Shown here piece by piece: positions 1 through 64,000 of a stretch of DNA of 64,000 nucleotides. A program made the position numbers and the translations under genes. A model generated the notes under the pieces. It saw only the letters and a program-made list of their open reading frames with translations, had not been told where the DNA came from and ran no database searches. Origin of the DNA: Sycon ciliatum (taxonomy: Eukaryota > Porifera > Calcarea > Leucosolenida > Sycettidae); assembly GCF_964019385.1 (NCBI RefSeq), contig NC_088654.1, forward strand, positions 3,588,110 through 3,652,109, read 5' to 3'. How positions within the stretch are numbered: the first letter of the stretch is position 1; the number at the start of each line of letters is the position of its first letter.

Positions 1-54
<54 letters not shown>

Positions 55-135
55 CCTCCCTCCCTCCCTCCCTCCCTCCCTCCCTCCCTCTCCCTCCCTA
101 CCTACCTCCCTCCCTCCCTCCCTCCCTCCCTCCCT

Positions 136-219
<84 letters not shown>

Positions 220-238
220 TTCTCTCTTTTTCTTTCTC

Positions 239-320
<82 letters not shown>
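1..320. repeat. (TC)n / (CCCT)n microsatellite
   Basis: Nearly pure TC dinucleotide runs alternate with CCCT tetranucleotide runs up to about base 320. Open reading frames across it are an artefact of the repeat. It probably continues left of the window. Confidence 0.97.
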
Positions 321-324
<4 letters not shown>

Positions 325-348
325 AAAGAGCATAGTGTTATCGGGTTA

Positions 349-710
349 CCGTATTTTACCGGTTGTAAGTCGACCCCGGTTATAGGTCGACCCCCGTATC
401 CGGAGGTCTCAATTCTGCGTTTTAAAGATTTCACCCAAAGAAGGCCTACTAACCACTCCCTGCTATTAACACATCAACAAATCATATAAACATTCCTTAT
501 TGGAGGTTATAACATCCCAATCCTTGAAAAGACCAATAAACTGGAAAAAATGCGTACACATAGTGCACTCGTGCAGGCAGTGCAGGTCATTTTTTTGTAA
601 GAGTCTGATAGTTCCCGGTTATAAGTCGAATCCCGGTTGTAAATCGACCCCCACCCTTTCTCCTTCTATTTTAAGTCGTAAAAAGTCGACTTACAACCGG
701 AAAAATACGG
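349..710. mobile_element. short TIR element (MITE), TA target duplication
   Basis: The inverted ends match over about 26 bases. Each starts CCGTATTTT, then A or T, then CCGGTTGTAAGTCGAC. TA lies directly outside both ends (347-348 and 711-712). The interior repeats degenerate copies of the end motif. There is no coding capacity. The TA duplication suits the Tc1/mariner/pogo group, but the superfamily is inferred only from that. Confidence 0.7.
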
Positions 711-773
711 TACTAGTATTCGGTTTACTCAATCTGCAGAGAGCTAGTTGCTTTGACCTTGTGTACTATAAAA

Positions 774-984
774 CGGGAAAATTTCGGCGGAGATGTATTT
801 TCGGTAACTGAAGTTACAGGTCATTTTACCTAAAATATAACGCGACCTAAAATTCAACAATGCCATCATACACAGTGTGCAAAATGAACTTTTGGGCAGG
901 GACAACTGGTTAACCGAAATGTTCGCGCTACCGAACCGTTGATGTCGGGAAATACCGAAAATGTAACGCCGCCGAAAATTCCCG
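774..984. mobile_element. degenerate inverted-repeat MITE
   Basis: The left end CGGGAAAATTTCGGCGG and a following TATTTTCGGTAA are mirrored at the right end by ATACCGAAAATGTAACG and CCGCCGAAAATTCCCG. The arms are imperfect and no target duplication is clear. From 985 to 1570 I see no gene; there is a G-run at about 1196-1210 and small internal repeats. Confidence 0.45.
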
Positions 985-1570
985 GCTTTAAAGTATTCGT
1001 AAGCGTACTTCAAAAGTAGCTCGGGTTGACCGCCGGAACTGATCGCAATGCGCTCTAGTGAAGAGCAAACCTTCTTCAAACTGCCTCAAAGCCTCACGAT
1101 GAGAGTGCTCGAAGACTGTGAAAAGCACAGCAAGCTTTCCATGAGGACATGAAACTTTGACATTCATCAGAAAGATTTTTCGACTAAAGCGGGATGGGGG
1201 GGGGGGGGGGTGTAGTGCTCAATCTCCAGTGGGTAAGGAGTAGCTGAGGATGTAGTCAAGAAGGGTGTTCCCCTGCTTCAAGAATGCTCAATGCCCGTAT
1301 GGGGCAGAGCTGTTGGCCGCGATTGTACTGGTTGCCCTGGACTAGAAACTTGCAGGGAACGCGGATTGGATATTCGTGAGAGGTTGCGTGACACCGGGTC
1401 AACGTGTTCACTGCATACGTGCACTTGGGCGAGTGCAAACTACGAAAATATGCAGAACACAAAGTTCGTGCGAAAATTTGCACACAAGGCTTGCGTGAAA
1501 ATCCGCACACAAGGCCTGTCGCGAAAATTCATTCGAATGCAGAACCTCTCTAATGATGTCAGTCTGTTGG

Positions 1571-1702
1571 TGTGTGTGTGTGTGTGTGTGTGTATTTATG
1601 TATGTATGTGAGCATGTGTTATTGTGTTTGTGTGTGTGCGTGCGTGTGTGTGTGTGAGTGTGTATGTGCGCGTGCGTGTGTGTGCATGTATACATATGTG
1701 TG

Positions 1703-1762
<60 letters not shown>

Positions 1763-1834
1763 CGTGCACATCTGTGTGTGTATGTGTGTTTGTGTGCGTA
1801 TGTGTGTGTGTATATGGTTGTGCACACACACACA
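1571..1834. repeat. (TG)n microsatellite with interspersed variants
   Basis: A long TG/GTGTATG-rich tract ends in CACACACACAG, which also serves as the polypyrimidine/AG acceptor side of the next exon. Every reading frame here is a repeat artefact. Confidence 0.95.
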
Positions 1835-1835
1835 G

Positions 1836-1970
1836 GTTGGACTAAACCAGGCAGCACGGGTGATAACCCGGGAGATGGTGGTCTACCGGGCTACGTCGTT
1901 GCCTTAATTGTTATACTGGTACTCGCTGGCCTCATTGCTCTTGCTGGCCTACTTTTTCACCGTATGAAAC
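1836..1970 (+). CDS. transmembrane exon of a single-pass membrane protein, first part (split by a retrotransposon)
   Basis: The acceptor ...CACACAG at 1835 is followed by an open exon. It encodes a Gly/Pro/Asp-rich juxtamembrane stretch, a hydrophobic segment of about 23 residues ([20 protein letters not shown]), and then the basic stop-transfer residues FHRMK. That is the layout of a type I single-pass membrane protein. The exon starts in phase 1. Its end is not a splice donor: the reading frame runs into the LTR at 1971, and the last five bases, GAAAC, reappear at 24442-24446. The rest of the exon therefore lies 22.5 kb away (24447-24476). Upstream ectodomain exons are outside the window or unrecognised, so the protein family is unknown. 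Frame, hydrophobicity and splice phase are seen directly; single-pass topology is inferred. Confidence 0.72.
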
Positions 1971-2692
1971 TGTGATGATATTGGAACTATATCATTTGGT
2001 GCCATTAAATATCCCTATACATATACATATACAGTAACTATAACCTTCACATCCTCATATTTACACCTGTCCATATATGACATTAGAATAGCATGCTGCG
2101 TACTACTTCCCGTACTACCGGTACCTTTTCTAGTACTCACATATTGTACAACTTTACACACCAAGATAAAATAACAAGGATGACAGCCCTTCAGGGTAAG
2201 GCGGTGTTTACATGAGGCGTTTCAACCCGGGTTGAGTTCGACCCGGGTCAGATTTCAACCCGCCATGTGCATAAAATGAATTGCGCGTTTACATGACGCA
2301 TTGCGCTTGACCCGGGTTGAAATGTCGCCCCGGGTTGATTTCAACCCTCCCCCCAAGGGGAGGGTTGAAATCAACCCGGGTGAAGAAAATCGTACAAACG
2401 TACTTCTTAGCGTATCTCGCGCCAGGTTTGGACGGCACTGCAGATGCAAATTTCGCGCGAACGGATTCACGTGACCATACAGGACTGTAGAAGTGGACTT
2501 TTGGCGGCATATCAGTATTTGACCCGGGTCAACTGACTTCATGTAAACGCTCACCTCTTTTGTCTATCGTACAGACTTTCAACCCGGGCTGAACTCGACC
2601 CGGGTTGAAATTTCTCATGTAAACACAGCCTTAGTTGTCGGTTAGCCGGACAAGAGTGGGTTGTTGGTGTGTCCTCCCCTAGGCCCTTCACA
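1971..2692 (+). repeat. 5' LTR of the Gmr1-like element
   Basis: Starts TGTGATGATATTGG and ends CCCTTCACA. It is 722 bp because a 431-bp TIR element sits at 2200-2630; the native LTR is about 290 bp, as the 3' copy shows (GGGTTAGTTGTCGG is continuous there). The sequence matches the 3' LTR pieces base for base at nearly every position compared by eye. Confidence 0.9.
2200..2630. mobile_element. PIF/Harbinger-like MITE inside the 5' LTR
   Basis: The ends are inverted: GGCGGTGTTTACATGAG on the left and CTCATGTAAACACAGCC on the right. Inside are repeated CCCGGGTTGAAATC-type motifs. Flanks read TAA on the left and TTA on the right, where the uninterrupted 3' LTR has TTA. A 3-bp TWA duplication and GG-starting ends suit PIF/Harbinger; this assignment is inferred. 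There is no ORF of note. Confidence 0.65.
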
Positions 2693-2708
2693 TGGTGTCA
2701 GAAGTGGT
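2693..2708 (+). promoter_or_regulatory. primer binding site (tRNA-Leu type)
   Basis: TGGTGTCAGAAGTGG directly follows the LTR. It is the complement of a tRNA 3' end reading CCACTTCTGACACCA, which is how animal leucine tRNAs of the CAA type end. This fixes the 3' edge of the 5' LTR. Confidence 0.8.
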
Positions 2709-2827
2709 CCAGTCACTACTGTGTATGTGTGTCAGTACTGCGTACCTCCGTCGTTGCTGAAAGTTTGCGTAATTTTATTTCTAGTTTTTCGTTTTTTCGA
2801 GTTCGTGGGGCCGCAAGTGAGCTAGCC

Positions 2828-3178
2828 ATGGATCTCGAGTCGTTGGCGTTTGCTCGCCACGAGCAGTTGAGGGACATCTGCCGGGGGCTGCATCTCCCCA
2901 CCGGTGGTGCACGCTCTGATCTTGTGCGGCGGATCCTCTCCGTATCGCACAGCAGTGCGCGGATGGATCGGGAGATCGACACTGAGTTCGAGGAGGTGGC
3001 CCCAGATGATGACGAGCTCACTGGCTTACCTGATGCTGCTACCAGGTCGACGCTCCCTTCTCCACCCATGGATTTGTTTCGTCCCGCACCGTCTCCGAAA
3101 CCTCGCTTGCCGAAAGTAAGTGATAATCCTTATTTCGGCAACAGTAATATTGTGAGCAACAAATGGACCGTATGCGTG
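2828..3178 (+). pseudogene. gag, N-terminal fragment (SAP-like start)
   Basis: The ATG at 2828 opens a frame whose first 40 residues (LESLAFARHEQLRDICRGL, then HLPTGGARSDLVRRIL) resemble a SAP motif: two short helices around a Gly-containing turn, as in some DNA-binding proteins. A Pro/Ser-rich linker follows. The frame is then lost at the insertion of the TTAA element at 3183; gag resumes near 7740 and again at 14990. The SAP resemblance is by eye only. The fragment is not functional alone. Confidence 0.6.
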
Positions 3179-3182
3179 TTAA

Positions 3183-6100
3183 AACAAAATGGCGTCACGA
3201 TTTATTGAAAGTGGTATAGTTGGTGGTACGAGTGTTCAAACCCATTTGAACTTCATACTGTTCGTCTTCTTTTTGACATGCTCTCTTTCCATCGTCCTTA
3301 GCTTTTGTTTGTTGAGAGCTGTTTTGGCTTTCTCCTATACCTCTGGGGGATGCCAAGTGATGGTTTTGAGAGGCTGGTGATGGCTGTGAGCGAGAGTTTG
3401 CCGATCGGCGTCGTCCTCGCTATAGCGATGAAAATACTAGTCACTGCGCACCTGGCAGATATCACAACACGTCGGAGCGTCCAGGAGCAAAGGAATCTTG
3501 GGTTTTCACTGGAATCTAGTTCCTCCAGCATCGTGTAGCCCACCGTCGGTGAATGGCGGTCCAGAAAGGTCGAACCTGGTCTTCTGCAGCATCTCGCAGT
3601 CCTGCGAGGCACACTGAATACGCCTGTCATGTATTCTACAAATAAAAATCACGAAGTAGTGGACTTTACAGTGATGAGTCTATCCTGTATGCTGCAAAAG
3701 ACGCAGGAAATGTGACTGGTGTCCGTACACTGGACGCCAATATCATCCCAGTCTTCTCCTGCAGGATCTGTTTGACATTGACATACCGGTATGCAGTGAG
3801 TCGACATTGGCCTGGTTGGGCAGCTATCTGCCTGGGTGGATGTAGCAGGTTTGCATTGGCGCGTCGTCCAGTCCGACTTCTTCTTGTTACTGTGGAGTAC
3901 CGGCAGGGTTTGAGAGGTTGCTCGTGCTGTGAACACATCTCTACTGCCTGTCTCGTCCTGGAAGTGCCGTCTCGCCGCTTCCTTGCTCTACAGTCACGCC
4001 GTTATTTCGCTTTGTTCCGTGGTGCAGCTCAAAACCTGCCCAAACAACTGTGAGCTCGCAACATGGTATGGACAAATTGCACCACTCATGCTGGTTAACT
4101 AAAACCGGGATAGTCGAGTAAGCGAGTTCACTCCCTGGGCCATGGCAAGATCTGTTCAGCGCGGGCTATTCCAACCTCCAAGTGCATAGTCACCGATCGA
4201 TCCATGCGATGGTGGTTGACCTACAAAGAGCCAAGGTCTACGAATACTACTATTGGATGTTGTTGTTGTTGTTGTAGAAGTTTATTTAACGTCGCACCAC
4301 AAACAGGCGATTTCGCCTCCTTTGATACATGTGGACGACAGAAGGAATGAGAGAGGGGGACAGAAGTATGGAGAGAGGAAGGGTAGAAATAAATAAGCAA
4401 TCAACCTCAGGGCTACACCAAAGCAAAAACGGAATGGGAACATACTATATACAAAATAGCTTCATACATATATTGCAAAACACGTTTACTATTCTTCAGT
4501 CCGCTATACCACAGAAACACACTAGCCGAAAAGCATTTAAGCGGAGCCATGATGCGCTTTTAGCAGGGTACAGAACTGAAGGTGGCTGGGCTCGGAACGG
4601 AGATCAGGCGGGAGCTGGTTCCACAGGACTGCGCCGATGAACTGCATGGTCGCTCGACCCGCAGGACCGGGCCAAAATGGTACTCGAACGAGGTGATGTG
4701 CTGCTCCCCGAGTGCGGTCACCAGTAACTCTCACGAAGAAGCTGGTGAAGAGGGAGCTAGCTCGGGAGAACAGACAACGACGGACAAAGATGAGGAGCTT
4801 AATGTTAAACATGTCCTCCAGGGTGGTGAGGCGGAGCTGTTCAAAGATCGGGCTCGTGCGCGACCACGGTGGCAGACCGAAGAAGCCGCGGATAGCGCAC
4901 TTCGTTAGACGTGTGAGGGGCTCCATGTTGCCAATTTGAAGTGACGGATAAAAGGCGTTGGAAGCGTACGACAACCTACCCTGGATCATCGACCTGTAAA
5001 ACAGGATCTTTGACGCCAGGGTGAGGCTTCGGCGGCTCCGCCACAGCGCACCTACTGACTTCCGCACCTGCTGGATTGTGTGATTGACGTGAGGCTCCCA
5101 GGAGAGCTGCCCATCTACCATTACGCCCAGGTACCGCGATTGTTCCACAACTGCAAGGGCTGCATTCCCACAGCGAATTCGAATGTTATCTATGTCAGGG
5201 GCTGGGCCTCTTGGGGTAATCAACAGAGCTTGCGTTTTCTTTTGGTTCAGCATGGGATGCTGTCTACATGCAGTCAACAAAATCAAAGTACCTTAGTATG
5301 CTCCAGAATAGGGCATGTGCATCTATAGCATGACACAACAGGGGTTCTGGCGGCACCTGTCAAACAAGCAGTAGCGACTAGTGCCAGCTACCTATTGGAA
5401 GCTAGCCGCTACAGTCTGTCACTGGAGATAATTATTATGTTCACTGTTTAGACTGAGCACAATCAATGATGCCCAATCAATCTGCCCAATGTGTGTTCTG
5501 TTCCACCTAATTATAACGTCCCATCGCATCAACCCTACTACACGCACATGTCGTCACTCTAGCACGACTTGTGTTATTAATATTGTTTATTTTGATTCAC
5601 ACGATAAAAAGAGCACAATAAACGTTAACTTGACCGAAGGTTAAAGGCGACTGCAGATAGAGGAACACATCGAGTTACAGGTACCGGCATCAATACAGTA
5701 TCAGAGATAAACAAACAAAAATGAGAGGTACGCAGAAAAAACTCTCGTAAGCCCAAGGGGAAGTGGTTGATGAGGGATGAATGCACTCTCCACGCTCATC
5801 TACACTGTTCGTGGAAATGCACACATACATACAATAATATACAACATAGCAATAGCATGCACAGAACCGAACAATTTCATGTTCACACATGCAAGCACAG
5901 ACCTGAACATTAGTACCAAAAGCCGATACAGACAATATCCCCATACACACAGACGCACACACACACACACAATGTCCCATGTATGCGCCCGTGGCGAGAA
6001 AATCACGCAAATCTACAAATGCACTGGATGTGAACCCACAGATTTTCTCTTATAGCAACGATAGCGGATCTGATTCTGAATGAAACACACACACAATACA

Positions 6101-7725
6101 ATCATTGAATGCCCATCCGCAGATGATGGCAGGTCCTGAACGAACAGGCAGTGTTCCAGTGATGGGGAACAGAACTTCGAGTGGCGAGTGAGGTATACAC
6201 ACACACACACACGTGCGTGCGCGGGCACACACTAACGTATTCAGAAATATATTCAACATCGTAGTATTCATTGGTTGGGGAATGGAAAATAGAACATTGC
6301 TGTAGGTTATTGTTGTAAGGACACTGGGAGCACAACAGAAAGGTAAGCAACTTGCTTTGAAGCAAAGAAAGTTATTATTCCACGGATCTCAGAAGGAAGG
6401 AACGTTCCAGAATGCTGCTCTGGCAACAGGCGGCCTGCATGTGCGCGGCCCCTGCAGTCGGTCCAGCTGCCGGCCTTGCAGTGCTGAAAAGAATGTGCAG
6501 TACAGCATGTCACATAGTATCGCAGCCTGGACAAATAGGCGCTGGGAAGTCCTAGTTATGTGCTCACCTACACCACGATGCACCAATCTTCTGAGCTACT
6601 TTGGCAACAACTTTGTCCACTTGAGACTCCCATGGGTGAGCCAGTTGTTGAGGGCTGCACCAAGGTGGACGGCAATGACCGCTGATGGCAAGGCAATCCA
6701 TGACACACAGTCACTAGGGCATCGTCAACATGGCGCTGAGGCTGGATCGATAAAATCAACCCGGCTTTAGGCTGCCGCGGGCCGGTTGACAACGAGGCCG
6801 CTGTCTCGAAGCTAGTCAGTCAGCCTGGTCACCGCCATTGACGAACCAGTCGCCACTGGCAGTGGCGGTAGGTTGTGACAAGTGTGGTGCAATATTGTCA
6901 GCAAATTCAGTACTCAGGATAAGATGAGTGACAAAGGGAACGTTGTGTTTGATAATATTGAAGTGAACAGGGATGATCACAAACCCTGCACGTACTCCAC
7001 CATGAGTTACAAGAAAATTCCGGACTGGACGACGAGCAAACACCAACATTGCTGCATCCAACCAGGCAGATACTATTACGATAGCTGCCAAACCAGGTCA
7101 ATGCCGACCTACTGCATAATGTCAATGTCAAACAGATCCTGCAGGAGAAGACTGGGGTGTTGGCGTCCAGTCACTGAGTGTACAGACACCAGTCACATTT
7201 CCTGCGTCTTTTGCAGCATACAGGATAGACTCATCACTGTAAAGTCCACTACTTCGTGATTTTTATTTGTAGAATACATGACAGGCGTATTCAGTGTGCC
7301 TCGCAGGGCTGCGAGATGCTGCAGAAGACCAGGTTCGACCTTTCTGGACCGCCATTCACCGACGGTGGGCTACACGATGCTGGAGGAACTAGATTCCAGT
7401 GAAAACCCAAGATTCCTTTGCTCCTGGACGCTCCGACGTGTTGTGATATCTGCCAGGTGCGCAGTAACTAGTATTTTCATCGCTATAGCGAGGACGACGC
7501 CGATCGGCAAACTCTCGCTCACAGCCATCACCAGCCTCTCAAAACCATCACTTGGCATCCCCCAGAGGTATAGGAGAAAGCCAAAACAGCTCCCAACAAA
7601 CAAAAGCTAAGGACGATGGAAAGAGAGCATGTCAAAGAGAAGACGAACAGTATGAAGTTCAAATGGTTTTGAACACTCGTACCACCAACTATACCACTTT
7701 CAATAAATCGTGATGCCATTTTGTT
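3183..7725. mobile_element. TTAA-flanked element with ~0.75-kb inverted ends
   Basis: The segment from 3183 to about 3940 recurs as reverse complement from about 6980 to 7725. Identity is high near the ends (AACAAAATGG, then G or A, then TCACGATTTATTG) and falls inwards. TTAA sits outside each end (3179-3182, 7726-7729), the target preference of piggyBac and Kolobok. No transposase was recognised between the arms; the interior holds a LINE fragment and about 1.7 kb of unassigned sequence (5290-6980) with CA-rich tracts. It is probably non-autonomous. The TTAA call rests on one site, and the ends lack the usual piggyBac CCC start, so the superfamily is open. Confidence 0.65.
4256..5286 (-). 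pseudogene. 5'-truncated non-LTR retrotransposon (LINE) RT fragment
   Basis: An open frame of 249 codons on the minus strand (5286-4537) carries the C-terminal part of a LINE reverse transcriptase. After the lost catalytic region come YLGVMVDGQLSW (the conserved LG turn after the active site), a helical thumb-like stretch, and a terminal WNQLPPDLRS motif typical of CR1/L2/jockey-type proteins. Downstream on that strand the element ends in a (CAA)n tail at about 4256-4275. The N-terminal endonuclease and the RT catalytic motif are missing, the usual 5' truncation. It cannot transpose. The exact clade is not determined. Confidence 0.75.
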
Positions 7726-7739
7726 TTAACATGAATATC

Positions 7740-8027
7740 GCGGATTAGATTACAACAGTGAGCAGTCCTTTGCAATGAACCAGTCGCAGTTTCAGGCCAA
7801 TCAGGGTTCTGCTCCTACTACTAGTACTACTACTAGTACTTACCATACGCATGACGCACCTGCACTGGCTTCCGCTAGCCGTCGTACTCGTACTGGGCGT
7901 ACACATAGCCATACTAAGGTTGCATGCTCTACTCCGGAGCCAAAAGCGGTCCACGTCCACCGTCAGCCCGTACATGTCGCTTTTGGTGAGGATCCCGTGT
8001 ATGGAGACCCTAGGCCTAGTAGTAGTA
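7740..8027 (+). pseudogene. gag, middle fragment between two insertions
   Basis: A Ser/Thr/His/Arg-rich frame with an ATG at 7775 (MNQSQFQANQGSAP) stays open up to the 8-bp target site TAGTAGTA at 8020-8027. The same frame resumes at 14990 on the far side of the 7-kb element, which shows that both pieces were one gag reading frame before that insertion. Its link to the N-terminal gag piece at 2828 is out of frame. Confidence 0.6.
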
Positions 8028-9617
8028 CGCGAATGACTGTTGGGACATTCTTCCAAAACATGACGTCACAGAATTCGTAAAAAAAAAGACAACTTTTGTC
8101 GCAAGCGGCTAGCCCTTCGCGCTCGCGAGACTCATCTTGGGCGCGCTCGAGCTGCGAAGCGCGACACACGCGCGCGACCCAAACTGTGTCACGTGTGTGT
8201 CGAATCTGACCGTCATTATGATCGCCTTCGATAAGTATTAGTTTTATTTTCGTTCTACTCGACAATTCCAAAAATCAGTGCCATTGGCTTTAGCTTTGCC
8301 CTTGAACTTGAAATCTCGTGCCTTATTCTTTCCTGGGGACTGGTGTTGGATATTGAACGGGCGGAGTTACCGCCGGGATGATGGATGAAGGAGATGATGG
8401 CCTAAACTTGGCTGCGCGCATTCTCATTTTCGCGTGGCCTGCCACTAGTGTTTCGCAGATTCACAAAGGGTGTCACAGGCATAGCTGGAGGAAGAAAGGT
8501 GAGAGAATCGGTTGCACAGTGCAGATCAACCCAACCATTTGGTTGTTTTAATTTTACTTCGCACAGTCAAACGGGATGACCACCCAATAAAATTTCCGAA
8601 CGTGACATTTTTGTAATTTATTGATTTTCCCGCATTATACCACAGTTTATTGTTCAGGTTATTTCGCTTCAACTTTTGAGGTATGAATTCCTTAACTGCA
8701 GACTCGACATGCAAGCTCCATACTGACCAGGCTGTGTCAACATCAGGTCACGGCTTGTTTGACTTTGTCCGTTAGGCTGTGTTTGCATAGATATTCTGAT
8801 GGCGTCAAAGACAGTTAGAGATTTTGTTGGTTGTGTGTCGGGGGTATTGTCCCCGCCGAAACTGAATGCAAGTTTAAGAAAGACTAGGTCTAGTGAGTTA
8901 TGATCAGAAGTGTCCTGTGGGTCTAGCCCTCAGCCCCTCTGCGGCAAGCAGTAAACTATATTTACACCAAAAAGCGCAAGACAAGACTTGATTTTTTACG
9001 CGGCTCTTTTCGCCATGATAATTATTGTACACGTGTTTTGAAAATTTGAAATACTCATGGCAACTGGTGGGTGAATCATTCAAAAATGCAAACGTGCCCG
9101 CTGTTGAGTGCAGCCATGTGAATCCACACAGTCACTTTTCTCGTAAATCACTCGCCGTAAAACGTGCAAGTGGCTGTCGTGTGAATCGCCTATAACTGAC
9201 TGTCTGCAGTTGTCGAAGTATTTCCCTGCACTCACTGTACTTTGTTAGAAATGTAGTCGATCTACGGAAAGTCTTACGTAAACTGCATGCGCATCTGGGT
9301 TCCGCCATACGGAGTTTTCAAATCATAGCAGACTCAGCGGAGGACGTTCAGGTATTACCGGTATTTTACGACTCCCTGGTCTACAGTACACTACACAGTC
9401 AGTGCAACAAGTGTATGAAAGTCCCGGCCTGGAGCAAAAAAAAGAAAGGAAAAAAGTACGAATAATCAAAAAAATTAATTCAGCCAGCACTCTTGACAAC
9501 CCTACTCCTTTTTGCCCGAGGACGGATTTTTTAATTTTTCGAAAAATACAGACGACTCCTTACCTGTTCATTGGTTGAGGGAAAGATGCAAACGGGAAAA
9601 CGTCTGAAGAAAAAATT

Positions 9618-9692
9618 GACTGGCGCCACCAGGACTCGAGCCAGGCGCCTTCACTTGAGGGCAGCAGTGCTCTAACCCTTCTTTACCGTTGA
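9618..9692 (-). tRNA. degenerate tRNA-like sequence
   Basis: Read on the minus strand, a D-arm-like GGGTTAGAGCA is followed by an anticodon-arm-like section and a B-box-like GGCTCGAGTCC, ending TGGCGCCA. The 5' acceptor strand does not pair with the 3' end. It is probably a tRNA-derived SINE remnant or tRNA pseudogene rather than a working gene. Confidence 0.3.
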
Positions 9693-9798
9693 GGTTCAGT
9701 GTAAAAAGGTGTGACTAACTGTACTGTTTACAATGCGGCCGTGTGTGTGTGTGTGTGTGTTTGTGCGTGTGTGTGCGCGTGTTTGTTGTGCACTGCAG

Positions 9799-9952
9799 GT
9801 TTTCTGGCTGATTCCTCCGACCCCAATCAATCTTCAGATCTATGAGCAGTGGGTGTTGTCGGGTAAACAGCAGGATATATTCCTGGGTGACATGGTCGAG
9901 AAGTGTGCCCGCGTCGAATTGAAACCAGGCTGGACTTTTGTCATTCCTACTG
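9799..9952 (+). pseudogene. KDM2/KDM7-like JmjC demethylase, exon A (captured)
   Basis: An open exon with acceptor ...CACTGCAG and donor G|GTGAGT. It encodes [18 protein letters not shown], then [12 protein letters not shown], then [20 protein letters not shown]. This is the part of the JmjC domain between the first and last iron ligands in KDM2/KDM7 histone lysine demethylases (Fe(II)/2-oxoglutarate oxygenases acting in the nucleus on H3K36, H3K9 or H3K27 methyl marks). FWLIPPT and SGKQ.DIFLGD favour KDM2. It ends in phase 1 and joins exon B in frame. The exon with the HxD iron motif and all other domains (CXXC, PHD, F-box/LRR) were not found nearby. It sits inside a DNA transposon, so it is a captured gene fragment and probably makes no working enzyme. 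Confidence 0.85.
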
Positions 9953-9967
9953 GTGAGTGAGATTGTG

Positions 9968-9987
9968 TAAGTGTGTGTATGTATGTA

Positions 9988-10074
<87 letters not shown>

Positions 10075-10090
10075 GTGTGTGTAAGTGTGT
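9968..10090. repeat. (TG)n microsatellite in the JmjC intron
   Basis: TG run with GTATG variants just after the exon A donor; a second TG tract lies at 10187-10310. Frames across both are repeat artefacts. Confidence 0.95.
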
Positions 10091-10183
10091 GTATGTATGT
10101 GCCAGCTAGTTCGGTTGGTTGGTGCCTTTATGCCTGATTGTGTTGGGTCTGTTGCCAACGGGCTCGGCTGCTTGAAGGTGTAA

Positions 10184-10226
<43 letters not shown>

Positions 10227-10606
10227 ATGTATGTGTGTGTTTGTGTGTACGTGTGTGCATGTGTACGCGCGTGTGTGTGTGTGGTTGTGTGTGTGTGTGT
10301 GTCTGTGTCTGGGTTGCCACACCTGCCGACATGTCAGTAGCCTGCTGATTTTGGAGGCATTTCACGACCCGCCGACGATTGACCTTTTCCTGCCGACAAC
10401 AGACATGAAAATGTCCCGTTCTGACGTTATGCTTCGTTTAGAACTAAATTAGAACATAATAGAAGGCATGTTCCAGATTTTTGCTCTTACTGGTCATCGT
10501 GTTTGTTTTCATTGCTCTCTCCTATGGTGCTAAGTGAAATCATTATTCTGTCTCGGGGGAAAATCTGATAGCTCAATCTGAGTTTCACGCAGACCCGTGA
10601 TTTTTT

Positions 10607-11259
10607 AAAGGGGAAGTATACCCTAAAATCAAATTTTCACCAGTTGTAGTCTTCGGGGTGCTGAGTCGAATGGTCTTGGTCCGAGGAAGCTGCGACGCTC
10701 CCTTCCTTCTTTTTTCCCAATCGAACTCGCGCACTTCCACCGAAACTGGGTGACTGCGCCCTACTAGATGGGGATTTGTATGCAAAATGTCACTAAAAGC
10801 GCCATGTCATTCTTATAAAAGCACGGATGACCGCGATTGGCCCATGTGTTGTAGTCGTTTGGACGCTGAGTCGACTAGTTTTGGTCCGAAAAAGGCTGCG
10901 ATGCAGCGTTCCTCCTTTATTCCCAATCGAACATGGTTGAACAAGCGGTCACGTGCTCCAGGGTGCCCAACTCACCTGGTCACCGCGCCAGCAGGCGACA
11001 ACTTTCACACCAAGGTTCAACTCGAGTGACAGGACTGCACCCAAAAAAGGTCAAACAGGCTAGTAAGTTGTACCCTGCAGGCACGGTGACTGGTGTACGC
11101 GGGAGCATGTGACCGCTTGTTCAACCATGACTCAGCGTCTAAAAGACTACAACATAGGAGGAAGGGAGCGTCTCAGCTTCCTCGGACCAAGACCATTCGA
11201 CTCAGCACCCCGAAGACTACAACTGGTGAAAATGTGATTTTAGGGTATACTTCCCCTTT
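10607..11259. mobile_element. palindromic (foldback) MITE, AAAGGGGAAG family
   Basis: The left arm starts AAAGGGGAAGTATACCC and the right arm ends GGGTATACTTCCCCTTT. The arms are near-perfect inverted copies over about 300 bp, including the box GTTGTAGTCTTCGGGGTGCT. It lies in the intron between the two JmjC exons. The same family occurs at 29342, 32917, 35320 and 36163 and in the duplicated block. Confidence 0.85.
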
Positions 11260-11376
11260 AACAGTGCGCTTTGTGTGCATGTGTATACTGGGGTTACTAT
11301 GATGGGGGTCTGGGGGCAAAAAGCCCCCAGATGATGCATTTTATTTTTTCATCCTACTGATATTTGGCCAAAGTGA

Positions 11377-12486
<1,110 letters not shown>

Positions 12487-12489
12487 AAT

Positions 12490-14397
12490 TATCCATATAA
12501 AAATCGCTCTGTGAGCGGTTCTGAAAAACCTTTACTGGCGCTGCCCCGTCGTAAAAGTAAGAAATTAAAACTGGCCCATTGTCCCCCCAAATGTGAACTG
12601 ATCCACCTAAATCGGGAATGACGGGACCCGAACGCACCAGTAGCACGAGGTCGGGAGGGCACAGGATCACAGCACATCATAGGGTAACACCATCACTAGT
12701 ACATGGTATCAGTGGCAGTGTAACTTTGCTAGTACAAGTACACATAGTTACTTCCATCGGATATCCAACATGGGAGTTCATCGACGACCATGGCCTGTGG
12801 ACCAGCGTCCCCAGCTGCATCCACAGGTAGGAACCTGATTGATTGATTGATTGATTTTATTTGGATTTGCGAGACCAAACGAGCAGGAGTGCTCAATAAC
12901 AGGGTAGCGAATGGTTGAGTTGTGCTATGTGACAATGTAGTGTGTGCGGAGGCCCAATACGATGTAAGGGGATGGGAGGAGAGAAGGCCAGCGGAGAGTC
13001 AAACTCAGAAGAGGGAGGAGAGAATAACTGAAGTACACATTTACTGTGCGAATTCAAATAAACCAGACAAACAGCAAAACGAGTACACAACTCACGAGAA
13101 TAAATAGGACTGGAGCACAGAATTGAACTGCTGAAGTACACAGCTGACGAGAATAAAGACAGGAGCACAGAAATGAACGGAAGGCAGTCTACGAAGTGGT
13201 GGTACCACCGGTGCATGCACCACGGTACATTATCACATTATCGGCTTTGCAAAGTTCGTGGGTACTGAATACCATGGTATGGCCAACTGTGTAGCAGTCT
13301 ACAACGACTTACGTGTAGGGAATGGCAGCTTGGCGGAATGCTGGGATGTTGCCCATAGCTCGCACCGTGTCAGGTATATGGTTCCATAACAGGCAACCGC
13401 GAGATGCCGGTCGGCATTGGCCTGCTCGGCTTCTGGCTATTGGTTGTTGTAGGTCCAGACTGCGCTGAAGGCGAGTTGCTCCGCAGTTGCGAACAAACAG
13501 TGCCTGCAGAGCAGGACTGGCACGGTTATGAACGCACCGCCATACCAGCACGAGCAGTTTCTGGCGATATACCTCGTCCATGCGATAAACAGAGAGCCTC
13601 TCCAAGAGATCACTGGCCCTGGTAAATCGTGGTCGTCCGAACACCGCCCTTGCTGCGCGGTTTTGGGCCACCTGCAAGCGATTTAGCTGGTTGTGGGTCA
13701 AGCCGGAGCCATATGCTGACGATCCATATATCAAATCCGGCATGATGACAGATAGGAAGTACTTGCTTCAACTAGCTAGAGTGAGGCAGCGTCGCACCCG
13801 CCACAGACTACCGATCTTCCTAGCAGTGGGTGAGATGCACCGGTCAACTTGCGGTTGTCAGGTCATTCGTTCATCGATCAAGACGCCGAGGTATTTCGCG
13901 CTGGTGGTGTGCGGAAGCACATCATTTCGACAGCGTACACCCACGTCCGGCTGCTGCCCACTGCTGCTGGTAAAAACCAATACATTACTCTTCTTTGCAT
14001 TTAATACAAGACCACGAGCGTCCAGCCAACTTGAGAGGGAAGTAACCGCCAAGCTGAGCGCATCAGACACCTCTTGCGCTGTCCGTCTTGCACATGTCAG
14101 GGCGATGTCATCCGCAAACTGCAGTGATGATGCCGGCGCAGATTCCGAGGGGATATCTCTGGTGTATATGGAGAACAGCATGGGTCCTAGTACAGAGCCC
14201 TGCGGCACACCACAAGTGCACCCTCGTGCTACTGCTGCGTTCGGGTCACGTCATTTGCGATTTAGGTGGATCAGTTCACATTTGGGGGTACAATGAGCCA
14301 GTTTTAATTTCTTACTTTTACGACGGGGCAGCGCCAGTAAAGGTTTTTCAGAACCGCTCACAGAGCGGTTCAAGTTTAAATATATGGATAATGTAAA
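12490..14397. mobile_element. inverted-repeat element nested in the 7-kb transposon
   Basis: About 165 bp at 12490-12655 recurs inverted at 14216-14397. Shared motifs include CGCTCTGTGAGCGGTTCTG, itself a small hairpin, and CCTTTACTGGCGCTGCC. The outermost bases read TTATCCATATA on both sides. The interior is almost wholly a LINE fragment on the minus strand. No clear target duplication was found, so the exact ends are uncertain. Confidence 0.6.
12837..14214 (-). pseudogene. LINE reverse transcriptase fragment, frameshifted
   Basis: Minus strand. 14208-13858 encodes the RT core: PQGSVLGPMLFSIYTRDIP (motif B region), then LQFADDIAL (catalytic FADD, motif C), then KYLGVLIDERM. After a stop near 13858 the protein resumes in 13743-13309 with the thumb and C-terminal region and a WNHIPDTVR motif, as in CR1/L2-like LINEs. 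The 3' end is a (TGAT)n-type tail at 12838-12858. It is 5'-truncated, lacks the endonuclease and is inactive. It belongs to the same broad LINE type as the fragment at 4256-5286 but is clearly diverged from it. Confidence 0.78.
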
Positions 14398-14989
14398 TAA
14401 TACTCAATATGCTACCTGTGGTGTGGTGCAAGCTCAGCACTGAGCTAAATCAAACATACAGCCTACACAGCCTCTAATGGCCCTCTATACAGTGCTGCGA
14501 TGGCAGAACTTCTGAAGTTCACATCACCTTTCTTCCTCCAGCTATGCCTGTGACACCCTTTGTGAATCAAACACTACAGGCCACGCGAAAATGAGAATGC
14601 GCGCAGCCAAGATTAGGCCATCATCTCCTTCATCCATCATCCCGGCGGTCACTCCGCCCGTTCAATATCCAACACCAGTCCCCAAGAAAGAATAAGGCAC
14701 GAGATTTCAAGTTCAAGGGCAAAGCTAAAGCCAATGGCACTGATTTTTGGAATTGTCGAGTAGAACGAAAATAAATAATCGAAGGCGATCATAATGACGG
14801 TCAGATTCGACACACACGTGACACAGTTTGGGTCGCGCTCGTGTGTCGCGCTTCGCAGCTCGAGCGCGCCCATGATGAGTCTCGCGCTTGCGACAGGCTA
14901 GCCGCTTGCGACAAAAGTTGTCTTTTTTTTACGAATTCTGTGACGTCATGTTTTGGAAGAATGTCCCAACAGTCATTCGCGTAGTAGTA

Positions 14990-16306
14990 CGCACGAACTG
15001 AGTGATCAGGCGCAGGCCAGCACTAGTCGTACACGTACACCCGCAGGTCCGCATGCCCCGCACGTGCACATCGATCCTGCTGCTGAGAACCCTGAGCTAG
15101 CCTGAGGCTGAGGCTGAACACGAACAGCGTTCCGCCACCGATGTCGATGTCGATGTCGATGTCGACTCGCCGTCCCAGCTGTCGATGCTCACGCAGTTGG
15201 TCACGCAAATGGCGCAAGTGCAACTCACTCAGGCCACACGGCGATTCTCTCAGAAGGTGCCACTGGCTAAACTGCACCCTGGGGACGATGTTGAGGCATT
15301 CCTCACCAGTTTCGAACGATCCATGCGGGCGTACAGAGTTCCTCCGGACGATTGGGTCTATTTGCTAAGCCCCCAGCTGACTGACAAGGCCTTGTTGGCA
15401 TACACGGAACTTGCCTCCACTGAGGCTGACAGCTACGACCGCGTGAAGGAGGCCATTCTCCATCGCTATGCCGTTACCCCCGAAACGAGCCGCCGTAAAT
15501 TTCGGGGCACTACGCTGCAGAGCTCGGAGTCCATGATTGACTTCGCCGTCCGTGTCCGTGACACTGGCAGTCGTTGGCTAAGCCCCGCATCCTCGCGCGA
15601 AGCCATATGTGAGTTGATCCTACTGGAACAGTTCTTGTCTGCGCTTCCTTTTGGTTTACGCACTTGGCTGCGGGAACGCAAACCGTCGTCCCTCGACCAG
15701 GCTGCTTCGCTAGCGCAGGACTATCTTGATGCACGGGATCGCGTACAGGAGCCCAGCAGTGGTCGTCTCAGCAGCGGCAGGGAACAGTCTCTTGTCTGCC
15801 ACATTTGCCAGCAGCGTGGCCACATGGCCAGGGATTGTTCTAAGCGACGGGCACCATTGCCGAACACTGACGCACGTGCCCAGGTGCAGGGGTCATTTGC
15901 GTCACCCCGAGACCGGACGTCCGAGTCATCCAACCTTGCTCGAGTTCGCTGGGCTGCACCAACCTCAGGCTCAGCGCGGGACCGGCCAGTATCTTCCCCA
16001 GCTAACCCCAGTCAGACCCACTTGTCATCTGACCGCCCAGTGACTTCTCGTCCTGACCGTCCCACACCACCACCGAGACGCCCCATGTCGCAGCCGCGTT
16101 GCTATAATTGTCGTGAGCTGGGACATATTGCTATTAAGTGTCCGAATCACACTCGCACCGCTCTGTTTTCCAGCCCAGATCAGGAAGTCCAAGATGCTGG
16201 TACAGTTCATTTGCTGCCGGATGAGGATGATCTGCTGGGTGAAGCATATTTCTGCTCACCCCCTCCACCTGTAGACTCTGGTCGGTTGCCCCCCCCCCCC
16301 CGCTAA
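14990..16306 (+). pseudogene. gag, main fragment: SCAN-like capsid and two zinc knuckles
   Basis: The gag frame re-enters at 14990, shifts by one base near 15100 (a GAGGCT repeat), and is then open to 16306; the long part has an ATG at 15185. Residues about 94-185 of that part look like a SCAN domain: ELILLEQFLSALPFGLRTWL, then RERKPSSLDQAASLAQDYL. Known work traces the SCAN domain of vertebrate zinc-finger proteins to Gmr1-like gag, so this resemblance supports the family call. Two CCHC knuckles follow at about 205-218 (CHICQQRGHMARDC) and 306-319 (CYNCRELGHIAIKC), which bind genomic RNA. A run of 13 C (16289-16301) precedes the stop. Gag is a pseudogene here because insertions removed its start. 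Confidence 0.85.
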
Positions 16307-16319
16307 TCCCAGCGCCGCC

Positions 16320-19300
16320 ATGGGACCAGCACCGGAGTACACCGTCGCTGGGTACGTGAATGGTACCCACGTCCCGAGCATCGTTGTTGATACCGCGTGT
16401 GGCCGCACCATGGTACACAGGACCTTGGTCCGGGACCAAGATTTGTCTGGTGAGACTACCTCCATTCGTTGTGCCCACGGTGATGTGGCCAGTTACCCCA
16501 TGGCCGATCTGACCATCACCATCGACGGCATGGTGTACTATGTCAAGGCAGCAGTGTCCGAGCACCTGCCCCGTCACGTGTTGCTTGGCCGTGATGTGCC
16601 CCACATACATGAGTTGGTCCGGCTGTGTCAGCCAGCCGCCACGGACGTCTTGGTCTCTACGCGTGCACAGGCCAAGGCTTCACCTGAGTCGACTGGTGCT
16701 GCTGGTTTGCACGCCAACTTCCCGTTCGAGGATGAACTGTTTGAGGAGTTGGCCTCGAATGCAGCTTCTTTGCGTGCACCGCCGGCGGACCTATCTAGCA
16801 CACCGGAGGTGACACCGCCACCTATCTCTGCACCCGATTTGCCAGATGCCACCCGTTTCGCCGACGAGCAACGGCGTGACCCATCTCTTAGCCCATGTTG
16901 GGACTATGCTACTGGCCGACACAAGACGCCCGTCAATGGCAGTACCTTCTGTGTTCGCCAGGGCCTCCTCTACCGGGAATACTCACCGGATGGTGAAGCG
17001 GGGATGGACACCACCAGCCCCTACTACCGCCTTCAGTTGGTTCTGCCCACGGAACGGAGATCCACCATTCTGCACCTCGGCCACACCGTCCCCATGGCTG
17101 GCCACATGGGACAGGCGAAGACATCCCAGAGGATTCTTCTCCGTTTCTGGTGGCCGACGATTCTTCAAGATGTCGCACAGTATTGTTCCGCCTGTGAACC
17201 ATGTCAGCGCACCGCCCGTGTTCTGCGTCATGATCGGGCACCACTTATTCCTCTTCCTGTTATTGGCGAGCCCTTCCGGGTGGTAGCTATTGACATTATC
17301 GGCCCATTGCAGCGTACGCAGTCCGGCAAGAAGTACATCCTCACCTTGGTGGATTATGCAACCCGCTATCCGGAGGCAGTCGCTCTTTCCAATATTGAGT
17401 CGACTACCGTGGCTGATGCGTTGATCTCCATCTTTTCCAGAGTAGGACTGCCAGACAAAATCCTCTCCGACCAAGGCTCCAACTTTACGTCGGACGTCCT
17501 CCGACAAGTTGCTGCTTTACTCCGTATCCAGCTTACCACATCCACTCCGTACCATCAACAGACCAATGGCCTCGTCGAACGGTTCAATGGTACCCTCAAG
17601 GGTATGCTTCGTCGGTTTGCTGCTGATGCGCCACGAAGTTGGGACGAGGTGCTCCCATATGCTTTATTTGCGTATCGAGAGGTGCCTCAAGCCAGCACTG
17701 GTTTCTCACCATTTGAGCTCCTGTACGGCCGCCATGTCCGCGGCCCGCTGGATCTCGTGCGCGATGCTTGGGCTCAGCCAACGGAGGAGCTCCGGACCAC
17801 TACTGCCCAGTTCGTCCTCACCATGCGGGACCGGCTTGAACGCATATCGACTGAGGCTGGCTCCCACCTTGCCACCGCGCAGCAACGGCAGAAGGCCTAC
17901 TATGACCGCCTGAGTCGGGAACGCACATTTGCTCCGGGAGACGAGGTACTGCTCTTGCTTCCGGCTTCGGCTCGCAAAATGGAAGCCGTGTGGCAAGGCC
18001 CTTACCCTATTCGGCGTAAGGTCGACGAGGTCAATTATGAGATTGACATGGGACCCCACCGCACGAAGCGATATCGGGTTTTCCACATCAACCTCCTGCG
18101 GCGGTTTCGCCGGCCCCAGCTCGCGGCCTTCACCATTCCTATGGCGGAGGACGACCCAGACACGGAGCTGCTGCTTGACGACTGCTCCCCTCTACACGTT
18201 GATGGTGGCCGTCCTACCATTAACCCCGACCTTTCGCCGGACCAGCGGCAACAGCTCGACATGCTGCTATCGGAGTTTGAGGATACCCTCTCACCCCAGC
18301 CTGGCCGGACGACCGTGGTGGCTCACTCCATCCACACTGGCGACGCCACACCCATTCGTTCCCGGCCATATCGTCTTGCCGCTGCGCACCATTCTGTTGT
18401 CCGCGATGCCGTCGACGAAATGCTGGACATGGGCGTCATACGCGCATCCCGCAGTCCGTGGTCTTCACCCGTTGTGCTTGTGCCGAAGAAGGACGACTCG
18501 ATCCGCTTCTGTGTCGACTACCGTGCCCTTAATCAGGTGGCCCAGTTCGACTGTTACCCGATGCCGCGGGTGGACGAGATCCTCGACTCTGTCGGGTCTG
18601 CCCAGTTTCTCTCCACCCTTGACCTGTCCAGGGGGTATTGGCAGATCCCTCTGGCAGAGGATGCGTGTGCCAAGACGGCCTTCACCACACCGTTTGGCCT
18701 GTACGAGTTCACTATGATGCCATTCGGGCTCCATGGAGCGCCTGCAACATTTCAGCGTTGCATGGATACCGTCTTGGCTGGTCTCCCGTTTGTCCTGGCG
18801 TATTTGGACGATGTCGTCATCTTCAGTCCGACTTTTGAGGACCATCTTGTCCAGCTCCGCCACGTTCTTGGTCGCCTTCACGACGCTGGGCTCACTGTGA
18901 AGCCGAAGAAGTGTTTATTGGGTATGGTCGAAACTCCCTTCCTTGGCCATGTGATTGGTCATGGTCGGGTGCGTGCGGACCCTGGCAAGTTGCAAGCCAT
19001 CGACGATTGGCGACAGCCCACGACCAAGAAGGCCCTGCGTTCCTTCCTGGGGTTGTGCGGCTACTATCGTCGCCTCATTCCTCACTTTTCAACCATCGCG
19101 GAGCCCTTGGTAGCCATGACGTCGAAGGGCCACCCCAACACCCTCCACTGGACGACCTCAGCTGCACAGGCCTTCGTTCAATTGAAAGGCCTCCTTGTCT
19201 CCGACCCGGTCATTGTTGCGCCGAACTTTGCTGCGGAGTTCTACCTGCACACGGACGCGTCCGATGTTGGTTTGGGCGCTGTCCTGACCCAGCGTAATGC

Positions 19301-19607
19301 CCAGGGCACCGAACACCCCGTAGCATATGCCAGTCGCAAGCTCCTCGACCGTGAACGCCGTTATGCCACCATCGAGAAGGAGTGTCTCGCCCTCAAGTGG
19401 GCCATTCTCAAATTCGCTCCGTATCTCCTCGGCAGACGCTTCACCTTGATTACCGACCACCGCCCTCTTCAATGGATCGCTCAGCATCATAGTGGCAATG
19501 CTCGGGTGGCCCGATGGGCCATTGCTCTGCAGCCGTTCGCTTTCACCGTTGTGCACCGGCCTGGCGCTCTCAATGGCAACGCCGATGCATTGTCCCGCCA
19601 GATGTGA
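16320..19607 (+). CDS. pol: Pol polyprotein, order protease-integrase-RT-RNase H
   Basis: One uninterrupted frame of 1095 codons, starting 14 bases after the gag stop in another frame. Domains in order: aspartic protease with DTA at 24-26 and LLGRD near 88; integrase with an HHCC zinc motif (about 252-295), the catalytic triad D325, D384, E420 (exact 35-residue spacing of a DD35E core) and a GPY module (WQGPY, 558-562); reverse transcriptase with LDLSRGYWQI (about 767) and YLDD (828-831); RNase H with D979, E1019, D1046 and D1089. Usual Ty3/gypsy pol has integrase last. Here it precedes RT, as in Ty1/copia elements and the Gmr1-like gypsy group. All catalytic residues are intact. Without gag it could act only in trans. 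The ATG at 16320 is the first in frame; use of the C-run upstream for frameshifting is possible. Confidence 0.93.
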   Translation: MGPAPEYTVAGYVNGTHVPSIVVDTACGRTMVHRTLVRDQDLSGETTSIRCAHGDVASYPMADLTITIDGMVYYVKAAVSEHLPRHVLLGRDVPHIHELVRLCQPAATDVLVSTRAQAKASPESTGAAGLHANFPFEDELFEELASNAASLRAPPADLSSTPEVTPPPISAPDLPDATRFADEQRRDPSLSPCWDYATGRHKTPVNGSTFCVRQGLLYREYSPDGEAGMDTTSPYYRLQLVLPTERRSTILHLGHTVPMAGHMGQAKTSQRILLRFWWPTILQDVAQYCSACEPCQRTARVLRHDRAPLIPLPVIGEPFRVVAIDIIGPLQRTQSGKKYILTLVDYATRYPEAVALSNIESTTVADALISIFSRVGLPDKILSDQGSNFTSDVLRQVAALLRIQLTTSTPYHQQTNGLVERFNGTLKGMLRRFAADAPRSWDEVLPYALFAYREVPQASTGFSPFELLYGRHVRGPLDLVRDAWAQPTEELRTTTAQFVLTMRDRLERISTEAGSHLATAQQRQKAYYDRLSRERTFAPGDEVLLLLPASARKMEAVWQGPYPIRRKVDEVNYEIDMGPHRTKRYRVFHINLLRRFRRPQLAAFTIPMAEDDPDTELLLDDCSPLHVDGGRPTINPDLSPDQRQQLDMLLSEFEDTLSPQPGRTTVVAHSIHTGDATPIRSRPYRLAAAHHSVVRDAVDEMLDMGVIRASRSPWSSPVVLVPKKDDSIRFCVDYRALNQVAQFDCYPMPRVDEILDSVGSAQFLSTLDLSRGYWQIPLAEDACAKTAFTTPFGLYEFTMMPFGLHGAPATFQRCMDTVLAGLPFVLAYLDDVVIFSPTFEDHLVQLRHVLGRLHDAGLTVKPKKCLLGMVETPFLGHVIGHGRVRADPGKLQAIDDWRQPTTKKALRSFLGLCGYYRRLIPHFSTIAEPLVAMTSKGHPNTLHWTTSAAQAFVQLKGLLVSDPVIVAPNFAAEFYLHTDASDVGLGAVLTQRNAQGTEHPVAYASRKLLDRERRYATIEKECLALKWAILKFAPYLLGRRFTLITDHRPLQWIAQHHSGNARVARWAIALQPFAFTVVHRPGALNGNADALSRQM

Positions 19608-19679
19608 CTTTCTTCTCCTGCTGTGTTGCTCCTAGCTTCTTCATCTATTGCTTCTCTCTTCATTTAGTCATTGTCCCAG

Positions 19680-19818
19680 ATGGTATCTCGGACCGGAGAA
19701 GGGGAATGGTGTGATGATATTGTACCTTTATATCCTTTAGTGCCGTTACATCCTATATCTATTGTTTCTCGTTTAGTCAATGTCACAGATGGTATCTGTG
19801 ACCGGAGAAGGGGAATGG
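19680..19818 (+). promoter_or_regulatory. polypurine tract, present twice
   Basis: GGAGAAGGGGAATGG abuts the 3' LTR start at 19819 and would prime plus-strand DNA. About 110 bases upstream (near 19695) the same tract is followed by TGTGATGATATTG and degenerate LTR-start sequence, so the segment covering the tract and LTR edge is tandemly duplicated and the first copy has decayed. Confidence 0.75.
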
Positions 19819-19871
19819 TGTGATGATATTGGAACTATATCATTTGGTGCCATTAAATATCCCTATACATA

Positions 19872-20384
19872 CAGGGGATCCTTGTGGCGTCGAACGAAAG
19901 AGACTGTCAGTGTACCTGACTCGTCAGATGTGAACTGTGCTGAACTTTTCTCGTTCTGCAATTTCTGCTTTCATCCCGCGCACTGTTGAAACGACTTCAG
20001 AGAATCACAAGACGCTTTCCAGATTTGATTTTGAACGTCTCCTTATCCTCCTTGGTTACCTCGTGACAGATTACTGTCAGCAACTTCATAGCAGAACTGG
20101 CAGCCATGGCTGAAGTGAAGAAAGGAATGCGCTGCCACGAGGCAAGCAAAACTGAAAATGTGTTTGTTCTTTTTCGGGCACAACACACAGGACGGCGTGA
20201 CTGGACTCCTGGACTGTGAATAGGGGACTGGTAGAAAAAGTGTACTCCTTATAGGGGATTGCGCGTCAGGATGAAGCTGATCAAAACTGAGTGGACTCCT
20301 GGACTCTGTATAGTGGATTTTGGACCAATGGACTCTATATAGGGTGCTGGACATCATATAGTGCATGGACTCTATACTGAGTCC
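19872..20384. mobile_element. 513-bp insertion of unknown type in the 3' LTR
   Basis: It starts CAGGGGATCC, ends ATACTGAGTCC and is flanked by TACATA on both sides (19866-19871, 20385-20390). Its right half repeats GGACTCCTGGACT and GGACTCTATA-type words. There are no clear inverted ends and no ORF with recognisable homology. Confidence 0.6.
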
Positions 20385-20651
20385 TACATATACAGTAACT
20401 ACGCAAGAGGTACACAAAAGGAAGTATATAGGGCTGTTTTTGTTGTAACTCAGAGTTTCATGGCAAAAACCAATCATCAGACAACATAAGGAGATTAGAA
20501 AAAACGCAGGTATATGAAGGCAAGCAGAGGAGATAGAATAATTCAGTGCAGACAATATGATAATCATTCAACACCTCCCAGAGGCAGTACGCTCTGACGT
20601 GCCAGAATCAACATCTCAGGTGCTGGGTGAAACATGAACACGCACACTCAT

Positions 20652-20740
<89 letters not shown>

Positions 20741-20948
20741 TCCACACACAACCTCTCGTTCTCACACACTCCACACTCCCGCATTATCACACCTATACAC
20801 ATGCGCACGCACACACACACACACACGCACCAAACACACACGCACCAAAACACACACATGCACCACACACACACATACACACAGCCTCTCGTTCTCACAC
20901 ACTCCACGCTCCCGCATTATCGCACCTAAACACACACACACACGCACA

Positions 20949-20990
<42 letters not shown>

Positions 20991-21200
20991 AAAACACACA
21001 CGCACCACACACGCATGCACCACATACACATACCTACACACAGCCTCTCGTTCTCACACTCTCCACACTCCCGCATTATCGCACCTAAACACACACACAC
21101 ACGCGCGCGCGCCAAACACACACGCACCACACACACATACACAGACACACACACATACACACATACACACACACGCCAAACCCATAGCACGTCATACACG

Positions 21201-23075
21201 TTATGTCACTTCATAACCCAGCAAAAACTTGCGCTGGTGGCGGCACTTTGATACTAACTCGCTCCTTTTGTTAAGTGAGATGGCATTTGGAGTGGTGAGG
21301 ATGTGAAACTTCTCCGTGAGGCACAGGCTGCATCGTTTGCTGATGTTGCTGTAGGATGGGGCGCGATCTTTTATTTTCCAGCTGATGTCAAAGTTGCGCT
21401 GGGCGTTCTGAAGGTCCCAAATATGCTTTGAGAGCTCCGTCGATGTAGAGTATTTCTCATGCCGGAATGTTGTGGAGTGGTTGTTGTAGCGCGATTTAAA
21501 GGTGTTGGCCGTCAGTCCGGTGTATGTCTTGGTCTGGGGAGATGACACATGTGCCTGGTATATGACGTCAGTCGACTGGCATTCCCCCTTGAGCGGGCAG
21601 GATGGCTTGACCCGGCAGTTACAAGGCTCAACGGGCGGCCTTGGCTGGAGCTTCGCAGCGTTGTGACCTTTGATGATGGAGGCTACGTTTCTCATGCAGC
21701 TGTAGCTGATTTTTATCTTATTTTTGTTGAAGATCTTATTCAGTGCCGAACCCTTTGGAAAATGCTTTTTGATGAGGCCCAGGAACCTTGCACCAACGTT
21801 GGTTCTGACCGTTGTGCTATAGGGCGGGTTAAACCAAATCACATCTCTGCTACGCCGCTTCCTTCTTTTCCTTTGTTCCGGTTCGTCACTGTATGCCATG
21901 GTTCTTGGATGTCCGCTTGCTGCCAGGGCGTCCTCATATACGGGCTTGGCATCATTAAAGACGTCTTCATTACAAGATATCCGCTGAAGACGCTTGTTAA
22001 CGCCAATCGGGATCTGCTTCAATACTTGTGGCGGGTGGCAGGAGCTGACATCAACATATACTGGAGTGCTATTTGGTTTTCTGTACGGCTGAAAGGTACC
22101 GGTGTTGAGGTTCATTGATATGTCGAGGTAATCGACGACCTTTCTGTTAGCGTCTATTGTAATCTTCAGGCCGTGTGTTTGGAACACCTGGATTATCTCC
22201 TTACGCAAGCGGTCAGCTCCATGGCCGGTGGCATCCTTGACTATGGCCAGACCATCGTCTCGGTACAACCCGACACATTCCTCGCCTAGAAGTGGGCGGA
22301 GCTTGCTGAGCATGAAGGCTCCTACAAGCTCACAGGCCTCAGCTCCATCGTATGAGCCCATAGTTACGTCGAAAGATCCATCCTTCTCCTTCTTTACCCA
22401 CGCTTGTCCTTTGTGGAATAACAGCGATTTACGGCAGTGCAATATGATGTCTGTTTCTTTTTCGGATATTGTGGCAAACGTCTTCGCGTAGTCGAGAGCT
22501 TGCAGCAGGAGGTCTTCCGTAATAGACGGGTAGAAGTCCACAATGTCAAACACGATGAATGTGAATCTTGATTTGTTTTCGATCGCCTTGAACCAATTGA
22601 TCACTTCTGAGGTGTTCTTCCACAAATTCTTGCAGACATCGTTGCGCATGGGGCCGATGATACCGTCGATTATGTCCTTGCTGACCACGCCCACCTCTGA
22701 CTTCGCTGGGTTTATCAGCCTGCATGGCAGGCTCTCTGCAAAGCCATCTTTATGGTCCTTTAAAGTTACAAACGCTTGCGCCTTGGCGAGACACTCCATT
22801 CGGTCTTCCAGTTGGAGGTCGACGGCAATCGCTTTTGCTTCAGCGTTGATGTCCGCGTATGTATTGTCGGGAGCGAGCTTGTATTTTTTCGTTATGTTTT
22901 CGCGCATCAGCTTTTCATACTGGGGGACTGGCACACGGTACAAGTTTCGAGTCTTGTCTGCTGGTACAACTATCTCGGCGCCGTCCTTGATCAGCTTGAT
23001 GTCCTTCCTCATTTTGTCCTGGAGCTGGTAGCCTTTAAATCGCGCTACAACAACCACTCCACAACATTCCGGCAT
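21201..23075 (-). CDS. Penelope-like reverse transcriptase with C-terminal GIY-YIG endonuclease
   Basis: A 624-codon frame on the minus strand. The first ~18 residues come from the inverted junction at 23031, so the native N-terminus is lost. Motifs by residue: ADKT 39-42, LKDHKD 105-110, PCRLINP 117-123, RT motif A FIVFDIVDFYPSI 173-185, catalytic YRDD 271-274, DYLDIS 315-320. A Cys-rich linker (CNCR at 485, CPLKGEC at 493) leads to the GIY-YIG nuclease, VIYQA at 504 and YTGLT at 518, followed by a CSLC pair near 582. RT plus C-terminal GIY-YIG is the canonical layout of endonuclease-bearing Penelope-like elements, which prime reverse transcription at a nick made by that nuclease. There are no stops or frameshifts, so the catalytic parts look intact. 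Confidence 0.9.
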   Translation of the reverse strand: MPECCGVVVVARFKGYQLQDKMRKDIKLIKDGAEIVVPADKTRNLYRVPVPQYEKLMRENITKKYKLAPDNTYADINAEAKAIAVDLQLEDRMECLAKAQAFVTLKDHKDGFAESLPCRLINPAKSEVGVVSKDIIDGIIGPMRNDVCKNLWKNTSEVINWFKAIENKSRFTFIVFDIVDFYPSITEDLLLQALDYAKTFATISEKETDIILHCRKSLLFHKGQAWVKKEKDGSFDVTMGSYDGAEACELVGAFMLSKLRPLLGEECVGLYRDDGLAIVKDATGHGADRLRKEIIQVFQTHGLKITIDANRKVVDYLDISMNLNTGTFQPYRKPNSTPVYVDVSSCHPPQVLKQIPIGVNKRLQRISCNEDVFNDAKPVYEDALAASGHPRTMAYSDEPEQRKRRKRRSRDVIWFNPPYSTTVRTNVGARFLGLIKKHFPKGSALNKIFNKNKIKISYSCMRNVASIIKGHNAAKLQPRPPVEPCNCRVKPSCPLKGECQSTDVIYQAHVSSPQTKTYTGLTANTFKSRYNNHSTTFRHEKYSTSTELSKHIWDLQNAQRNFDISWKIKDRAPSYSNISKRCSLCLTEKFHILTTPNAISLNKRSELVSKCRHQRKFLLGYEVT

Positions 23076-23333
23076 GAGAAATACTCTACATCGACGGAGC
23101 TCTCAAAGCATATTTGGGACCTTCAGAACGCCCAGCGCAACTTTGACATCAGCTGGAAAATAAAAGATCGCGCCCCATCCTACAGCAACATCAGCAAACG
23201 ATGCAGCCTGTGCCTCACCGAGAAGTTTCACATCCTCACCACTCCAAATGCCATCTCACTTAACAAAAGGAGCGAGTTAGTATCAAAGTGCCGCCACCAG
23301 CGCAAGTTTTTGCTGGGTTATGAAGTGACATAA
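23032..23333 (+). pseudogene. GIY-YIG end of the inverted Penelope-like copy
   Basis: Plus-strand copy of the last ~100 codons of the Penelope-like ORF, from inside the GIY-YIG domain (FKSRYNNHSTTFRHEKYST onward) to the same stop. It is identical in protein to the minus-strand copy and lacks the RT. It is the right arm of the element's inverted repeat. Confidence 0.85.
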
Positions 23334-23543
23334 CGTGTATGACGTGCTATGGGTTTGGCGTGTGTGTGTATGTGTGTATGTGTGTGTGTCTGTGTATGTG
23401 TGTGTGGTGCGTGTGTGTTTGGCGCGCGCGCGTGTGTGTGTGTGTTTAGGTGCGATAATGCGGGAGTGTGGAGAGTGTGAGAACGAGAGGCTGTGTGTAG
23501 GTATGTGTATGTGGTGCATGCGTGTGTGGTGCGTGTGTGTTTT

Positions 23544-23585
<42 letters not shown>

Positions 23586-23795
23586 TGTGCGTGTGTGTGT
23601 GTGTTTAGGTGCGATAATGCGGGAGCGTGGAGTGTGTGAGAACGAGAGGCTGTGTGTATGTGTGTGTGTGGTGCATGTGTGTGTTTTGGTGCGTGTGTGT
23701 GTTTGGTGCGTGTGTGTGTGTGTGTGCGTGCGCATGTGTTTAGGTGTGATAATGCGGGAGTGTGGAGTGTGTGAGAACGAGAGGTTGTGTGTGGA

Positions 23796-23898
<103 letters not shown>

Positions 23899-24441
23899 AT
23901 GAGTGTGCGTGTTCATGTTTCACCCAGCACCTGAGATGTTGATTCTGGCACGTCAGAGCGTACTGCCTCTGGGAGGTGTTGAATGATTATCATATTGTCT
24001 GCACTGAATTATTCTATCTCCTCTGCTTGCCTTCATATACCTGCGTTTTTTCTAATCTCCTTATGTTGTCTGATGATTGGTTTTTGCCATGAAACTCTGA
24101 GTTACAACAAAAACAGCCCTATATACTTCCTTTTGTGTACCTCTTGCGTACTACGCTCTGCCCATTCCGGGCATTTGAGCACTATTGCAGGTTAAGGCGC
24201 ACACCCTCTGTATACAGTAACTATAACCTTCACATCCTCATATTTACACCTGTCCATATATGACATTAGAATAGCATGCTGCGTACTACTTCCCGTACTA
24301 CCGGTACCTTTTCTAGTACTCACATATTGTACAACTTTACACACCAAGATAAAATAACAAGGATGACAGCCCTTCAGGGTTAGTTGTCGGTTAGCCGGAC
24401 AAGAGTGGGTTGTTGGTGTGTCCTCCCCTAGGCCCTTCACA

Positions 24442-24476
24442 GAAACATAGAAGAGATCAAGCAGATGGAATCAAGA
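24442..24476 (+). CDS. transmembrane exon, second part (cytoplasmic start), after the retrotransposon
   Basis: 24442-24446 is the duplicated target GAAAC. The exon then continues the frame interrupted at 1970 with HRRDQADGIK and reaches the donor A|GTAAGT at 24477. It ends in phase 1, and the leftover A joins the GG opening the exon at 30001 to make an Arg codon. In the uninterrupted gene this would be the basic start of the cytoplasmic tail. With the LTR element present, the exon has no acceptor of its own. Confidence 0.68.
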
Positions 24477-25810
24477 GTAAGTAAGAGATGGATGTCCGAT
24501 TTTAATTTATCCGTAAAAATTATTTTTTGCCCGCAAAAATATGTTAAGGGGCCGGTCACACTGAGGGAAAATTTGAAAAAAAATTCGTGGTAACCATGGA
24601 TAGTAAGTTGCCGCTGAGCGGGAGATTTGAGAGATTTAATCCACTCGATGAAAATCAGCTCGAGGCCTCGCTTTTCCGCCGAAGATTATTATCATCCGCA
24701 GCTTCCACTGGATTTCTTTGAGTTTCCTTGTTTTTATTGCGTTATAAAGACTAAAGTGGAGCGACACTCTAGAGGCTGTGCTGATGCAGCTCTGGCCCAG
24801 GAGCGGGGCTGAAAGACTGCCAGAAGCGAATGGTGACAACAAAATTGCTCGCGTGAGTGAGATTTTTTCATTGTGCGTATGCAGTGTGGCCGTGATGAAA
24901 AGCAGAAAAAAAATATTCCCGGTTTATGATAGAGAGGTTTTGCGGAGCGAACGTTCGCAAAGATTTTCGCGTTCCGGGTTGCGAAAACTATTGCGAACGT
25001 TTGTGCGAAGTTTGTGTTTTGCATGTTTTTCACTCCAAGAAATTTTCGCGTGCCCTCGCTTGTTTGAGAAGTGGTCTTCATCCGATTATTTTGTTGTTGC
25101 GAATGGCGGCACCCTGAGTCACGGCCTGAGACAAGAGCTCTTTGACTACCTTGTCCATGGCCGGAGACCCTCAGACAAACGAGCTGGCTTGTGCCGTAAT
25201 CTGGCGCATCAACACCTGAAATTCAAAAAGGCATCGTTGATGTAACCGACTCTGAGCAGTGAGAAGACGAGCAGGCAGGAGATCGGAGATGGTTCCGGAG
25301 ATGAAGAAACACAGGCTGCCACAAGTATAGGAAAGCTAGCACCCGCGGACCAAGCCAAGAGTAGAGATCAAGCACAAACATGAAGATTGAGGGTGGCTCA
25401 CCGTGCGATAACAGTCCACAAAGAGCGAAAATTACTGCGAACGTTTGCATGTTTCTCGCTCCAAGACATTTTTGTGTGCACTCACTTGTCCAAGTTTGGG
25501 AAGTGGTCTTCACCCGATTTGTTTGTTGCGAGTGGCGGCATGTGCACCAGGTACCCTGAGTCACGGCCTGAGATGAGAGCTCTTTGACTACGTTGTCCAT
25601 GGCCGGAGACCCACAGACAAACGGGCCGGGTTGGCTTGTGCCGTAATCTTGCGCATCAACACCTGAGATTCAAAAAGGCATCATTGATGAAACCGACTCT
25701 GAGCAGTGAGAAGACGAGCAAGCAGGAGATCGGAGATGGTTCTGGAGATGAAGCAACACGGGCTGCCACAAGTATAGGAAAGCTAGCACCCGCGGACCAA
25801 GCCAAGAGTA

Positions 25811-27201
25811 CGAGGTGATTATGCATTTCTAAGCATTTTTCGTTTCTAAGCAAATGCGTAAAATCAGCAAACCGTCTCGTACATATCCAATGCATGCGGT
25901 ACAATATTCCAAATATAGCACAGTGAGAGACTTCCCTCGGTCTTCATCTTCCTTTCCCAGCATGTGTTTTGTTCAAGAAGACTAGGTTTGTCTTTATTTT
26001 AGAGCAGTTTGTTGCTCTTCGCGATCGCTTCAGTAGCAGAAATAATGTAAAATCGCCCTTTTATGGATCCCGTTTGTGAGGAGCCTGCCGAACCAGGCCC
26101 AGAAAGTTCATGTAATAGCAGTAGTAGCGACAGCACTGGATCTGCTAATGGAGAAGAAAGCCATAAAACGACTTCTGATACAGATATGGCATCAAATATT
26201 GAGCCGGATGAACCCAGCACAGATTCAGCTAGCAAGCGAGCAACGCTCGCTGTCAGAGCATTCTATTCTCCTGTAACGAGCAGTGCATTTCGTTCGAAGG
26301 CCGCTGCGGCAAATGCATTTGACGTGAGTCGGCAAATGTTCCGACATATAGAGAAGGAACTGGAGGTGTCTGGCGTGTTGTCAAACATCAAGAGTGGGCA
26401 CCTTCCTCCTCCACCTCTGCCAGATGTTCACGACAATGGTTCGGTGACCACACCATCTGCACCTGGTGGCATAGAGTTTGACATGGCAACAGTGGAGGCT
26501 GCCATCAAAGCCAAATGCACACGTCCTGGTGACAATGTCAAGTATGGGACACATGGATTGGTGGGCATGTATCGTGAGGGCGTGAAATGGGCCGTGGAGT
26601 CAATGCACAAGGGCAACCTGCGGAAGGATGGGTGCAGAGCATCTGAGCTGTTAGCCTTGATGAACATCAAAGTGTCTGACACGACACTTCACCTGAAGTT
26701 GAGAGAATATGAGGCTTCGCTGGAACCTGATGTTACCGTCGTGAATGTCCAGACACCATGCAGAACTGGCCAGAGAGCGAAGTTGCCAATGCGATATGAA
26801 GTCCAACTTGTGGAGTTTTTGGTTTCAGTGGATGCTGGGAAGCCACTTCTTTAGGGCTCTAATTGCTTGCGGAAGACTTTGTTTTTTTGGCATTAGTACT
26901 TGTCACTGTTCTAGCATGTACATGTATGTGTGTAGAATAGAAGAATGCGATGAAATAACACTAAACATAGTCATTTTACACAATGCTTAGAATCTAAAAC
27001 GTTCATATTCATACCATCATATCAACCCAAATGTAATCCATTCCTTGGGGCGTTATGATAGTCATATTCAGTTGAAACTTGGTGAAGATAGAAAGAAAGG
27101 GATCATCTTCTGAGTGAGGCCAAACAATGTATACACATGCGCACTGACACCCCGGTATTGTACGATTTTACAATCATGCTTAAAAATGCATAATCACCTC
27201 G
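25811..27201 (+). mobile_element. TA-flanked pogo/Tc1-like transposon, present only in copy 1
   Basis: Inverted ends CGAGGTGATTATGCATTT; TA on both sides (25809-25810, 27202-27203). Copy 2 has the empty site (single TA in AAGAGTAGAGATCG) at the matching position, which proves the exact boundaries. It carries one ORF of 263 codons. The same end family begins again at 63975. Confidence 0.88.
26063..26854 (+). CDS. N-terminal transposase-like protein, probably truncated
   Basis: 263 codons, inside the TA-flanked element. Residues 1-60 are acidic and Ser-rich. About 145-200 contains ASELLALMNIKVSDTTLHLK, which reads like the psq/HTH helix-turn-helix of pogo-type transposases (a phrase like AA..Y.V...TL). 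Near the end, TGQRAKLPMRYEVQLVEFL resembles the second, CENP-B/Tc5-type HTH opening. The DDE catalytic domain that should follow is absent; the frame stops and no DDE-like frame is seen up to 27201. I infer a DNA-binding-only relic or a two-ORF or spliced transposase. The family call is by motif style only. Confidence 0.5.
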   Translation: MDPVCEEPAEPGPESSCNSSSSDSTGSANGEESHKTTSDTDMASNIEPDEPSTDSASKRATLAVRAFYSPVTSSAFRSKAAAANAFDVSRQMFRHIEKELEVSGVLSNIKSGHLPPPPLPDVHDNGSVTTPSAPGGIEFDMATVEAAIKAKCTRPGDNVKYGTHGLVGMYREGVKWAVESMHKGNLRKDGCRASELLALMNIKVSDTTLHLKLREYEASLEPDVTVVNVQTPCRTGQRAKLPMRYEVQLVEFLVSVDAGKPLL

Positions 27202-27806
27202 TAGAGATCGAGCACAAACATGAAGATTGAGGGTGGCTCACCGTGCACCAGGCTGACCAGCGGTCCACAAAGAGCGAAAATTACTGCGAAAGTTTGTTTC
27301 GCGTTTCCTGCAACTTTCGCGTTCAAAACTGCGAACGTTTGCACGAAGTTTTGCTTTTCGTGACGTCAAACAAAAATTCGCGCGAACGTTCGCTCTGCAA
27401 AACCTCTCTATCCTGAGGATTGTACCCTCAATGCGACCGGCCCCTAACACAGAAGGCGCATGCTCTGTTCCCACCAAACTCTCACACGCTCACTGTTTTC
27501 TGAAGTCCACAATTCCTGATTTCAGTTCGTGCTGTGTGTGTGTGTGCATTGGCAATAGAATTCTTTCAAAAAAAGTCCGCTTTTTAGAGCGTATGTTGTC
27601 CAGCACTGACCAGCCCAAGCATTGCAAGTGCAAACAGTGCACTAGTCGCGGAGCAGGGCAACAAACAGTCCATGAGGGCAGTGTTGGTACCGCCGCGGTC
27701 AGTTTTTTTTTATTAGTCCCGGCCGTGCCATGACCTTTCACACGCTGTGCATGGTGTAATAGTGGCCGGTATGCGTAACCTTCTCAGTGTTCAGTTAGTG
27801 TCTGAG

Positions 27807-28172
27807 CTAGTGCTGACCCGAATTTGCTAGCAATTCTTCTAGCAAAATATCGAAGAATTTTGAAAGGGAATTTGCTGGCAAAATGGAGCAAAATATCGGT
27901 GTGTTGGCTGGGAATTGGGAGATTTTACACATATACGGTGCACATGACTCATTTCGGCACAATTTTACCAACACGTGACTCACTTTTTCTCATTTTTGCC
28001 AACACGTAACCCACTTTCGGTCAGTTTTCTCACACGTGACACAAATTTTGGAGCAAAAAGGGAGCAAAATATCGAGTGGCCTAGCAAAATGAAAGCAAAA
28101 TTTCGACGATGCACGGGCAAAATTATGCCGCAAAATATCGAGATTCAGCTGGCAAATTCGGGTCAGCACTAG
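27807..28172. mobile_element. 366-bp MITE, 6-bp target duplication (copy 1)
   Basis: Ends CTAGTGCTGACCCGAATTTG, inverted at the right as CAAATTCGGGTCAGCACTAG; TCTGAG flanks both sides (27801-27806, 28173-28178). The interior repeats AGCAAAATATCG. A second copy lies at 44915-45280 in the duplicated block. Confidence 0.85.
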
Positions 28173-28179
28173 TCTGAGC

Positions 28180-29335
28180 CCTTTTAGCCCCGTACACATT
28201 TCCGTATGTGCTCCCGCCCATACACATGTGTTAGGTACCTCCTCCCGTACCCTTTCTAGCTGGCCTGCATGAACTCGCGTACTCACCTTTTGTCTCATTT
28301 TGTTCCGTTGGCCTGGGTAGCTACTTGCGCGCCCATAATTGCTATAGCTACCCAGGCCCTTTATCTTGCCGCTCAGACTTGATCTCTCTCTCTTTCTCAC
28401 TCTTCAATAATCACCATGTAGTTGTTTCGTTCGTCCTGGTCTTAGTCATCCCGTCTCTAATAAATGTCGTTCTACCAACCTGCCTGTTCCCGTTGTAATG
28501 TCTGGATAATGTGTCGTCAGTCGTCCTTTTTCGTATTCAATTCATGTATATATCTACACAACTGCACTTCCCTGTACTCACACCCATTCATGCACTCCCT
28601 GCTGACCTTTTGCCTCGCTTACTGCACTACTGACCTCTATATTCCCGCTCACCCTGTTCCAGCTTACGCCCTTGCTGACCTTTTGCCTCGCTTGCTGCAT
28701 GCACCCCTTTTCCCGCTCACCCTGCTCTCACTTACTGCATGCACCCCTTTTCTCTCCTTTGACGTTGTAAGATTAGATATACCCCCAACTCTGCCTTGTT
28801 GAATGAGTCTTCCAGAACTTCTTGGGTTAGCTTTCTTCTAGTCGTGCCCTGCTAGTCTTTACCCTTCTTCCTTCCTCTTCTTCGTCTGCCGGAGGTCTGA
28901 CCTTTATTGCTAGTCTTGATAATAGAAGTACAGTTGAAACCGATGAGTTGTAGCCCCTGTAATTATGTGTGAGAGTCGACGGATCCACACACGCAACACC
29001 AGAATGATAATTATATTAAGTGGCAGTAGTACGTAGATATAATTATTATTGATTTGCTACATCAGCGGTAAACATGAGTTGGTGGTCGATGGGTTGGCAT
29101 GGTGATGGTCTGACCAACCGGATCGAGCCTGGGTCTCTTCTGATCATAACTGTGCATGAATGCACCTTATACAAGCAAAGTAGGCTTTTAAAGTGACTTT
29201 TCAAAGTCCTCTCTGCGCACAAAGTGCTCAATGCCCGGAAGGGCAGAGCTTCCTGGCAAGTGAGGTGGAACAGAATTTTATTGCGACTCCGAGTTGCAAT
29301 AGTTAGCAGAGTTGCATTCGTCATAATAATGTACA
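28180..29335. other. no gene recognised
   Basis: Pyrimidine-rich sequence with imperfect tandem copies of CTGACCTTTTGCCTCGCTT (28606-28760) and a CTACCCAGGC/GCCTGGGTAG inverted pair near 28310-28360. A tract near 29230 (GTGCTCAATGCCCG) recurs at about 1285. No exon is supported. Confidence 0.5.
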
Positions 29336-29341
29336 CAAAAG

Positions 29342-29808
29342 AAGGGGAAGTATACCCTAAAATCAAATTTTCACCAGTTGTAGTCTTCGGGGTGCTGAGT
29401 CGAATGGTCTTGGTCCGAGGAAGCTGAGACGCTCCCTTCCTCCTTTATTCCCAATCGAACTCACGCACTTCCACCGAAACTGGGTGACTGCGCCCTACTA
29501 GATGGGTATTTGTATGCAAAATGTCACTAAAAGCGCTATTTCGTTCTTATAAAAGCACGGATGACCGCCATTGGCCCATATGTTGTAGTCTTTTGGACGC
29601 TGAGTCGACTGGTTTTGGTCCGAAAAGGCTGCGATGCAGCGTTCCTCCTTTATTCCAAATCGAACATGCTTGAACAAGCGGTCACGTGCTCCTGCGTACA
29701 CCAGTCACCTGGTCACCGTGCCTGCAGGGTACAACTTACTAGCCTGTTTGACCTTTTTTGGGTGCAGTTCTGTCACTCGAGTTGAACTCGAGTTGAACCT
29801 TGAACCCC
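29342..29808. mobile_element. single arm of the AAAGGGGAAG palindromic MITE (copy 1)
   Basis: Starts AGGGGAAGTATACCC and runs through the family's GTAGTCTTCGGGGTGCT and GACGCTGAGTCGACTGG boxes to a poly-C/(CCA)n tract at 29809-29920. The second arm is missing. It is repeated at 46450-46916. Confidence 0.75.
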
Positions 29809-30000
29809 TCCCCCCCCCCCCCCCCCCCACCACTACCACCACCACACACACACACACCACCACCACCACCACCACCACCACCACACACACACCACCACCA
29901 CCACCACCACCACACACACAAGGCACATTGGCTGCCGAAGGTTTTCCACGCCTCATCATGAACTTGATTCTGCGCTGCTGTATGTGTTTGCCAACTGCAG

Positions 30001-30033
30001 GGCAGCAAGAAGGAGACCAAAACGTATTTGATG
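30001..30033 (+). CDS. cytoplasmic-tail exon 1 of the membrane protein (copy 1)
   Basis: An 11-codon exon: acceptor CAACTGCAG, donor G|GTGAGC. With the A left from 24476 it encodes an Arg followed by QQEGDQNVFD. The leftover G joins AT of the next exon to give Asp. Both introns are phase 1, matching the transmembrane exon. The assignment to that gene rests on order, strand and phase only. Confidence 0.6.
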
Positions 30034-30619
30034 GTGAGCCCAGTAAGTGTTGCGGTTTGATTCTTTTGTTCTATTTCCACAATCCCTCAACCCAGCAAAT
30101 CGTAAGAAACACAATACAGAGGACGGCGAAGAGTCTATAGATATAGGAGTGTGGACTTGATAGGGTGCGAAGTGCCCAGCTGACGAGTGCCTTAGCATCA
30201 CAGGCATTCACAGAACACCATACACGCATGGAGTTGAAGCGTAAATAGACTGAGATCTACATATATATGCACTGTACTCCTTACTGACAGGGGAGTTGGC
30301 CTTTATCAATGCTTGTTTGAGAGTTTGAATCTCATTGTGAACCTGATGAGGGCAATTTGCCGAAGTGTTGCAATATTATAGAATGAGATGAACTATTGCA
30401 GTGTTAGTAATGGAGGAGAGCGTGTGGACTCTACTCTTAAATGTACTGTTCTGTTTGTGAAAGACTAGATGACTGAGAACTGACTCTAGCCAGTGGGCTA
30501 GAAGATTGAGGCATAACTTACCTGCATCATCTTATTCAACTGCTGTCGGTCAACTGGGTACTGGGAGTGAGGGTAACATGGATGCTGCTAACAAGGTTTT
30601 GTCAGACTTACCACCTCAC

Positions 30620-30776
30620 CAGGGGCGGATCCAGGAGGGGTTCCAGGGGTTCCGCGGAACCCCCTAAATTTCGTAATGTGCTACTGGCAACCATATGCTT
30701 GTCCATGTACATGTATCAGCTATTCAGTTTTGACTATACTGGAACCCCCCTGTAGAGATCGCTGGATCCGCCGCTG
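30620..30776. mobile_element. hAT-like MITE (copy 1)
   Basis: Inverted ends CAGGGGCGGATCCAG and CTGGATCCGCCGCTG. CTCAC lies outside both ends, and the CAGGGGCGG start is common in hAT-type MITEs. It repeats at 47729-47885. Confidence 0.7.
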
Positions 30777-30898
30777 CTCACCCTCGCCGCTAGGCACTAC
30801 ATCTGCCACCTTGGTATAGCAGGGATGGTCAAGGAACTGGTGGTGGCCTGACACAAGCCAAATGTCCTTAAGCTGCTTGTCTTCTTCCACATATAGTA

Positions 30899-31089
30899 CA
30901 ACCTGGTGTAAGCGACCACCTCCCCCCCCCCCCCCCACCCCACGGTGCAAGCAAAAGCCGTCGTTAAAGCCGGGTGGGCTTTAGAACCAGGTCCCACAGT
31001 GTCTGTGTAGAACTGTCGGTGCACAGAAAAACGATCGTTAAGAGCAGGTGGTCGTTAAACCCAGAGGTCACTTAGCCCAGGTTTTACTG
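30899..31089. mobile_element. pogo/Tigger-like MITE with CAGT..CCTG ends (copy 1)
   Basis: The right end AGCCCAGGTTTTACTG is followed by TA; the left end CAACCTGGTGTAAGCGACC has lost four bases and is preceded by TA. It has the same end style as 53255-53436. It contains a poly-C run. It repeats at 48008-48198. Confidence 0.6.
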
Positions 31090-31223
31090 TAATTGTATAG
31101 CCGGTGGTAATGGGAAAGTGGGAACTTTTCTTCTTCTTTTTTTTTTTATATCAGCCCTGTGCCAGGAACATCGTTTCTCCACAACCCTTCCTGCTGATGT
31201 ACTGCCATCCATAGTGATGTTCA

Positions 31224-31442
<219 letters not shown>

Positions 31443-31498
31443 CATGTGCTTGGGTGCTTGGGTACATGTGTCTCTCTGCTGTGCTGACTTGCATGCAG

Positions 31499-31593
31499 AT
31501 GGTGACCCGGACGCCTTGATCAACGTTGGTATCGCTATGGACGTAGTCGATCAAAAGCACGAAGCCGCAGCAGCTGCAGCATCGAACGACTAA
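31499..31593 (+). CDS. last coding exon of the membrane protein (copy 1)
   Basis: The acceptor CTTGCATGCAG is followed by a phase-1 exon encoding GDPDALINVGIAMDVV, then DQKHEAAAAAASND and a TAA stop. It makes an acidic, Ala-rich C-terminus. With the preceding pieces the cytoplasmic tail would be about 55 residues. No kinase, death or ITAM-type motif is seen, so its role is unknown. The AATAAA poly-A signal was not located with confidence. Confidence 0.6.
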
Positions 31594-31759
31594 AGGCCAC
31601 TAGCGGAGTATTGCCAGGACCTACCGGGTATGTGCAAACGGACATCTGTATTGTGTATGTACAAGTATTGTATTATTTTTATTATTTTTTACTTGGACAT
31701 TCCCAACAGACCCTAAGGTCTTCTTACAGGGTGCCCAAGATGAATGAACATGTTCACCC

Positions 31760-32155
31760 TTTACCGACGGAACACACTTTTACCGATCACCAGTGATCGA
31801 TAAATACTATACTTTTCATTTATGATCAAACTATCGTAACTTGGTCAGTTCTCAGTTGTTTGGAGAGAACAAAGAAGAGAAAACTCTCAGCTGTCGTCTC
31901 GAACACCTTACGAAGCGATAGGACGAACGGTGAGTGAGTTACGACGCGCGTAACGTTCGTCACGCTCAATTGGCGCTCAGGGCCGTGATGCGTGACTGAA
32001 CAGCCGGGATTTTCCCTGGTATTGATATTAAATATTGGTATTGATTTATTTGAATTCGGTATCTCAACAGTACAATGTCAATGTACAACCGTAAACTCGC
32101 CGGCTGTTGGCAAGGCTACACTCATTCAAATTCGAACAGGGGCCTTACAACCGGG
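31760..32155. repeat. dispersed repeat with CGATCACYRGTGATCG palindrome (copy 1)
   Basis: About 350 bp shared with 60880-61205, including GAAAACTCTCAGCTGTCGTC, GTGAGTGAGTTACGACGCGC and GGCTGTTGGCAAGG. Here about 70 bases (TATTGATATTAAATATTGG and following) interrupt the shared sequence. It recurs at 48869-49264. From 32160 to 32916 I see no gene. Confidence 0.7.
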
Positions 32156-32916
32156 GAAATACCGTGATAGGCATGGAAAAAACTAAAGATGCTTTTATTC
32201 TGTTTTGCTTGCTGTGCAGCCTGCTCAAATCTCACTGCAAGTGCTGCATGCAACAAGCCTGCGTAACCTTGGTAACTGTCGCCCTGATCACCCAGCAAGG
32301 CCAGCCAAGGCCAATGGACCGGGCTGCAAGCAGATCACTATTGACTTCTGTACTGTGCTCTAGACTAGCGTGACAATGCTGTAGTCCACCCCGGCACTGG
32401 CTTCTGTATATAACTCTGTAAGGTGTTCGCAAGGCACCAGCCATTATTATCACATGCTGCATTCGACCATAATAATGCACATTGAAATTTGTTTGCACTA
32501 TGCCTGTGAAGCATGCATAACAGATTCTAAATCGTATTCTCTTTATTTTAAGTCGACAATGAGATGGTAAAAATGATAATTGGCTTGTGAGCAACACTGG
32601 CTCACACTCAATCACCGCTTTTCACTAATTCTTTTCAGGGAAAAAATCAACGTTTCGGTCATAAAATACCCATCAGGAATGAATTGGGCACAGTGGTTAG
32701 GATCGGTTAATAAATGAAACTACAAGTTACACTGCAATGTCCACTAACACCACCAGTTACTAAAAAAATCAGCTCATGCGATAACATTGCACGACACTGA
32801 CCGACTGTACTGACGTTCTACAACTAACTGGCTAACAGCTCTAGCACATCTTGGATGCGCACTCCAACAGCCCCTCTTCCCCCTCCTTATGCGGGCCGGG
32901 CCTGCAAGTGCATTGA

Positions 32917-33440
32917 AGGGGAAGTTAAGCCTAAATCAAATTTTCACCGGTCGTAGTCTTCGGGGGTACTGAGTTGAATGATCTTGGTCCGTTCAGTCCT
33001 TTATTCCCAATCAAAGTTTCTAGGGACCGGCGGATTCTGCTCGAAAAGGTGGCAGATTCTGCTCGAAAAGCAGTGAAATTGGCAGAACCATACAAACCTT
33101 ATGGCGGACAATTCCTCGAATTCTGCTCCATTTCTTCATCCACATACCAAACATGCATGAGACTTACCAGAAAAAGTACCGAATTCTGCCAATTTTTCTG
33201 CCGGCATAATCCGCCGGTCCCGAAATCAAACTCGCGCACTTCCACCAAAACTGCGCCCTACTACAGTGTTGTAGATGGGGATTTGTATGCAAAAAGTCAC
33301 TAAAAGCCCCATTTCGTTCCGAAGTTATAAAAGCACGGATGACCGTGATTCACCGGGCTCATAGATGTACATGTATGTTGTAGTCCGCTTTCTGACGCTG
33401 AGTCGACTGGTTTTGGTCCGAGAAAGCTGCGATTCGTTCG
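32917..33440. mobile_element. divergent arm of the AAAGGGGAAG MITE (copy 1)
   Basis: Starts AAGGGGAAGTTAAGCC and keeps the CGTAGTCTTCGGGGG and GACGCTGAGTCGACTGG boxes, but about 200 bases of GAATTCTGC-type inverted repeats (33035-33215) sit within it. It repeats at 50026-50549. From 33441 to 34080 no gene is seen. Confidence 0.6.
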
Positions 33441-34082
33441 GGACAGTTCGGTTGAAATTTTTGAAGTTGGGCATATTATGGATGTATTTTTGTCGGTAAC
33501 TTGCGGCCCAGCACAAACATCTACCTGTATCGGGATCTGAAAATAATTGTATAAGGCTTACTGGGCCTCTTGCTCTTCAGGAAGGGTGAAAAGCTGCAGT
33601 GTTGATTTTTTTAATCACATTCTCATAAAACCGTAGGAAGACGGAGCACATACCCGCTATATGGTGTGAAACACCTTGGATTGAATAAAGCCGGTTGCTA
33701 CACTGTGTACATGCACCCTAAGAATTGGGCCCGTGTTCTGGATACAGTCACACAGTTTTCCTGCAATTTTGGAAACTTCAAATAGTTTTGCCATGCATGA
33801 AGGAGAGTTTGCCGAAGGCTGCATTTGAATTTTCGGAAGGGGGTTAGCCAATAGAAGACCTTTTACCACGAGCTTTTTGGGGGTCCGAGGCATTTTATCG
33901 CTTTAGCGGGGAAAAACACGTTCAAAATTGCATATTTTATTTAGGCTTGCGACTCCAAGGAGATTGGTTATGCCTACTGAACTATCACTGTACAGGTACC
34001 GGCAAGAGTACGGGTGGGGGGGGGGGGGGGTACTCTTGGTGCCGGTAATTGAAAGAAAGAAAAAAGTTGTCCAGAAATCTGA

Positions 34083-34190
34083 ATGGGATTCGAACCCACA
34101 AACTTCGATCACGACAGAAAAAAATTAAAAAAGGTCGTCAAAAGTGGGGTTCGAACCGCAACCGTTGCAGTCCATGCGCCAAGACCGAAA
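34083..34190 (-). tRNA. tRNA-like fragments (two B-box regions)
   Basis: GGGATTCGAACCC at 34084 and GGGGTTCGAACCG at about 34145 look like T-arm/B-box sequences of two minus-strand tRNA-derived units. The second is preceded on that strand by an anticodon-arm-like GGACTGCAACGG. Full cloverleaves cannot be drawn. The duplicated block ends inside the second unit. Confidence 0.35.
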
Positions 34191-35319
34191 AAGTCGTCTA
34201 AAAGTTGTACTTTTTTATGCAGATTAGCCACTTTTCCGAGCTGAATATATTCAAATCTTCGTCGAAAAATTGTCAAGAAAATGTTAGATGTCTCGAGTCG
34301 TTTGCAATTTTCTCTCCATCAGTGCTTGTTTGCGGAAGTTTTGCTTTCCGGACACCTTGATTGGGCCTTTGACCTTATGGATGTCAGTTGTAGTGGTCGT
34401 TACTCATTGTCTCGACGTCGCTGGGAGTGTTCTTGTGGGAGCTGTCAAATATTCGTAAAAATCAGGCAAGTGGCAAAGAAAAATTCGCCAAATTTTTGGG
34501 CAAGATAGTATGTAGACATCGATGCTTTCCTTTGACTCTCCACCGATGTGGAAACACTTCCAGAAGCGTTCATCGGTGTCCGGTTCTTGATGGGGTCGTG
34601 GTGGCCTCCTCGGTTTGGAACAAAACAAAATCAATGCATTGTCTGTTGTCACCAGTGGGAGACGTATTACATGGCAAAGAAACGCACCAGCACCCGTATT
34701 CACTCTTGAGGGGCCTGAGATAGAAGCCCACATCATCTTCGTTCAAATGACAAAGTTCTAACCAGGGTCTGCAGACCGTAATTTCAATGTCATTTTTTGG
34801 TCCCTTAAAAAATGGCCTAGCCAACAGCCTGTATGTAGTTTATGAAGCATTGGCGTGTTCTTTGGGTTTGCAATCATGTTATATTACTCATGACCTTCTC
34901 TTGTAAGATTCGTGCGAAACTGAAAGTTGTAATGTACTCCCAGGACAGCTTGAAGTAGGTTTCAATTCTCGGTGAAGGGCAAAGGTCTTAAACTGTCATT
35001 GTGAATGTCAATGGGAATATGATCCAAGAGTCCACAACCCCAAGGGAAATGTGTGATGGACTCTTAGTATGATCTGTGCGCAAAGAACTGCAGTTGAGTC
35101 ATTGTTTTAGCAATATGGCTGCGTTCTGAGTTTTAGCACATTCTTAGACTCTTATTGTACTGGATCATGGTGTGTGCACTTTATAACACGTGTACATGTA
35201 TAACAAAAGCTGAATTATACAACGGTAGAAAATGATATGCCCCATTCTCAGCTTTGGTTTCTGGCGTTCTTTTAATTATTAGTATTTCAGGCTGCGTGTT
35301 CTTGGGCTCCGTGTTCTTT
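34191..35319. other. no gene recognised; 26-bp direct repeat
   Basis: Unique sequence. AAAAATTCGCCAAATTTTTG followed by GGCAAG at about 34481-34506 recurs exactly at about 39829-39854, bracketing most of the inter-copy spacer. Confidence 0.5.
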
Positions 35320-36162
35320 AAAGGGGAAGTATACCCTAAAATCAAATTTTCACCAGTTGTCTTCGGGGTGCTGAGTCGAATGGTTCTTGGCCCGAGGAAG
35401 CTGAGACACTCCCTTCCTCCTTTATTCCCAATCGAACTCGCGCACTTCCACCGAAACTGGGTGACTGCGCCCTACTAGATAGGGATTTGTATGGAAAAAT
35501 CACTAAAAACGCTGTTTCGTTCTTATAAAAGTGCGGATGACCACAGTTGGTCCATATGTTGTAGTATTTTGGCCGCTGAGTCGACTGGTTTTGGTCCGAA
35601 AAGGCTGCGATGCAGCGTTCGGCCCTTATTCCCAATCGAACACGGTTGAGTAAGCGGTCACGTGCTCACTTACAGCCTGTTTGGGCCCGTTTATGTCACT
35701 CGAGTTGAACCTTTGAACCAGGGAGTCGCAAAAGCCTCTTACGACTCCCTGCTTTGAACCTTGATGTGAAAATTGTAGCCTGCAGGCACGGTGACCAGGC
35801 GGCTGGTGTACGCATGACCACGTGACCGCTTACTCAACCGTGTTCGATGGGGAATAAGGGCCAAACGCTGCATCGCAGCCTTTCTGGACCAAAACCAGTC
35901 GACTCAGCGGCCAAAATACTACAACATATGGACCAACTGTGGTCATCCGTGCTTTTATAAGAACAAAACGGCGTTTTAGTGACTTGTTCCATACAAATCC
36001 CTATCTAGTAGGGCGCAGGCACCCAGTTTCGGTGGAAGTGCGCGAGTTCGATTGGGAATAAAGGAGGAAAAGAGTGTCTCAGTGTCCTCGGACCAAGACC
36101 ATTCGACTCAGCACCCCGAAGACAACTGGTGAAAATTTGATTTTAGGGTATACTTCCCCTTT
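35320..36162. mobile_element. palindromic MITE, AAAGGGGAAG family
   Basis: Complete foldback: left end AAAGGGGAAGTATACCC, right end GGGTATACTTCCCCTTT, arms of about 370 bp around a short centre with GGGAGTCG/CGACTCCC. Confidence 0.85.
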
Positions 36163-36986
36163 AAGCCTAAAATCAATTTTTCACCAGTTGTAGTCTTCGA
36201 GGTGCTGAGTCCAATGGTCTTGGTCCGAGGAAGCTCAGACGCTCCCTTCCTCCTTTATTCCCAATCGAACTCGCGCACTTCTACCGAAACTGGGTGACTG
36301 CGCCCTACTAGATGGGGATTTGTATGCGAAATGTCACTAAAAGCGCCATTTCGTTCTTATAAAAGCACGGCGGACCGTGATTGGCCCATATGTTGTAGAC
36401 TGGTTTTGGTCCGAAGGCAGCGATGTAGCGTTCCTCCTTCATTCCCAATCGAACATGGCTGAACAAGCGGTCACGTGCTTGTGCGTACACCAGTCACCTG
36501 GTCACCGCGCCAGCAGGCAACAATTTTCACACCAAGGTTCAACTCAAAGGTTCAACTCGAGTGACAGAAACTCGCTCAAACATGCTGTAAGTTGTAGCCT
36601 GCAGGCACGGTGACCAAGTGACTGGTGTACGCACGAGCACGTGACCACTTGTTCAGCCATGTTCGATTGGGAATAAAGGAGGAACGCTGCATCGCAGCCT
36701 TTTCGGACCAAAACCAGTCGACTCAGCATCCAAAAGACTACAACATATGAGCCAATCACGGTCCGTCGTGCTTTTATAAGAACGAAATGGCGCTTTTAGT
36801 GACATTTCGCATACAAATCCCCATCTAGTAGGGCGCAGTCACCCAGTTTCGGTGGAAGTGCGCGAGTTCGATTGGGAATAAAGAAGGAAGGGAGCGTCTC
36901 AGCTTCCTCGGACCAAGACCATTCGACTCAGCACCCCGAAGACTACAACTGGTGAACATTTTGATTTTAGGCTTAACTTCCCCTTT
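36163..36986. mobile_element. second palindromic MITE, directly abutting the first
   Basis: Left arm starts AAGCCTAAAATC (the first bases are lost at the junction); right end GGCTTAACTTCCCCTTT. The TTAAGCC variant distinguishes it from its neighbour and matches the divergent copy at 32917. Confidence 0.85.
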
Positions 36987-37007
36987 GACGTGGCTCTACT
37001 GTACGTG

Positions 37008-37306
37008 TACCGTAAAGTACCGTTGATCCGCCCCCACGCCATGTCGCTTCCCAGCTGGGTTTTCGGCAGGGGGCGGGAATTAGATCAAGGCTGTCAAGTG
37101 CAGTACGATGTACAACAACGTAGAAGTTCAGACTCGATGCGCTGGATTGTGCACATTTTGATCCTGGATTGGCAAGTATTGTGTACAGCAGTGCATGCGT
37201 CGGCTCAACATCGTATTTCGTTGTATACGCCGAAGTCGCTTCACAAGGAGAACATCAACAGGGGGCGGGAATTAGAGAGGGGGCGGATCAACGGTACTTT
37301 ACGGTA
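37008..37306. mobile_element. short TIR element
   Basis: Inverted ends TACCGTAAAGTACCGTTGAT and ATCAACGGTACTTTACGGTA, with internal GGGGGCGGGAATTAGA repeated twice. No ORF. From 37310 to 38050 there is no recognised gene; a poly-G run lies at 37456-37473. Confidence 0.8.
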
Positions 37307-38056
37307 CATGTAATGTAAAGAACTTGGTGTGCCCCCCGTCAATTTCTACCTGTAAACAACTTGAGCACATACACCGGAATACAGCGCTGAACCAATTTAA
37401 TTATCACGACTATGCACATGGACCACATGATAGTACATTCGAGCGCAGGTATTCGGGGGGGGGGGGGGGGGGGAACTTTACATTATTTCACTTGCAAACA
37501 CATTGCACGTTACGTGCGATTTCGATTCCTTCACTGTAGATCTACAAAAGAAAAGGAACAAAACAGCCGAGCTGCAGCATGCATTCTTGATCAATAATCT
37601 GGCACACCCTGGTTTCAGTCAACCACATGGTAGCAGCTAAAAGTGCTTATAGCCGAGACACAGGCAGGAAGTGCTATATGTGTGCTTTCTTTTCCATCTC
37701 CTTCACAATGAGGAAACTCAATACAAGTGCAGACTGCCTCTTTTACGGCCAAAGAAACACAGTGTATGGTAAAGAAAGTGTCCTAAGGCCGAGAAAAGGA
37801 AATAGCTAAGTAATAGGAATGGTAAAGCTACTATAAAAAAAAAGACTGAAACCGAACCCTTTAAACAACTTCCAGCTAGTATGTGACATACAAGTCAGTT
37901 AGGTTCAACACTATGCCAGTGGATGACAGGGCGGTGCCCAACTCCGATGCCAGCCAGCCACGTCATGGACAGACGCACCAATGAGATGATGGTTAGGGAT
38001 AGTCAGAGGCGAAAGCTAACCACAACTTGGAAGAACGGAGAAATTGTGTACAGCTA

Positions 38057-38540
38057 CAAACAGGATCCGGGAACACAAGCTTTCGGTCAAAGGGAATGAA
38101 TTCTACACGAGCATCTTGAGAAAAGCACTTGTGTCATTCCCCATACTTCACAGTCTAGCCAGCACCAGCATTTACACACTGAATGTCGGCATAAGATAGA
38201 GTGACCAAATTAAGACAACATCACCAGGCCTGGCCATCAAACAGAAGACTGTTGTCGAGAGCAACCTGGATCTGTATGCAGTGACCATGACCATGATACT
38301 CGATAGGCACTTGGATACCCATATGTGCACAGAATATGATTGGAAAAACCTCAACCAAGACAGAGGCACTGAAAATCTGTCTCCAGTGGCTTGTTCAAAC
38401 ACGGCTACGAATCCCACCAGACCAAACTTACACAATCCACTACAAACGAGCTGTAAATGGTCAGCGTGCTGTGTTCGAAACGCTCGACCACGTTCCTCGG
38501 CAAAGGACACCACGGGTGTGCACGTACTCTTAACCAGTTC
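38057..38540 (+). pseudogene. degenerate coding-like stretch, family unknown
   Basis: A frame starting near 38057 (IREHKLSVKGNEFYTSILRK) continues after one stop (about 38196) through KQKTVVESNLDLYAVT to DTHMCTEYDWK, then shifts frame into TEALKICLQWLVQTRLRI at about 38345 and stops near 38530. Composition looks protein-like, but I do not recognise it. It is probably a decayed transposon or gene fragment. Confidence 0.3.
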
Positions 38541-40261
38541 AGCCGTGCATGGGATGTGACAGTATTGCCTGTGACCGAACAGCTTGAAAAAGAACGAGAC
38601 AATCCCTCTAGTCACTGCATATGGCCCATTTCACAAGGCATATCCTTGGCCTGAGAGTACACCATGACGATTGTTCCTTCATTTCTCTGACCAGTTGGGC
38701 CCACACTTGAGGTCCATAATCAAGATGGAGAGCAGCTAGCTTGCTCTATGAACGCATGCGACAATATTCAGTAGACGGCATAATCCTGACTCCTGCATGG
38801 ACAAAAACAAAATGAAAAGCCACACCAAGTCATAAGCATCGTGATTAGTATACATGTAAACTACTACAATGTATTCTGAATGCAATTGAACCTCGGAACA
38901 TAAGCCATACCCCTGGCAACTGCATACTCTCGGTGGGAACTAATTCAAACTATTACTTCACAAAACGGGGTTTCCAGTACGTTTTGAACTTAACATCCCT
39001 AACGAGTAATCTACAATGTAACGATTATGAAGTTGATTGTGAGGAATTATTGATCAATGACCGAGTAATCGGTATAATCGTTTCAGCCCTACTTGTACTT
39101 CATAGGTCAACCCAATCCCACGGGCCACGACACGCTGATACCACCATAATTATGCCATTTTTACAGGGTTTAATGCACAGCTTCCACATTTCATACTGGT
39201 AACACAACTACAAGCACATGCGCGCACCTCTATGTGAGACCAATCGACCTGCAAAAGTTACAAATACGGCAAAAGCGTGTGTATGCGCATGGGCCATTAC
39301 GATATGGTCCTCTGGTCAGGGTCTGTTCACTGTTATGCTGTCCTTTTTTTTCTTGGCTTACGGGGCAGGAATGTCCCCGTTGTGTTGGTGATGTGCAAGC
39401 GGCGTGGGCCGGCTAAGAGTGCAGTGTGGAATGGTGGAGCGAGTTAATTCACCGAGAAACGATGAAGGTAATAATTGCGCCTGCCAAACACCATGAGACT
39501 CCAGAATATGTGTTTGTCTATGGAGTAAATAAGAGTGCATACATACTTATTTAATTCTACACACATTCCCATGACTACCATGCATGAACTGCGAAATCGG
39601 GTGAAGTGCCTCAATGGACATCGCTCTGAACTACAATTTTGACCCTCGTTTGCACCTGATCTGAGAACGCGATCAGCCTTTTGAAGTGTATCTGTTCACA
39701 TTCAAAACACCTATTAATATTTGTAACATCGTAGATAATTGTTCTCAAGTTTACGAGAAGAAAATCAGAAATCCATCAGCCATACTAGTTTTCGTGGTTC
39801 TCGTGCATTGGCAACTAGGGTATTAGGAAAAATTCGCCAAATTTTTGGGCAAGTTACTATCACTACAATTTTTGCTTTATGAGCAGCCTAGAACAATGGA
39901 CTATACATACCTGAGGTCTGGGTGGTGTCCGGTAGTTCATTTTTGGTTCTCACGCCATCAAGTATTTTGGCATCCAAAAATCATAAATTCTGGAGGACGC
40001 AAAATTGAGAAAAGTGGCTCTCCTGCAACATGACGGAAAAATCTCTGGCGTTCCGGCTTCCAGATTTTGTTTAGGGACTATCCTAGCCCTCAGCAGGCCA
40101 AGTTACAACAGCATTCATGAAAGTCTTCCATGCCAAATCGAAGACGATCAAAATGGTGATTCTGCTCAAAATTGGTCACAGAAAAAGTCGAAAAAAGCGG
40201 CGTCGTCATCTTCATTTTGCATAAAGATTCGGGTGATTTTTGGCCCTTGGCGCATGGACAT
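38541..40261. other. no gene recognised
   Basis: AT-rich, apparently unique sequence apart from the 26-bp repeat at about 39829. It ends abruptly at the truncated Penelope-like element. Confidence 0.5.
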
Positions 40262-41836
40262 GCGTTTGTAACTTTAAAGGACCATAAAGATGGCTTTGCA
40301 GAGAGCCTGCCATGCAGGCTGATAAACCCAGCGAAGTCAGAGGTGGGCGTGGTCAGCAAGGACATAATCGACGGTATCATCGGCCCCATGCGCAACGATG
40401 TCTGCAAGAATTTGTGGAAGAACACCTCAGAAGTGATCAATTGGTTCAAGGCGATCGAAAACAAATCAAGATTCACATTCATCGTGTTTGACATTGTGGA
40501 CTTCTACCCGTCTATTACGGAAGACCTCCTGCTGCAAGCTCTCGACTACGCGAAGACGTTTGCCACAATATCCGAAAAAGAAACAGACATCATATTGCAC
40601 TGCCGTAAATCGCTGTTATTCCACAAAGGACAAGCGTGGGTAAAGAAGGAGAAGGATGGATCTTTCGACGTAACTATGGGCTCATACGATGGAGCTGAGG
40701 CCTGTGAGCTTGTAGGAGCCTTCATGCTCAGCAAGCTCCGCCCACTTCTAGGCGAGGAATGTGTCGGGTTGTACCGAGACGATGGTCTGGCCATAGTCAA
40801 GGATGCCACCGGCCATGGAGCTGACCGCTTGCGTAAGGAGATAATCCAGGTGTTCCAAACACACGGCCTGAAGATTACAATAGACGCTAACAGAAAGGTC
40901 GTCGATTACCTCGACATATCAATGAACCTCAACACCGGTACCTTTCAGCCGTACAGAAAACCAAATAGCACTCCAGTATATGTTGATGTCAGCTCCTGCC
41001 ACCCGCCACAAGTATTGAAGCAGATCCCGATTGGCGTTAACAAGCGTCTTCAGCGGATATCTTGTAATGAAGACGTCTTTAATGATGCCAAGCCCGTATA
41101 TGAGGACGCCCTGGCAGCAAGCGGACATCCAAGAACCATGGCATACAGTGACGAACCGGAACAAAGGAAAAGAAGGAAGCGGCGTAGCAGAGATGTGATT
41201 TGGTTTAACCCGCCCTATAGCACAACGGTCAGAACCAACGTTGGTGCAAGGTTCCTGGGCCTCATCAAAAAGCATTTTCCAAAGGGTTCGGCACTGAATA
41301 AGATCTTCAACAAAAATAAGATAAAAATCAGCTACAGCTGCATGAGAAACGTAGCCTCCATCATCAAAGGTCACAACGCTGCGAAGCTCCAGCCAAGGCC
41401 GCCCGTTGAGCCTTGTAACTGCCGGGTCAAGCCATCCTGCCCGCTCAAGGGGGAATGCCAGTCGACTGACGTCATATACCAGGCACATGTGTCATCTCCC
41501 CAGACCAAGACATACACCGGACTGACGGCCAACACCTTTAAATCGCGCTACAACAACCACTCCACAACATTCCGGCATGAGAAATACTCTACATCGACGG
41601 AGCTCTCAAAGCATATTTGGGACCTTCAGAACGCCCAGCGCAACTTTGACATCAGCTGGAAAATAAAAGATCGCGCCCCATCCTACAGCAACATCAGCAA
41701 ACGATGCAGCCTGTGCCTCACCGAGAAGTTTCACATCCTCACCACTCCAAATGCCATCTCACTTAACAAAAGGAGCGAGTTAGTATCAAAGTGCCGCCAC
41801 CAGCGCAAGTTTTTGCTGGGTTATGAAGTGACATAA
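40262..41836 (+). CDS. Penelope-like RT-GIY-YIG, 5'-truncated (copy 2)
   Basis: Identical in protein to the minus-strand ORF at 21201-23075 from about its residue 101 (AFVTLKDHKDGF) to the stop. The open frame extends back to an ATG at 40172 through unrelated sequence. RT motifs FIVFDIVDFYPSI and YRDD, the Cys-rich linker and GIY-YIG are all present; the ADKT region is missing. Unlike copy 1, the RT core and the right arm are collinear on the plus strand, with no opposing arm. Confidence 0.88.
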   Translation, partial: AFVTLKDHKDGFAESLPCRLINPAKSEVGVVSKDIIDGIIGPMRNDVCKNLWKNTSEVINWFKAIENKSRFTFIVFDIVDFYPSITEDLLLQALDYAKTFATISEKETDIILHCRKSLLFHKGQAWVKKEKDGSFDVTMGSYDGAEACELVGAFMLSKLRPLLGEECVGLYRDDGLAIVKDATGHGADRLRKEIIQVFQTHGLKITIDANRKVVDYLDISMNLNTGTFQPYRKPNSTPVYVDVSSCHPPQVLKQIPIGVNKRLQRISCNEDVFNDAKPVYEDALAASGHPRTMAYSDEPEQRKRRKRRSRDVIWFNPPYSTTVRTNVGARFLGLIKKHFPKGSALNKIFNKNKIKISYSCMRNVASIIKGHNAAKLQPRPPVEPCNCRVKPSCPLKGECQSTDVIYQAHVSSPQTKTYTGLTANTFKSRYNNHSTTFRHEKYSTSTELSKHIWDLQNAQRNFDISWKIKDRAPSYSNISKRCSLCLTEKFHILTTPNAISLNKRSELVSKCRHQRKFLLGYEVT

Positions 41837-42046
41837 CGTGTATGACGTGCTATGGGTTTGGCGTGTGTGTGTATGTGTGTATGTGTGTGTGTCTGTGTAT
41901 GTGTGTGTGGTGCGTGTGTGTTTGGCGCGCGCGCGTGTGTGTGTGTGTTTAGGTGCGATAATGCGGGAGTGTGGAGAGTGTGAGAACGAGAGGCTGTGTG
42001 TAGGTATGTGTATGTGGTGCATGCGTGTGTGGTGCGTGTGTGTTTT

Positions 42047-42088
<42 letters not shown>

Positions 42089-42298
42089 TGTGCGTGTGTG
42101 TGTGTGTTTAGGTGCGATAATGCGGGAGCGTGGAGTGTGTGAGAACGAGAGGCTGTGTGTATGTGTGTGTGTGGTGCATGTGTGTGTTTTGGTGCGTGTG
42201 TGTGTTTGGTGCGTGTGTGTGTGTGTGTGCGTGCGCATGTGTTTAGGTGTGATAATGCGGGAGTGTGGAGTGTGTGAGAACGAGAGGTTGTGTGTGGA

Positions 42299-42399
<101 letters not shown>

Positions 42400-42711
42400 A
42401 TGAGTGTGCGTGTTCATGTTTCACCCAGCACCTGAGATGTTGATTCTGGCACGTCAGAGCGTACTGCCTCTGGGAGGTGTTGAATGATTATCATATTGTC
42501 TGCACTGAATTATTCTATCTCCTCTGCTTGCCTTCATATACCTGCGTTTTTTCTAATCTCCTTATGTTGTCTGATGATTGGTTTTTGCCATGAAACTCTG
42601 AGTTACAACAAAAACAGCCCTATATACTTCCTTTTGTGTACCTCTTGCGTACTACGCTCTGCCCATTCCGGGCATTTGAGCACTATTGCAGGTTAAGGCG
42701 CACACCCTCTG

Positions 42712-42942
42712 TATACAGTAACTATAACCTTCACATCCTCATATTTACACCTGTCCATATATGACATTAGAATAGCATGCTGCGTACTACTTCCCGTACT
42801 ACCGGTACCTTTTCTAGTACTCACATATTGTACAACTTTACACACCAAGATAAAATAACAAGGATGACAGCCCTTCAGGGTTAGTTGTCGGTTAGCCGGA
42901 CAAGAGTGGGTTGTTGGTGTGTCCTCCCCTAGGCCCTTCACA
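42712..42942 (+). repeat. 3' LTR piece of the Gmr1-like element (copy 2)
   Basis: Matches 24211-24441, ending GGCCCTTCACA. The rest of the LTR element is not present in this copy. Confidence 0.9.
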
Positions 42943-42977
42943 GAAACATAGAAGAGATCAAGCAGATGGAATCAAGA
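42943..42977 (+). pseudogene. transmembrane exon remnant (copy 2)
   Basis: GAAAC followed by the codons for HRRDQADGIK and the donor GTAAGT, identical to 24442-24476. The transmembrane half of the exon is missing upstream, so this copy of the gene has no start here. Confidence 0.7.
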
Positions 42978-45900
42978 GTAAGTAAGAGATGGATGTCCGA
43001 TTTTAATTTATCCGTAAAAATTATTTTTTGCCCGCAAAAATATGTTAAGGGGCCGGTCACACTGAGGGAAAATTTGAAAAAAAATTCGTGGTAACCATGG
43101 ATAGTAAGTTGCCGCTGAGCGGGAGATTTGAGAGATTTAATCCACTCGATGAAAATCAGCTCGAGGCCTCGCTTTTCCGCCGAAGATTATTATCATCCGC
43201 AGCTTCCACTGGATTTCTTTGAGTTTCCTTGTTTTTATTGCGTTATAAAGACTAAAGTGGAGCGACACTCTAGAGGCTGTGCTGATGCAGCTCTGGCCCA
43301 GGAGCGGGGCTGAAAGACTGCCAGAAGCGAATGGTGACAACAAAATTGCTCGCGTGAGTGAGATTTTTTCATTGTGCGTATGCAGTGTGGCCGTGATGAA
43401 AAGCAGAAAAAAAATATTCCCGGTTTATGATAGAGAGGTTTTGCGGAGCGAACGTTCGCAAAGATTTTCGCGTTCCGGGTTGCGAAAACTATTGCGAACG
43501 TTTGTGCGAAGTTTGTGTTTTGCATGTTTTTCACTCCAAGAAATTTTCGCGTGCCCTCGCTTGTTTGAGAAGTGGTCTTCATCCGATTATTTTGTTGTTG
43601 CGAATGGCGGCACCCTGAGTCACGGCCTGAGACAAGAGCTCTTTGACTACCTTGTCCATGGCCGGAGACCCTCAGACAAACGAGCTGGCTTGTGCCGTAA
43701 TCTGGCGCATCAACACCTGAAATTCAAAAAGGCATCGTTGATGTAACCGACTCTGAGCAGTGAGAAGACGAGCAGGCAGGAGATCGGAGATGGTTCCGGA
43801 GATGAAGAAACACAGGCTGCCACAAGTATAGGAAAGCTAGCACCCGCGGACCAAGCCAAGAGTAGAGATCAAGCACAAACATGAAGATTGAGGGTGGCTC
43901 ACCGTGCGATAACAGTCCACAAAGAGCGAAAATTACTGCGAACGTTTGCATGTTTCTCGCTCCAAGACATTTTTGTGTGCACTCACTTGTCCAAGTTTGG
44001 GAAGTGGTCTTCACCCGATTTGTTTGTTGCGAGTGGCGGCATGTGCACCAGGTACCCTGAGTCACGGCCTGAGATGAGAGCTCTTTGACTACGTTGTCCA
44101 TGGCCGGAGACCCACAGACAAACGGGCCGGGTTGGCTTGTGCCGTAATCTTGCGCATCAACACCTGAGATTCAAAAAGGCATCATTGATGAAACCGACTC
44201 TGAGCAGTGAGAAGACGAGCAAGCAGGAGATCGGAGATGGTTCTGGAGATGAAGCAACACGGGCTGCCACAAGTATAGGAAAGCTAGCACCCGCGGACCA
44301 AGCCAAGAGTAGAGATCGAGCACAAACATGAAGATTGAGGGTGGCTCACCGTGCACCAGGCTGACCAGCGGTCCACAAAGAGCGAAAATTACTGCGAAAG
44401 TTTGTTTCGCGTTTCCTGCAACTTTCGCGTTCAAAACTGCGAACGTTTGCACGAAGTTTTGCTTTTCGTGACGTCAAACAAAAATTCGCGCGAACGTTCG
44501 CTCTGCAAAACCTCTCTATCCTGAGGATTGTACCCTCAATGCGACCGGCCCCTAACACAGAAGGCGCATGCTCTGTTCCCACCAAACTCTCACACGCTCA
44601 CTGTTTTCTGAAGTCCACAATTCCTGATTTCAGTTCGTGCTGTGTGTGTGTGTGCATTGGCAATAGAATTCTTTCAAAAAAAGTCCGCTTTTTAGAGCGT
44701 ATGTTGTCCAGCACTGACCAGCCCAAGCATTGCAAGTGCAAACAGTGCACTAGTCGCGGAGCAGGGCAACAAACAGTCCATGAGGGCAGTGTTGGTACCG
44801 CCGCGGTCAGTTTTTTTTTATTAGTCCCGGCCGTGCCATGACCTTTCACACGCTGTGCATGGTGTAATAGTGGCCGGTATGCGTAACCTTCTCAGTGTTC
44901 AGTTAGTGTCTGAGCTAGTGCTGACCCGAATTTGCTAGCAATTCTTCTAGCAAAATATCGAAGAATTTTGAAAGGGAATTTGCTGGCAAAATGGAGCAAA
45001 ATATCGGTGTGTTGGCTGGGAATTGGGAGATTTTACACATATACGGTGCACATGACTCATTTCGGCACAATTTTACCAACACGTGACTCACTTTTTCTCA
45101 TTTTTGCCAACACGTAACCCACTTTCGGTCAGTTTTCTCACACGTGACACAAATTTTGGAGCAAAAAGGGAGCAAAATATCGAGTGGCCTAGCAAAATGA
45201 AAGCAAAATTTCGACGATGCACGGGCAAAATTATGCCGCAAAATATCGAGATTCAGCTGGCAAATTCGGGTCAGCACTAGTCTGAGCCCTTTTAGCCCCG
45301 TACACATTTCCGTATGTGCTCCCGCCCATACACATGTGTTAGGTACCTCCTCCCGTACCCTTTCTAGCTGGCCTGCATGAACTCGCGTACTCACCTTTTG
45401 TCTCATTTTGTTCCGTTGGCCTGGGTAGCTACTTGCGCGCCCATAATTGCTATAGCTACCCAGGCCCTTTATCTTGCCGCTCAGACTTGATCTCTCTCTC
45501 TTTCTCACTCTTCAATAATCACCATGTAGTTGTTTCGTTCGTCCTGGTCTTAGTCATCCCGTCTCTAATAAATGTCGTTCTACCAACCTGCCTGTTCCCG
45601 TTGTAATGTCTGGATAATGTGTCGTCAGTCGTCCTTTTTCGTATTCAATTCATGTATATATCTACACAACTGCACTTCCCTGTACTCACACCCATTCATG
45701 CACTCCCTGCTGACCTTTTGCCTCGCTTACTGCACTACTGACCTCTATATTCCCGCTCACCCTGTTCCAGCTTACGCCCTTGCTGACCTTTTGCCTCGCT
45801 TGCTGCATGCACCCCTTTTCCCGCTCACCCTGCTCTCACTTACTGCATGCACCCCTTTTCTCTCCTTTGACGTTGTAAGATTAGATATACCCCCAACTCT

Positions 45901-47109
45901 GCCTTGTTGAATGAGTCTTCCAGAACTTCTTGGGTTAGCTTTCTTCTAGTCGTGCCCTGCTAGTCTTTACCCTTCTTCCTTCCTCTTCTTCGTCTGCCGG
46001 AGGTCTGACCTTTATTGCTAGTCTTGATAATAGAAGTACAGTTGAAACCGATGAGTTGTAGCCCCTGTAATTATGTGTGAGAGTCGACGGATCCACACAC
46101 GCAACACCAGAATGATAATTATATTAAGTGGCAGTAGTACGTAGATATAATTATTATTGATTTGCTACATCAGCGGTAAACATGAGTTGGTGGTCGATGG
46201 GTTGGCATGGTGATGGTCTGACCAACCGGATCGAGCCTGGGTCTCTTCTGATCATAACTGTGCATGAATGCACCTTATACAAGCAAAGTAGGCTTTTAAA
46301 GTGACTTTTCAAAGTCCTCTCTGCGCACAAAGTGCTCAATGCCCGGAAGGGCAGAGCTTCCTGGCAAGTGAGGTGGAACAGAATTTTATTGCGACTCCGA
46401 GTTGCAATAGTTAGCAGAGTTGCATTCGTCATAATAATGTACACAAAAGAAGGGGAAGTATACCCTAAAATCAAATTTTCACCAGTTGTAGTCTTCGGGG
46501 TGCTGAGTCGAATGGTCTTGGTCCGAGGAAGCTGAGACGCTCCCTTCCTCCTTTATTCCCAATCGAACTCACGCACTTCCACCGAAACTGGGTGACTGCG
46601 CCCTACTAGATGGGTATTTGTATGCAAAATGTCACTAAAAGCGCTATTTCGTTCTTATAAAAGCACGGATGACCGCCATTGGCCCATATGTTGTAGTCTT
46701 TTGGACGCTGAGTCGACTGGTTTTGGTCCGAAAAGGCTGCGATGCAGCGTTCCTCCTTTATTCCAAATCGAACATGCTTGAACAAGCGGTCACGTGCTCC
46801 TGCGTACACCAGTCACCTGGTCACCGTGCCTGCAGGGTACAACTTACTAGCCTGTTTGACCTTTTTTGGGTGCAGTTCTGTCACTCGAGTTGAACTCGAG
46901 TTGAACCTTGAACCCCTCCCCCCCCCCCCCCCCCCCCACCACTACCACCACCACACACACACACACCACCACCACCACCACCACCACCACCACACACACA
47001 CCACCACCACCACCACCACCACACACACAAGGCACATTGGCTGCCGAAGGTTTTCCACGCCTCATCATGAACTTGATTCTGCGCTGCTGTATGTGTTTGC
47101 CAACTGCAG

Positions 47110-47142
47110 GGCAGCAAGAAGGAGACCAAAACGTATTTGATG
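47110..47142 (+). CDS. cytoplasmic-tail exon 1 (copy 2)
   Basis: Identical to 30001-30033, same acceptor and GTGAGC donor. Confidence 0.55.
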
Positions 47143-48446
47143 GTGAGCCCAGTAAGTGTTGCGGTTTGATTCTTTTGTTCTATTTCCACAATCCCTCAAC
47201 CCAGCAAATCGTAAGAAACACAATACAGAGGACGGCGAAGAGTCTATAGATATAGGAGTGTGGACTTGATAGGGTGCGAAGTGCCCAGCTGACGAGTGCC
47301 TTAGCATCACAGGCATTCACAGAACACCATACACGCATGGAGTTGAAGCGTAAATAGACTGAGATCTACATATATATGCACTGTACTCCTTACTGACAGG
47401 GGAGTTGGCCTTTATCAATGCTTGTTTGAGAGTTTGAATCTCATTGTGAACCTGATGAGGGCAATTTGCCGAAGTGTTGCAATATTATAGAATGAGATGA
47501 ACTATTGCAGTGTTAGTAATGGAGGAGAGCGTGTGGACTCTACTCTTAAATGTACTGTTCTGTTTGTGAAAGACTAGATGACTGAGAACTGACTCTAGCC
47601 AGTGGGCTAGAAGATTGAGGCATAACTTACCTGCATCATCTTATTCAACTGCTGTCGGTCAACTGGGTACTGGGAGTGAGGGTAACATGGATGCTGCTAA
47701 CAAGGTTTTGTCAGACTTACCACCTCACCAGGGGCGGATCCAGGAGGGGTTCCAGGGGTTCCGCGGAACCCCCTAAATTTCGTAATGTGCTACTGGCAAC
47801 CATATGCTTGTCCATGTACATGTATCAGCTATTCAGTTTTGACTATACTGGAACCCCCCTGTAGAGATCGCTGGATCCGCCGCTGCTCACCCTCGCCGCT
47901 AGGCACTACATCTGCCACCTTGGTATAGCAGGGATGGTCAAGGAACTGGTGGTGGCCTGACACAAGCCAAATGTCCTTAAGCTGCTTGTCTTCTTCCACA
48001 TATAGTACAACCTGGTGTAAGCGACCACCTCCCCCCCCCCCCCCCACCCCACGGTGCAAGCAAAAGCCGTCGTTAAAGCCGGGTGGGCTTTAGAACCAGG
48101 TCCCACAGTGTCTGTGTAGAACTGTCGGTGCACAGAAAAACGATCGTTAAGAGCAGGTGGTCGTTAAACCCAGAGGTCACTTAGCCCAGGTTTTACTGTA
48201 ATTGTATAGCCGGTGGTAATGGGAAAGTGGGAACTTTTCTTCTTCTTTTTTTTTTTATATCAGCCCTGTGCCAGGAACATCGTTTCTCCACAACCCTTCC
48301 TGCTGATGTACTGCCATCCATAGTGATGTTCATTGTGTGTGTGTGTGTGTGTGTGTGTACGTGTGTGTACGTGTGTGTGTGTGTACGTGTGTGTGTGTGT
48401 ACGTGTGTGTGTGTGTGTGTACGTGTGTGAGTGTGTGTGTATGTGT

Positions 48447-48551
<105 letters not shown>

Positions 48552-48607
48552 CATGTGCTTGGGTGCTTGGGTACATGTGTCTCTCTGCTGTGCTGACTTG
48601 CATGCAG

Positions 48608-48702
48608 ATGGTGACCCGGACGCCTTGATCAACGTTGGTATCGCTATGGACGTAGTCGATCAAAAGCACGAAGCCGCAGCAGCTGCAGCATCGAACGACT
48701 AA
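48608..48702 (+). CDS. last coding exon of the membrane protein (copy 2)
   Basis: Identical to 31499-31593, ending ASND and TAA. In this copy the exon follows a truncated gene, so whether it is used is unknown. Confidence 0.55.
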
Positions 48703-51700
48703 AGGCCACTAGCGGAGTATTGCCAGGACCTACCGGGTATGTGCAAACGGACATCTGTATTGTGTATGTACAAGTATTGTATTATTTTTATTATTTTTTA
48801 CTTGGACATTCCCAACAGACCCTAAGGTCTTCTTACAGGGTGCCCAAGATGAATGAACATGTTCACCCTTTACCGACGGAACACACTTTTACCGATCACC
48901 AGTGATCGATAAATACTATACTTTTCATTTATGATCAAACTATCGTAACTTGGTCAGTTCTCAGTTGTTTGGAGAGAACAAAGAAGAGAAAACTCTCAGC
49001 TGTCGTCTCGAACACCTTACGAAGCGATAGGACGAACGGTGAGTGAGTTACGACGCGCGTAACGTTCGTCACGCTCAATTGGCGCTCAGGGCCGTGATGC
49101 GTGACTGAACAGCCGGGATTTTCCCTGGTATTGATATTAAATATTGGTATTGATTTATTTGAATTCGGTATCTCAACAGTACAATGTCAATGTACAACCG
49201 TAAACTCGCCGGCTGTTGGCAAGGCTACACTCATTCAAATTCGAACAGGGGCCTTACAACCGGGGAAATACCGTGATAGGCATGGAAAAAACTAAAGATG
49301 CTTTTATTCTGTTTTGCTTGCTGTGCAGCCTGCTCAAATCTCACTGCAAGTGCTGCATGCAACAAGCCTGCGTAACCTTGGTAACTGTCGCCCTGATCAC
49401 CCAGCAAGGCCAGCCAAGGCCAATGGACCGGGCTGCAAGCAGATCACTATTGACTTCTGTACTGTGCTCTAGACTAGCGTGACAATGCTGTAGTCCACCC
49501 CGGCACTGGCTTCTGTATATAACTCTGTAAGGTGTTCGCAAGGCACCAGCCATTATTATCACATGCTGCATTCGACCATAATAATGCACATTGAAATTTG
49601 TTTGCACTATGCCTGTGAAGCATGCATAACAGATTCTAAATCGTATTCTCTTTATTTTAAGTCGACAATGAGATGGTAAAAATGATAATTGGCTTGTGAG
49701 CAACACTGGCTCACACTCAATCACCGCTTTTCACTAATTCTTTTCAGGGAAAAAATCAACGTTTCGGTCATAAAATACCCATCAGGAATGAATTGGGCAC
49801 AGTGGTTAGGATCGGTTAATAAATGAAACTACAAGTTACACTGCAATGTCCACTAACACCACCAGTTACTAAAAAAATCAGCTCATGCGATAACATTGCA
49901 CGACACTGACCGACTGTACTGACGTTCTACAACTAACTGGCTAACAGCTCTAGCACATCTTGGATGCGCACTCCAACAGCCCCTCTTCCCCCTCCTTATG
50001 CGGGCCGGGCCTGCAAGTGCATTGAAGGGGAAGTTAAGCCTAAATCAAATTTTCACCGGTCGTAGTCTTCGGGGGTACTGAGTTGAATGATCTTGGTCCG
50101 TTCAGTCCTTTATTCCCAATCAAAGTTTCTAGGGACCGGCGGATTCTGCTCGAAAAGGTGGCAGATTCTGCTCGAAAAGCAGTGAAATTGGCAGAACCAT
50201 ACAAACCTTATGGCGGACAATTCCTCGAATTCTGCTCCATTTCTTCATCCACATACCAAACATGCATGAGACTTACCAGAAAAAGTACCGAATTCTGCCA
50301 ATTTTTCTGCCGGCATAATCCGCCGGTCCCGAAATCAAACTCGCGCACTTCCACCAAAACTGCGCCCTACTACAGTGTTGTAGATGGGGATTTGTATGCA
50401 AAAAGTCACTAAAAGCCCCATTTCGTTCCGAAGTTATAAAAGCACGGATGACCGTGATTCACCGGGCTCATAGATGTACATGTATGTTGTAGTCCGCTTT
50501 CTGACGCTGAGTCGACTGGTTTTGGTCCGAGAAAGCTGCGATTCGTTCGGGACAGTTCGGTTGAAATTTTTGAAGTTGGGCATATTATGGATGTATTTTT
50601 GTCGGTAACTTGCGGCCCAGCACAAACATCTACCTGTATCGGGATCTGAAAATAATTGTATAAGGCTTACTGGGCCTCTTGCTCTTCAGGAAGGGTGAAA
50701 AGCTGCAGTGTTGATTTTTTTAATCACATTCTCATAAAACCGTAGGAAGACGGAGCACATACCCGCTATATGGTGTGAAACACCTTGGATTGAATAAAGC
50801 CGGTTGCTACACTGTGTACATGCACCCTAAGAATTGGGCCCGTGTTCTGGATACAGTCACACAGTTTTCCTGCAATTTTGGAAACTTCAAATAGTTTTGC
50901 CATGCATGAAGGAGAGTTTGCCGAAGGCTGCATTTGAATTTTCGGAAGGGGGTTAGCCAATAGAAGACCTTTTACCACGAGCTTTTTGGGGGTCCGAGGC
51001 ATTTTATCGCTTTAGCGGGGAAAAACACGTTCAAAATTGCATATTTTATTTAGGCTTGCGACTCCAAGGAGATTGGTTATGCCTACTGAACTATCACTGT
51101 ACAGGTACCGGCAAGAGTACGGGTGGGGGGGGGGGGGGTACTCTTGGTGCCGGTAATTGAAAGAAAGAAAAAAGTTGTCCAGAAATCTGAATGGGATTCG
51201 AACCCACAAACTTCGATCACGACAGAAAAAAATTAAAAAAGGTCGTCAAAAGTGGGGTTCGAACCGCAACCGTTGGTTGGTGGTGTGCGCATGTGTGGCT
51301 TGTGTTGTGTGACGTATCACCAGTGACTCACCATGTACCACTGTGACGTAAATAATTATACACTATTACACATAATACACTCTACAACTGATGTAAGGAC
51401 TTCTTAGGTGATGTCATTCAAATGCGATGTCCAAACTCCAAAAAGTCAAAGAAAGCAAAGCAAATCGGCAATCCATTTTTCTTGAATGTTCAAGAAGGCG
51501 AAGCTAGCTAGCTCGAAAAGGACACTGTTTCCCTTTGGCTAAAGGAGTTATTGCTCTTTTCTACGTGGGACTTGTTGAAATCTGTGCACATCCTCGTTCG
51601 GAGCTTAGTTACGGAGTCCTGCGATCTCACAGATAGCAAACCGGCCAGTTGTGGAGGACTGCTTTTGTTGTCGTTATTCTGCGCTCTACTAGCTAATGAC

Positions 51701-51706
51701 ATAGTC

Positions 51707-51709
51707 ATG
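51707..51709 (+). CDS. UFD1: UFD1 exon 1, ATG only (inferred)
   Basis: ATG followed at once by a perfect donor GTGAGT. Exon 2 starts in phase 0 with FSSSDYAPEG, so joining gives an MFS start, as in vertebrate UFD1 (MFSF...). No in-frame ATG lies near the start of exon 2. This is the best candidate for the initiator, with 5' UTR upstream (about 51540-51706), but other ATG-GT sites exist and a transcript would be needed to decide. Confidence 0.4.
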
Positions 51710-52445
51710 GTGAGTCTTTATCTCACTTATAGGATAGGCTCTGGCCCTCGTGTGTAACATGTTTCCTTGCATTCATCTTGTCAGGCCAGTTAGTGTATTC
51801 AGTATGCTGTGATGTTGATCTCCAATACCAATGGTCGAAAGTTGTTGAACTGAACGAAACTATCGAGTGTGACGTTTGTAGGGTCATGGTGGGTGGCAGG
51901 ATTTCGTTGGAAGACATGTTAGTGATGCCCTATTCCACAAAATATTTGTAATCAGGAATTTTAGCACAAGTTCCTTGACCCTCCTTTCTGCACCAGTGAG
52001 GCCAGCTACTAATACGACCTTTAATTTTATTTGGGTTGAGGCAAAGTAGCACCATCATTAGATCCTAGCAAGTTGGTCATACCAAGAGTACATAAACAAG
52101 AGTGTGCAACTCGCAGGTATTGTTGACGTTTTCTTTTCTACGACGCACACGCTGCGAGTTGTTGTTTGTTTATTTAGAGTCGAAGAACAAACAGGCAAAT
52201 TTGCCTAATTACATGATATCGACTAAAAGAAGAATAAAGTATAAAGGAGTCTTTTGGGAAGTTTTGCCTGGTGCACTTGGTCGGGCTTTACATTACAAGG
52301 TCGGTGCCCAGCACGTGCTCTCACACTGCTCTGCGGCAAAATGCGGGTGCTCTGTAAAAAGGTGACGTCAACAATAATTTCCGCCACGGGCGGGGGTATC
52401 TGCAGATTGTGCAGGAGAGTTGCGGAGTTCCACATGCTTGTTTAT

Positions 52446-52789
52446 CTGTCCCCGGGGAAAATTGCGATTCCGCGGCCGCGTTTTTTGCGATTTTTTAAAA
52501 GACCGCGTTTTCCGCGATTTTCCCGCGTTTTTTGAACTTTTTTGTTGCACTACACGTACACACAGTGCACTGTTCGGTCAGCAACGCCTCATCCGGTGGC
52601 GGCTTTTTACTCAAATATGACGAGTGCTTACACCAGAGACTTGTAACTGATTGATTTCACTACATACTCACTAAAAATTGCCGTGCATCAATATTATTCA
52701 CCGCATATTTACCGCAAATTTTGCCATATTATGCCGCGTTTTTCCCCGCGTTTTTTGCGATTTTTTTCCGCAATTTTCCCCGGGGACAG
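52446..52789. mobile_element. 344-bp MITE, 6-bp target duplication (UFD1 intron 1)
   Basis: Ends CTGTCCCCGGGGAAAATTGCG, inverted at the right; GTTTAT flanks both sides (52440-52445, 52790-52795). The interior repeats CCGCGTTTTTTGCGATTTT. The 6-bp duplication resembles that of the MITE at 27807, but the ends differ. Confidence 0.85.
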
Positions 52790-53254
52790 GTTTATGTACT
52801 GTTGGTAATACATGTAGAGTATGCACAAGAGTACATGAAAAGCAGAGTGTGCAGCTTGGGGCCTTTTCTGCTATGGGTGTCTGTCACGGCGGAACCATAT
52901 TTGGCGCAGATCTGAGGCGGGAAATGGCGTAGTGCGTACAACTGAGCTGCAGTTGTGCAGAAAGAGACCTGCTTGAATCCTGCTTGTACGCACTACATCA
53001 CTAAAATGATGTAATCACGGAATTCCGCCGTGCCAGCAACCCATCCGAGCTGCACACTCTGGTTTTCATGTTCTCTTGGTGAAACCTGTCCGAACCGGAC
53101 GCCCTTGGTGCTGCGGGCACTGTCCGAATATGACAGGATTCCGCTTGATCCAGGGGTGCATGTTTGATTCACAGCACTTTGGTGCATGGAAATCTCTCCG
53201 ATCCATACAGGATTCCGCTTGGTGCAGGGTTCGGCAAACACAGGTTTCCCTCTA

Positions 53255-53436
53255 CAGTAAAACCTGTGAATGCGACCACTCGGATAAGGCGACCACCTGT
53301 CCAAGAGGACCACTACAACTAGGACCAGGGGATGCTATTTCCAGTCAAACGACCCTGGATAAGGAGACCACCTGCACACAACGACCGCACTTTGAAGGTC
53401 CCTTGAGCGGTCGGTCGCCTTAGACAGGTTTCACTG
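53255..53436. mobile_element. pogo/Tigger-like MITE
   Basis: Ends CAGTAAAACCTGTGAATGCG and TTAGACAGGTTTCACTG, flanked by TA (53253-53254, 53437-53438). Internal GCGACCACC words are inverted. Just upstream (53070-53250) is a further unassigned repeat with two copies of GACAGGATTCCGCTTG-like sequence. Confidence 0.8.
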
Positions 53437-53817
53437 TACACTGTAAGATCAGATATTTCAACGTCAATAAAAGTTAGCCATCTTCGGATTTTTGTTGGTT
53501 AGCGAGGTGAAATTCTAGCGAATTCTGTCTCAAAACCGGCAAATGACTACATGTCCATATTACCGTTCTGCACATAACGACTTCAAAATGTAAACGAATT
53601 TTTTTAAATTCGTTAAATTGGTTAGAATTAAATGTTCAAAGGATCAGTCAGGGAAGTGAACTTCTTGAAAATGGCCTGGCGTTTTGTTTTCTCTTTTCAG
53701 GCAGTTCACTTCCCTGGCTGATCCTTTGAATTTGAAGTTCTCCCAATCCTTTCGAAAATTAAATGTTCCTTAACATTACTAGTCTTACAGCATGTAATAG
53801 TAGAATACTATGTGCCC

Positions 53818-53853
<36 letters not shown>

Positions 53854-54286
53854 CAAGTAATTCGCGGGATTCGCGTTGGCATCGCCCGTGAATCACTGTA
53901 GTTTATCAGGTTTATAAGATTTTGTGGATGTATGCAGCGTGATGGTGTGTCGTTGCTTCGCCCTTTGGTCATGCTGCATGCAGCTTCACTCAATACTGCT
54001 GATCTGTTTTACACTTGCGAGGCTTACAATTGATTGGGGGGAGTGGGAGTTTTGAAGTGTGGTGTGCATGCATGCATGCGTATATGCAGTAACTGCTGCA
54101 CTGCTGCAGCCTCGCTGTCCTGCCATGGTGCATAATGCCAGATACAGAAATTCTGACTGGTTTGTGTGTTTGTGTCTGTGTCTGTGTCTGTGTGTGTGTG
54201 TGTGTGGGGGGGGGGGGGGGTATGTGTGTGTATGTTCGTGTGGGTGTGTGGGTGTACGTGCACGCGTCACCGTATGGCAAGTGCAG

Positions 54287-54431
54287 TTTTCAAGCAGCGA
54301 CTATGCGCCGGAAGGCTTTGCCGGTCTGCCAGGCATGCACGCGCGCGGTGGTCGCATGTTCAAAGCCCAGTACCGCTGCTACTCAGTCACCATGTTCACG
54401 GACAGGAAGGAGATTGAAGAGGGTGGAAAAA
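54287..54431 (+). CDS. UFD1: UFD1 exon 2
   Basis: Acceptor AAGTGCAG, donor A|GTGAGT. Encodes FSSSDYAPEG, a Gly-rich stretch, then AQYRCYSVTMF and EEGGK. This is the start of the UFD1 N-terminal domain, a double-psi beta-barrel plus alpha/beta subdomain that binds ubiquitin chains. UFD1 pairs with NPL4 and recruits the p97/CDC48 ATPase to extract ubiquitinated proteins, for example in ER-associated degradation. The human counterpart reads STQYRCFSVSML. The N-terminal region before AQYRC is longer and Gly-richer than in human. Confidence 0.85.
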
Positions 54432-54489
54432 GTGAGTCTTGCCTGCAGAGCCACTGACGCTGTGCACATTTTGTGTTGCAAAAGAAGAA

Positions 54490-54561
54490 TCCACGAGCGG
54501 GATTCGAACCCAGCACCCCTGTCTTTCCGGGACAGTGCCCTACCAATTAGGCTACCGGGGA
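54490..54561 (-). tRNA. tRNA-like sequence, GGA anticodon, probably pseudogene or SINE head
   Basis: 72 nt on the minus strand. A-box TAGCCTAATTGG and B-box GGGTTCGAATCCC are both good. The anticodon stem CTGTC/GACAG closes a 7-base loop CCGGAAA with GGA at 34-36. The acceptor TCCCCGG/TCGTGGA pairs at 5-6 of 7 positions. Against function: position 33 is C instead of U, the T-stem has an outer mismatch, and GGA would be serine although the long variable arm of tRNA-Ser is absent. It lies in a UFD1 intron. Confidence 0.55.
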
Positions 54562-55184
54562 TCACACACACCCGTGGGTTCTTCTTGCTACTTTTGGTGG
54601 TGTGTTGTCTAGGGACATGCCTTGCACTACTACAGCAGGTACTCCAGTGTCCGTTGCTGTAGGACTTCAAACCAACCGGGTACGCGTGTACCTGGCATTA
54701 CTATTCTTGCAGCCGGATCAGTCCTTGGTTACAGTGTACATTCAAGTGCGGCTATTGTACATCAGTGAGTCGTAGGACTCCCTGATTGAGTCCCAACCGC
54801 GCCACAATTGGCCATACCTAGCTCTGCACATAATATGTGGCGAGCTGCGTTTGTAGTGTTGAAAGCAATACACACAGCAGACACTAGGAGTCTGCTTGAT
54901 GTGATAAACCATTATTTTTGGCTAGATAGAAAGTTTGTTGTTTGCTTTGTGGTGATCACCGCTTTCCGAAACATCTTGTATGCTCTGGGTAAACGTGGAC
55001 TTCCGTACAGAAAGTTGCTCGATAATGTGGTCTATCTATTCGACGCACGAAGCAATTGAACGTGAGAATGAGGAAATGAACTTGTATGTTGTCTAGCACT
55101 GCACTCAGTGATGACCTCGGATAGAGCAGTATCGTGATGTAAGCTATGAAGTGGATCATTGGATCAAGCGCAAGAGCGACTGTA

Positions 55185-55185
<1 letters not shown>

Positions 55186-55262
<77 letters not shown>
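55186..55262. repeat. (TG)n microsatellite before UFD1 exon 3
   Basis: TG run just upstream of the exon 3 polypyrimidine tract; another at 55378-55450 follows that exon. Confidence 0.95.
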
Positions 55263-55263
<1 letters not shown>

Positions 55264-55317
55264 TGTCTGTCTGTGTTTGTGTGTGTGCACATGACATTTT
55301 CTTTTCTTTCTTTGCAG

Positions 55318-55350
55318 TTATCATGCCACCATCTGCTCTAGATCAGCTCA
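55318..55350 (+). CDS. UFD1: UFD1 exon 3
   Basis: A 33-base exon between acceptor CTTTGCAG and donor A|GTAAGT. With the split codons it reads IIMPPSALDQL, matching human IIMPPSALDQL exactly. It enters and leaves in phase 1. Confidence 0.92.
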
Positions 55351-55409
55351 GTAAGTTTGGAATGATGAGGATAATTTGTGTGTGTGTGCGTGCGTGCGTG
55401 TGTGCGTGC

Positions 55410-55451
<42 letters not shown>

Positions 55452-55659
55452 ATGTTCATTTGCCGAGTCTTATTGAACATTGAGCATGTTTCCCCCAGTG
55501 TCACGATTGTCAATGTGAGCATACATACGTTACATTATATACTTCCTTGTCCTTTCTTCTTCAGTATCGAATAAATAATACCGTATGACTACAAGAGATA
55601 ACGGTGGGACTCCCATCCTCTTTCTTTCTTCTTTCTTGTGTGCGTGTTCCACATTGTAG

Positions 55660-55784
55660 CTCAGCTGAACACACAGTATCCGATGTTGTTCAAGCTGACG
55701 AATCCCGGCACTGCCAATACCACGTCACATTGCGGTGTGCTGGAGTTCATTGCAGACGAAGGCAAAGTGTTTATTCCATACTGG
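55660..55784 (+). CDS. UFD1: UFD1 exon 4
   Basis: Acceptor CACATTGTAG, donor TGG|GTAAGC. Encodes TQLNTQYPMLFKLTN, then TSHCGVLEFIADEGKVFIPYW, aligning with human YPMLFKLTNKNSDRMTHCG and VLEFVADEG. This is the core of the double-psi barrel. It ends on a codon boundary. The following (CTG)n run begins two bases into the intron. Confidence 0.95.
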
Positions 55785-55788
55785 GTAA

Positions 55789-55790
55789 GC

Positions 55791-55825
<35 letters not shown>

Positions 55826-55866
55826 ATGCTGGTGCTGGTGCTGCTGCTGCTGCTGCTGTTGTCTTT
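55789..55866. repeat. (CTG)n trinucleotide repeat at the start of a UFD1 intron
   Basis: Imperfect TGC/CTG run directly after the exon 4 donor. A longer, more degenerate TGCTGT/TGATGT tract at 56634-56825 ends against the exon 5 acceptor. One intron is thus bracketed by CTG repeats. Confidence 0.9.
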
Positions 55867-56214
55867 GTTATGCTGCAGCTAAATGCTGTTCAATTTTTCA
55901 TCATAGCCTAGGAGCTGTGGCGTTATTCATGATCCAAAGCAAGAAGGCAACAATGCCTGTACCTATTAAATGTGGTGAAGTAAACTAAAGGTAGCCATTG
56001 CTGCCTCCTTGGTGCTTACCCAAACCTGATGCTTGAGGTTTCAGGGGAGTAGCCTGGGGTGCCTTTGTTCAAGTAGACTGTGCATCTCAAGTAGCGTCCA
56101 ATCCGCAGCACAACACGAGCAGTCCTTGAGCACACCACGCAGACCGAGCGTATCCAAACTTTCACCCACCTAGCAGGGCATCATGAGCTATACAGTGGTC
56201 TCACAGCTATTACA

Positions 56215-56360
56215 TGACCATACAGGACAGCCATGTTGGTTACAACTCAACTTAACCCCCTGCATCTATGGGTCAAATGATGTCAGCCATGTTGGTTACA
56301 ACTCCACTCAAACCCTGCATCTAAGGGTCACGTTATGTCGGCCATGTTGATTCCACTGTC

Positions 56361-56428
<68 letters not shown>

Positions 56429-56480
56429 CCCTGCATCTATGGGTCACATGACGTCGGTGGCCATGTTGGTTCCACTGTCC
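56215..56480. repeat. tandem repeat, ~60-100-bp unit
   Basis: Four imperfect units built on GCCATGTTGGTT and CTGCATCTATGGGTCA, ending in ATGACGTCGG-like words; a (CA)n run at 56363-56420 interrupts the third. Confidence 0.75.
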
Positions 56481-56834
56481 ACATGCCATGATCACTTTCT
56501 ACACAAATAATTTAGTCACATGACAAACTGATGTGACAGCACCACTCTCTATAGGGGGAGGTACAACAATGGCTGATGTAAGACAGTACGGAGGACAGAA
56601 TTCGCAATACAGCTATTGCTAGTGCTATGGCTGTTGCTGATATTGATGTTGATGCTGCTGTTGTTGCTGCTGCTGCTGTTGTTGTTGCTGGTGCTGCTGC
56701 TGCTGCTATTTATTGGTGGTGCTGCTGGTGCTGCTGCTATTGCTGCTGCCTCTGCTGCTATTTATTGGTGGTGGTGCTGCTATTGGTGGTGATGCTGATG
56801 TTGATGTTGATGTTGCTGCTGCTTACTTTTACAG

Positions 56835-56965
56835 ATGATGCAGAATCTGTGTTTGGCAGAAGGAGATTTTCTGAATGTTGAGTCAGCTATTCTGCCACTG
56901 GGAAACTACGCTCAGGTCCAGCCGCAGTCCAAGGAGTTTCTGGACATCTACAATCCCAAAGCTGT
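56835..56965 (+). CDS. UFD1: UFD1 exon 5
   Basis: Acceptor CTTTTACAG, donor GT|GTATCC. Encodes MMQNLCLAEGDFLNVESA, then GNYAQVQPQSKEFLDIYNPKA and part of a Val. Human has MMQNLLLEEGGLVQVESVNL and FLDITNPKAV. It ends in phase 2 and takes C from exon 6. Confidence 0.95.
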
Positions 56966-57172
56966 GTATCCTTGTCAGCATTTCTGTGTGTGTGTGTGTG
57001 TGCGTGTGCGTGCGTGTGTGTGCAATAATAGCCAATTGGGTCGTCTTTCCAAGACTCCTTTTCAGTCGCACCCCATTCTCCCAGGGAGACCCACGTGACC
57101 AGTTTGGCAGTGAGCAAGTGCAAGTGTATGTGTGTTTGTGTGTGTATGGGGGGGGGGGGGGGGTGCTCGCAC

Positions 57173-57207
<35 letters not shown>

Positions 57208-57801
57208 TATGTGTCTGTGAGGGTGGGTGGGTGGGTGTGTACGTGCGTGTGTGTGAGTGCATGATGTGTTTGTGCGTACGTGCGTGCGTGCGCATGAGTG
57301 CATGTGTGTGTGCTTTCTTGCGTGGGTATGTTCCTATTAGTCCAGGTGTAGTTGAGCCCATGCAGAATTCGGGATTCTAGGCACGCTGACTGGCTGGCTA
57401 TTGGACAGCCAGTCGTCCATTAGAGTTGTCTATGTCAGTCTCCCTCTGGAAACATGTGTGATGCGTTGACAGTACAAGTAACTTGATACCCCGTACAAAT
57501 ACGTGAAGTACCATAAATGGCTTGTGCGAGGAGGAGCATTGCATCATATAATGACATCGGCTTGAAATTCTGTCGGGACAGCAGGTATACAGGACTTTCA
57601 CACTCTGTGTGTGTGTGTGGGGGGGATGGGGGGGGGGGGGGGGGATGGGGGATGTACTCTCGCATGTACACTATGGAACACGCTTTGCTCCTCGCGTTCC
57701 TGTTTGTTTGCGTTCCGTCAGTGACTATTATCGAGTGCTCTGTTCCCCAGCACTCGTGTCTCTTTTCCCTTGACCCGCTGATCCCTGGCTGGCACCACTA
57801 G

Positions 57802-57874
57802 CTTGGAGGCATCACTACGCAAGCTCTCCTGTCTCTCCAAGGACGACATGCTCAAAATCGCCTACAACCAGAAG
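57802..57874 (+). CDS. UFD1: UFD1 exon 6
   Basis: Acceptor GGCACCACTAG, donor AAG|GTTAGT. Encodes LEASLRKLSCLSKDDMLKIA then YNQK, aligning with human LENALRNFACLTTGDVIAIN YNEK. Inside the UFD1 alpha/beta subdomain. Confidence 0.93.
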
Positions 57875-58009
57875 GTTAGTAGAGCTGATGCTGTTGCCAC
57901 TGAACAACTACACAAGTACTCAATACTCATGCTTGACTCAGATGGTGGTAAAATGGATCTGGCTTTGGAAAATATATTTTTCATTGCTACCAGGTTCGGC
58001 CTCATTTCC

Positions 58010-58063
58010 TCTGCGCTGCGCTGATGAGTCCACGAAGGACGAAACAGTTCTGTCCACAGATTG
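58010..58063 (+). ncRNA. hammerhead ribozyme candidate (type I, short stem III)
   Basis: From 58021: CTGATGAG, stem II TCC/GGA with loop ACGAA, then CGAAAC. Stem III is ACAG/CTGT with a TT loop (GAA-ACAG-TT-CTGT), followed by C as the cleavage-site base at about 58053. Stem I is open: CTGCG before the core pairs with CACAG after the C with one C-A mismatch. All conserved core bases (CUGAUGA, GAAA, UH) are present. Very short stem III is typical of the type I hammerheads in animal retrozymes and Penelope-like elements. It lies 146 bases into a UFD1 intron, sense strand. Cleavage activity is inferred from sequence only. Confidence 0.75.
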
Positions 58064-58534
58064 AGTATGGTGGTAAATACACACCTGGCAATATGACGGT
58101 GGTGGTGCTGGTGGTGAGAAGGAGAGCTCTGTGCCAGAGTAACGTTGCAGTGTAGAGAGCGTTTGTGGGCAGGTGTGTATTTACCGCCATATTGCCAGGT
58201 GTGTATTTACCGCCATATTGTCAGGTGTGTATTTACCACCATATGTATCAACCATAAGTACAGCAGGGTGGTGGCGTCCCACGGAAGCGGAAAGGTGGTT
58301 CTTGACCAGGGAGTTGTACGACTCCTTGTTCTTGACCTGCCCGGTACGCGAACCTGTCGAATTTTTTTGAATTTTTTTATAAGTATAGCTACAGTGGAGT
58401 CTTCATCTGCAGTGCTGCTCAATGAAATCCGATCGAGTCACTCGAGTCCGCGCCGGACGTTGCGTAGCCCTGGAGGCTAGACCTGCGCAAACTGGGCAGT
58501 GAAATGGTGCAGGGCACTGTGCAGTCCTAGTAGT

Positions 58535-58815
58535 GGTGTGCACGGGTAGTCGGGTACCCGTGCTACCCGTGAGCACCTCGGGTAGACGGGTACAGGATAG
58601 TACCCGAAAACCCGAAGTCGCAGATGACATCATGTACAGTGCACGTGTAGAAATAGTTCACGTAAAACTCCGCATGTCTGCCGGCTGCCCAGTGTGTAAG
58701 GGTAGGGGTGCATTGTGGTGTTACCATGGAAACATTACCCGATCGGGTACCCGTGCTACACGTGGAAAACTACCCGGACCCGATACCCGAAGAAAATGCC
58801 ATCCGACTCTGCCCT
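58535..58815 (+). mobile_element. MITE with GGGTAC-rich ends, copy 1
   Basis: Starts GTGCACGGGTAGTCGGGTAC, with repeated CGGGTACCCGTGCTAC words, and ends GATACCCGAAGAAAATGCC then CTGCCCTA. It recurs inverted at 59462-59742. Confidence 0.75.
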
Positions 58816-58925
58816 AAGTCCCAGACCTGTGAACACTGGGCAGTGAAATGGTGCGGGGCGCAAACTCGACTCACGTGACCGGATTCCATTGAGCAGCACC
58901 GTAGATACACTTCAGAGTTTGACGT

Positions 58926-59460
58926 AAACATACGCGTCATACACACAAACATACGCGTCATACACACAAACATACTCCCGTCATACACACAAACATACTC
59001 CCGTCATACACACAAACATACTCCCGTCATACATACAACCATACCCGTCATACACACAAACATACCCGTCATACACACAACCAGGGTTCTTGCCAAGTCA
59101 AAATTGTAGGGGGGTGGGCATGGGAAACAGTTACCCTATATCCCATTTTTCCACTTTCCAATATTGTCTTGCCACTCCAAATGCAACGTATGGGGCAAAT
59201 CCCTGACTTCACCCCAGACAAATATGCCTTAATGAACCATCTATGCATGAAAAACACGAAAATCGGAAAATGAGTAGGGGGGGGGGGCAATTTTTCACAG
59301 GGGGGCGCGCAAACAGAGTAGGGGGGGGGGGGGGCAGCGCCCCCCCCTACCCCCCTTTGGCTAGAACCCTGCACAACCAAACCCGTCATACACACAAACA
59401 TACCCGTCATACACACAAACGTACCCGTCATACACACAAACGTACCCGTCATACATACAA
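58926..59460. repeat. ~20-bp minisatellite CCGTCATACACACAAACATA, interrupted
   Basis: Seven or more units at 58926-59087 and five at 59375-59460, between the two inverted MITEs. The same unit (with ACCAT) occurs again at 60027-60122. An inverted-repeat insertion (59088-59373) splits it. Confidence 0.85.
59081..59373. mobile_element. hAT-like MITE inside the minisatellite
   Basis: Ends CAGGGTTCTTGCCAA and TTGGCTAGAACCCTG; CACAAC lies outside each end, although the repeat context makes the target duplication ambiguous. The interior has poly-G/poly-C tracts that pair. Confidence 0.7.
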
Positions 59461-59461
59461 C

Positions 59462-59742
59462 TAGGGCTGAGTCGGGTAGCATTTTCTTCGGGTATCGGGT
59501 CCGGGTAGTTTTCCACGGGTAGTTTTCCACGGGTACCCGATCGGGTAATGTTTCCATGGTAAGACCACAATGCACACCGGCCCCTTCCCTTGCGCATTGG
59601 GTAGACATGCGTGAATTATTTGTACACGTGCACTGTACATGATGTCATCTGCGACTTCGGGTTTCCGGGTACTATTCTGTACCCGTCTACCCGAGGTCCT
59701 CACGGGTAGCACGGGTACCCGACTACCCGTGCACACCACCAC
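59462..59742 (-). mobile_element. MITE with GGGTAC-rich ends, copy 2 (inverted)
   Basis: Reverse complement of the 58535-58815 family member: begins TAGGGCTGAGTCGGGTAGC and ends GACTACCCGTGCAC. It differs by small indels. Confidence 0.75.
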
Positions 59743-59749
59743 ATACAAC

Positions 59750-60019
59750 CAAGAGTACATAACCCCAAGAGTGTGCAACTCCAGCTATGGGGTCTGTGAC
59801 GGCAGAACTTCACATCACGTGATGAACCCGTGCACTCTAGTGCATGATAGATACTGGGTTGTACGCAGCCCAGCTTTGGGTACAACTCTCTTGTGGTCAC
59901 TTTGCACTGTTTGCCAGCATAACCTTTTGAACCATGTCACGTGATGTGAAGTTCTGCCGCCGCAGCACAGCATAGAGGTTGTGCAGGCAGTTGCACACTC
60001 TTGGGGTTATGTACTCTTG
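59750..60019. mobile_element. 270-bp MITE, 7-bp target duplication
   Basis: Ends CAAGAGTACATAACCCCAAG, inverted at the right; ATACAAC flanks both (59743-59749, 60020-60026). Internal CATCACGTGATG palindrome. Fragments of the same end occur at about 52083 and 52819. Confidence 0.85.
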
Positions 60020-60658
60020 ATACAACCATACCCGTCATGCACACAACCATACCCGTCATACACACAACCATACCCGTCATACGCACAACCATACCCGTCA
60101 TACACACAACCATACGCGTCATCAAGAGTAGTTGTAGCTGCTGCCACTGAACAACTTGATAAATTTCAGGGTATGACCCAAACATACACGTCATAAATGA
60201 GCCTCCAGATCCGAAAATAATTTTTTCCACCAATTGTTTTTGGCCTGGTCCATCACCAACGAGCTCCTACTTCTTTTTGACTGACTGTCTGAGTTCTTTC
60301 TGTACTGTTCAGTGTCTGCCCTAGGATTTCAAACCAACCGGGTATACTCTTGTACCGGGCAGAACTATTCTTGCAACCGGGTCAGAGCCGGGTACTTTTA
60401 AGTGCGCCTACTGCATGACTTGTACATCAGGGAGTTGTAATAAATCTTTTAGGGCTCGCTGATGTACATGTACAGTGTATTCCTAACAGGGTCACAGGTG
60501 ACCCGGTGTTCTTTTTCCAAACGGGTCCAAGTACTCCCCCCCCCCACAACCGGGTGGCTGACCCGGCTCTGGAGCAGACACTGCTGTAAACTGCTGTACT
60601 GTAAACTGTTAACTGCTGTACTGCTGTACTGCTGTACCGTTGTGCCGTGTTGTTGCAG

Positions 60659-60727
60659 GTCTACCAGTTCAGAGTGCTGAAGCTCAAGCCAGCGGATGCA
60701 GTCTCCATCATCGAGTGCGATCTGTCG
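60659..60727 (+). CDS. UFD1: UFD1 exon 7
   Basis: Acceptor TGTTGCAG, donor TCG|GTGAGT. Encodes VYQFRVLKLKPADAVSIIEC then DLS, matching human IYELRVMETKPDKAVSIIEC. The last part of the UFD1 globular domain. Phase 0 at both ends. Confidence 0.95.
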
Positions 60728-60834
60728 GTGAGTTGCCTAGCCATTGGTGCACGGAGTAGTTATATGATAATCATGTGACAGATCACGTACAATATGCATT
60801 GGCACAATAAGCATACTAGTCACTTATTTAGTAT

Positions 60835-61597
60835 TGCAACAAGAAGGACTAGCTGAGTTACTTACTTTATGTTAACCCTTTGCCGATGGAACATACTTTT
60901 ATCGATCACCGGTGATCGATAAATTCTATACTTTTCAATTATGTTCAAACTATCGTAACTTGGTCAATTCTCAGTTGTTGTTTGGAGAGAACGAAGTATG
61001 TAGGGAGAAGAGAAAACTCTCAGCTGTCGTCTCGAACAATTTACGAAGCGATACGACGAACGGTGAGTGAGTTACGACGCGCGTAACGTCCGTCACGGTC
61101 AATTGGCGTTCAGGGCCGTGAATGCGTGACTGAACGGCCGGGATTTTCCCTGAACTCGTCGGCTGTTGGCAAGGATACACTCATTGAAATTCGAACAGGG
61201 GTTCCCGCGAGTGCCTACAAAAAAATTTCAGCTACATACGAGTAAGGAAAGTGAAATGGCGGATGGAGATCGATCTAGAGCGCGAGCTCCGCCCTGAAAT
61301 GCCTTCGCTGGCTTGCAGCGCTGGTCCAGCGCATCTCGTGGACTCGAGTTTGGGCTCATCGTGTTCCTCTCGTCAGGGGCTTTCCAGAATGCCCAAGATT
61401 ATGACAATTGTCCTAGGGAAACTAAAGTTACGTCCAATTCAAGGTAAAGAATTTGAGGGCACAATTCTCCACATACATTGAGCTCATTTGATTTTTCATA
61501 TGAGCTATATGCGTGCTGTATTATTATTATTATTATTATTGAGTTTAGTACATAACGGGTTATAAAGTAAGTAACTCAGCTAGTCCTCCTTGTTGCA
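60835..61597. mobile_element. TIR element containing a dispersed repeat copy
   Basis: About 35-bp inverted ends: GCAACAAGAAGGACTAGCTG on the left and CAGCTAGTCCTCCTTGTTGC on the right. It contains the repeat also found at 31760 (60880-61205), an open stretch starting ATGGCGGATGGAGATCG (about 61254), and a (TTA)n run at 61520. The gene-like stretch is unassigned. Confidence 0.65.
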
Positions 61598-61767
61598 AAC
61601 AATGTCCAGCAATGGATATGATGCTAAAACAATATTCAGTTGCGCTCACTGAAATCAGACCCAACGTGCAAAGCAGTACCCGGTCCCGGACCACCCGGAT
61701 AAACGAGGTATGGGTGTACTGTTGTCAACTCTCTATGTGTATCCATGGTCCATGGCGTGTGCTGCAG

Positions 61768-61848
61768 GTGGACTTTGCCCCGTACGTCGGTCATGAAGAG
61801 GACGAACGGCAGCAGCAGGCCGAGAGGCAGAAACGAGTGCACCCGCTG
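61768..61848 (+). CDS. UFD1: UFD1 exon 8
   Basis: Acceptor GTGCTGCAG, donor CTG|GTAGGT. Encodes VDFAPYVGHEEDERQQQ then AERQKRVHPL, aligned with human VDFDAPLGYKEPERQ. This begins the C-terminal tail that carries the p97- and NPL4-binding segments in known UFD1. The remaining exons lie beyond 64000. Confidence 0.9.
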
Positions 61849-62027
61849 GTAGGTACATATGCACATGTGCACGCACTCGTTTCATGCGCACAGCTCTGTA
61901 GAAACTATTGTATGCCATTGATGGTCAAAGAGTAGTACCCCTCTGTCTGTGTGGTGTGTAGACGTTGTTTCTGTGCTCCATTCAGCGGTGTGTATGATGG
62001 TGGCGTGTTGTTCTACAGTTCGACTGT

Positions 62028-62029
<2 letters not shown>

Positions 62030-62098
<69 letters not shown>

Positions 62099-62160
62099 CG
62101 TGTGCGTGGTTGGGTACGTGCGTGTGTGTGTGTGTGTGGTGTGTATGTGTGTGTGTGTAT
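62030..62160. repeat. (TG)n microsatellite
   Basis: TG tract with GCGTG variants directly left of the pogo-like MITE. Confidence 0.95.
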
Positions 62161-62163
62161 GGA

Positions 62164-63972
62164 CAGTAAAATTCCCCAGATCCGGACGTTCGTAATCCGG
62201 ACACGTCCGTATACCAGGCACCTTTCTGATCCATGTATAGTGCAAGAATGGCTTTTCAACGAAAACGGCCCCAAAAACTGTTGATTGCCATAAAAACTTA
62301 GTTGTACTTGCAATGCAGTAAGTATGTCTGTTCTGAGTTACAGGCAATTGCTAGCTATGGGCAGTGCTTGGTCCCAACCTGCCTGGATCTGGGCAGTGCT
62401 TGGTCCCAACCTGCCTGGATCTGGGCAGTGCTTGGTCCCAACCTGCCTGGATCTGGGCAGTGCTTGGTCCCAACCTGCCTGGATCTGGGCAGTGCTTGGT
62501 CCCAACCTGCCTGGATCTGGGCAGTGCTTGGTCCCAACCTGCCTGGATCTGGGCAGTGCTTGGTCCCAACCTGCCTGGATCTGGGCAGTGCTTGGTCCCA
62601 ACCTGCCTGGATCTGGGCAGTGCTTGGTCCCAACCTGCCTGGATCTGGGCAGTGCTTGGTCCCAACCTGCCTGGATCTGGGCAGTGCTTGGTCCCAACCT
62701 GCCTGGATCTGGGCAGTGCTTGGTCCCAACCTGCCTGGATCTGGGCAGTGCTTGGTCCCAACCTGCCTGGATCTGGGCAGTGCTTGGTCCCAACCTGCCT
62801 GGATCTGGGCAGTGCTTGGTCCCAACCTGCCTGGATCTGGGCAGTGCTTGGTCCCAACCTGCCTGGATCTGGGCAGTGCTTGGTCCCAACCTGCCTGGAT
62901 CTGGCCAGTGCTTGGTCCCAACCTGCCTGGATCTGGGCAGTGCTTGGTCCCAACCTGCCTGGATCTGGCCAGTGCTTGGTCCCAACCTGCCTGGATCTGG
63001 GCAGTGCTTGGTCCCAACCTGCCTGGATCTGGGCAGTGCTTGGTCCCAACCTGCCTGGATCTGGGCAGTGCTTGGTCCCAACCTGCCTGGATCTGGGCAG
63101 TGCTTGGTCCCAACCTGCCTGGATCTGGGCAGTGCTTGGTCCCAACCTGCCTGGATCTGGGCAGTGCTTGGTCCCAACCTGCCTGGATCTGGGCAGTGCT
63201 TGGTCCCAACCTGCCTGGATCTGGGCAGTGCTTGGTCCCAACCTGCCTGGATCTGGGCAGTGCTTGGTCCCAACCTGCCTGGATCTGGCCAGTGCTTGGT
63301 CCCAACCTGCCTGGATCTGGGCAGTGCTTGGTCCCAACCTGCCTGGATCTGGCCAGTGCTTGGTCCCAACCTGCCTGGATCTGGGCAGTGCTTGGTCCCA
63401 ACCTGCCTGGATCTGGGCAGTGCTTGGTCCCAACCTGCCTGGATCTGGGCAGTGCTTGGTCCCAACCTGCCTGGATATGGGCAGTGCTTGGTCCCAACCT
63501 GCCTGGATCTGGGCAGTGCTTGGTCCCAACCTGCCTGGATCTGGGCAGTGCTTGGTCCCAACCTGCCTGGATCTGGGCAGTGCTTGGTCCCAACCTGCCC
63601 GGATCTGGGCAGTGCTTGGTCCCAACCTGCCTGGATCTGGGCAGTGCTTGGTCCCAACCTGCCTGGATCTGGGCAGTGCTTGGTCCCAACCTGCCTGGAT
63701 CTGGGCAGTGCTTGGTCCCAACCTGCCTGGATCTGGGCAGTGCTTGGTCCCAACCTGCCTGGATCTGGGCAGTGCTTGGTCCCAACCTGCCTGGATCTGG
63801 CCAGTGCTTGGTCCCAACCTGCCTGGATCTGGGCAGTGCTTGGTCCCAACCTGCCTGGATCTGGGCAGTGCTTGGTCCCAACCTGCCTGGATCTGGCCAG
63901 TGCTTGGTCCCAACCTGCCTGGATCTGGGCAGTGCTTGGTCCCAACCTGCCTGGATCTGGGCAGTTTTACTG
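62164..63972. mobile_element. pogo-like MITE expanded by an internal minisatellite
   Basis: Left end CAGTAAAATTCCCCAGATCC; right end GGATCTGGGCAGTTTTACTG, its inverted match with three or so changes. TA follows the right end; the left flank is GA, so the duplication is not intact. Left interior GGACGTTCGTAATCCGGACA is typical of pogo/Tigger ends. Confidence 0.65.
62359..63965. repeat. 32-bp minisatellite, about 50 copies
   Basis: Unit GGGCAGTGCTTGGTCCCAAC then CTGCCTGGATCT. Because 32 is not a multiple of 3 and no frame has a stop, frames of about 550 codons exist on both strands; they are artefacts. The G-to-C variant (GGCCAGTG) occurs at 62905, 62969, 63289, 63353, 63801 and 63897. The unit contains the reverse complement of the MITE end word CCCAGATCC. 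Confidence 0.97.
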
Positions 63973-63974
63973 TA

Positions 63975-64000
63975 CGAGGTGATTCGCAATTTTTGGACAT
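63975..64000. mobile_element. start of a second CGAGGTGATT-type element
   Basis: TA then CGAGGTGATTCGCAATTTTT, the same first ten bases as the transposon at 25811. It runs off the window. Confidence 0.4.

Follow-up and report, generated by a model that had tools for sequence, protein, structure and literature searches.

How exons of a chromatin regulator come to lie inside an inverted-repeat transposon that is itself inserted in a retrotransposon is the question raised by one locus of the sponge Sycon ciliatum. The window (the whole stretch of 64,000 nucleotides analysed here) had been described, from its sequence alone, as containing a JmjC demethylase fragment captured by an element with long terminal inverted repeats (TIRs), a process held to be known from plants. 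The capture itself is supported because the exons are shared by many copies, the copies are bounded by target-site duplications, a parental locus exists in the same genome, and introns have been kept; the restriction to plants does not stand, since 370 Pack-TIRs are on record from animals (Tan et al. 2021, PMC8277862). Our account as a whole, to which we assign a probability of about 0.87, is a Pack-TIR capture of a segment of the host gene KDM2, amplified by transposition and eroded by deletions.

Structure of the element in the window

The element proper occupies positions 8029-14980 (6952 bp; first bases GCGAATGACTG), with a left TIR at 8029..8502 on the plus strand, opening with GCGAATGACTGTTGGGACA, and a right TIR at 14524..14980 on the minus strand. 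Aligned with the flanking 10 bp counted in (8019-8502 against 14524-14990), the two arms are 93.8% identical over 484 alignment columns, which bears out the TIR length of ~0.47 kb first estimated. By contrast, the 8-bp duplication and the span of 8028..14981 given in the sequence-only reading have to be corrected: the target-site duplication is 10 bp long, GTAGTAGTAC, and lies, unstranded, at 8019..8028 on the left and 14981..14990 on the right. A duplication of this length explains why the base adjoining GCGAATG varies from copy to copy; since this base belongs to the duplication and not to the TIR, an 8-bp duplication, as of the hAT or P superfamily, was dropped.

Behind the left TIR, a 5' body (8503..9353, plus strand) that comes from the transposon or from the KDM2 5' region shares ~92-98% identity with many other copies, and ends at an internal-deletion junction (9353..9356, plus strand) where other copies carry up to ~2.9 kb, including exons that correspond to KDM2A-like residues ~106-230, the HxD exon among them. 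Two KDM2 exons follow on the plus strand, one at 9799..9952 (VFWLIPPT...FVIPT), identical in amino acids to the parental exon, and one at 11417..11531 that contains the third-ligand motif GWIHAV, as initially noted. Read directly, both have the AG/GT borders and compatible phase that had been claimed for them. Joined, they encode 90 aa, all of which match human KDM2A at an E-value of 1.3e-40, against 2.7e-27 for PHF8; the first assignment to a 'KDM2/KDM7-like' protein is thus right as to JmjC identity and can be narrowed to KDM2-type. The frames, described as intact, are so as far as the last codon of the second exon, which is one base shorter here than in seven other copies read at this point. 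The site occupied in several other copies by the next KDM2 exons (VPQKFRFPFF... and an exon labelled helical-domain), at 11540..11703 on the plus strand, holds none here. Having lost the HxD exon by internal deletion, the window element taken alone is an unremarkable deletion product.

Two unstranded insertions are nested within it. The intron between the two exons holds a short inverted-repeat, MITE-like element (10605..11261), which has relatives at other places in the window. The second insertion (12488..14392) has arms of ~150-170 nt and encloses a reverse-transcriptase fragment on the minus strand; the same open reading frame (ORF) in another copy, C8_14, matches RVT_1 at an E-value of 1.8e-05, short of the curated cut-off. 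All of the other full copies with exons (13/13) match at least one of its arms, so this insertion appears to be older than most of the amplification.

Downstream of the element lies a gag-like ORF of the host site (15101..16306, plus strand) with matches to SCAN (3.5e-19) and CCHC knuckles (8.9e-12); a pol ORF comes next, at 16275-19607. The proposed insertion into a retrotransposon is upheld, but when the flanks are joined minus one duplication they are open across the junction in a frame different from that of the SCAN/CCHC ORF, which suggests a frameshift in this retrotransposon copy.

Distribution of the family in the genome

With two mismatches allowed, the 20-mer at the TIR end was found at 77 places in the genome and the reversed-pattern control at none, so the matches are not due to chance; none was found in viral contigs. 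We counted 23 TIR pairs and analysed 15 paired copies, including the one in the window. Exact 10-bp duplications bound 11 of the 15, one more matches at 9/10 positions, and three have mismatched flanks, compared with four identical cases in a control of 210 mismatched pairs. The target preference is palindromic, GTA....TAC.

KDM2 exons are present in 14/15 paired copies, the exception (L009) having paired TIRs without exons, so that the result named at the outset as damaging to the capture, a family otherwise devoid of the exons, was not obtained. One KDM2 exon was also seen at a sixteenth, partly fetched locus (L028). A tblastn search with the exon pair gave 52 places, 47 of which belong to the family, and an exon matching residues ~128-165 was found at 33 places. 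Subsets of at least eight exons differ from copy to copy; a search of 15 sequences, namely the cluster stretch C8_29 and 14 paired copies, gave no complete set of eight. The mean K2P distance between copies is 0.014 (14 copies).

The parental KDM2 locus

On the plus strand of C8, at ~4.37-4.39 Mb, there is a parental KDM2 locus in which HxD is intact, a gene that the sequence-only reading had advised locating. Introns kept in the copies are homologous to the parental introns (hence no retrocopy), and one stretch of the locus (L037) holds the HxD and VFWLIPPT exons. The locus also has a CXXC match, ~1.3 kb upstream of which is an exon shared with the element; a CXXC/PHD query matched three places, none of them in family copies, which stop before the CXXC exon. 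At the 3' side, homology to the parental stretch L063 ends at one common base in seven of eight matching copies and earlier in the eighth. Parent-copy distances are 0.042-0.072 substitutions per site in 6/8 copies, while two copies give 0.007 and 0.013, over 154 bp only, which counts against an old split. Much of the parental stretch obtained, including its 5' part, reads N, and no 5' border of the capture was found; the TIR 20-mer is not found at the locus among the matches listed, although a TIR might still lie in the part that is masked. JmjC genes on C2 were rejected as parents, being KDM7-like with 47-49% identity over the first exon.

Loss of an iron ligand and coding evolution

The parent and one KDM7-like gene have CAC as the HxD codon; at the 23 other places, all family copies found with it, it is CGT (22) or GGT (1), and the first iron-binding His is accordingly replaced by Arg in 22 copies and by Gly in one. 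The family resembles KDM2A/KDM2B (JHDM1) in exon sequence and in the WIHAV third-ligand motif, and differs from them in that the HxD-bearing copies lack this His and that no CXXC/PHD match occurs in the family. The JmjC iron triad HxD...H of a functional KDM2 is absent from these copies, and the window copy has no HxD exon at all. Because the first iron ligand is gone in 23/23 copies found, any protein translated from them is unlikely to act as a catalyst.

Among copies, the exons vary at 9 synonymous and 25 replacement positions and by 2 stops, against neutral expectations of 10.1, 24.8 and 1.1; per-exon pN/pS scatters from 0.45 to 2.55, and frame-breaking indels are present as well as stops. 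Between the parent and the family consensus, the aligned exon parts show eight synonymous differences and one replacement, the latter at the first iron ligand. This 8:1 ratio points to more constraint than expected if the stem had been wholly neutral, and the parental branch accounts for part of it. Of the roles first suggested for the exons, debris best fits the coding evidence, given neutral variation among copies, and the captured exons would seem to drift as passengers.

Origin of the family and alternative explanations

We propose that a long-TIR family took up, at the DNA level and with introns included, the JmjC part of a host KDM2 together with the stretch that follows it, possibly by template switch or gap repair; that the first iron ligand of the captured copy had already changed from His to Arg when amplification began; and that a transposase, presumably acting in trans, moved copies to many places, with 10-bp duplications at the points of insertion. 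Through internal deletions, and through insertions nested in them later, the copies would then have come to differ in their exon subsets; the window copy, one such deletion derivative, retains two of the eight or more exons captured.

Alternatively, the JmjC exons could be a conserved gene of the transposon's own, as with the TET/JBP genes reported in KDZ transposons, and could serve to counter host chromatin silencing. Some KDM2 exons are indeed found in nearly all full paired copies, and the differences between parent and family are mostly synonymous; such an origin is nevertheless highly improbable in view of the scattered exon subsets, the neutral variation with stops and broken frames, the universal loss of the first iron ligand among copies found, the intron-bearing parental locus and the paired-TIR relative without exons. 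It is very unlikely, though somewhat less so, that the gene originally captured was a KDM2 paralogue under constraint but devoid of demethylase activity, a reading that would draw on the 8:1 ratio and on the position of the one replacement at the first iron ligand. In that case the family would have spread either a KDM2-like decoy that binds substrate or chromatin, or small RNAs aimed at KDM2, and the transposon would benefit from the weakening of the host factor.

If a KDM2 locus containing inverted repeats had been copied by ordinary segmental duplication, without transposition, this would account for the interval C8:1.96-2.90 Mb, where 11 of the 23 HxD copies lie on the same strand and eight TIR ends are found on one strand and none on the other among the matches listed, and also for the equal spacing of the TIR pairs at C5:6.33 and 6.40 Mb. 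The C8 cluster of HxD copies probably did spread in this way, but distinct duplications refute it for the dispersed copies, and as an explanation of the family it has very little to recommend it against the exact 10-bp duplications, the palindromic target preference and the position of the window copy inside a retrotransposon. Dispersed copies could conceivably lower parental KDM2 expression through piRNAs or through KDM2 transcripts in sense or antisense orientation: the copies are numerous and the exon at 9799-9952 is identical in amino acids to the parent in 8/19 copies, which makes cross-targeting possible, and antisense Pack-TIR transcripts have been reported in humans (PMC8277862). No sequence feature seen here demands RNA action, and we consider this explanation unlikely. 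The Pack-TIR capture remains the account we prefer.

Comparison with known transposons

Plant Pack-MULEs are non-autonomous elements with long TIRs, long duplications and captured fragments of genomic genes. The present family shares all of these features, but its host is an animal and no MULE transposase is tied to its TIRs: 41 matches to MULE transposase exist in the genome, none inside the 23 TIR pairs and the nearest 73 kb off, so that the superfamily and any transposase partner are putative. No transposase was recognised by eye among the ORFs listed inside the elements, nor by Pfam among 10 ORFs of copy C8_14. Open frames of 911 and 1728 aa beside two C8 copies were also discarded; around the first, the frames are mainly simple-repeat and no ORF of such length occurs in the 4.5 kb covered. 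P elements make 8-bp duplications, as do hAT elements, which have short TIRs; the 10-bp duplication and 0.47-kb TIRs do not fit hAT, and the P superfamily (Galileo-type) was set aside on its duplications of 7 or 8 bp.

In animals, the elements resemble reported Pack-TIRs in having a host gene segment between TIRs, a parent elsewhere (here partly masked), retained introns, and distinct duplications at several loci. The best reading is that the family is a large and numerous example of a kind already described in animals (Tan et al. 2021). In that survey, captures are mostly single-copy and only four multicopy cases are given in reference genomes; Ssk-FB4 of Drosophila has four copies, and FB4 has duplications of 9-10 bp, TIRs of ~700 bp and a transposase that is unknown (PMC8277862). 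The present family comprises at least eight exons of a chromatin regulator at tens of places; its copies have undergone internal deletions independently and have in common the loss of a catalytic residue. Full-text literature searches found no report of KDM2 exons captured by an inverted-repeat transposon and, for transposon capture of a JmjC gene, matched only a work on maize small RNAs. As one assembly contains the parental locus, the shared breakpoint and the shared inactivating change together, the family offers a well-resolved system for studying the mechanism of capture and the reshaping of captured genes by internal deletions, and for asking whether a host chromatin gene is itself affected, via small RNAs, by its dispersed copies.

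Mutator-like elements have 8-11-bp duplications and TIRs commonly of hundreds of bp (PMC6446971), ranges into which the 10 bp and ~0.47 kb observed here fall, and by structure the family is best read as a non-autonomous, Mutator/Foldback-like Pack-TIR. Turmoil-1 of C. elegans is likewise an animal transposon holding host protein-coding sequence, although its captured pieces lie within the inverted repeats and those described here in the interior (PMC2572040). Galileo, a Foldback-like member of the P superfamily, also has long TIRs, and its GTAGTAC target consensus resembles GTA....TAC, but its duplications are 7 bp as against 10 bp here (PMC2775673).

The element and its insertion site

The element spans window positions 8029-14980 and is bounded by terminal inverted repeats (TIRs) of ~0.47 kb, whose arms, aligned over 484 columns together with the flanking 10 bp, share 93.8% identity. 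On either side of it (8019-8028 and 14981-14990) lies a 10-bp direct repeat, GTAGTAGTAC; the 8-bp duplication of the sequence-only reading, TAGTAGTA, is only the inner part of this repeat. The window occupies C13:3588110-3652109 in a 538-Mb assembly of 313 contigs, probably that of an animal, judging by its size, spliced genes and KDM2 and KDM7 relatives. When this assembly was searched with a 20-mer of the TIR, 77 places were found at up to 2 mismatches, 53 of them exact; a reversed-pattern control found 0. In the duplication analysis, covering 15 paired-end copies (that of the window included) out of 23 TIR pairs counted, the 10-bp flanks are identical in 11 copies, agree at 9 of 10 bp in one further copy and are mismatched in three (C1_76, C1_92 and C3_7), and wrong pairings of flanks gave identity in 4 of 210 cases. 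Across 31 distinct end flanks the target site is near-palindromic (GTA....TAC).

The element is inserted in a retrotransposon, whose 5' part it interrupts, as had been proposed from the sequence: adjoining the insertion are an ORF that matches SCAN and CCHC domains in Pfam (15101-16306) and a pol ORF (16275-19607) with the integrase ahead of the reverse transcriptase. A SCAN-like capsid together with this domain order fits Gmr1-type elements. After removal of one duplication the joined flanks are open across the junction, in a frame that differs from that of the SCAN/CCHC ORF and so points to a frameshift in this copy of the retrotransposon.

KDM2 exons across the family

Once joined, the two exons of the window copy (9799-9952 and 11417-11531) match human KDM2A at E 1.3e-40, with all 90 residues covered, versus 2.7e-27 for PHF8; either exon alone matches no Pfam family at E 0.01. 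Besides this copy, 14 family copies were fetched paired in full and another, L028, in part. The sequence-only reading had asked whether other copies carry the exons, and they do: 14 of the 15 full paired copies hold at least one KDM2 exon, as does L028, and none was found in L009, a copy of 1.5 kb. A 5' body (8029-9353) and a 3' body (11540-14980) are common to most copies, with gaps that differ from copy to copy; the window copy has one deletion at 9353/9356, a point at which others hold up to ~2.9 kb, and another at 11540-11703.

Across copies, the exons correspond to KDM2A-like residues ~106-128, 128-165, 166-199, 197-230 (the HxD exon, bearing the first iron ligand), 230-281, 281-319, and 320 onward with a long tail, in a numbering based on the human sequence. 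An eighth is labelled the "helical-domain" exon by eye and by its position in the parental locus; all eight together occur in none of the family sequences searched for exons. Genome-wide counts of these repeats are lower bounds: the two-exon query matches at least 52 places (four lie in KDM7-like genes on contig C2 and one in the parent, leaving at least 47), the exon for residues ~128-165 at least 33, and that for ~106-128 at least 28. Ends of the family's TIRs (~165 bp) also flank mutually unlike interiors at L009 366-1584 and L028 385-1366, and the cargo of the family may accordingly extend to other sequences.

Parental locus and border of the capture

A parental KDM2 locus was found on contig C8. 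A CXXC query matched best at C8:4387449 (58% identity) and more weakly at two other places; the stretch holding the best match, L063, opens with the helical-domain exon ~1.3 kb ahead of it. Some 15 kb upstream, on the same contig and strand, the stretch L037 contains the HxD exon and the VFWLIPPT exon, the latter identical in amino acids to that of the window; from order and strand we infer that the exons of both stretches form one gene, part of the locus reading N. Eight copies match L063, and seven of them lose homology at one base (L063:891; C4_37 does so earlier), beyond which the parent is a simple CT repeat and is matched by no copy. Capture evidently occurred at the DNA level, introns included.

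Lost iron ligand, selection and age

A search of the genome for the HxD-codon pattern (up to 3 mismatches) found 25 places. The codon is CAC (His) in the parent and in one KDM7-like gene; at the remaining 23 places it is CGT (Arg) in 22 cases and GGT (Gly) in one. The first iron ligand, the loss of which would abolish JmjC activity, is absent in 23/23 family copies found, a pattern most simply explained if the change predated amplification. The interval C8:1.96-2.90 Mb holds eleven of these 23 copies, each on the minus strand, and its eight TIR ends likewise share one strand; this uniform orientation suggests that the cluster arose by tandem segmental duplication of a single insertion-bearing unit. 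Clusters of KDM2-exon copies occur also at C14:1.44-1.99 Mb and C13:27.7-28.4 Mb.

With indels excluded and only exons present in three or more copies considered, the dispersed copies show 36 distinct exon substitutions (9 synonymous, 25 replacement, 2 stop), against a neutral expectation of 10.1, 24.8 and 1.1, and the clustered copies (C8, C14 and C13 at 28 Mb) show 28 (8, 20 and 0), against 7.8, 18.9 and 1.3; the expectation assumes a transition weight of 4, and transitions make up 18 of the 36 and 13 of the 28. Pairwise pN/pS per exon ranges from 0.45 to 2.55. Over aligned parts, the parent differs from the dispersed consensus by 8 synonymous and 1 replacement changes (expected 2.5 and 6.2), and from the clustered consensus by 2 and 2; there are more replacements at the edge of one exon. 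Because the parental branch must contribute to it, the 8:1 skew argues only weakly that the captured copy was constrained. The exons are most likely drifting passengers.

Copies differ from one another by a mean K2P of 0.014 over a 0.57-kb 3' stretch (14 copies, 91 pairs; C1_77, in which the stretch is interrupted, was left out), and from the parent by 0.042-0.072 substitutions per site in the 3' intron in six of eight copies. The two others, compared over only 154 bp, stand at 0.007 and 0.013, contrary to a clearly older split; weighed together, the values suggest an amplification that is young compared with the divergence from the parent.

Mobilisation and relation to known elements

No transposase was recognised by eye among the listed family ORFs, and ten ORFs of the family copy C8_14 matched no transposase family in Pfam, their matches being a reverse transcriptase that fell short of the curated cut-off and two weak, unrelated families; in nested inserts the longer ORFs are retroelement-like by eye. 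Of 41 MULE matches in the genome, many of which have open frames, none falls within the 23 TIR pairs, and the closest lies 73 kb from one. MULEs have duplications of 8-11 bp and long TIRs (PMC6446971), a description that the 10-bp duplication and long TIRs of the family fit; in the same features it resembles FB4 (PMC8277862). The superfamily may provisionally be called MULE/FB4-like by duplication and TIR length.

Tan et al. (2021; PMC8277862) count 370 Pack-TIRs across 100 animal genomes, four of them multicopy, and give the Ssk-FB4 family four copies; Turmoil-1 of C. elegans (PMC2572040) is an earlier animal case. This kind of element is therefore already known, and what is unusual here is the extent of the capture (no fewer than eight exons, along with introns), how many genome places hold it, and a catalytic residue lost in common. 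The capture first noticed from the sequence is real and mostly explained.

Other features of the window

Directly upstream of the element, a second long inverted repeat (3171-3915 and 6977-7737, 92%) encloses a fragment that is reverse-transcriptase-like by eye (4540-5292). ORFs at 21201-23102 and 40160-41836 look Penelope-like by eye, each pairing a reverse transcriptase with a GIY-YIG-like end downstream of it, and the former has no Pfam match at E 0.01. Positions 23032-34167 and 41535-51275 form a recent direct duplication (~10 kb, 99.9% identity), the second duplicate being without 25811-27200, a segment holding a 267-aa ORF that has no Pfam match at E 0.01. A minisatellite of period ~64 bp (62356-63965) has long open frames on both strands.
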